Below are positions 1-32,637 of a DNA stretch of 32,637 nt, in pieces; position 1 is the first letter of the stretch, and every line of letters starts with the position of its first letter. The notes under the pieces are model-generated. The model did not search any database and was not told the DNA's origin. It worked only from the letters and a program-made list of their open reading frames with translations. A program made the position numbers and the translations under genes. This stretch comes from an uncultured bacterium (lineage in GTDB: Bacteria > Verrucomicrobiota > Kiritimatiellia > RFP12 > UBA1067), in the NCBI GenBank assembly GCA_902776615.1, contig CACYQU010000023.1, positions 1 to 32,637 on the forward strand, written 5' to 3'.

Positions 1-765
1 GGCGTTCAGCGCGGCGGAACCCTTTGCGACTCCGAACGACTCGGAGAGGTGGCTCGGCATCCAGGTCTTGAAGCCGACGTCGACGTAGATCATCATTCCA
101 AGCCCAGCCGCCAGAAGAAGCGCAGAGGGATTGCCGACAAAGACCTTGAATGCCTCCGTTAGCGACGGCTTGCTTTCGACTTTGCGCTCTTTGTGTTCTT
201 TGCGGCTACCATCACGCAGTCCAAACGCCATCACGACGGCCCAGAGGATGCCGATGCCGCCGAATACCTTGAACGGTATGCGCCAGCCCTCCGCGCCAGA
301 CTCCGCAAGCCATCCTGACGCTGCACTGCACCCGATTATGCCGGCATATAGCCCCATCTGCAGTATGGACAGCGCCGTTGCGCGAGTCTCCTTGTGAAGC
401 TCGCCGATTATAGACGTCGCGGAAGGGTAGTAGAACGACTGTCCGAAGCCGTTGAGGATTCCGTACGAGACAACCATCAGTCCAAGCGACGCGACGAACC
501 CGGAGGCGAAGATTCCCAAGCAGAAGACGAACACGCCCGACACGACCATCCACTTGCGGTTGAAAAGATCGGCCGCCGCGCCAGCAAACGGAACGGAGAG
601 CCCATAGGCGAACGTGAACACCGTCGCTACGGCGCCTATCGCCGCGGCGCTCACGCCAAGCGAACCTTGAATCGACGTAAGCGTTGCTCCGAATATCTGA
701 CGCGTTCCCTGCTGAAGGAAGAACGCCACCCATAAAAGGGCGAGGGCTTGCCATTTGTAGTGCAT
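1..765 (-). CDS. MFS transporter, partial (C-terminus beyond window)
   Basis: Major facilitator superfamily permease of the inner membrane, probably importing the sugar acid handled by the two upstream genes. The frame is open from an ATG at 765-763 to the window edge, giving the first 255 residues. Hydrophobic segments alternate with short loops. The N-terminal half carries a TRQIF motif near residue 21, a cytoplasmic loop of the type GAAADLFNRKW, and a QMGLYAGIIG helix. The same landmarks appear in the MFS protein at 25030-26298 (TRQIF, IAADMLRRKW, QTGLYFGII), so the two are paralogs. It is last in a minus-strand operon after the dehydratase and SDR genes, 48 nt behind the SDR stop. There is no Shine-Dalgarno sequence before the ATG; a 14-nt tandem repeat fills the spacer instead. 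Substrate cannot be read from the sequence. Confidence 0.9.
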   Translation of the reverse strand, partial: MHYKWQALALLWVAFFLQQGTRQIFGATLTSIQGSLGVSAAAIGAVATVFTFAYGLSVPFAGAAADLFNRKWMVVSGVFVFCLGIFASGFVASLGLMVVSYGILNGFGQSFYYPSATSIIGELHKETRATALSILQMGLYAGIIGCSAASGWLAESGAEGWRIPFKVFGGIGILWAVVMAFGLRDGSRKEHKERKVESKPSLTEAFKVFVGNPSALLLAAGLGMMIYVDVGFKTWMPSHLSESFGVAKGSAALNA

Positions 766-766
766 T

Positions 767-813
767 AGCTGTTAGTCGTTAGCTGTTAGTCGTTAGTTGT
801 TAGTCGTTGGTTG
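767..813. repeat. Tandem repeat, 14-nt unit
   Basis: Unit AGCTGTTAGTCGTT occurs at 767-780 and 781-794, with one mismatch at 795-808, then a decayed partial copy running into the SDR stop codon (814-816). It fills the whole spacer between the SDR and MFS genes and displaces any ribosome binding site for the MFS start. Confidence 0.85.
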
Positions 814-1518
814 CTAGCCGGGGAGGGACAGTCCGCCGTCGATCATGATCGTCGCGCCGGTTATATAGCGGCCCGCGTCCGAGGCGAGAAGCACTGCCGC
901 GCCTGCCGCGTCTTCCGGCATGGCGTAAGCGTGCATCGGTATCGCTGCCGTCACTTTCGGGCCATATACCGGGTCTGCGAGACATTCCTTGTTGCGATCG
1001 GTGTAGAACACTCCCGGACAGAGATTGTTTACTGTAATCCCCTCGGCCGCAACCTGCCGGGCGATGCCGCGCACGAGATTCTCCTGCGCGGACTTCGTCG
1101 CGGCGTAGACGCACATGTCGGGATGCGGACGCTTCTCGTTCACCGACCCAACCGCGATCATGCGTCCCCAGCCCTGCGCTTTCATCTTCGGATAGCACCG
1201 CTGGAACATTCTCAGCGTAGCGAGAAAGTTCACCTGCACTTCGCGCCGCGCTTCGTCCATGGGAAACTCCGTCCACGGAATCTTCTCCTGCACGGAGGCG
1301 TTTGCGACGAGTATGTCAGGCATATCGCCCGCCGCCTCAAGCCTGTCGAAGAATGCATCTATCGCCGTTGGATCGGATAGGTCGCATACCTTGGTGTTGT
1401 GGCGTATCACCCTTGCGCCGCACTCTTCAAGCGCGTCGCCTATCGCTTTTCCGATTCCGCGCGTAGAACCAGTTACTAGCGCGGTTTTTCCTGCAAGATC
1501 GAATTTCTCTTTCACCAT
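814..1518 (-). CDS. Short-chain dehydrogenase/reductase (SDR)
   Basis: Classical SDR oxidoreductase of 234 residues, the usual family length, expected to act in the cytoplasm on a hydroxyl or keto group with NAD(P). The Rossmann motif TGSTRGIG is at residues 16-23. A NAS variant of the NAG motif is at 73-75. The catalytic Ser125, Tyr138 and Lys142 (YAATK) are present, followed by the NNLCPG segment. The C-terminus (ATIMIDGG) is typical of the family. The start ATG is 9 nt after AAGGAG. The gene lies between a sugar-acid dehydratase and an MFS transporter, so oxidation or reduction of a keto-deoxy sugar acid is the likely job; this is inference from context. The substrate, and the choice of NAD or NADP, are not certain. 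Confidence 0.92.
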   Translation of the reverse strand: MVKEKFDLAGKTALVTGSTRGIGKAIGDALEECGARVIRHNTKVCDLSDPTAIDAFFDRLEAAGDMPDILVANASVQEKIPWTEFPMDEARREVQVNFLATLRMFQRCYPKMKAQGWGRMIAVGSVNEKRPHPDMCVYAATKSAQENLVRGIARQVAAEGITVNNLCPGVFYTDRNKECLADPVYGPKVTAAIPMHAYAMPEDAAGAAVLLASDAGRYITGATIMIDGGLSLPG

Positions 1519-1530
1519 TTCTTTTCTCCT

Positions 1531-1580
1531 TTACTCACTCACTCTCAACTCTCAACTCTCCCGCTCACCCACTCTCAACT
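1531..1580. repeat. Low-complexity tandem repeat in operon spacer
   Basis: Repeats of CTCAACTCTC and CTCACTCACT fill the spacer between the dehydratase stop (1575-1577) and the SDR ribosome binding site. On the coding strand these read as GAGTTGAGAGT-type units. The repeat begins inside the stop codon of the upstream gene and ends where AAGGAG begins. Confidence 0.7.
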
Positions 1581-2897
1581 CCACCTTCTGTCGTTAGACC
1601 ACTCGCGATCCCATTCTTTCGTAGACGCCCAAGGCTGTGGGAAGTCGGCGCACGATTGCTTTTTGATGAGCTTTTCGTTCAGCTCGTCGATGCCAAGACC
1701 TGGCTTGTCCGGCACCTTGATAAAGCCGCCCTTGTAGGAGAGCGCTGGTTTCACGAGATCGCCCCACCAAGGAACATCCACGCTGTGAAGCTCCAGCGCC
1801 ATGAAGTTTCGCGTCGCCGCTGCAACGTGCACTGCCGCCATGCATGCGATAGGCGACTCCGCCATGTGCAGGTTCATCTGCACGCCGTAGTCTTCGGCCA
1901 TGTCGCCTACCTTTTTCGTTTCGGCCATTCCTCCCGCAGTAAGAAGATCGGGATGCACCACCGCGAGCGCGTGCGATTCGAGAAGGGGCTTGAAATTCTC
2001 CTTGAGGTAGATGTCCTCGCCGGTACCGAGCGGAGTCGTCGTCGCGGCGTGAAGATGCTTCCATTGTTCGGTGTTTCGCCATGGCAGAACGTCCTCCGCC
2101 CACGAAAGATGATACTTCTCAAGGCGGCGCAGCAACTGTACGCAGTCTTCGTATGGAATGTGTCCGATGTGGTCGATGGCGATGGGGACCTCCCAACCGA
2201 TGACGTCGCGCACATCGGCCATGTATTTTTCAAGATAGTCCAGGCCTTTTTCGGTTATGTGTATTCCGGTGTGCCCGTGGGCCGTGGTGAAAAGCTCGAA
2301 CGCCTCGCCGCGCATTGCGCGCGGATCGATCGAGCCATGCGGCGTCTGCACGACATGTTTCATCTTCCGCATGTATTCGAGGTATCCGAGCGGGGCGATG
2401 AGCGCGTCCTTGACATTTGTCAGAAGTTCGATGCCTAGATCCATCTTGAGGAACGTGAAGCCCATCTTCATGCGCGCTTTGAGCGCGGCGCCCATGTCGC
2501 GTCCGCCGCCCTCCGAGTCGGTGTCGCAGTAGCAGCGTATCTCGTCTCGCCACTTCCCGCCAAGAAGCTGCCACGCTGGCACGCCCCAAGCCTTGCCGCA
2601 AAGGTCCATGCACGCGAGCTCGACCGCGCAGACGCCGCCCGCCTGGCGCGAGTCGCCGCCGAACTGTTTGATACGACGGAATATCTTTTCGACATTGCAT
2701 GGGTTCTCGCCAAGTATGCGGCTCTTGAGCATCGCCGCGTAAGTGCGCGAACTTGCATCGCGCACCTCGCCGTAGCCGACAAGACCCTGGTTGGTGTAGA
2801 GCTTCATCAGCGTGCAGCGCTTTGGCGCGCCGTCGATGTCGGCGAAGCGCATGTCCGTTATCTTTAGTGTCGCAGGATTGACCTTGTTGATGTTCAT
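1575..2897 (-). CDS. Enolase-superfamily (mandelate racemase-like) sugar-acid dehydratase
   Basis: Member of the mandelate racemase/muconate lactonising group, 440 residues from the chosen ATG. These enzymes abstract the proton alpha to a carboxylate using Mg2+; most in catabolic operons dehydrate aldonic or uronic acids. Visible features: capping domain at residues 10-125, a Lys-x-Asp pair on the second barrel strand (K151, D153), putative metal ligands D242, E268 and E294, and H344 in a LHMAES segment. A long segment around residues 160-230 separates strand 2 from the first metal ligand. The open frame continues upstream to 3212, but the ATG at 2897 aligns with where the family fold begins and sits 10 nt after an extended -10 element. 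It is first in an operon with an SDR and an MFS gene. The exact acid is unknown. Confidence 0.88.
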   Translation of the reverse strand: MNINKVNPATLKITDMRFADIDGAPKRCTLMKLYTNQGLVGYGEVRDASSRTYAAMLKSRILGENPCNVEKIFRRIKQFGGDSRQAGGVCAVELACMDLCGKAWGVPAWQLLGGKWRDEIRCYCDTDSEGGGRDMGAALKARMKMGFTFLKMDLGIELLTNVKDALIAPLGYLEYMRKMKHVVQTPHGSIDPRAMRGEAFELFTTAHGHTGIHITEKGLDYLEKYMADVRDVIGWEVPIAIDHIGHIPYEDCVQLLRRLEKYHLSWAEDVLPWRNTEQWKHLHAATTTPLGTGEDIYLKENFKPLLESHALAVVHPDLLTAGGMAETKKVGDMAEDYGVQMNLHMAESPIACMAAVHVAAATRNFMALELHSVDVPWWGDLVKPALSYKGGFIKVPDKPGLGIDELNEKLIKKQSCADFPQPWASTKEWDREWSNDRRWS

Positions 2898-2907
2898 GGT
2901 GATGAGT

Positions 2908-2916
2908 ATTGTACCA
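2908..2916 (-). promoter_or_regulatory. Extended -10 promoter of the dehydratase operon
   Basis: On the minus strand TGGTACAAT ends 10 nt before the ATG at 2897, so transcription should begin about 4 nt before the start codon. No Shine-Dalgarno sequence lies between. No good -35 is visible at the usual distance. Confidence 0.6.
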
Positions 2917-3020
2917 TTTTCCTTCACCATGCGATATATCTCAATCGGCAAAATGTGTTCACATATCCGGCAATAGATGTTTTGCTTTCTTTGGCTTCGG
3001 AATGTGCCGTGCATGGTGGG

Positions 3021-3049
3021 TTGCTTTTCTCGGAGAAATATGTCATAAT
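3021..3049 (+). promoter_or_regulatory. Promoter of exopolysaccharide operon
   Basis: TTGCTT at 3021-3026, a 17-nt spacer, and CATAAT at 3044-3049 preceded by TG (extended -10). The expected transcript has a leader of about 35-40 nt with a poly-T tract and two near copies of GAGAGTTTT/GCAGG before the TTG start. Confidence 0.7.
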
Positions 3050-3093
3050 ATAACCCGTTTTTTGGCAGGGAGAGTTTTTTTTGCAGGAGAGTT

Positions 3094-5064
3094 TTGCAGG
3101 AAGAATTGACAGAAATAGAGCAGGCGCAGCTGCGCCGCATTGTAACGCTACAGAAGATCGTTGTTGGCATTATTGCGAAATGGGGATGGCTCTTGTTCGC
3201 GCTTTTCCTCATTCATGTCGTATGCTTTGGCTCGTATCTCACTTTCCGCGCGATACGAAGTGTAGAGCGGTTCGAGGCCAAGACCAGGCTTCTGTACAAT
3301 CCCCGCGAGGCCGCCGACATCAAAACCATAAACGACAAGCAGTTGATGTCCATCATCGACCGCGCGACCCTCAAGCGCCGCGTGGGCGAAAAGGTTGATA
3401 TTCCGATGGCGGAGAGGGAGTGCCTTTCCGTCGACATGAAGGTTACGCAGGAAAAGAAGCCTACCAATCTTTTCACCATAAGCGCGAAGTCGCAGTCGTG
3501 GAAGGGCGCGGTAAAGAAGGCGAACGCATACGCCGAGATATTAATAGACGAATATGTAGAGTACCGCACGAAAGATCTTGAGGGGTGGTCCGAATCCCTG
3601 GCCGGTCGTCGGCAGGGGCTGCTGGATCAGTTTGCGGAAATCGAGGCGGAAGAGTCTGCCCTAAAAGCCAAAACTGGCGTTCTTGCGCCGCAAGAGGCGC
3701 TCCTTGCGCTGAACGCCCTCATTTCAGACCAACGGCGCAATGCGTCCGCATTAGGCGTGGACGCCGCTAACGAGGAGCTCAAGCGCCGGAAACTCGAGGC
3801 GCAGGTAGGCGACAGCGGCAAAACGATAACCGAAAACGCACAGGCCATACACAAGCGAGCCGACGCCATCGCCGCAATCGACAAGGAGCTTGTGCAGTTG
3901 AGGGATCGCTATACCGACATAAATCCAAAGGTGTGCGGCAAGCTTGCCGAGCGCAACAATCGTGTGGCGGAGATGCGCGAGTTTCTGAAGTCCAAGGGCG
4001 CGGAGAATATCGACATTGAAAATATCGATCAGTTGGAGCGAAGCGCTGGTGAGCTGGCCGACTGTATGACGCGGCTTGAGACGATAGCCGAGAAACGCCG
4101 CGCCATAGAACAGGAGATAAGCGACAACGAGAAGCGGGCGTCCGAGCTGGCTTCTCTCATACCGGAGTACGAGCGCGTGCAGACGCGTAAGCAAGACGTT
4201 ACGGCTGCGATTCGCGAACTGGATGTGCAGATAAACGACATCCGGTATGTACAGGGTACTCTGCGCAACGATCTGCGCCAGATAGAGCGCGCTGGCGGAG
4301 CTGGCGACAAGGGGCCGTTTGGCGCGAAGCAGGTGATACTGTCTCTCGTTGGCGCTGCTATATGCTGCGGCGTTGTCATGCTTTGGATCGTGGTGCTGGA
4401 GTTCGTCTTCGGCAAGGTGCGCGGCGGGCGCGAGGTCTCCGCATACGATGAAATCTCCTTCCTTGGATCCGTGCCGAAGAAAGGAGCGCTGCCTGACGAC
4501 GAGGAGCGCGAGGTGATGGGCGTCGTTTCGTTGAAGATGTTTCTTGCGAACGTGAACTACAAGTCGGCGCTTCTGTGCAGACTTCCAGGCGCGGTAGTGC
4601 GCGAGGATTTCATGACTGCGCTTGACTTCACGGCTTCGATGTCCGGCATGAGCGGATTTTTGCTCGACATAGTTTCGGGCGCGAACTTTACGCCGCCCGA
4701 AGGCGCCGAGCAGATGATCAGCCTGGTTCGCAAAGGGAACAGAGGCTGGTTTGTCACCGCCAACAGGTTTGTGATGGCGCCGACGGAGCTGCAGCTCCTC
4801 ATGGCCGACATAGCGGAGCTGAGGAACGCTTTCGACAATGTGTTCATACGCATGGAAGAAGGCGTGAGGACAGGGGGTACGTTCTTCGACCAGTTGCTGG
4901 GGCTTTGCGACTCGGTTATACTTGTCGTCGGCGAGAACGCGACTCCGCGCGGTGCGTTCAGGTATGTGCGCCGCCATGTGGCCTCGTCGGGGAAACCGAT
5001 TATGGCCATAGCGACCGGTGCGTCGGCCAAGACTCTGAGAAACGAGATGGAGGCGCGCATATGA
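3094..5064 (+). CDS. Polysaccharide copolymerase (Wzz/GumC-like) with degenerate tyrosine-kinase domain
   Basis: Inner-membrane protein of 656 residues that would set chain length and couple synthesis to export of a surface polysaccharide. One membrane helix lies near residues 31-50, a long Glu/Lys/Ala-rich coiled coil fills the periplasmic part (roughly 160-395), and a second helix is near 412-437. The cytoplasmic C-terminus (440-656) resembles the BY-kinase part of PCP-2a proteins: it keeps a Walker-B-like strand (CDSVILVV, about 605) but I find no Walker A GxxGxGK motif and no terminal tyrosine cluster, so it is probably not an active kinase. The start is TTG at 3094, with AGGAGA at 3085-3090; an alternative TTG at 3106 has AGGAAG before it. 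The stop overlaps the next gene as ATGA. Confidence 0.88.
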   Translation: MQEELTEIEQAQLRRIVTLQKIVVGIIAKWGWLLFALFLIHVVCFGSYLTFRAIRSVERFEAKTRLLYNPREAADIKTINDKQLMSIIDRATLKRRVGEKVDIPMAERECLSVDMKVTQEKKPTNLFTISAKSQSWKGAVKKANAYAEILIDEYVEYRTKDLEGWSESLAGRRQGLLDQFAEIEAEESALKAKTGVLAPQEALLALNALISDQRRNASALGVDAANEELKRRKLEAQVGDSGKTITENAQAIHKRADAIAAIDKELVQLRDRYTDINPKVCGKLAERNNRVAEMREFLKSKGAENIDIENIDQLERSAGELADCMTRLETIAEKRRAIEQEISDNEKRASELASLIPEYERVQTRKQDVTAAIRELDVQINDIRYVQGTLRNDLRQIERAGGAGDKGPFGAKQVILSLVGAAICCGVVMLWIVVLEFVFGKVRGGREVSAYDEISFLGSVPKKGALPDDEEREVMGVVSLKMFLANVNYKSALLCRLPGAVVREDFMTALDFTASMSGMSGFLLDIVSGANFTPPEGAEQMISLVRKGNRGWFVTANRFVMAPTELQLLMADIAELRNAFDNVFIRMEEGVRTGGTFFDQLLGLCDSVILVVGENATPRGAFRYVRRHVASSGKPIMAIATGASAKTLRNEMEARI

Positions 5065-6122
5065 CGAAAAGGCTTCTTTTTGCGGCAGTGGCGTCGGTCC
5101 TGGCGGGTTGCTATCCCGGCAGATTCACTTCGAATTACGATTCCGTGTTCGAGATCAGCAACACTGACGACGACAGTGCCGTTCTGGACGAGACCGGCCA
5201 TAACGAAGAGTCCGAGCGTCGGATAAAGAAGCGCCTGATGGAGCTTCAGATGGAAGAAGAGCCCGTCTATCAGATGAACGCGGGCGATATGATAGAGATA
5301 CGCGTCTATGGGCATGACGATATCAGCATGAAGACCAAAGTAGGCCCCGACGGGACCGTTGGCATAGCGTTCATCGGCCAGATAAAGTTGAGCGGATGCT
5401 CCATCGCAGAAGGTGCCGACAGGATACGCGACGGGCTTGCGCCGTATGTGAAGAATCCGGTCGTCAGCATAACGCTGATAGAAGTTCACAGCGAGACGGC
5501 GACGATTGCCGGCGCGTGCGCGAATCCTGGCGTGTACGGAATCTCGAACGGAACGAAAATCGCGGATCTCTACGCAATGGCGGGTTCGAGCGCGGAACGG
5601 CTCTTCAATGGCGTTGACGTCGATGTGGCTGATTTGGATCATTCAATGATAATCAGAAACGGCGAAATTCTGCCTATCGATTTCAGAAAGGCGATAGAGC
5701 AGGGCGACGTGTTGCACAACATACGCATGCGGAAGGGCGACTATGTGTTCATTGCACAGCGCATGGAGGCTTCGGTCACCATATGCGGAGAGATCCGCCA
5801 TCCGCACAAGCGGCTTTACGAGCCTGGGATGGGGTTGATAGAGACTCTTACAGCCGCCGGTTGGATGCTTGAAACCCACTGGAAGCATGTCATCATCATA
5901 AGGGACGGACTCTCGAATCCGAAACTGTACAAGGTTGACGTCGACGGTATCGTTACGGGCCGTTGCAGAAACATACCGTTGCGCGCCGGCGACATAGTCT
6001 ATGTCCCGAAAGACGATATTTCCGAATACAACGTGTTTGTGCGCAAAATCATGCCGACGGTGCAGATCATAAACCTCCTCGGTTCGCGCAATTCAGTTTT
6101 GAATCCGAGCTCGGATAAATGA
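5061..6122 (+). CDS. Polysaccharide export lipoprotein (Wza/GumB-like, OPX family)
   Basis: Outer-membrane or periplasmic export channel component for a surface polysaccharide, 353 residues. A lipoprotein signal peptide ends in LAGC with the acylated Cys at position 17. The poly-export domain spans about 73-140 (GDMIEIRVYGHDD), followed by SLBB-type beta-grasp domains starting near 148 (AGACANPGVYGI) and near 236 (ICGEIRHPH). The ATG overlaps the stop of the copolymerase by 4 nt, so the two are translationally coupled, as expected for partners in one envelope-spanning machine. The open frame extends upstream to 4905, but only the 5061 start gives a lipobox. There is no separate glycosyltransferase or flippase gene in the operon. 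Confidence 0.93.
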   Translation: MTKRLLFAAVASVLAGCYPGRFTSNYDSVFEISNTDDDSAVLDETGHNEESERRIKKRLMELQMEEEPVYQMNAGDMIEIRVYGHDDISMKTKVGPDGTVGIAFIGQIKLSGCSIAEGADRIRDGLAPYVKNPVVSITLIEVHSETATIAGACANPGVYGISNGTKIADLYAMAGSSAERLFNGVDVDVADLDHSMIIRNGEILPIDFRKAIEQGDVLHNIRMRKGDYVFIAQRMEASVTICGEIRHPHKRLYEPGMGLIETLTAAGWMLETHWKHVIIIRDGLSNPKLYKVDVDGIVTGRCRNIPLRAGDIVYVPKDDISEYNVFVRKIMPTVQIINLLGSRNSVLNPSSDK

Positions 6123-6126
6123 CGGC

Positions 6127-7476
6127 ATGAAATATTTCGTCTTTGCAATCGCCGCGATGGGCGTTCCGCCGCTGGCGGTGCTGCTGGCGCTGAACAAGCG
6201 CTGGACGAAGTATGTGGTGTGGGCGATAATTGCCGCGCTGGCCGTTTATCAGGGAACCGCGATAAACTTCTTCTCCAATGAGGACTATCGCGGAAGTTCG
6301 CGCGGAATGGAGGTGAGCGTGGCCTATCTCTTTTCGATGGCGATGCTCATCGTTTCGGCAATCAAGATGCGCTTTCCCGGTCTGTTCCCGTCAATCGGTG
6401 CGAAAATATATATGCTTTATTTTCTTCTCTGTCTGCCGTCCTGGGCGAGTGCCGAAAACACGCTCTTCTGCTGGATGGAAACGTGGAAGATGATAATGCT
6501 CTATCTCGTGTATCTTGCAGTGCGGGCTTATCTGGACATGACGGACGATGTGAAGTCTCTTATGCAGGGACTGGCGGGTTTCGCCATCTGGAATTTTCTT
6601 CTTGTCGTGAAGGATCACTTGCTCGGTGTGTATCAGCCGCACGGCGTATTTCCGCATCAGAACTGTCTTGCGATGGCGATGCACATATTCGGGAATCTGT
6701 TTCTGGCCTGCGGCCTTGTGCAGGGCTGGTCGCGTTCCTTTGTGGCTACTGCCGCTTTCATTGCGGCGGCGGCATGCGTCGTAAGAACGTATTCGCGCGG
6801 AGCCATCGCCGCGATGCCGGTTTCGTTCGCCCTCACTTTTCTGTGCGTTGCGGCAAAGTCGATGAGAGGCTCGTTCGTCAAGCTGGCCAGACGCATGGCG
6901 CCTTTCGTCGCTCTCGGCCTTGTTGGGCTGGCCGTCATGCTGCCGAAGATAATCGAGCGTTTCACGAACGCACCATCGGCGTCGAAGGATACCCGTGTGG
7001 AGCTTGCCAACTGCGCGTTCGAGATGATGAAGGATGAGCCGTGGCGGGGAGTCGGCATAAACAACTGGGGCATCAAGATCAACCCGCCGTACGACTACGC
7101 CGAGCGCGCGGGGCGCATCACAAACCGCGGCGAAGATTTCAAGGACGGTATAGTGGAGACCGTCTATCTGCTAGTCGGGGCGGAGTGCGGAATACCTGCG
7201 CTGACGGCGATGCTGCTGTGGTTCTTCTATTATCTTTTCTTGTGTCTCAAGCTCGTCGGCAAACTTGCAGGCACACCGTACGCGCCCATTCCGTGCGGAT
7301 TGTTCGGAGGATTGTTCGTATGCTATCTGCAGAGCTGCCTTGAATGGGTGCTGAGGCAGCAGATAAACCTGATTCTCCTCATGATATTCTTCGCCATGCT
7401 CGATTATCTCGGCGCAAACTGGCGCAGCATCAAGCGCAACGCGCTTGAAACTGCGGTCGTAAAACCAGCCAAATGA
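6127..7476 (+). CDS. O-antigen ligase / Wzy-like polymerase family membrane protein
   Basis: Multi-pass inner-membrane protein of 449 residues with about ten to twelve hydrophobic helices. The Wzy_C (O-antigen ligase) signature is seen in the large periplasmic loop: a DTRVELANCAFEMMKDEPWRGVGINN stretch, of which WRGVGINNWG near residue 305 is the core, preceded by conserved arginines (TYSRGA, near 220). Such proteins either polymerise repeat units or ligate glycan to a carrier; sequence alone does not separate these. The ATG lies 4 nt after the upstream stop and the gene closes the export operon. Arg-rich positions and the location next to a copolymerase favour a polymerase role. Confidence 0.88.
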   Translation: MKYFVFAIAAMGVPPLAVLLALNKRWTKYVVWAIIAALAVYQGTAINFFSNEDYRGSSRGMEVSVAYLFSMAMLIVSAIKMRFPGLFPSIGAKIYMLYFLLCLPSWASAENTLFCWMETWKMIMLYLVYLAVRAYLDMTDDVKSLMQGLAGFAIWNFLLVVKDHLLGVYQPHGVFPHQNCLAMAMHIFGNLFLACGLVQGWSRSFVATAAFIAAAACVVRTYSRGAIAAMPVSFALTFLCVAAKSMRGSFVKLARRMAPFVALGLVGLAVMLPKIIERFTNAPSASKDTRVELANCAFEMMKDEPWRGVGINNWGIKINPPYDYAERAGRITNRGEDFKDGIVETVYLLVGAECGIPALTAMLLWFFYYLFLCLKLVGKLAGTPYAPIPCGLFGGLFVCYLQSCLEWVLRQQINLILLMIFFAMLDYLGANWRSIKRNALETAVVKPAK

Positions 7477-7499
7477 TGCCGCGAACGAATGTGCGGCAT
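7476..7499. terminator. Hairpin between convergent genes
   Basis: ATGCCGC at 7476-7482 pairs with GCGGCAT at 7493-7499 around a 10-nt loop, in the short gap between the ligase stop and the end of purN. No T-tract follows on either strand, so it is at best a weak bidirectional terminator. Confidence 0.4.
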
Positions 7500-7502
7500 G
7501 CG

Positions 7503-8117
7503 CTAGCCGATGCGGACGCGGCGGCCTTCGATGGAGTATTTGCCGGAAGCGATTATGTTCAGAGCTTCAGGGAATGCGATGTGCTCCTGAACCTGAATGC
7601 GTGCATGAAGGGTCTCGGGTGTGTCGTCCTCCAGTACAGGAACTGCCTTCTGCACGATGATTGGCCCCGAGTCGGTTCCTGCGTCCACGAAGTGCACGGT
7701 AACGCCGGCGACCTTGCAGCCGTAGTCGAGCGCCTGCTTCCAGCTATGTACGCCAGGAAACGCCGGCAGAAGTGCAGGGTGTATGTTGAGAACCCTGTTC
7801 GGGAACGCCGCGAGAAGTTTGGGCTTCACGATTCGCATGAACCCCGCCAGTACGACCGTATCCACGCCAGCCTCTTTGAGGATCTCGATGCACCTGTCCT
7901 CGGCGGGGCCCTCAAGCTTCGTCTTCCACGGCGCGCAGTTCAGATACTGGCAGGGTATGCCGTGCCGCTTCGCCCGTTCGAGGATTTTCGCGTCCGGAAC
8001 ATCGGCTAGAACGATACGTATGTCGGCATCGAGCGAACCTTCTGCGATGGCATCGACAATTGACTGCATGTTCGAGCCTGCGCCCGAACCCAACACACCT
8101 AGATGAAGCTTTCCCAT
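7503..8117 (-). CDS. purN: Phosphoribosylglycinamide formyltransferase
   Basis: GAR transformylase of de novo purine synthesis, transferring a formyl group from 10-formyl-tetrahydrofolate to GAR in the cytoplasm. The 204-residue length fits PurN. The phosphate-binding GSGAGSNMQ is at residues 10-18, and the catalytic trio is Asn111, His113 (NIHPALLP) and Asp149 (GTDSGP). A longer open frame extends upstream to 8330, but the ATG at 8117 starts the family fold exactly (MGKLHLGVLGSG) and lies 7 nt after a TATAAT box. The gene stands alone, divergent from the XylR-type regulator and convergent with the exopolysaccharide operon. Confidence 0.96.
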   Translation of the reverse strand: MGKLHLGVLGSGAGSNMQSIVDAIAEGSLDADIRIVLADVPDAKILERAKRHGIPCQYLNCAPWKTKLEGPAEDRCIEILKEAGVDTVVLAGFMRIVKPKLLAAFPNRVLNIHPALLPAFPGVHSWKQALDYGCKVAGVTVHFVDAGTDSGPIIVQKAVPVLEDDTPETLHARIQVQEHIAFPEALNIIASGKYSIEGRRVRIG

Positions 8118-8124
8118 GACGCGT

Positions 8125-8133
8125 ATTATAGCA
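8125..8133 (-). promoter_or_regulatory. Extended -10 promoter of purN (leaderless)
   Basis: On the minus strand TGCTATAAT ends 7 nt before the purN ATG, placing transcription start at or next to the start codon. No Shine-Dalgarno sequence fits in the gap. Confidence 0.7.
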
Positions 8134-8171
8134 TAATCCGCGCGGCACGGCGCCAGGGTGCGGCGGATTAT
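8133..8171. promoter_or_regulatory. Inverted repeat between divergent promoters
   Basis: ATAATCCGC (8133-8141) and GCGGATTAT (8163-8171) form a perfect 9-bp inverted repeat with a 21-nt spacer. Each arm touches one of the two divergent -10 boxes. It may be an operator for the adjacent regulator, or simply a mirrored promoter pair; the centre-to-centre distance of about 30 nt is near three helical turns. Confidence 0.45.
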
Positions 8172-8179
8172 GGTATAAT
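8171..8179 (+). promoter_or_regulatory. Extended -10 promoter of XylR-type regulator
   Basis: TGGTATAAT lies about 50 nt before the ATG at 8230, leaving a leader of about 44 nt that contains AAGGA at 8219-8223 as ribosome binding site. Confidence 0.65.
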
Positions 8180-8229
8180 AGCGCCGTCGCCGCACCAAAA
8201 GGGGGAATCCAATCAACCAAGGAATCGTC

Positions 8230-9384
8230 ATGACGCAGACAGTGCTTTTCATCGTGTACTCAAACAAGTATATCTGCGCCGACAGAATCGACGGCGCACG
8301 GCGGTATGCGGAGAAAGCCGGGTGGAGCATTCAGGTGATAGAGCGCAACGGAGGCGACAAGCCGGTTGATGTCGGCGGCGTGATCGATTTCTGGAAGCCC
8401 ATTGGCGTTATCGCCGAGTGCGGCGGCGGAATCCCCGAAATCTCCCGCAGAACGCTCGGTCGCGTGCCGTGCGTCTACCTCGACGATGATCCTGACAAAA
8501 CGAGCGGTCGCGGCCTGTTTGTGAATTCCGATTCGGAGCGCGTCGGCGAAATTGCGGCGAAGGAACTGCTCTCGATTGGATATCCGAACTATGCCTTCGC
8601 AGGCTGGCGGCGACCTCGCTTCTGGAGCGAGGACCGGCGCCGCGCGTTCGAAAGTGCGCTGAAACTCCACGGGCGCGCATGCGAAACGTTCCGCTGTCCG
8701 GAGGGCGCCGGCGAGATGACGCGCCGCGAGCGCATGCGCGAATGGCTCAAGACGCTGCCGAAACCTTGCGGACTTTTTGCGGTCAACGATCCCGTCGGGG
8801 AGGAGGTGCTCACGCTTGCTTCATCTTCCGGGATATCGGTTCCCGACGAGCTCGCCGTGATTGGTGTAGACGACGACCCTGTGATCTGCGAACGCACGAC
8901 TCCCACCCTCTCCTCCATACGTCTGGACTTCGGGCAGGGCGGCTACATCTGCGCGGAACTGCTGGATCGCCACTTGCACGACCCGTCTTTCAAAAGCGCC
9001 AGAATCAAGTTCGCGCCCGTATTCGTCACGCGCCGCCAGTCGACGCGGCGCTTTGCACAGACCGACAAGCGCGTCGCTCGCGCCGTGGAATTCATCAGGC
9101 GCAAGGCGTGCGACGGAATAGGCGCCGTTGATGTCGCGGCGGAAATAGGCGTTTCGCGGCGCATGGCCGAGATGCTCTTCAGCCGGTTTGTCCGCCGCAC
9201 GCTGCACGAGGAAATCGTGGCGGTGCGAATGGAACGCGTCGAAAGGCTTCTCTCAAATCCTCGCCAGGATATATCCGCGATATCGGGGCTTTGCGGCTGG
9301 ACGTCGACTTCGGCTCTTCGCAAAGCCTTCAAGGACGCCCACGGCGGACTTTCCATGCGAGAATGGCGCGCCGCCCGTATCTGA
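8230..9384 (+). CDS. XylR-type transcription regulator (sugar-binding domain plus AraC helix-turn-helix)
   Basis: Transcription factor of 384 residues with the architecture of E. coli XylR. Residues 1-270 form a LacI/periplasmic-binding-protein-like ligand domain (motifs GVIAECGG, FVNSDSERVGEIAAKELL, FAVNDPVGEEV, AVIGVDDDP). Residues about 278-384 form an AraC-type DNA-binding domain with two helix-turn-helix units (VDVAAEIGVSRRMAEMLFSRF and ISAISGLCGW). There is no N-terminal LacI helix-turn-helix, so DNA binding is C-terminal. AAGGA is 6 nt before the ATG. A terminator-like hairpin follows, and the next gene is an exported glycoside hydrolase with its own promoter, which is the likely target. 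The inducing sugar is unknown; pentoses are known for XylR itself but this copy is divergent. Confidence 0.92.
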   Translation: MTQTVLFIVYSNKYICADRIDGARRYAEKAGWSIQVIERNGGDKPVDVGGVIDFWKPIGVIAECGGGIPEISRRTLGRVPCVYLDDDPDKTSGRGLFVNSDSERVGEIAAKELLSIGYPNYAFAGWRRPRFWSEDRRRAFESALKLHGRACETFRCPEGAGEMTRRERMREWLKTLPKPCGLFAVNDPVGEEVLTLASSSGISVPDELAVIGVDDDPVICERTTPTLSSIRLDFGQGGYICAELLDRHLHDPSFKSARIKFAPVFVTRRQSTRRFAQTDKRVARAVEFIRRKACDGIGAVDVAAEIGVSRRMAEMLFSRFVRRTLHEEIVAVRMERVERLLSNPRQDISAISGLCGWTSTSALRKAFKDAHGGLSMREWRAARI

Positions 9385-9409
9385 CGCCGTTTCGCATATT
9401 CGGCGTTTT
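9384..9409 (+). terminator. Rho-independent terminator after regulator gene
   Basis: ACGCCG at 9384-9389 pairs with CGGCGT at 9401-9406 across an 11-nt loop and is followed by TTTT at 9406-9409. The stem is short, so termination may be partial. Confidence 0.5.
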
Positions 9410-9446
9410 ACTGTGCGTATAATCGGCGCGCCATTGCTGGTGGATG

Positions 9447-9455
9447 TGGTATAAT
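9447..9455 (+). promoter_or_regulatory. Extended -10 promoter of the glycoside hydrolase operon
   Basis: TGGTATAAT with expected transcription start near 9462 and a leader of about 50 nt ending in AAGGAAAGGAA before the ATG at 9513. A second TATAAT at 9418-9423 could be an alternative. No clear -35, which fits an activator-dependent promoter under the XylR-type protein. Confidence 0.6.
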
Positions 9456-9512
9456 ATTCGTGTTCTTGAAGAAGTTCAATAGTTGTCTGCCATTGAAGGA
9501 AAGGAATAGCTT

Positions 9513-11639
9513 ATGCGTCCATCAAAAGAAGGCATGGTGATGTCGTTCGCCGCGTGCGCGGCGATGGCTCTTTCGGTTTTTTGTGTTTTTGCGGGCGAGG
9601 GCGACGGCGCGTACCGCGTGCGCAAAGACGACGCAGGGCGCTGGTGGGTTGTCGATCCCGACGGGCGAGACATGTTTCTGCGCGGCATCGATCACGCGAA
9701 CTGGAACGGCCACTTCTGCGAGGCGCTCGGCGTAAATCCGTATCGCGAGGAGAACAAGAAGCGCTACGCTTCGCAGGCCGACTGGGAAAAGGAAACTCTT
9801 GCGCGCCTCAAATCGTGGGGCTTCAACGCGCTCGGCGCCGGATGCTCGCCCGAGCTGCGCGGGCGAGGGCTCCTCCACATTGAGTTTCTCGGCGTGGGCG
9901 AGGGCTTTTGCGCGAAAGGGGACGACTTCGCGATTTCCAGATTCGAGGGAACTCCAGGAACCGCTTTCCCTGACGTGTTCCGTCCCGATTTCGCCGCATT
10001 CTGCGACGAACAGGCGGCGCGGAAGTGCGCACCTCAGAAACAAGACCGCTCTATCCTCGGCTACTTCTTCGACAACGAGCTCGCATGGGGCGCGAAGGGA
10101 TCGTCCGAAACCGGTCTTTACGACGCCGTTGCGAAGATGTCGCAGACGCGTCACGCGCGCCGCGCACTTGACGAGTATCTCGCCGCGCGCGGACTAGTCG
10201 CAGGTGCCGCAGACGTGCCGCTCGATGCGAAGACAGGCTTTCTGCGCCTCGCGGCGAGACGCTATTTCGGCATAATCGGCGAGGCCGTCCGCAGGCACGA
10301 CCCGAACCACCTTCTGCTCGGTGCGCGCTTCGCCGGCCTCAGCTCCGCACACCGCGTCGTTTGGGAGGAGGCGGGAAAAGTCTGCGACATACTTACGTTC
10401 AACAACTACCCGTGGGCGGATCTTGACGAAAATGTCGTCTACTTTTCCCGCAAGGACGCAATCAAGGCGGCGGACGCCTACGCGTTGCGCTACGAATGGG
10501 CGAAGAAGCCGATGCTCATAACGGAGTGGAGCTTCCCTGCGCTCGATGCGGGGCTGCCGTGCTCAAGCGGCGCGGGCCAGCGCTTCAACACCCAGACCGA
10601 GCGCGTCCGCGCGACGGAGCTTTTCGCGCGCACTCTTCTCGCCTTGCCGTTCATGGTCGGCTACGACTACTTTATGTGGGTCGATGAACCCGCGCTCGGC
10701 ATAAGCCGCAAGTTCCCCGAAGACTCAAACTACGGGCTTGTCAACGGGCGGGGCGAACCATACGCCGGAATAACCTCTATGTTCGCGCGCCTCAATCCGC
10801 AGGCCGAGGCGCTCCACGCGCGCGGCGAAATGCCGCTTGTCCGCGCGGTCGACCGCGCCGCGCAGGCGAAGGCCGCCGTTTTCCCGTGTGACGCGTCGGC
10901 CTCATGCGCGAGCGCCGTTTTCACGCAGAGCGGCGACGAATACAGCCTTGACGCGCCGACGGGTCTCAAGCTCAAGGGACGCATCGGAGGCCGCTATGCG
11001 TTCGATTCCGTCGTCGCGGACGGCCTTGAGTGCGGTCCGTTCACCTTTATGCTCTATCACGGCGACTATCAGGATATCGACCGCGTCGAATCCGTCGAGT
11101 GGTTGCCAGAGCGTGGCGCGCTTCGCGTCACAGGCGTAGGCGCGAAGGGGGCGAAGTCGTTTAGGCTCGTGTATGATGTGATGCCGTTCGCCGCGAAACC
11201 GTGGTTTGCCGCGAACGTGGTGAGCGTCGAGAACACCTGCGCAGAGAATTTCTCGGATATCAAGGTGTTCTTCCGCCAGTACGCGCCATGGTCCGGCGAC
11301 TGGGCGAAGGGCGGCTACCGCGCTCCGCAGAACGTCTGGAAAGCGCCCGCGAGCGCGGTGTGGATACGTTCGGCGGACGGAGCATGGTGCGGCGGCGCGA
11401 GCTACGCGCAGACGATGCGCTACTTCATCTACTGGATCTCCGGCGACGGCGCGCCGCATCCGGACGCGATGTTCTCGCCGGTCGGTTCGACGCGCCTCGC
11501 GGCAGGCGCGGCCTGGCGTCCCGAAGGGCAGGTTTGGATGGTCGCGGCGGCGGGACGCGGCGGCGCGGACGGCTGGCGCAAGTTCTTGAAAGATTTCGCC
11601 GACACCCAATCGCGCGGCGTAGACTTGAATTGCAAGTAA
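9513..11639 (+). CDS. Exported clan GH-A glycoside hydrolase, agarase-like
   Basis: Secreted or periplasmic polysaccharide hydrolase of 708 residues. An N-terminal signal peptide ends near residue 27-33 (CVFAGEG). The following beta-alpha barrel opens with WWVVDPDGRDMFLRGID, the hallmark opening of agarase-like enzymes. Glu189 in the DNEL motif fits the acid/base and Glu338 in ITEWS fits the nucleophile of clan GH-A retaining enzymes. Residues from about 440 to the end look like beta-sandwich domains without catalytic motifs. The start ATG follows AAGGAAAGGAA by 6 nt; ATGs at codons 8 and 10 are alternatives. It is first in a transcript with the LamG surface protein and lies directly after a XylR-type regulator. 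Agarase is the nearest family by motif; the real substrate may be another galactan or host glycan. Confidence 0.82.
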   Translation: MRPSKEGMVMSFAACAAMALSVFCVFAGEGDGAYRVRKDDAGRWWVVDPDGRDMFLRGIDHANWNGHFCEALGVNPYREENKKRYASQADWEKETLARLKSWGFNALGAGCSPELRGRGLLHIEFLGVGEGFCAKGDDFAISRFEGTPGTAFPDVFRPDFAAFCDEQAARKCAPQKQDRSILGYFFDNELAWGAKGSSETGLYDAVAKMSQTRHARRALDEYLAARGLVAGAADVPLDAKTGFLRLAARRYFGIIGEAVRRHDPNHLLLGARFAGLSSAHRVVWEEAGKVCDILTFNNYPWADLDENVVYFSRKDAIKAADAYALRYEWAKKPMLITEWSFPALDAGLPCSSGAGQRFNTQTERVRATELFARTLLALPFMVGYDYFMWVDEPALGISRKFPEDSNYGLVNGRGEPYAGITSMFARLNPQAEALHARGEMPLVRAVDRAAQAKAAVFPCDASASCASAVFTQSGDEYSLDAPTGLKLKGRIGGRYAFDSVVADGLECGPFTFMLYHGDYQDIDRVESVEWLPERGALRVTGVGAKGAKSFRLVYDVMPFAAKPWFAANVVSVENTCAENFSDIKVFFRQYAPWSGDWAKGGYRAPQNVWKAPASAVWIRSADGAWCGGASYAQTMRYFIYWISGDGAPHPDAMFSPVGSTRLAAGAAWRPEGQVWMVAAAGRGGADGWRKFLKDFADTQSRGVDLNCK

Positions 11640-11667
11640 TCAACTAAAGCAAACAGGAGAAACAAGC

Positions 11668-14658
11668 ATGAGAACTACAAAGTCATTCGCGGCAAAGGCG
11701 GGCATCGCGCTTGCCGTCGTCTATCTCGGCGCTTCGGCGTTCGCCGGGTTCAAGCCAATCTCCGGAACGTACGCCGAGTCCGGACTTGTTGCGCGGTGGG
11801 ACGCCATCGACAACGCCGGAACAGGAACGCACGATTCCAGCGCAACGACATGGAAAGATCTCGTGGGCGACAACGACATGACGATCGTCTCCAATTCCGG
11901 CGCCGGGTGGAGAAACGGCAACGCCTTCTACATGAACAGCCTCGCCAACGGGGTCTGCCCGGCGTATGGCAAGAGTGGCAACACGACGTACAAGACCATC
12001 GAGATCGTCTATAAGAAGGCGACAAGCAAGGGCCGCCTCCTTTGGTGCGGCGGCGTCGATACGCGCTACGTCGCCTTCGACTACACCGACACGGCAGCGC
12101 CATGGAAGAACGCCAAAGTCTATTTTGACGGCGCGAAGAATACCCAGCACACTGTTGTGTCCGATTGCGAGCCTTCGTCTCTCGTCGCGCTGTACAACGA
12201 CTCAAATGCTGTTGTCGACATCTACCGCGATGGCGAGAAGAACAACGCGGGGGCAAAGAACGCGAACACGTGGAGCGTCGATGGCAACAGCACCATGGTG
12301 CGGCTTGGCTCCAGAAGCAAGACGAATACGAGCCAGAATACCACCCAAGGCTGGGAGGGCGAGGTTTACACCATCCGCCTCTACGACCGGCAGCTGACGC
12401 CTTTGGAAATCGCCCAGAACTACTCGCTTGACGCCGCGCGGTTCTTTGGCGCAGGGTTTGCGACGAATGTTGTCGTCGCGACGTCCGTCGAGGGTCTTGA
12501 AGGCAGCGAGACATCCGGAATGTACATGATTGACGCCGAAGGTCACGAGTTCTCCGCCCCGAAGACGGCGACAAAGAGCGGTGCCATCTACGACTGCACC
12601 GGCTACACGCTTGAAACATGGAACGGCTCGGGTTGGGGCGAGAGCGTCGCGCATGACGGCGAAACATCCTGCACTCTCTCGGACACATCGGCGCTCGTCC
12701 GCATCACATGGCAGTGGAAGAAAGCCGAAATCGTCGCACAGGACTACACATGGATGTCGTCGCCCGTGAACGCAAACTGGGATGGTTCGTCGGCCAACTG
12801 GAACAGCGGCGAGGTGTGGGTGGACGGCAACAACGCCGTCTTAGGCTCCTCTTCGCAGACTACGCTGTCGGTTGGCTCCGAACGCCTCGTGAACGACCTC
12901 ACGATCAACAATGTCGCCTACACCTTCAACGGCGCCGGCCCTCTGCGCGTCAAGGGCACCATCACCCCCGTCGGCGCGAAGGATCAGCACTTCAACGTCC
13001 CGCTTGCGAGCGGACGAGACGACGGCTCGCTCCATTTCTATGCGACGGGCGTCGATTGGCGCAGCGCATATCTCGACAGCGTGAACAACCTTCAGACGAG
13101 CACGGTGCTGGACGGGACGGTGTTCCTCATGGCGAAAGGTGACGGTTCCTTCGGCCCCGCCCCAGCCGCGCCAACGGAAAACATCGTGATCAATAGCGGC
13201 AACCCTACAATCTACGGGAACGCCTCCATCACCGTCCACTCCAACCGAATCGTCAAAATCAAATCGGGCGCGGCTCTGTGGACCGGCTCCAACAGCCCGT
13301 TCACCTACAAGGCGCAAATCGTCGCTGAACCGGAGGAGGATTCGGACTACAGTCTGGACACGAAGGTGAAGATCCGCAGCAACTGGGGCGGCCTCGTCAC
13401 GTTCGATCCGGGCGAAGGGCGTACCAACGCCTTCGGACGGCTCTTCATCGATACGCGTCGTCTCAAACTCGCGAGCGGCACGACAGTTGTGACAGGCCCC
13501 GCCACCAGCACTGGGGAGGACGCGATCGCCTACGTGAAGGGCAACGGATCGGCCTTCTCGACAGACAGGGGGTATCTGCTTGTTGACGGCGGAGAACTCT
13601 ATTCGCCGAAGATGGCAGACAACAAAGACCGCTACGTCGATGTCGGCGCGTACGGGCAGGTAGTTGTCACTAACGGCGGCAAGGTTGTCATGTCTGAGGG
13701 AGTCCAGTGGATCAACGGGCTTACGACGCCCGGCAAGCTCACTGTAACGAAGGGCGGGAGCCTCGCGGTGAACCAGCTGCGCGTGAGCCAGTCGGGTTCC
13801 AATCAATCTGAAGTCCACCTCGATGAGGGAGGTTTGATTGCGGTGCATCAGCTCCGCATGGACAATGCTTCGACAGGCATCTTTGCATTCAACGGCGGCT
13901 GTCTCCAGGCGACGAAGGAGAACCGTGCGTTCTACGCTGGGGCTGCCGCGAACTGGGCGAACGTCTCGTTTACGGTTGGTGAAAAGGGCGCGGGCTTTGA
14001 TCTCTCGAACGGCGTGAACCTCTGGTGGGGCAAGCCGCTCCAGATTGGCGTCGGCGAGGGAGAAACTGACGGTGGCCTCTTCAAGAAGGGGTCTGGCATT
14101 CTCGTACTCATCTCCGCAAACAGTTACAACGGACCGACCGTTCTCGAAAGCGGACGCATTCAGGCGCGTGCGGACCATGCAATCCCGGACGGCACGACAC
14201 TGCGTCTTGGAGGAGGCGAAGACACGCGCCTTACTGCGAGCACCTACGATTCTGAAAATCCGCGGCGCCCGACGGTTCTGTCTATCGCTCGCGTAGAAGG
14301 CAGCGGCGAGCTTGACGGCATGACGGCTTCTTCCGTGGGCGGTGTTGCGCCTTCTGCCGACGGCACAATTACATTCATGACAACATGCTCGCTTTCGGGC
14401 GACTACGAAGTGACGATCGGCGCAGAAGGTGCCGATTGCTCATGCCTCAAGGTTGCGGCTGGGCAGGATATTTCCGGTCTCAAGGTCAAAGTCATGAATC
14501 CTGAGACGCTTGACAGGGAGACTTCGTACAAGATTCTTGACAGCGGGTATGACAAGAAGTTCGACGAGAGCGCTCTGCCGGCGGGCTGGGGGCTCAAGTA
14601 CGCTGCCGACGGCGTCTATCTGCGCTTCAACAAGGGACTGATGCTCATAATCCGCTGA
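11668..14658 (+). CDS. Large exported surface protein: LamG domain plus autotransporter-type beta repeats
   Basis: Secreted protein of 996 residues with a signal peptide cleaved near residue 26 (ASAFA). Residues about 38-260 resemble a LamG/concanavalin-like domain (LVARWDA, WKDLVG, then VYTIRLYDRQLTPLEIAQNY). A segment near 367 (ANWDGSSANW) opens a long region rich in Gly, Asn, Thr and Ser that resembles a beta-helix. An autotransporter-associated repeat is clear near 800-832 (KKGSGILVL, YNGPTVLESG). There is no 12-stranded autotransporter barrel at the C-terminus; the chain ends instead in a short hydrophobic tail, GLMLIIR. CAGGAGA is 6 nt before the ATG and the gene is 28 nt after the hydrolase, so they are probably co-transcribed. 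A role in binding polysaccharide at the cell surface is inferred. Function is otherwise unknown. Confidence 0.8.
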   Translation: MRTTKSFAAKAGIALAVVYLGASAFAGFKPISGTYAESGLVARWDAIDNAGTGTHDSSATTWKDLVGDNDMTIVSNSGAGWRNGNAFYMNSLANGVCPAYGKSGNTTYKTIEIVYKKATSKGRLLWCGGVDTRYVAFDYTDTAAPWKNAKVYFDGAKNTQHTVVSDCEPSSLVALYNDSNAVVDIYRDGEKNNAGAKNANTWSVDGNSTMVRLGSRSKTNTSQNTTQGWEGEVYTIRLYDRQLTPLEIAQNYSLDAARFFGAGFATNVVVATSVEGLEGSETSGMYMIDAEGHEFSAPKTATKSGAIYDCTGYTLETWNGSGWGESVAHDGETSCTLSDTSALVRITWQWKKAEIVAQDYTWMSSPVNANWDGSSANWNSGEVWVDGNNAVLGSSSQTTLSVGSERLVNDLTINNVAYTFNGAGPLRVKGTITPVGAKDQHFNVPLASGRDDGSLHFYATGVDWRSAYLDSVNNLQTSTVLDGTVFLMAKGDGSFGPAPAAPTENIVINSGNPTIYGNASITVHSNRIVKIKSGAALWTGSNSPFTYKAQIVAEPEEDSDYSLDTKVKIRSNWGGLVTFDPGEGRTNAFGRLFIDTRRLKLASGTTVVTGPATSTGEDAIAYVKGNGSAFSTDRGYLLVDGGELYSPKMADNKDRYVDVGAYGQVVVTNGGKVVMSEGVQWINGLTTPGKLTVTKGGSLAVNQLRVSQSGSNQSEVHLDEGGLIAVHQLRMDNASTGIFAFNGGCLQATKENRAFYAGAAANWANVSFTVGEKGAGFDLSNGVNLWWGKPLQIGVGEGETDGGLFKKGSGILVLISANSYNGPTVLESGRIQARADHAIPDGTTLRLGGGEDTRLTASTYDSENPRRPTVLSIARVEGSGELDGMTASSVGGVAPSADGTITFMTTCSLSGDYEVTIGAEGADCSCLKVAAGQDISGLKVKVMNPETLDRETSYKILDSGYDKKFDESALPAGWGLKYAADGVYLRFNKGLMLIIR

Positions 14659-14667
14659 AAGCCGTGT

Positions 14668-15624
14668 ATGGATAGAAGAGGTTTTATCAAAGGCGCTCTT
14701 TGTGCGGCGGCCGGCGGTGCGCTTGTTCCATCGCGCGCCGCGCAGGCTGCGGAGCGTCCGCTGCGGACGGGGACGCTACCGCCCGCGACAGAGGCGCAGT
14801 ACTTCGGCGGCGGATGGCAGATGTTCATGTACTCCGGCCGCACGACGGACATAAGTCTCTCGACGCTCTTCCGCTCGCCGTCAGGCAGAATCGTCATGGT
14901 CGACGGCGGCTGGGGAGCGGACGGCGAGTTTCTGCTGGGCGAAATCAAGCGGCTCGGCGGCGTTGTGGACGCGTGGTTTCTCACCCACGCGCACAGAGAC
15001 CATTACAGGGCGCTCGGCGAGATATTGAAGAAGCCTGGTTGCGGCGGATTGAAGATTGGCCGCGTCGTCCACAATTTCGTTCCGCTCGACTTCATCGCGG
15101 AGGTCTCGCCGTCCGGCCTGCCGCATGTAAGGGAATTTCTCGACGACCTCGCGAAGAGCGGGATCAGTGTGGAGAAGCCCGGCGTCGGCCATGTGTTCGA
15201 CTTCGGTGAAGGCCTTTCGTTCGAGTGCCTGAACGAGCCTGATCTTTCGATGCGGCGCGACGCGATCAACAACTCCAGCGTATGCTACCGAGTCGTCAAC
15301 GCCGGAAAGTCCGTTCTGGTTACGGGCGACGTGAGCGAGGAGATGGGGGCGAAGATGCTCGCGACGCTGCCGCCGGAAAAGCTGAAAAGCGATGTCTGCT
15401 TTCTGTCCCATCACGGACAGATGGGCGCGAGCAAGGAGTTCTACGCGGTGGTCAGACCGGAGATCTGCATCTGGCCGACTCCGCAGTGGCTTTGGGACAA
15501 TGATCTTGGCGGGACGCACGGCCCGGGGTCCGGCCCGTTCCTCACGAATTACACAAAGTGCTGGATGCAGGATCTCGGCGTGAAGCGTCAGTTTCTTCTC
15601 ACACGCGATGTGATATTCAAGTAG
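14668..15624 (+). CDS. Tat-exported metallo-beta-lactamase-fold hydrolase
   Basis: Protein of 318 residues with a twin-arginine signal at the very start (RRGFIKG, residues 3-9) followed by a hydrophobic stretch and cleavage near AQA (25-27). The metal-binding signature HAHRDH is at residues 107-112, with TGD near 216 and SHHGQMG starting at 247, the order found in ComEC/Rec2-like and other metallo-beta-lactamase-fold hydrolases. Export through Tat implies folding with its metal in the cytoplasm. It begins 9 nt after the surface-protein stop and lacks a strong ribosome binding site. Substrate is unknown; a phosphodiester or ester on the degraded polysaccharide is only a guess from context. Confidence 0.85.
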   Translation: MDRRGFIKGALCAAAGGALVPSRAAQAAERPLRTGTLPPATEAQYFGGGWQMFMYSGRTTDISLSTLFRSPSGRIVMVDGGWGADGEFLLGEIKRLGGVVDAWFLTHAHRDHYRALGEILKKPGCGGLKIGRVVHNFVPLDFIAEVSPSGLPHVREFLDDLAKSGISVEKPGVGHVFDFGEGLSFECLNEPDLSMRRDAINNSSVCYRVVNAGKSVLVTGDVSEEMGAKMLATLPPEKLKSDVCFLSHHGQMGASKEFYAVVRPEICIWPTPQWLWDNDLGGTHGPGSGPFLTNYTKCWMQDLGVKRQFLLTRDVIFK

Positions 15625-15718
15625 ACAGCTGCAGGCAGAAATTGCGGCAAGATAGACAAAGACATCGAGGGCCTCCCGGTTGCGTTTCGCTGCACCCGCG
15701 GCATATGAAGATGTCTAG
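15625..15718. other. Intergenic stretch, no gene supported
   Basis: A short frame near 15641-15706 reads plausibly as protein (ends GLPVAFRCTRGI then stop) but has no start or family match I recognise. It could be a relic like the one at 16059-16292. Confidence 0.3.
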
Positions 15719-15793
15719 GGTGGCAGGTCTAGCCGCCAGAGGTGGCAGGTCTAGCGCGTAGAGGTGGCAGGTCTGACCGCTATAGGTGGCAGG
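15719..15793. repeat. Tandem repeat, 22-nt unit
   Basis: Three 22-nt units beginning GGTGGCAGGTCT (15719-15740, 15741-15762, 15763-15784) and a fourth truncated copy GGTGGCAGG. The last 10 nt of each unit vary. The units abut with no spacer, so this is not a CRISPR. Confidence 0.88.
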
Positions 15794-15804
15794 AGAAGAC
15801 CATA

Positions 15805-15906
15805 CACTTGGGAGAGCGGGCGTCCCGCCCGCTCAGATGTAAGATTCAAAACCCTCCATGTAAGCGGATGAGACGCCCGCTCTCTCAGTTTATGCGCTCT
15901 CCCAGT
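15805..15906. mobile_element. MITE/REP-like element with nested inverted repeats
   Basis: Outer arms CACTTGGGAGAGC (from 15806) and GCTCTCCCAGTG (to 15906) are imperfect inverted copies about 100 bp apart. Inside, GAGAGCGGGCGTC (15812-15824) and GACGCCCGCTCTC (15872-15884) are a perfect 13-bp inverted pair. The left arm also folds on itself: GAGCGGGC/GCCCGCTC at 15814-15834 with a 5-nt loop. No coding capacity. This layout fits a non-autonomous palindromic element (MITE or REP pair), but only one copy is in the window, so mobility is not shown. Confidence 0.45.
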
Positions 15907-16058
15907 GAATGTCGCCCGCCGCGCTCGTCACAAGTTCAGTTGTCAAAGATCAAAGCCCCGAAGGGCTGGGACGGAGTCGCCTAGTGACTGTCCCCGATTG
16001 GTTCCGACGCGGGCTTGAACATAACGGGGCGCGGCTGGTTCGATGCAAGCCAGAACCT
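15907..16058. other. Intergenic stretch, no gene supported
   Basis: Contains GTGACTGTCCCCGATTGG at about 15983-16000, a string that looks like intergenic repeats seen in other genomes, but it occurs once here. No start codon with ribosome binding site and no recognisable protein. Confidence 0.3.
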
Positions 16059-16292
16059 AGACGTCGTGCCGGCGCATTTGGGCGCGGGGCCGGCTGCCTC
16101 GTCGCGGCCGAATCTGCGCCGTTCGCGTCAATCCGCGTGTAGGCGCAATGCATGGCTACGGGCCAGGCGGCAGGTATGCTTGCGGCGTTTCGCATGGACG
16201 AAGATGCGAGGCAAGCCGATTTTGCCGCCGTTCGCTGCATCTGCGAGCGAAACGGCGTGATCACTATGTCGAAAAACGGCAGCTGCTCGTGA
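16059..16292 (+). pseudogene. C-terminal remnant of an FAD-dependent oxidoreductase
   Basis: In one frame the DNA reads CLVAAESAPFASIRV, then a TAG stop (16140-16142), then AQCMATGQAAGMLAAF and about 33 more residues to a TGA at 16290-16292. This joined sequence matches the C-terminal signature of the FAD-dependent oxidoreductase family (PF12831 type), in which a segment like SxxxxASIRV-x-xxCMATGQAAG closes the FAD site. The stop replaces a single residue in the middle of that signature, and the N-terminal FAD domain is missing upstream. It is therefore a dead, truncated gene. The remaining residues still look protein-like, so decay seems recent. Its upstream part may have been lost when the neighbouring repeat elements arose. 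Confidence 0.72.
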
Positions 16293-16369
16293 GGATCACG
16301 GTGTCTTTGCCGATGTAGGCTAAACATGCAATGTACGCGCGTTGTGGCCTTCAAACACCATGTGCAGCA
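16293..16369. other. Short gap, nothing recognised
   Basis: Between the dead oxidoreductase tail and the 3-prime end of the DeoR-family gene. No hairpin with T-tract seen. Confidence 0.3.
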
Positions 16370-17083
16370 TTAACTATCGGTCAGAATCGCGTCGAAACCG
16401 CCTCGCGCCGCGATGCGGTAGAGTCCCTTTCGGCGGAACTTCGACCGATCGACGAGCAGATAGCTTCTGTCGGCTGCGTCCAGCACCTTTCGCAGTATCT
16501 CCGCCTGGCGCTCATGGTTGGTCGTGGCCGTCCGGTCGTCCAGCCCGAACGCCGAGACGAACGCCTTCGTGATGTTGAAGCGCGACAGCTGCTCGAGCGC
16601 CGAGACGCCGAGGATCGAGTTGAGCTGCGGGTCGTAGTTGCCGCCCAAGGCGATCATGGCCCAGTGCGGAGGGAATTTCCTGAACAGGTGCATTACCGCG
16701 ATGGAGTTGGTTATTACCGTAAGGTGGTCGAATCCGCCGTGCAGAAGCAGAAGGGCGAGTTCGTAGGTGGTGGTGGACGAGTCCAGGAACAGTATGTCGC
16801 CTTCTTCGATGACGGCGAGCGCCTTTCGCGCGGCCGCGATCTTGGCGGCCCTGTGCGAGACGACGCGCTCGCGGTAGGCCTCCGGGTCGCCGCTGGGGTC
16901 TGGCGCATCGCGGTAGACTAGACCGCCACGCACTCGTTCGACGGAGTCGCGTTTTGCCAGTTCCGCCGCATCGCGGTGGACAGTTGCCGGGCTAACGTCG
17001 AAGCGCTTCATCAGTTCGTCGAGAGAGCAGGTCTTGTGGCTCTTTAGATACGCCATCATCTTCCTGATTCTGAGGGTGTCCAT
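16370..17083 (-). CDS. DeoR-family transcription repressor
   Basis: Repressor of 237 residues. Residues 5-57 form a DeoR winged helix-turn-helix (CSLDELMKRFDVSPATVHRD), and residues 75-237 the DeoR sensor domain, related to ribose-5-phosphate isomerase, with the DSSTTTYELA phosphate-binding segment near 108 and a conserved VTNS (about 134). DeoR repressors usually respond to a phosphorylated sugar intermediate. It faces the sugar cluster beginning at 17186 and is the obvious regulator of it. The frame is open upstream to 17119, but the ATG at 17083 sits 7 nt after an extended -10 and begins the fold. A palindrome over its -35 suggests it represses itself. Confidence 0.93.
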   Translation of the reverse strand: MDTLRIRKMMAYLKSHKTCSLDELMKRFDVSPATVHRDAAELAKRDSVERVRGGLVYRDAPDPSGDPEAYRERVVSHRAAKIAAARKALAVIEEGDILFLDSSTTTYELALLLLHGGFDHLTVITNSIAVMHLFRKFPPHWAMIALGGNYDPQLNSILGVSALEQLSRFNITKAFVSAFGLDDRTATTNHERQAEILRKVLDAADRSYLLVDRSKFRRKGLYRIAARGGFDAILTDS

Positions 17084-17090
17084 GCCGGAT

Positions 17091-17119
17091 AGTATACCAC
17101 AGCGTTTTGATGTTATCAA
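17091..17119 (-). promoter_or_regulatory. Promoter of the DeoR gene (leaderless)
   Basis: On the minus strand TTGATA (17114-17119), a 17-nt spacer and TATACT (17091-17096) preceded by TGG. The -10 ends 7 nt before the ATG, so the mRNA should start at or beside the start codon. Confidence 0.75.
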
Positions 17120-17120
17120 A
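17106..17120. promoter_or_regulatory. Candidate DeoR operator
   Basis: Perfect palindrome TTTGAT-gtt-ATCAAA covering the -35 of the DeoR gene, about 50 nt upstream of the divergent -10. Its size and AT-rich arms are like known DeoR-family sites. Confidence 0.5.
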
Positions 17121-17168
17121 TGCTCTCATTTCTTCTCAAAACATGGTGTCCATCTCTCATGGCCTTTA

Positions 17169-17177
17169 TGGTATAAT
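17169..17177 (+). promoter_or_regulatory. Extended -10 promoter of the sugar cluster (leaderless)
   Basis: TGGTATAAT ends 8 nt before the ATG at 17186. No Shine-Dalgarno sequence lies between. The GTG at 17183 is an alternative start only 5 nt from the -10, which makes the ATG more likely. Confidence 0.72.
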
Positions 17178-17185
17178 CTTCTGTG

Positions 17186-18100
17186 ATGAAAGTGTTCGAC
17201 TACATAGGGTTGGGGTTCTGCTCCAACGACCATCTGGCGGTGCTGCCGTTCATACCGCATGACACGAAGGTGCGAATGCTCGCGCATGCCGTGATGGGCG
17301 GCGGGCCGGCGGCGAACTCCACCGCCGCAGCGGCGTCGCTCGGGCTTTCGGCCGCGTTTGCGGGAACGGTCGGCGACGACGCCGACGGGCGGATGATTCT
17401 CGCGGACTTTGCGCGCCAGAAGGTCGATACGTCGATGGTGAAGATTCGCCCGGGCGCGACGAGCGCGATCGCCTATCTGTGGATCGACGAGCCTACCGGC
17501 GGTCGCTCCTGCGCATGGACACGCGAAGGACTCGACGAACTCTCCGCAGACGAGATCGACGCCGGCGCTATCGCGTCCGCGAAGGTGCTGCATCTTGACG
17601 GGCACAACGCGGCCGGCGCGATTGCTGCGGCCAAGGTCGCGCGCGAGGCGGGCGTGCTCGTCAACTACGACGCCGGAACCCATCGCGACGGAATGCACGA
17701 ACTGCTGGCGCTCGCTGACCTTCTCATCTGCTCGGAGGAGTTCATTTTGAAGCTCACAGGCCTCGCCGATGCCGAAGAGGCCGTGAGACGGGTGTGGGCG
17801 AAATACAGGCCCAAGGTCTGCGGCGCAACGATGGGCGAGAAGGGGTCGATGTGCTTCGACGGGAAGGACTTCGTCAAGTGTCCGGCGTTTCGTGTGGAAA
17901 AGGTGGTGGACACGACCGGATGCGGCGACCTCTTCCACACAGGCTTCGCCGTGAGATGGCTTGAGACCCGCGACCTCATGGAGTGCCAGCGCTTCGGCGC
18001 GGCGGTTTCGGCAATCAAGTGCCGCGGCCTCTCGGGCCGGCCCCCCTCCGCGCCGTCCCGCGCGGAGGTTGAGGAATTTCTAAAGGAAAGGAAAAACTGA
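17186..18100 (+). CDS. PfkB-family carbohydrate kinase
   Basis: Ribokinase/PfkB-fold sugar kinase of 304 residues that would phosphorylate a ketose with ATP. The first signature is GGGPAANSTAAAASLG near residue 37 and the second is DTTGCGDLFHTGF near 243, with the catalytic Asp in GCGD; the usual residue is Ala in GAGD, here Cys. The GGGPAA and GDxFH forms, and a KCRGLSGRP loop near the end, recall the subfamily that includes 6-deoxy-6-sulfofructose kinase (YihV) and ketohexokinase-like enzymes. This is recognition from memory, not an alignment. It is the first gene after the divergent DeoR repressor and is followed 1 nt later by a sugar isomerase, so it most likely acts on that isomerase's ketose product. 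IolC is a less likely identity. Confidence 0.88.
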   Translation: MKVFDYIGLGFCSNDHLAVLPFIPHDTKVRMLAHAVMGGGPAANSTAAAASLGLSAAFAGTVGDDADGRMILADFARQKVDTSMVKIRPGATSAIAYLWIDEPTGGRSCAWTREGLDELSADEIDAGAIASAKVLHLDGHNAAGAIAAAKVAREAGVLVNYDAGTHRDGMHELLALADLLICSEEFILKLTGLADAEEAVRRVWAKYRPKVCGATMGEKGSMCFDGKDFVKCPAFRVEKVVDTTGCGDLFHTGFAVRWLETRDLMECQRFGAAVSAIKCRGLSGRPPSAPSRAEVEEFLKERKN

Positions 18101-18101
18101 A

Positions 18102-19466
18102 ATGTTCAAGATCGGATATCTGCCGCTCAGCAAGGTAAACTGGACAAACGACACGCTGGAGGCCGCGCGCGAAAACGCAATCGCCTTCCTCAAGACGCTT
18201 CCCGACGTGGAGGTGGTCGCACCAGACCACATGCTGGCGCTGGAGGGCGAGGCGATCGAGGTTCTGGAGCAATGGGAGAAGGAGCGTCCCGACCTCGTCG
18301 TCACTCACTTTCTGACATTCTCGCTTGGCGTCGTGCCGCCGATGTTTGCGCAAAGGCTAAAGGTTCCGGTGCTTCTGTGGTCCCAGCCCGAACCCGACCC
18401 GAAGGGCGGGCGACTGCAGAACAACTCGTTCTGCGCGGCAAACATGAATGCACACCACATGTGGCGTCTCGGCATTCCGTATTTCTACGTCCACGCGCAA
18501 GCTGGCACGAAGGAGGCCGAAGAGCAGCTCATGAAGCAGATTCGCGTAGCGCAGGCCATGAAAGCGCTCGGACGCATGCGCATCGGACTCATTGGCGGAC
18601 GCGTGCCCGGCTTTTTCACGAGTTGCGTGGACGAGATGATGCTGCGTCGCACTCTCGGCCCCGAGGTGAAGATCATCACCGAGCACGAGCTTTTCACCGT
18701 CGCGCAGAACCTGACGCCCGCCGAGGTCGCAAAGGGAATCGCCATCATCGACGGGGATCTTGATACGCCTGCCTCCGACGCGCCTTGCAGCGCGCAGAAA
18801 GAGAAGTCCGCGCGCCTCATCGCCGCGGTGATGAAGCTCAAGGAAAAATTCTTCGTCGACACGTTTGCGATGCGCTGCTGGCCAGAGGTCATTCTGAACG
18901 AGTTCTACGGAATAGCAGTCTGCTCTACGCTCGGCCACCTGACGAACCACGGCTGTCTGACAGCCTGCGAGGGCGACATCTACGGCGCCGTAATGATGAA
19001 GATCGGCCAGATCATCTCGGGCGAACTTCCGTTCTTCTGCGACCTCATAATCTGCGAGGGCGACCACGGAACCGTGTGGCACTGCGGCGCGGCGCCGTGC
19101 AAGCTCTGCAAGCCCGGCTACAAGCCCGAGCTTCACTGCTCCGCAACGGTGGAGGGCGGCGGCGTGAAGGGGTGTACGGGCGAATTTCCGCTTAAGCCGG
19201 GCCGCGTCACGCTGGCGCGCCTGGGCGAGACGCGCGACGGAACCGGCTTCAGAATGCTCGTATGTCCAGGCACGGGTGTCGATACCGACCTTTTCGTGCG
19301 CGGCACGCCCCTGAACGTAAAGTTCGACGCGGGCTGCGAGGCTATCCGCCGCGAGGTGATGGAAAACGGCTGGGAGCACCATTATGCGCTCATGTACGGC
19401 GATCGCGTCGACGAGCTTACGGCCTTCTGCCGCAACATGAACATTGAAATGCATCTCGTGAAGTAG
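18102..19466 (+). CDS. L-fucose/L-arabinose isomerase-family protein
   Basis: Aldose-ketose isomerase of the FucI/AraA superfamily, 454 residues, shorter than FucI (about 590) and near AraA (about 500). N-terminal segments VTHFLTFSLG and LLWSQPEP match the first Rossmann-like domain; RIGLIGGRVPGF opens the second; LTACEGDIYGA carries probable metal-binding acidic residues; the C-terminal beta domain follows. An unusual Cys-rich stretch (CGAAPCKLCKPGY, near 330) is not typical of characterised members and may bind metal. The start ATG follows AAAGGAAAGG and begins 1 nt after the kinase stop. Family members isomerise L-fucose, D-arabinose, L-arabinose and, in some bacteria, other hexoses; the substrate here is not fixed by sequence. 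Confidence 0.87.
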   Translation: MFKIGYLPLSKVNWTNDTLEAARENAIAFLKTLPDVEVVAPDHMLALEGEAIEVLEQWEKERPDLVVTHFLTFSLGVVPPMFAQRLKVPVLLWSQPEPDPKGGRLQNNSFCAANMNAHHMWRLGIPYFYVHAQAGTKEAEEQLMKQIRVAQAMKALGRMRIGLIGGRVPGFFTSCVDEMMLRRTLGPEVKIITEHELFTVAQNLTPAEVAKGIAIIDGDLDTPASDAPCSAQKEKSARLIAAVMKLKEKFFVDTFAMRCWPEVILNEFYGIAVCSTLGHLTNHGCLTACEGDIYGAVMMKIGQIISGELPFFCDLIICEGDHGTVWHCGAAPCKLCKPGYKPELHCSATVEGGGVKGCTGEFPLKPGRVTLARLGETRDGTGFRMLVCPGTGVDTDLFVRGTPLNVKFDAGCEAIRREVMENGWEHHYALMYGDRVDELTAFCRNMNIEMHLVK

Positions 19467-19467
19467 T

Positions 19468-20865
19468 ATGACGTTGTTTGCGGCATTGATTGCAGCGGCG
19501 TTCGTAGGCGCCGAGGGCGGGGAGGTGCTCCGTCTTTTCCAGACGACCGAGGCGAAGGGGTTCCGCGAAATCGCAACGAGCGGCTTCACGATCCACCCCT
19601 ATCCCGCTGTCGAGGCGCTAGATGTGGACGCCGCCAAGCCGAAGCACGAGTTTCTGGCTCTCGGCGCGGCGCTCACCGATGCTTCGGCGTGGGTGTTCGC
19701 GAACATGCCAGCCGAACGCCGCGAAAGCCTGATGCGCGATCTTTTCACGCCTGCAGGCTGCAACCTAGGCGCGATTCGCCTGAACATCGGCGCAAGCGAC
19801 TATTCGACCGGTCTCTACAGCTACGACGACACGCCGGGCGATGTGGAGATGAAGAATTTCTCGCTTGCGCGCGACGAGGAGTTTCTCGTGCCGATTGCAC
19901 GGCGAATCAAGGCGCTGCGGCCGGACGTTTTCGTATTCGCCTCGCCGTGGAGCCCGCCGGGCTGGATGAAGACTTCCGGCCTGATGATCGGCGGCAGCCT
20001 CCGCGACGAGTGCATGCCAGCGCTTGCGAACTACTTTGTGAAGTACGTGCAGGGCTATGCGGCGCGCGGTGTCGCCATAGACGCCGTAACTCCGCAGAAC
20101 GAAACGGTTTACGACACCGCAGGGCAGTATCCAAGTTGCACCTACACCGCAGCGCAGGAGGGGGCGTTCGTGCGCGACCACCTCGCGCCTGCGTTTCGCA
20201 AGGCCGGTCTCTCCACGCGAATATGGGTGCACGACCACAATCCGAAGCCGAAGGACATTCCGCGCGTGATGGAACTGCTTGCGACGCCTGGCGTAAAGGA
20301 CGCCATCGACGGCGTGGCATGGCACTTCTACTGCGATCCCGCTTGCGCCACCAATCTGCCGACGGTAAAGGCGGCGCATCCAAACATCAGGTTCTTCCAC
20401 ACCGAAAACGGGCCGCACGTCGTTTTGCAGGAGCGCACCGAGATCTGGTGGGCGGCGAGGGTCTTCGCCATGCTGCAGAACGGATGCGAGCTGTTTACGT
20501 CGTGGAACCTGTGCCTCGACGAGCTTGGCACTCCGGCGACGGGTGCACATCTTTGCGGTGGCTTCGTGGTGGTGGACTCCGAGACGCACGATGTCGCCTA
20601 TTCGCCGCAATACCGCCTGTTCAGGCATATCGGCCCGTTCGTAAGGCGCGGCGCGAGCATAATGGAGGTTGATGGTTTCCGCGACGGCACGGAACTCATC
20701 CTCTTCAGAAATCCCGACGGCGAATACGTGCTTGTCGTCGCCTGCGACGGCTCGCTTGTTCGCCGAATACAGCGGCGTCGTCTGGTCGTCAAGTACAAAG
20801 GAAAGTACAAGTCGCTTCCGCTCCCCGGCGGACAGTGGTCCGTTTTGACATTGATATTCAAATGA
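19468..20865 (+). CDS. Exported GH30-family glycoside hydrolase
   Basis: Glycoside hydrolase family 30 enzyme of 465 residues with a short signal peptide (cleaved near residue 15-18). The barrel motifs are FASPWSPPGWMKT (157-169), Glu212 in VTPQNE as acid/base, and Glu313 in HTENG as nucleophile, followed by SWNLCLDE. The C-terminal beta-sandwich typical of GH30 closes the protein. Known GH30 activities include beta-glucosidase, glucosylceramidase, beta-xylosidase and beta-D-fucosidase. The gene starts 1 nt after the isomerase stop, inside an otherwise cytoplasmic catabolic operon, which suggests that it releases the sugar that the operon degrades. Confidence 0.88.
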   Translation: MTLFAALIAAAFVGAEGGEVLRLFQTTEAKGFREIATSGFTIHPYPAVEALDVDAAKPKHEFLALGAALTDASAWVFANMPAERRESLMRDLFTPAGCNLGAIRLNIGASDYSTGLYSYDDTPGDVEMKNFSLARDEEFLVPIARRIKALRPDVFVFASPWSPPGWMKTSGLMIGGSLRDECMPALANYFVKYVQGYAARGVAIDAVTPQNETVYDTAGQYPSCTYTAAQEGAFVRDHLAPAFRKAGLSTRIWVHDHNPKPKDIPRVMELLATPGVKDAIDGVAWHFYCDPACATNLPTVKAAHPNIRFFHTENGPHVVLQERTEIWWAARVFAMLQNGCELFTSWNLCLDELGTPATGAHLCGGFVVVDSETHDVAYSPQYRLFRHIGPFVRRGASIMEVDGFRDGTELILFRNPDGEYVLVVACDGSLVRRIQRRRLVVKYKGKYKSLPLPGGQWSVLTLIFK

Positions 20866-20884
20866 TCCAGAAAGGAATGCACAC

Positions 20885-21682
20885 ATGAACCTGAAAGTCT
20901 CCCTAGCGCCCGTGCTGGGCTACAACAAAGTGTTCGATGTCGGCGAGCTTGGCATGAAACTGACCCGTTTCGGCCTTCTGAAGCTTGCCAAGGGCACGAC
21001 TTACGAAGGCGACACTGGCGAAACGGAGGTTGCGCTCGTATTGATGGGCGGCAATTTCTCGGCCAGCGGCGACGGTTGGGCCTTTGAGGTGGCGAACGGT
21101 CGCGCCTCGCCGTTCACCGGCAAGCCCCACTGCCTCTACCTGCCGCGCCGCACGAAGTACTCGATCGCGGCGCTTTCCGACGTGGAGCTCGCCTACAACG
21201 CATCGCCGGCGACGCGCGACACCGCGCGCCCCACCCTCATCAAGCCGGAGGACACGCGCCACATCGCCCTTGGACGCGACAACTGGACGCGCACCTCGGA
21301 GATAATCCTCGACGAGAAGTTCGACTCCGAGCACTTCTACATTGGCGAGGGAATGATTCCGAGCGGCAACTGGTCGGGCTATCCGAGCCATCGTCACGAC
21401 GTGAACAATCCGCCGGCCGAGCTGGATATGGAGGAGACCTACTTCTACCTTTTCGATCCGCCGCAGGGTTTCGGCTTCCAGTCGGTCTACAAGCCCGATG
21501 GCTCACTGAACGAAGCCTATCGCGTGCAGAACTACGATACCGTCGCGATAGCCGAGGGGTACCATCCGCTTGTCGGAGCGCCGGGTTATCAGATGTACTA
21601 TCTCTGGACTATGGCCGGCTCGCAGGGCCGCGGGCTCGTGAGCTCCATGGATCCGGCCCATGCATGGGTGAAAAACGCATGA
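20885..21682 (+). CDS. IolB/KduI-type cupin isomerase
   Basis: Bicupin isomerase of 265 residues resembling 5-deoxy-glucuronate isomerase (IolB, about 270 residues). The diagnostic stretch is SGNWSGYPSHRHD near 160-172, whose His residues bind metal, with EETYFYLF (about 183) and a final YLWTMAG segment. IolB converts 5-deoxy-D-glucuronate to 2-deoxy-5-keto-D-gluconate in inositol breakdown. No iolG, iolE or iolD gene is in the window, so a full inositol pathway is not supported; a related aldose-ketose or uronate step in this cluster is equally possible. AAAGGA lies 9 nt before the ATG. Confidence 0.82.
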   Translation: MNLKVSLAPVLGYNKVFDVGELGMKLTRFGLLKLAKGTTYEGDTGETEVALVLMGGNFSASGDGWAFEVANGRASPFTGKPHCLYLPRRTKYSIAALSDVELAYNASPATRDTARPTLIKPEDTRHIALGRDNWTRTSEIILDEKFDSEHFYIGEGMIPSGNWSGYPSHRHDVNNPPAELDMEETYFYLFDPPQGFGFQSVYKPDGSLNEAYRVQNYDTVAIAEGYHPLVGAPGYQMYYLWTMAGSQGRGLVSSMDPAHAWVKNA

Positions 21683-21697
21683 TCAAAGGAAGGAAAA

Positions 21698-23152
21698 ATG
21701 AAAGTCAAGCCTGAAAGCTACATGTTCGAAATGATTCGAACCGAACTCGCGGACGCCGTGGGCGCCGCGAACGTAGACGTGAAATTCGCCGACAAGTTCG
21801 GCCATTCGATCGACTACTACTGGATACCTGAAATGTGGCACGATCGTGGCCGACCGTGTCCGCAGGCCGATTTCATAGTGCACCCCGGCTCGACCGAAGA
21901 GGTGTCGAAGGTGATGAAGATCGCAACGCAGTACCGCATTCCCGTCGTGCCGTGGGGCGGAGGCTCCGGCTCGCAGGGCGGCGCGCTGCCTGTCTACGGC
22001 GGAATCGTGCTTGACATGAAGCGGATGAACAAGTACTACGGCGTCGACAAGGAGAGCTACACCGTCCGCTGCCAGACAGGCATCATCGCGCGCCATCTCG
22101 AATGGAACTGCAACAAGGAGGGCTTTTCGACGATGCACCTGCCGGCGTCCATCTCGTGCGCGACGATAGGCGGCTTCCTCGCCCATCGCGGAACGGGCGT
22201 GCTGTCGACGAAATACGGAAAGATAGAGGATATGGTGATGAGCCTTGAGGTGGTTACGCCTTCCGGCGAGATCATCCGCACGCTTCCTGTTCCGCGCCAT
22301 GCTTCCGGTCCGGATCTTACGATGCTCTTCCTCGGCAGCGAGGGAACGCTCGGCGTGATCACCGAGGTTACGCTGAAGGTACACCCCCAGCCGGAGGCCC
22401 GCGAGTTCCGCGCCTACATCTTCAAGGATTTCCACACGGCGATGCAGGCTGGCGCGACGCTGATGCGCTCCCGCCTAGGGCCGTGCGCGATGCGTCTCTA
22501 CGACGAAACCGAGACGAAGACCCATGTCTCGAAGGTTTTCGGAATCGACCTCGACAAGGGCGCCTACCTCGTGTTCGGCTTCGACGGCAGAAAGGACATC
22601 GTCGCCTCTCAGATGAAGTACGCTCGCGAGATCATGGAGCGGCAGTTCAAGGGCAAGGATCTCGGCGCGAAGGGTGGCGAATGGTGGTGGGAGAACAAAT
22701 ACAAGTTCTTCTATCCGGGCTATATGTTCCATGTGCCGCAGGCTTTTGGAACGCTCGACACCGTTGCAGACTTCGCGCATATTGAAAAAGTGTACTGGGC
22801 GATGAAGAACGTCGTCAACAAGGAGTTCCCCGACGCCCGTTTCATCGGACACTTTTCCCACTGGTACGAATGGGGCTGCATGCTCTACGCGCGCTTCATT
22901 TTTCCGGGCGACAAGGTGCCGCCGAACGAGCGCGAGGCGGCGGCGCTCTACAATGCCGTGTGGGACAAGGCGATCCGCGCCGCGATTGCGAACGGCGGCG
23001 TGATCAACGAGCACCACGGCGTGGGGCTCAAGCTCGGCAGGTACGTCAAAGATCTATACGGTTCGGCCATGCCTGTTCTCGAAGGAATCAAGAAGCAGCT
23101 TGACCCCAACGGCATAATGAATCCCGGCAAGCTCGGCTTCGCGGGCTGCTGA
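21698..23152 (+). CDS. FAD-linked oxidase (GlcD/D-lactate dehydrogenase-like)
   Basis: Flavoenzyme of the vanillyl-alcohol oxidase fold, 484 residues, expected to oxidise a 2-hydroxy acid such as D-lactate or glycolate, passing electrons to a partner. The FAD-binding loop is WGGGSGSQGG near residues 86-95; the LFLGSEGTLGVITE segment is near 209-222; NEHHGVGLKLG near 437 and NPGKLG at the end belong to the FAD-oxidase C domain. The NEHHGVG segment also recalls alkyl-DHAP synthase, a sister family. The gene is followed 20 nt later by a Cys-rich Fe-S protein in the GlcD-GlcF arrangement. AAGGAAGG precedes the ATG. Confidence 0.88.
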   Translation: MKVKPESYMFEMIRTELADAVGAANVDVKFADKFGHSIDYYWIPEMWHDRGRPCPQADFIVHPGSTEEVSKVMKIATQYRIPVVPWGGGSGSQGGALPVYGGIVLDMKRMNKYYGVDKESYTVRCQTGIIARHLEWNCNKEGFSTMHLPASISCATIGGFLAHRGTGVLSTKYGKIEDMVMSLEVVTPSGEIIRTLPVPRHASGPDLTMLFLGSEGTLGVITEVTLKVHPQPEAREFRAYIFKDFHTAMQAGATLMRSRLGPCAMRLYDETETKTHVSKVFGIDLDKGAYLVFGFDGRKDIVASQMKYAREIMERQFKGKDLGAKGGEWWWENKYKFFYPGYMFHVPQAFGTLDTVADFAHIEKVYWAMKNVVNKEFPDARFIGHFSHWYEWGCMLYARFIFPGDKVPPNEREAAALYNAVWDKAIRAAIANGGVINEHHGVGLKLGRYVKDLYGSAMPVLEGIKKQLDPNGIMNPGKLGFAGC

Positions 23153-23172
23153 CAAGGAAAGGAGCGATTGCA

Positions 23173-24207
23173 ATGCATATTGACAAATTCGAAGACGCCA
23201 TCATGAACTGCCGGTTCTGCTTCATGTGCCGGCACCTCTCGCCAATCGGGAACGTCCGCTTTACCGAGGTTGACACGCCTCGCGTACGTGCGGCGATGAT
23301 CTACGGGCTCAGAACGGGAACCAACTCGTTCGACGACGAGGACTTTGTCGCCGCATTATACCGCCAGGATCTTTCGGCGTGCTGTCGCCATCACTGCGTG
23401 AACCATTTTGACGAAAACGGCCTCGCCCTCGCGGTGCGCGCAGATGTCGTCGAGGCGGGCAAAGCGCCTGACGCCGTGAAAAGGCTTGCTGCGAAATTCT
23501 CCAGGTCGTCTGCGTGGAAGGTCGAGGGCAAGGGAGATCTCGCGTGGTTTCTCGACGAATCGACCGCATCCGACAAATCGGCCGTCGCAGCCGCGAAGAA
23601 GCTTTTCGCGGCCGCGAAGGTTTCGCCGAAGGTGATCACCGGCGGATCTATCGGCAAGGCTCTCAAGGTTCTCGGCTATCTTCCGGAGGCGAAAGCTGCG
23701 GCAGAGAAGTTCGCCGCGTTTCTCAGGGAAGAGGGCGTGAAGACTCTCGTCGTCTCGAACCCTGCGGCCGTAAACGCGCTCAAGCAGGATTACCCCGGAT
23801 TCGGCGTAAAGCTGCCGTGCGAGGTGAAGTCGCTCGCGGGCTTCGTCGCACAGGCGAAGCTGAAGTTCGCGAAATCCGCCGGCGAGGTGTACGCGCTTGC
23901 CGACGACTTCATTCGCAACTACCAGGGATGCAAGTGCCACGAGAACCTGCTTGCCCAGCTGAAGGCGACGTGCAGGCCGTTCGGCACGAACGACGAGGAG
24001 TCGTACAACTGCGGCGAAGGCGCGGTAGTGCTCGACAGGCTTCACCCGCAGCTCGTGAAATCGCTTGCGGAATATGTCGCGGCGCGTGCGGACGACCCGA
24101 AGAAGGACAGGCTTGTCGTCGGCTCCGTATACGCAAAGCGCGCGCTTGTGAAGTACGGCAAGCTCAACGCCGTTACCATAGAGGAGCTCACCGCGTCATG
24201 CTTGTGA
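23173..24207 (+). CDS. Fe-S protein, probable electron-transfer partner of the FAD oxidase
   Basis: Cytoplasmic protein of 344 residues with Cys motifs typical of GlcF/HdrD-like electron carriers. Near the start CRFCFMCRH (from residue 13) gives C-x2-C-x2-C, but the place of the usual fourth Cys, just before Pro, is Ser (LSP). CCRHHC lies near 73 and CKCHE plus a TCRPFG motif lie near 255-270. The middle is Ala/Lys-rich. I do not see the repeated CCG motif of full GlcF. AAAGGAG precedes the ATG by 9 nt. The position right after the FAD-linked oxidase makes it the likely electron acceptor subunit. Cluster type and number need experiment. Confidence 0.75.
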   Translation: MHIDKFEDAIMNCRFCFMCRHLSPIGNVRFTEVDTPRVRAAMIYGLRTGTNSFDDEDFVAALYRQDLSACCRHHCVNHFDENGLALAVRADVVEAGKAPDAVKRLAAKFSRSSAWKVEGKGDLAWFLDESTASDKSAVAAAKKLFAAAKVSPKVITGGSIGKALKVLGYLPEAKAAAEKFAAFLREEGVKTLVVSNPAAVNALKQDYPGFGVKLPCEVKSLAGFVAQAKLKFAKSAGEVYALADDFIRNYQGCKCHENLLAQLKATCRPFGTNDEESYNCGEGAVVLDRLHPQLVKSLAEYVAARADDPKKDRLVVGSVYAKRALVKYGKLNAVTIEELTASCL

Positions 24208-25022
24208 ACATGAAGGAGATGCTGAGCGCAGCCCGCCGTTCGAAGAAGGCCGTCGGTGCGTTCAACATCACGAACTACGAAACGGCGGCGGCAGTTCTGA
24301 AGGCCGCCGAGGCCGAGAACGAGCCGGTGGTCATACAACTCTACATGCGGCTCTTCGACACTGGCAAGGCCTACGACTTGATAGGCACACTCCAGCGTTT
24401 GGCGTTCAGGGCGAAGGTGCCGGTCGCGCTGCACCTCGACCACGGCTCCACCGTGGAACAGGCCAGAAACGCGCTTGCATGGGGTTATACATCTGTTATG
24501 TACGATGGCTCGCGCTCGCCGTATGACGAGAACGTCAAGTGGACAAAGTTCGTGGCGGACTGCGCGCATGCCCTCGGCGCCACCTGCGAAGGCGAAATCG
24601 GACATGTCGCGCAGGGAGACGAAACCGCGCTTACCGATGTTGAAGAAGCAGTCGCGTTCGCGAAGGCGACGTGCGTGGATGCGCTCGCCGTCTCGATTGG
24701 CACGGCCCACGGCTACTACAAAGCCGAGCCCAAGCTGGACATCCGTCGGTGCGCGGCAATCGCCGAAGCCTTGCCTGACACGCCGCTCGTGCTGCACGGC
24801 GGAAGCGGAACGCCGCTTGCCGACGTCCGCCGCGCGATCGAAAGCGGAATCGCGAAGGTGAACATCGCTACGGAGTTTCTCGATACGTACATCAAGTCGA
24901 CGCTTAAAGTCTATCAAGATCTGAACGGCGCATTCGTTCCGCCCGACAAGCTGGCGGATCCGATCATCGACGCCTGCGCCGCGCATGTTCAGCGTCTCGT
25001 GAGATTCTTCGCGGGAAGGTAA
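24198..25022 (+). CDS. Class II (zinc) ketose-phosphate aldolase
   Basis: Fructose-bisphosphate-aldolase class II family enzyme (FbaA/GatY/KbaY/IolJ), 274 residues, cleaving a ketose phosphate to DHAP and an aldehyde. The catalytic Asp81 and zinc ligand His82 are in HLDHGST, Glu133 is in EGEIG, and zinc ligands His171 (GTAHGYYK) and His200 (LHGGSG) are present; NIATE (222-226) closes the phosphate site. The ATG overlaps the Fe-S gene by 10 nt; GAGGAG at 24181-24186 supports it over the ATG at 24210. With the PfkB kinase and isomerase upstream it completes an isomerase-kinase-aldolase route. Which aldehyde is released depends on the unknown sugar. Confidence 0.92.
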   Translation: MLVNMKEMLSAARRSKKAVGAFNITNYETAAAVLKAAEAENEPVVIQLYMRLFDTGKAYDLIGTLQRLAFRAKVPVALHLDHGSTVEQARNALAWGYTSVMYDGSRSPYDENVKWTKFVADCAHALGATCEGEIGHVAQGDETALTDVEEAVAFAKATCVDALAVSIGTAHGYYKAEPKLDIRRCAAIAEALPDTPLVLHGGSGTPLADVRRAIESGIAKVNIATEFLDTYIKSTLKVYQDLNGAFVPPDKLADPIIDACAAHVQRLVRFFAGR

Positions 25023-25029
25023 GACAGAG

Positions 25030-26298
25030 ATGCCGGAAATTAAATCAGACAAGCGATACAAGTGGGTTATGCTGGCGTTGCTGGCGTTCACGTACTTCCT
25101 CATGCATGCGACGCGCCAGATTTTCAACGCATCGCTGCCTGATATCAAGGCGTCCCTGCCCGGCACGAGCGACGCGCAGTGGGGGTTCACTCGCACGGCG
25201 TTTCTCTTCGCGTACGGGCTTGCAGTGCCGCTCGCAGGAATCGCGGCGGACATGCTTCGGCGGAAATGGGTTGTCGTCGCAGGCGCGTTGCTCTTCTCCG
25301 CGAGCGTGCTGGGAACCGGCTTCGTCGGTGGATTCGCCGGAATGCTCGTCATGTACGGGCTTATGAACGGAATTGGCCAATGCATGATTCCCGCGTCGGC
25401 GAGTTCGCTCATCGCCCAGTACCACCAAGAGACGCGCTCTACCGCGCTTTCCATATATCAAACCGGGCTCTACTTCGGCATCATAGCCGCAAGCGCCCTC
25501 GCCGGGTGGCTTGGTTCTGTTTCGGCGGATGGATGGCGTTACGCGTTTTGGGGGTTCGGCGCGATCGGAGTCGCGTGGACATTTGCCCTCGCTTTTCTGC
25601 TTAGGGATACGCCGCCGCTTGTGGGGCGTCGCGAGAGTGGCGGCGAAGGGGAGTCTCGGGCCAGCTTCAGGGAAGCAGCGCTTGCGATGGTCTCCAAACC
25701 CACGGCAGTGTTGCTGACTTTTGCGTTCGGCATGCTTGTTTTCGGTTCGAACTGCTTTCGCACGTTTCTTCCGCTGTTTATGCGCCAAGGCCGCGAGCTA
25801 GGCGGATTTGCGCTCTCGCCGGCGTCTGCCGCGATGCATTCCGTCGTTTGGTTCTACATAGGCTCGTTTCTTGGTATCGCAGCCGGCGCGCGCCTTTCAG
25901 ACCGCTTGGCGCATCGCTTTCCGGCGATCCGAATCAACATGTTGTGGATAGGCATGGCGATTTCTGCGCCGACTATGGCGGCGATGGTTTACATGCCGAG
26001 TCTCTGGCTTTGCTGCCTGATGACGTTCGTGTTTGGAGTCGGCGGCGGGCTCTTCGACTGCTCTCTCTATTCGGGGCTGTTCGAGGTGGTCGCGCCGCGA
26101 TACCGCGCGTCGGCGATGGGCGTGTATCTCTGCGGGGCGTTTCTCGTGGGCTGTCCTGCGACTGCCGTTCTTGGATATGTCGGCGAACACTTCTCCTATC
26201 AGCATGGCATCGCGCTGTTTGGCGGCGTCTACGCCATTGGCGCGGTTGCGGTTCTGGCGGCGCGGCTTTTCTTCTTCCGCAAGGACCGGGTCTCGTAG
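25030..26298 (+). CDS. MFS transporter of the sugar cluster
   Basis: Twelve-helix MFS permease of 422 residues, last gene of the cluster and 7 nt after the aldolase, so it probably imports the substrate that GH30 releases. It is a paralog of the partial MFS gene at the window start: both open with a TRQIF motif near residue 30, and share GLAVPLAGIAADMLRRKW- and QTGLYFGII-like segments. MFS is a proton or sodium symporter superfamily; direction of transport is inferred. A hairpin overlapping the stop codon may end the operon. Confidence 0.9.
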   Translation: MPEIKSDKRYKWVMLALLAFTYFLMHATRQIFNASLPDIKASLPGTSDAQWGFTRTAFLFAYGLAVPLAGIAADMLRRKWVVVAGALLFSASVLGTGFVGGFAGMLVMYGLMNGIGQCMIPASASSLIAQYHQETRSTALSIYQTGLYFGIIAASALAGWLGSVSADGWRYAFWGFGAIGVAWTFALAFLLRDTPPLVGRRESGGEGESRASFREAALAMVSKPTAVLLTFAFGMLVFGSNCFRTFLPLFMRQGRELGGFALSPASAAMHSVVWFYIGSFLGIAAGARLSDRLAHRFPAIRINMLWIGMAISAPTMAAMVYMPSLWLCCLMTFVFGVGGGLFDCSLYSGLFEVVAPRYRASAMGVYLCGAFLVGCPATAVLGYVGEHFSYQHGIALFGGVYAIGAVAVLAARLFFFRKDRVS

Positions 26299-26303
26299 AC
26301 CCG
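26287..26303 (+). terminator. Hairpin over the MFS stop codon
   Basis: CGGGTCT pairs with AGACCCG around a CGT loop, spanning the TAG stop (26296-26298). No T-tract follows immediately, so termination is possible but not certain. Confidence 0.4.
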
Positions 26304-26314
26304 CCAGGCGCACA

Positions 26315-26343
26315 TTGCTTTTCCGGTTGGGTTTTGCTAAAAT
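26315..26343 (+). promoter_or_regulatory. Promoter of the Glp-like operon (leaderless)
   Basis: TTGCTT at 26315-26320, a 17-nt spacer and TAAAAT at 26338-26343 preceded by TGC. The -10 ends 8 nt before the ATG at 26352 and no Shine-Dalgarno sequence is present. Confidence 0.78.
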
Positions 26344-26351
26344 AACCCGCA

Positions 26352-28811
26352 ATGAAAAAAGATGCAATAGTTGTAGGTGCTGGCGTAGTCGGTTGTGCGA
26401 TTGCGCGAGAACTGACCCGCTACAATCTCAATGTAGCAGTGCTTGAGGCCGGAAGCGATGTCGCAGAAGGCGCGTCCAAGGCCAACAGCGCAATCGTACA
26501 TGCGGGCTTTGACGCGAAGCCAGGGTCCAACAAGGCGAAGTTCAACGTCCTTGGGAACAGGATGTTCGAGGATGTCTGCCGCGAACTCAGAGTGCCGTTC
26601 AGGCGCAACGGATCGTTGGTTTTGGCTTTTGGCGCTGACGACGAGGCCGCCTTGTCCGATTTGAAGGCCCGCGGAGAAGCGAACGGGGTTCCCACTGAGA
26701 TCATTTCCCAGGACGAACTTCGCCGCCGCGAGCCTAATGTTTCGCCGGAGGCGACTGCGGCTCTCTGGGCGCCGACGGGCGGAATATGCTGTCCGTACGA
26801 ACTTACATTCCGCTACGCCGAAAACGCCGCGGCAAACGGCGCGGAATTCTTCTTCGACGCCAAGGTCGTGAAGGTCGAGCGCGTTGACGGCGAGTGGCGC
26901 GTGTCATGCGCCGACGGGCGCGTTTTCGCGTCCCGCGCGGTGGTGAATGCCGCCGGCATACACTCGGATGAAATCAACAACCTCGTCAGCGACATAAGAT
27001 ACTCCATCCGGGCCAGACGCGGCGAATATCTCATGCTCGACCGCGATGAGGACGGTGTGTTCAGCGCCACAATGTTCCAGTGTCCGTCAAAGATGGGCAA
27101 GGGCATTCTCGTCTCGCCGACTGTCGACGGAACCGTGATAGTCGGTCCTACGGCGGAGGATATAGACGACAAGGAGGACAAAGCGACCACATACGACGGC
27201 CTCGAAAAGGTCAAGGCGGGCGCGCGTCGCACTTATCCCGGCTTGCCTCTCGGAAAGGTTATCGCCGAATTCTCGGGCCTCAGAGCGCACGAGACGACCG
27301 TTGGCGATTTCATTCTCGGCGAGGCGCCGGACGCGCCCAACTTCTTCAATGCCGTCGGCGTGGAGTCGCCCGGCCTTACGAGCGCCCCTGCGATTGGCGT
27401 GTGGATGGCCGAGACCGTGGCGAAGACGCTTGGGGTGTCGCGCAAGAATCCGTCGCTCGTGTCGAAGGATGTGAGCTGGTGGCCGAAGACACGCGAGATG
27501 AAACCTGCCGAGCTTGCAGAGCTGGTGGAGCGCGATCCGTCATTCGGGCGCGTCGTATGCCGCTGTGAAGAGGTAACCGAAGGCGAGATACGCGCGGCGA
27601 TCAGGGCCAGGGTCGGCGCACGCACGCTCGACGGCATCAAGCGCCGCACGCGCAGCGGGATGGGGCGGTGTCAGGGCGGCTTCTGCACGCCGCGCCTCAT
27701 AGAGATACTCGGCGCGGAGCTTGGTTTGCCGCCGGAGGCGTTTCTGCTGTCGCGCAAGACTGCGCCCAAGTCGCTCAGGAAAGCCGTAGGCGGCGACCGT
27801 GGCGTGGAAAACGGCGAGACGCTCGACGTTCTTGTCGTCGGCGCGGGCCCGGCCGGGCTTGCGGCGGCGTGCGCAGCGAAAGAGGCGGGCGCCGAGGAGG
27901 TTCTTGTCGTAGAGCGCGACGACGCGCCGGGCGGAATTCTTCAGCAATGTATTCACAACGGGTTCGGGCTTCATCGCTTCAAGGAGGAGCTGACCGGTCC
28001 GGAGTATGCGCAGCGCTATGTCGACATGGCCGAAAACCTCGGAATACCGGTCGTGTGCGGAACGATGGTGCTTGAGATTCGCCCGTCGGAGGTGCAGGGC
28101 GAGCCGATTTCCGTTACGGTGATGAGTCCCAGAGGAGGGCTCAAGACATATCGAACGCGTTCCGTCGTGTTGGCCATGGGCTGCCGAGAGCGCCCGCGCG
28201 GCGCCCTCATGACTCCGGGCACGCGCCCTGCCGGCGTTTATACCGCCGGAACGGTGCAGAGGCTTGTCAATATGGACGGCATCATGCCCGGCAAGCGAGT
28301 GGTGATTCTCGGCTCCGGCGATATCGGCCTAATAATGGCGCGGCGCCTGACGTTCTCCGGCGCGAAGGTTCTCGCATGCGTGGAGATAATGAAGAAGTCG
28401 TCCGGCCTGATGCGAAACGTGGTGCAGTGCCTAAACGACTACGATATACCGCTTCTTCTTTCGCACACGGTTACCGATGTCGAAGGGCGCGACCATGTGA
28501 CGGGCGTAAAGGTTTCGAAGGTGGATGACAACCTCAAGCCGATACCTGGCACGGAAGTGCACTACGATTGCGACACGCTCGTTCTTTCGTGCGGACTCAT
28601 CCCCGAAAACGAACTGACAAAGAAGGCGGGTGTCGAGATGGACCCAAAAACCCGCGGGCCGAAGGTCGATGCGAAGATGGCGACAAGCGTGCCCGGAATA
28701 TTCGCTGGCGGAAATGTTGTAAGGGTGTACGACCTCGTCGACTGGGTGAGCCGCGATTCCGAGATCGCCGGTCGCAGCGCGGCCGAGTATGCGAAAGGAG
28801 TTTCGAAATGA
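26352..28811 (+). CDS. Fused GlpA-type FAD dehydrogenase and FAD/NAD oxidoreductase
   Basis: Single chain of 819 residues joining two proteins that are usually separate genes in anaerobes. Residues 1-370: FAD-dependent dehydrogenase of the GlpA/GlpD or L-2-hydroxyglutarate type, with GAGVVG at 9-14. Residues about 395-455: BFD-like [2Fe-2S] domain with Cys403, Cys405, Cys440 and Cys445. Residues about 490-819: FAD/NAD-dependent oxidoreductase with GAGPAG at 497-502 and a NAD-type GSGDIG motif near 655. The likely reaction is glycerol-3-phosphate (or a similar substrate) to DHAP, with electrons passed through the Fe-S domain to the second flavin. DUF1667 follows with an ATGA overlap, matching known glpA-oxidoreductase-DUF1667 operons. 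No glpK is seen. Confidence 0.9.
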   Translation: MKKDAIVVGAGVVGCAIARELTRYNLNVAVLEAGSDVAEGASKANSAIVHAGFDAKPGSNKAKFNVLGNRMFEDVCRELRVPFRRNGSLVLAFGADDEAALSDLKARGEANGVPTEIISQDELRRREPNVSPEATAALWAPTGGICCPYELTFRYAENAAANGAEFFFDAKVVKVERVDGEWRVSCADGRVFASRAVVNAAGIHSDEINNLVSDIRYSIRARRGEYLMLDRDEDGVFSATMFQCPSKMGKGILVSPTVDGTVIVGPTAEDIDDKEDKATTYDGLEKVKAGARRTYPGLPLGKVIAEFSGLRAHETTVGDFILGEAPDAPNFFNAVGVESPGLTSAPAIGVWMAETVAKTLGVSRKNPSLVSKDVSWWPKTREMKPAELAELVERDPSFGRVVCRCEEVTEGEIRAAIRARVGARTLDGIKRRTRSGMGRCQGGFCTPRLIEILGAELGLPPEAFLLSRKTAPKSLRKAVGGDRGVENGETLDVLVVGAGPAGLAAACAAKEAGAEEVLVVERDDAPGGILQQCIHNGFGLHRFKEELTGPEYAQRYVDMAENLGIPVVCGTMVLEIRPSEVQGEPISVTVMSPRGGLKTYRTRSVVLAMGCRERPRGALMTPGTRPAGVYTAGTVQRLVNMDGIMPGKRVVILGSGDIGLIMARRLTFSGAKVLACVEIMKKSSGLMRNVVQCLNDYDIPLLLSHTVTDVEGRDHVTGVKVSKVDDNLKPIPGTEVHYDCDTLVLSCGLIPENELTKKAGVEMDPKTRGPKVDAKMATSVPGIFAGGNVVRVYDLVDWVSRDSEIAGRSAAEYAKGVSK

Positions 28812-29152
28812 AGATGATATGCATCAACTGTCCTAAAGGCTGCGAACTGGATGTAGAGCAGGCGGCCGACGGAACCGTTACTGTAACCGGCCACACGTGT
28901 CCAAGGGGCGAGGCCTACGGGCGCAGCGAGCTCGTCAACCCCACTCGCATGGTGACGGGTCTGGTTCGCGTGGCAGGCATGCGCAAGCCGCTTCCGGTGA
29001 AGACAAGGACGGCCGTCCCGAAGGGCAAGATCGACGCTGTTCTTTTCGCCATGCACCAGGCGACGGTGCAGCTGCCGATAAGAATCGGCGATGTCATCAT
29101 ACCCAACGTCGCCGAAACCGGCGTAGATCTTGTCGCTACTGCGAACATGTGA
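28808..29152 (+). CDS. DUF1667 protein
   Basis: Small cytoplasmic protein of 114 residues with CINCPKGC near residues 5-12 and a further Cys-Pro-Arg-Gly near 37, the expected metal or Fe-S ligands of the DUF1667 family. DUF1667 proteins occur beside GlpA-like and FAD/NAD oxidoreductase genes in anaerobes and probably act in the same electron-transfer complex; their exact job is unknown. The ATG overlaps the stop of the fused flavoenzyme by 4 nt, with AAAGGAG before it. The frame extends further upstream, but only this start gives the family N-terminus. Confidence 0.9.
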   Translation: MKMICINCPKGCELDVEQAADGTVTVTGHTCPRGEAYGRSELVNPTRMVTGLVRVAGMRKPLPVKTRTAVPKGKIDAVLFAMHQATVQLPIRIGDVIIPNVAETGVDLVATANM

Positions 29153-29172
29153 CGCAGACAGGAAGGAGCGGG

Positions 29173-30021
29173 ATGATGTTCGACCTCTCGAAGAAGAAGG
29201 CTTTCGTCTGCGACCTGGACGGCACCCTGTTCATGGGGCCCAATCCGATCGAAAGCGCGGTCAAGTTCGTGATCGACGGTACGAATTCCGGGCGCTTCAA
29301 GTTCTACTATCTCACGAACAACACATCAAAGTGCCCCGAAGAGTACATGAAGAAAATCTCCGGCGCGGCGATACCTGTCGTGCCCGGGCAGATACTCACC
29401 CCGCTCATCACCCTTGAATCGTACATCCGCGAGAAGGGGTACAAATCGGTCTATCTCATTTCCAGCGAGAAGGTAAAGTCGCACATGGCGGTGCGCCTCG
29501 CCGACGTAGGGGTGTCGCTCGATTACGACCCCGAGCGCAACGAGCTAATCGCGCTCACTTACGACAAGGAGCTCACTTACGCCAAGCTCGCGGATGCCAC
29601 TGGCCTGTGGAACATGAGGAACTGTCCGCCGTCGCCGATGTGTCCCGTGCGCACGAAGAACCAGTCGCCGGTCGATTTTGTCGCGACGCATCCCGACAAC
29701 TGCTGTCCCAGCGAGCGCGGCCCTATACCCGACATCGGCGGAATGATGAAGTTCCTCGAGATCACCAACGGCATGAAGCCAAGCCATGTGTTCGGCAAGC
29801 CGTCGCCAACGTTGCTCGCGCCGGTGCTGGCCGAGTTCTCGCCGGACGAGATTGCCGTCGTCGGCGACAGGCTCTACACCGACAAGGCGATAGCGGACAA
29901 CGCGGGCGTGGACTTTGTCTGCGTGCTTTCCGGCGAGACTACGCCTGCCGATCTTGCGACGTACAGAGGCACTCCTCCGGCTATAGTGGTTGAAACATTT
30001 GACAAGGTCCAGTCGGCGTAA
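29173..30021 (+). CDS. HAD-family phosphatase, subclass IIA (NagD-like)
   Basis: Phosphatase of 282 residues with DLDGTLF at 14-20, whose Asp14 is the nucleophile, a TNN motif (LTNNTSK near 46-52), and GDRLYTD near 235 for Mg2+ binding. The large cap between motifs marks type IIA (NagD, AraL, phosphoglycolate phosphatase, glycerol-phosphate phosphatase). GGAAGGAG is 4 nt before the first ATG; a second ATG follows directly. It follows DUF1667 by 20 nt in the Glp-like operon, where removal of phosphate from glycerol-3-phosphate or a by-product such as phosphoglycolate is plausible. Confidence 0.88.
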   Translation: MMFDLSKKKAFVCDLDGTLFMGPNPIESAVKFVIDGTNSGRFKFYYLTNNTSKCPEEYMKKISGAAIPVVPGQILTPLITLESYIREKGYKSVYLISSEKVKSHMAVRLADVGVSLDYDPERNELIALTYDKELTYAKLADATGLWNMRNCPPSPMCPVRTKNQSPVDFVATHPDNCCPSERGPIPDIGGMMKFLEITNGMKPSHVFGKPSPTLLAPVLAEFSPDEIAVVGDRLYTDKAIADNAGVDFVCVLSGETTPADLATYRGTPPAIVVETFDKVQSA

Positions 30022-30035
30022 AATGCGTAAAATGC
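30016..30035. repeat. Direct repeat of 10 nt over HAD stop codon
   Basis: GCGTAAAATG occurs twice in tandem at 30016-30035; the first copy contains the HAD stop codon. Confidence 0.6.
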
Positions 30036-30040
30036 CCATC

Positions 30041-30115
30041 CCAGCGAACCATGCCAGCGAACCATGCCAGCGAACCATGCCAGCGAACCATGCCCTTGCG
30101 AACCATGCCCTTGCG
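30041..30115. repeat. Tandem repeat, 13-nt unit, between HAD gene and rpmH
   Basis: CCAGCGAACCATG occurs four times without change (30041-30092), followed by a 15-nt variant CCCTTGCGAACCATG and a partial CCCTTGCG. The last partial copy carries TTGCGC, which is the likely -35 of the rpmH promoter. The repeats are contiguous and unlike CRISPR. Confidence 0.9.
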
Positions 30116-30140
30116 CGGTGAAGGGTGATTATGATATAAT
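30111..30140 (+). promoter_or_regulatory. Promoter of rpmH operon
   Basis: TTGCGC at 30111-30116, 18-nt spacer, TATAAT at 30135-30140 preceded by TGA (extended -10). The leader is about 33 nt and contains AAAGGAAAAG before rpmH. Confidence 0.72.
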
Positions 30141-30180
30141 TTCACTCCAAACCAATTTAAGGTGAAAGGAAAAGCAAATC

Positions 30181-30318
30181 ATGAAGATGACATGGCAACC
30201 GTCCAAGATCAAGCGGAAAAGGAAAATCGGCTATCGTGCCCGCAAGTCTACCAAGGGTGGCCGCAAGGTTCTCGCCCGTCGCCGCGCGAAGGGTCGTAAG
30301 CGCCTTACGCAGGTCTGA
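30181..30318 (+). CDS. rpmH: Ribosomal protein bL34
   Basis: Small basic protein of 45 residues of the large ribosomal subunit. The sequence begins [15 protein letters not shown], with the typical second half [28 protein letters not shown] lies about 10 nt before the ATG and a good promoter precedes it. The gene is followed by rnpA and yidD in the order found across bacteria. It is too short for many gene finders. Confidence 0.97.
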
Positions 30319-30321
30319 GGC

Positions 30322-30660
30322 TTGAAAATGTCCACGCGACTCCCCGGCGCGAAGTACAGCCGTATCTTCGACCGGGGGCGTTCCATAAAGGGGCGTCTCC
30401 TAGTGGCGTGGTATTATTCGGCTGCCGACGCCGACCGGTTGGCCGGCGTTGTTGTTTCCAAGAAAAGCTTCCATGAAGCGGTCGATCGCAGCAGGGCCAA
30501 GCGGCTCATGCGAGAAGCATTCAGGTTGCTTGTGAAGGAAGGCTCCGCGCCGGTTGGCGTGGAGTGGATTTTCATAGGACGCGCCGCATTGCGCGGACGC
30601 AAGTGTGGCGAGGTCAAGAGCGAGATGCTGCGCCTGATGGGGAAGGTCTACGATGGCTGA
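30322..30660 (+). CDS. rnpA: Ribonuclease P protein component
   Basis: Protein part of RNase P, which matures the 5-prime ends of tRNAs together with the RNA subunit. 112 residues from the TTG at 30322; an ATG two codons later (30328) is an equally possible start. The RNase P protein signature is RSRAKRLMREAFRL near residues 57-70, following SKKSFHEAVDR. The TTG start is 3 nt after the rpmH stop. The last codons overlap yidD by 8 nt. Confidence 0.95.
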   Translation: MKMSTRLPGAKYSRIFDRGRSIKGRLLVAWYYSAADADRLAGVVVSKKSFHEAVDRSRAKRLMREAFRLLVKEGSAPVGVEWIFIGRAALRGRKCGEVKSEMLRLMGKVYDG

Positions 30661-30904
30661 AAGGCTTTCTCCGTTCGCTTGGCTCTTGACGATGATTGTG
30701 AGAGGCTACCAGGTTGTCCTTTCGCCGATAATGGGCGGGGCATGCCGGTTTGAGCCGAGTTGCTCAAACTATATGATAGAGGCGCTTCGAGTGCATGGAG
30801 CGGCGAAAGGTGCCATATTGGGCATATGGCGGATACTGCGCTGTCATCCATTCGGCGCATGCGGCTACGATCCCGTTCCGGCAAAAGGGCGGTGGCGAAT
30901 CTAG
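30653..30904 (+). CDS. yidD: Membrane protein insertion efficiency factor YidD
   Basis: Small membrane-associated protein of 83 residues that assists YidC in membrane insertion. The family motif CRFEPSCSNYMIEAL is near residues 31-45, and CHPFGACGYDPVP near 64-76. It starts within the rnpA 3-prime end, with GGGGAAGG before the ATG. yidC, which normally follows, is absent here; the next gene is psd on the other strand, and the two share the CTAG at 30901-30904 as reciprocal stop codons. Confidence 0.95.
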   Translation: MAERLSPFAWLLTMIVRGYQVVLSPIMGGACRFEPSCSNYMIEALRVHGAAKGAILGIWRILRCHPFGACGYDPVPAKGRWRI

Positions 30905-31782
30905 TCGGCGCACGCGATGTGCTCGCCGCATAGAACTCTTGTTTCAAGACCGGCGGACGAATTTCGCACAAGGTCGTTGTCGAACTTGACGGCACCCGCC
31001 TCGAAGACGAGGATCACGGTAGATCCCCCGAACTTGAAGTAGCCTTTCTCTTCGCCTTTCTTGTGCGTGTCGCCTGAACAGGTCTGCACTATTGTGCCGA
31101 CGCCGAATGCGCCGACATCCACCATCCAGAACCGCCCAAACACGGCTTCGCAAGCCGTTATCTGCCGTTCGTTTTCGGCGTATATATCAGGTCGGCGGAC
31201 GAGTGCGATTGGATTTACCGAATGGTACCGTCCCGGAGCATATCGCGCCTGCGTTGGCGTGCTGCAGTCGCACGGAAAGTGGAAGCGGTGGTAGTCGACA
31301 GGGGCGAGCCTCACGACCGCAATGTCGAAACGGCGCCCTGCAAGTTCGGCCGCGCTCTCGCCGAACACTTCCGCCAGCGAGCGCGTCGCGCCTTTGAGCG
31401 GGAATGGCATATTGGCGCTTGCGTTCAGATACAGCATCAGCCGTCCGTCTGCAGGACTCGTCACGCCGTCGCCAAGCGGACGCGCGCCGGGTTTGAGTCG
31501 GCGCGTGAAGAATTCGTTGAAACTTTTGTATTCGGCCGGCGTCTTTTCGGCTTCATCCGCGCGGCAGCCGGGGATTGACGCGAGACTGGGTATTGATCTG
31601 CGCGAAACGGACGAGTCGTAGTATAGCCCCATGAGCCGGGATACTGCGCCGGAACCGAAGAGAATCGGCCACAGCGTACGTCCGAGCAAAGTTTCGTAGG
31701 CGAAGCGAAGCGCGCCATCGCCCATGACAGACTCGGTTATTCGCTCGCCGCTTTTGCGGTCTATGTATTCCACCGGCTTCAT
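30901..31782 (-). CDS. psd: Phosphatidylserine decarboxylase proenzyme
   Basis: Converts phosphatidylserine to phosphatidylethanolamine in the inner membrane; 293 residues. Self-cleavage is expected between Gly253 and Ser254 in the FGGST motif (the family has LGST or GGST), generating the pyruvoyl group on the small C-terminal chain. Asp111 in SPADG and His165/His168 in DYHRFHFP fit the catalytic region. FNEFFTRRLKPGARP (89-103) is a family signature. The ATG overlaps the glycosyltransferase stop (ATGA), so the two are co-transcribed from the leaderless promoter at 32497-32505. Confidence 0.95.
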   Translation of the reverse strand: MKPVEYIDRKSGERITESVMGDGALRFAYETLLGRTLWPILFGSGAVSRLMGLYYDSSVSRRSIPSLASIPGCRADEAEKTPAEYKSFNEFFTRRLKPGARPLGDGVTSPADGRLMLYLNASANMPFPLKGATRSLAEVFGESAAELAGRRFDIAVVRLAPVDYHRFHFPCDCSTPTQARYAPGRYHSVNPIALVRRPDIYAENERQITACEAVFGRFWMVDVGAFGVGTIVQTCSGDTHKKGEEKGYFKFGGSTVILVFEAGAVKFDNDLVRNSSAGLETRVLCGEHIACAD

Positions 31783-32489
31783 GACGGCAGAACGGTTTTG
31801 CGCGAAAGACGTGCGGCGAGAAGCGTCGCCTGAATGCGAAGCGAGTCGCGGATCGGGTTGAAGTGGCTTGTGCGGTTGCCTTCAAGGTAGACCGTTTTTA
31901 TCTTGATCTGCACAGGCTTCTGCTTCATGCGCGCCATCGCCACGAGCATGCGCGATTCGTATTCGTATCTGTTTCCGGGCATATCGCAAAGCGGCTGCAG
32001 AAACTTCATAGGCATGCCCCTGAGACCTGTTTGAGTGTCGTAGACCATTGTGCCGGTCAAAAGGAAGAATGTCCAGCGAGACCATGCATTGCCGAAGCGG
32101 CTTCTCAGCGGAACATCGCCGTCGAATCCTCTCACTCCGAGAGTGAAGCGGTCGCGGTTTTTGGCCGTCGACTCCGCTACGGAAATGATGTCCGGCAGTA
32201 GATGCTGGCCGTCGGCGTCTACCGTGACTACGCCGTCGGCGGAAGGGAATCGTTTCAGCACTTCGGCGAAAGCGGTCTTTAGCGCGGCACCCTTGCCCTT
32301 GTTGTGTTCGTGCTTGAGCAGCGTAACACCCTCAATGCTGGAAACATCGGCGAATATGCCGTCCGCCCTGGACGATCCGTCGTCCACTACGATTATCTGG
32401 CTGAACTCCGCGCGAATGGAGCGAACCAAATCTGTGAGCGAACTTTCAGGCTCGTATGCCGGAATCACGATGACGATGTTGTTGTGCAT
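31779..32489 (-). CDS. Family 2 glycosyltransferase (dolichol-phosphate-mannose-synthase-like)
   Basis: Cytoplasmic or membrane-associated GT-A glycosyltransferase of 236 residues. DDGS is at 36-39 and the metal-binding DADGQH at 91-96, both typical of polyprenyl-phosphate sugar transferases (GT2, DPM1-like). No C-terminal membrane helices are present, so it is the soluble type. The frame is open further upstream, but MHNN starts the fold and its ATG lies 7 nt after TGGTATAAT; an upstream ATG at 32498 overlaps the -10 itself. It precedes psd with a 4-nt overlap. Sugar donor is unknown; the pairing with psd suggests a role in lipid or envelope modification. Confidence 0.9.
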   Translation of the reverse strand: MHNNIVIVIPAYEPESSLTDLVRSIRAEFSQIIVVDDGSSRADGIFADVSSIEGVTLLKHEHNKGKGAALKTAFAEVLKRFPSADGVVTVDADGQHLLPDIISVAESTAKNRDRFTLGVRGFDGDVPLRSRFGNAWSRWTFFLLTGTMVYDTQTGLRGMPMKFLQPLCDMPGNRYEYESRMLVAMARMKQKPVQIKIKTVYLEGNRTSHFNPIRDSLRIQATLLAARLSRKTVLPS

Positions 32490-32496
32490 GCGATAC

Positions 32497-32505
32497 ATTA
32501 TACCA
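32497..32505 (-). promoter_or_regulatory. Extended -10 promoter of the glycosyltransferase-psd operon (leaderless)
   Basis: On the minus strand TGGTATAAT ends 7 nt before the ATG at 32489. No Shine-Dalgarno sequence and no clear -35. Confidence 0.72.
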
Positions 32506-32637
32506 AAAAAGACGGACCTGCATCTCTTGGGATAGCTGTTGGAGGTTCCCCAATTTTTTCTCGGCTGTCGAGGCCTTGCGCGGGCTCGCGCTCTTTTCGG
32601 CCGATTTTCAGGAAAGGCGTCGCCCTCCTCGGTCGAT
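32506..32637. other. Window end, no gene supported
   Basis: Frames are open in several directions but none has a start with ribosome binding site or a recognised motif. It may hold the end of a gene beyond the window. Confidence 0.3.

Follow-up and report, generated by a model that had tools for sequence, protein, structure and literature searches.

How do gut Kiritimatiellae, which are mostly known from metagenome-assembled genomes (MAGs), break down polysaccharides without SusC/SusD? The locus described here addresses that question. It lies in a window of 32,637 nucleotides (the whole stretch of DNA analysed), which is contig G000:C23 of a 2.35-Mb genome assembled in 127 contigs and 87.75% complete. 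The original prediction was that a XylR-type regulator precedes genes for three exported proteins, and the coordinates, the shared plus strand and the Pfam architecture of the regulator all agree with it. The regulator (8230..9384) joins a periplasmic-binding-like sensor to an AraC-type HTH (Peripla_BP_3, 103.7 bits; HTH_18, 39.6 bits), as in XylR. After a gap of 128 bp follows a GH50-like exported glycoside hydrolase of 708 residues (9513..11639), for which a later start at 9534 is possible. A large exported beta-rich surface protein of 996 residues (11668..14658) begins 28 bp downstream, and 9 bp beyond it a Tat-exported metallo-hydrolase of 318 residues with the metallo-beta-lactamase (MBL) fold (14668..15624). 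The next gene, for a DeoR-type regulator (16370-17119), is on the opposite strand, which makes 15624 the probable end of the unit. Neither terminator-like sites (11, versus 7.5 with an sd of 2.8 in shuffled sequence) nor promoter-like sites (1 versus 1.5) gave a useful sign.

All three products appear to leave the cytoplasm, as predicted. The MBL protein carries a Tat signal (TIGR01409 in NCBIfam, 18.4 bits against a cut-off of 16.7) with the motif RRGFIK at residues 3-8 (14674..14691, plus strand), and TatC is present in the genome. Read by eye, the hydrolase and the surface protein both start with what resembles a Sec signal. The expected lack of SusC/SusD and ABC transporters was also borne out: none of these families occurred among the 20 window proteins scanned, and the TonB receptor family PF00593 had no match in the 87.75%-complete genome. 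The scanned region of the window has a single transporter, an MFS protein encoded in the operon that follows. The locus thus resembles the SusC/SusD polysaccharide utilization loci of Bacteroidetes in that one cluster holds a regulator together with exported enzymes and a surface protein, but differs from them in its XylR-type regulator and in a genome where no TonB receptor was found. The earlier reading of the locus as a non-Bacteroidetes surface system is therefore plausible.

The hydrolase had no Pfam or NCBIfam match. In sequence and profile searches, all of its PDB relatives below E 0.01 were GH50 enzymes, most of them named agarases, and the profile search returned five GH50 sequences only (E 4e-29 to 7e-24). 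GH50 enzymes are mostly agarases. An AlphaFold2 model (mean pLDDT 77, with mostly 80-97 in the barrel and lower values in the C-terminal part) scored Z 29.2-32.9 against GH50 and 24.6 against the next families, beta-glucuronidases and beta-galactosidases, in a VIA-align fold comparison covering the listed families only. Alignment, model and PDB profile place the GH50-like barrel at residues 30-440 (9600..10832, plus strand); the secondary structure of the model adds a beta-rich C-terminal region at residues 450-700 (10860..11612, plus strand). Two glutamates, E189 in DNELAW (10071-10088) and E338 in TEWSFPA (10521-10541), both encoded on the plus strand, are invariant in 17 homologues (alignment A2, 17 rows, from which L045 was left out for its in-frame stop) and align with the GH50 catalytic glutamates; at the position of E189, 4bq2 has Glu and 4bq4 has Gln. 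By eye, in printed alignments, five of the six active-site residues given for GH50 in PMC11079163 were matched (N188, E189, E338, F387 and E403). The protein therefore shares with Aga50D, AgWH50C, PfGH50B, BpGH50 and Fsa16295Glu the fold, the catalytic pair and the active-site Asn, Phe and Glu, and a GH50-like retaining hydrolase is the assignment we hold with greatest confidence.

The agarase-like character that had been predicted holds for the fold and the catalytic glutamates, but not for one active-site Arg or for the N-terminal domain of agarases. The barrel is about 20-25% identical to those of GH50 enzymes. Arg752 of Aga50D corresponds to I397, which is invariant in the 17 homologues (alignment by eye). 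The N-terminal CBM domain of agarases is missing, as the barrel begins at about residue 30; Fsa16295Glu, of the proposed subfamily GH50_3, likewise has no annotated N-terminal CBM. The C-terminal beta region is a further difference from GH50. Because the active-site Arg is an Ile despite the five matched residues, we treat the enzyme as GH50-like, with a beta-galactoside as a likelier substrate than agar. A characterized GH50 enzyme from Victivallis vadensis, in the same phylum, is a beta-galactosidase according to the same paper (PMC11079163). The substrate may also be a glucan.

The third exported protein was correctly predicted to be an MBL-fold enzyme: it matched Lactamase_B at 42.3 bits (Pfam cut-off 22.7), and the metal-binding HxHxDH motif (THAHRDH, residues 106-112; 14983..15003, plus strand), Asp221 and His248/249 are invariant in 19 homologues (alignment A1, with the earlier starts 9477 and 13832 used for L039 and L042). 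Profile matches included ComEC, AHL lactonase and Pce/CbpE. The AlphaFold2 model (pLDDT 84.5) superposed on the MBL domain of ComEC with Z 24.9 (rmsd 2.9 over 241 residues) and on Pce with Z 22.9 and 22.7, followed by RNase J at 17.3. Nearest folds, profile matches and extracytoplasmic location thus link the protein to the phosphorylcholine esterase Pce/CbpE and to ComEC. Unlike them, it is Tat-exported, free-standing or, in relatives, fused to glycoside hydrolases, and sits in carbohydrate clusters; the competence membrane domain of ComEC is absent, the 318 residues comprising a Tat signal and an MBL domain only. PMC8579336 describes a Mn-dependent phosphodiesterase activity for the MBL domain of ComEC, and gives ComEC an Asp for the His of Pce in motif II and an Asn for the His in motif III. 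The window protein has the motif II His of Pce and, by eye, the motif III Asn of ComEC. MBL enzymes catalyse many reaction types, and a common fold is no proof of activity. From the modelled structure we tentatively read the protein as a phosphodiesterase-type enzyme, at a little less than even confidence. Genes for GDPD proteins beside mbl in L091 and L094 were considered as evidence for phosphodiester chemistry and rejected: all 19 of the genomes tested had 4-16 GDPD matches, and with so many copies such neighbours are uninformative.

The surface protein was harder to classify. In the scan of the window protein it reached 25.3 bits for PATR (cut-off 27) and 22.2 for TIGR02601 (cut-off 19.85); a whole-genome search placed a PATR (passenger-associated-transport) repeat above the cut-off, at 28.9 bits, at 14077..14163 on the plus strand. 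The LamG label of the original description has indirect support: Laminin_G_3 was found in one of eight orthologues (E 1.2e-4) and in a relative (51.5 bits against a cut-off of 27.6), but gave no match over the cut-off on the window protein itself. A PDB search with the surface-protein alignment yielded nothing usable (best E 0.21). With its PATR repeat, signal-like N-terminus and beta-rich repeats the protein recalls PATR autotransporter-repeat proteins. It differs from these in ending with a short hydrophobic tail, in an exchangeable N-terminal domain, and in that Pfam found no autotransporter beta-barrel, at E 0.01 for the window protein or at E 1 for the eight orthologues.

We then asked whether these genes keep company in relatives. 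Hydrolase matches occurred in 80 of 114 genomes of the family (E <= 1e-3), and eight other genomes of the same genus encode a full-length hydrolase (72-87% identity). The genes for the hydrolase, the LamG-like protein and the MBL protein are strictly adjacent in five of these eight (G088, G047, G065, G052 and G049), so the neighbourhood on which the original prediction depended is conserved. Of the other three, G101 has an 811-residue gene inserted between lamG and mbl, the arrangement in G059 is looser and more divergent, and G051 encodes a hydrolase that is 87% identical without lamG or mbl. G056 has the same gene order on a contig that starts inside the hydrolase gene. A XylR gene lies upstream of the hydrolase in six of the eight, directly in G101 and G088 and one gene farther away in G047, G065, G052 and G049. 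The intervening gene in G047 (L039) encodes an alpha-L-rhamnosidase (Bac_rhamnosid6H, 332 bits); Pfam, applied to this one of the four loci with a gene at that position, confirmed GH78. In G065 (L040), an L-arabinose isomerase gene follows mbl. In L039 and L042, the hydrolase stop and the lamG start overlap by 4 bp, which favours a single message.

The MBL family is found more widely, also in settings without this hydrolase. It matched in 21 of the 114 family genomes at E <= 1e-3 and in 20 of 387 genomes across the phylum at E <= 1e-15. Genes were called in 20 mbl loci, not counting the window and L104 and L105 at contig edges; in 9 of them, some without the hydrolase, the gene immediately before mbl matches the surface protein of the window. 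In named records, 25 of 30 loci with MBL relatives belong to Kiritimatiellae, Verrucomicrobia, Lentisphaerae/Lentisphaeria or Victivallales MAGs, and the other five to 'uncultured bacterium' RUG isolates; genes were called in eight of the 30, many of the others duplicating loci already in the set. The relatives' samples came from goat, yak, roe deer, sheep, water-buffalo and horse gut, and were mostly from ruminants. From such relatives the genome of the window is taken to be a Kiritimatiellae-type MAG.

The best evidence for a common process behind the two enzymes comes from natural fusions. In L123 (7294-9507, 737 residues) and L124 (8690-10858, 722 residues), a single open reading frame encodes a GH50-like barrel followed by an MBL domain; L137 holds the same fused gene as L123 and was counted once. 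The barrels are 41% identical to residues 30-449 of the window hydrolase (E about 1e-91 to 1e-95), the MBL parts 43-44% identical to residues 38-318 of the window MBL protein (E about 1e-66), and both sets of active-site motifs are present in each fusion. Between L123 and L124, the hydrolase parts are 94% alike and the MBL parts 81%. The alignments stop at residue 449, and the MBL domain replaces the beta-rich C-terminal region of the hydrolase. A further fusion occurs in G117, which belongs to a different family of the phylum: there this MBL is joined to a protein bearing Glyco_hydro_42M (32.1 bits against a cut-off of 25.8). Given the adjacency in relatives and these fusions, we consider it very probable that hydrolase, surface protein and MBL protein form one functional unit. 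A search of titles and abstract openings in the open-licence literature found no description of such a unit or of a GH-MBL fusion.

The surface protein has a history of its own. Residues 371-996 (12778..14655, plus strand) form a conserved beta-rich region that is 74-84% identical to six orthologues and 51% to L037; among the eight orthologues the range is 68-84%, L037 excepted (47-53%). Residues 28-265, in contrast, exist in two versions that are only 25-29% alike. Version A (in the window the LamG-like domain at residues 28-262; 11749..12453, plus strand, delimited by orthologue identities and the breakpoint) is shared by the window and G052 (81% alike), and version B by six others (70-86% among themselves), to which the window domain is 25-28% identical. 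The versions cut across the phylogeny. By hydrolase sequence, the window is nearest to G101 and G088 of seven genomes compared, both with version B, and the G052 hydrolase is 97% identical to that of G065, which also has version B. Two relatives with flanks about 97% identical thus have different versions. Compared in 150-bp blocks, L040 and L041 agree at 94-100% in the flanks of the break; just past the signal peptide the identity is down to 28-48%, and the pattern remains mosaic until two thirds into mbl. An assembly error is less likely, because version A was recovered in two independent MAGs. A silent copy of the other version was sought in nine genomes and none was close (best about 45% over the full domain), which favours exchange between strains or species. 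From these sequences, the switch looks like a cassette exchange, and it suggests a diversifying pressure that a pure glycan-binding role would not predict.

Such a pressure raises the alternative that the surface protein is a general adhesin or phage receptor, unrelated to the enzymes' substrate, whose domain is swapped under phage or immune pressure. The clean exchange of the N-terminal domain beside unchanged enzymes would fit, as would the many LamG-type domains in these genomes. Against it, the 9 of 20 mbl loci with a surface-protein match directly before mbl, some lacking the hydrolase, indicate that the pairing of surface protein and enzyme has been kept, and we consider this alternative unlikely. 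We give somewhat more room, while still doubting it, to the possibility that the MBL protein acts on the same polysaccharide as an esterase, lactonase or sulfatase, by deacylation, opening of sugar lactones or desulfation, which would leave the operon logic otherwise unchanged. The profile match to AHL lactonase and an MBL protein named as an arylsulfatase among the Foldseek matches point that way. The scores for ComEC (Z 24.9) and Pce (22.9), well above the next at 17.3, speak for the phosphodiesterase reading instead, both proteins being phosphodiesterases according to PMC8579336.

The substrate can be narrowed in the same manner. Degradation of agar or porphyran is very improbable: the PDB relatives would allow it, but the Arg-to-Ile difference, the missing agarase N-terminal domain, the mostly ruminant-gut origin of the relatives and the rhamnosidase and arabinose isomerase genes beside the unit all argue against it. 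Less remote, though we hold it to be improbable, is a substrate from the wall or capsule of bacteria, a glycan with rhamnose and phosphate bridges; the unit would then scavenge other gut bacteria and not plants. Pce acts on teichoic acid, according to its structure name, and a rhamnosidase adjoins the unit; yet the L-arabinose isomerase of one relative fits plant pectin better, as do two kinds of gene close to mbl in L091, rhamnogalacturonidase-like and beta-galactosidase-like, both scoring below cut-offs. For a plant galactan the chance is higher, but still well short of even.

The explanation we propose, and to which we give an even chance, is that the products of a XylR-controlled operon, three exported proteins, work outside the cytoplasm on the same decorated polysaccharide, which contains galactose. 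The regulator would control the three genes as a co-transcribed set. The GH50-like enzyme would cut beta-galactosyl bonds, presumably in a galactan, by the retaining clan GH-A mechanism, with E189 as acid/base and E338 as nucleophile. The Tat-exported MBL protein would remove a decoration, most likely by phosphodiester hydrolysis, to judge from its nearest solved relatives. The large beta-rich protein would display a LamG-like domain that holds the substrate, and this exposed domain would be swapped between strains. The rhamnosidase (G047/L039) and L-arabinose isomerase (G065/L040) genes count in favour of this explanation, as do the short gaps of 28 and 9 bp and the V. vadensis beta-galactosidase. 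Against it count the G051 hydrolase with neither of its partners, the occurrence of the MBL family in settings that lack this hydrolase, and the predominance of agarases in GH50. As the cutting enzyme and the MBL are fused in some relatives, it is probable that the trio serves to strip a decorated polysaccharide in the absence of the usual Bacteroidetes machinery.

A bolder proposal, which we regard as speculative and rather doubtful, is that the MBL protein founds a class of exported glycan phosphodiesterases that partner with, or are welded to, clan GH-A galactosidases (GH50-like and GH42-like), while cassettes exchanged between strains would alter the exposed domain of the surface partner. 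If this is true, Kiritimatiellae and Lentisphaeria would gain a SusC-free way of removing phosphate-linked decorations and cutting the chain in one step. The fusions predict that a single protein combines two hydrolytic activities towards the same substrate. The enzymes known to remove decorations would gain a further class if a Pce/ComEC-type MBL took part in glycan breakdown, and the domain exchange would offer a natural experiment on whether an exposed surface domain is chosen by substrate or by phage.

When we compared two loci from relatives' genomes that carry different N-terminal versions of the surface protein (L040:7951–11650 versus L041), the first two thirds of mbl, the gene of the Tat-exported MBL-fold metallo-hydrolase, also lay within the mosaic exchange. 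In this part of the gene the loci were 55–83% alike in 150-bp blocks; beyond it, likeness returned to 98%.

Glycerophosphodiester phosphodiesterase (GDPD) genes were unusually numerous, with 4–16 matches per genome in the 19 genomes tested, and adjoined mbl in some loci (L091 and L094). The stretch L091:9346–16192, next to a lamG–mbl pair, holds GDPD and three further genes, GlpT/PgtP-like MFS transporter, rhamnogalacturonidase-like and beta-galactosidase-like (NCBIfam matches, all below cut-off). In another relative, one protein combines a type I phosphodiesterase domain with a Laminin_G_3 domain (L123:5562–7250, +), and its gene sits immediately 5′ of the GH–MBL fusion gene.

Upstream of the unit, the window encodes a Wzy_C O-antigen-ligase-type protein (6127–7476, +), preceded by two more gene calls on the plus strand (3106–6122); together these genes possibly form an exopolysaccharide cluster. 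A PurN-like formyltransferase ORF (7503–8330, −) overlaps the divergent XylR-type regulator gene at 8230. Because the same PurN-like protein starts later in a relative (L036), the overlap is probably a start-codon artefact.

Behind the divergent DeoR regulator lies a second, separate operon (17183–30021, +). It encodes a PfkB kinase, an isomerase resembling the sulfoquinovose isomerase SftI (248 bits, below the cut-off of 700), an exported-looking GH30, IolB (218 bits, passing the cut-off of 205), a GlcD-like oxidase, a 344-aa protein without assigned function, a class II aldolase, an MFS transporter, a glycerol-3-phosphate-oxidase-like protein and a HAD phosphatase. In a single 819-aa polypeptide (26352–28811, +), an FAD domain resembling that of glycerol-3-phosphate oxidase is combined with a BFD-like [2Fe-2S] domain and with an oxidoreductase domain of the pyridine-nucleotide-disulphide type. 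From its predicted gene content, the operon would constitute a pathway for some sugar or sugar acid, of no assigned identity.
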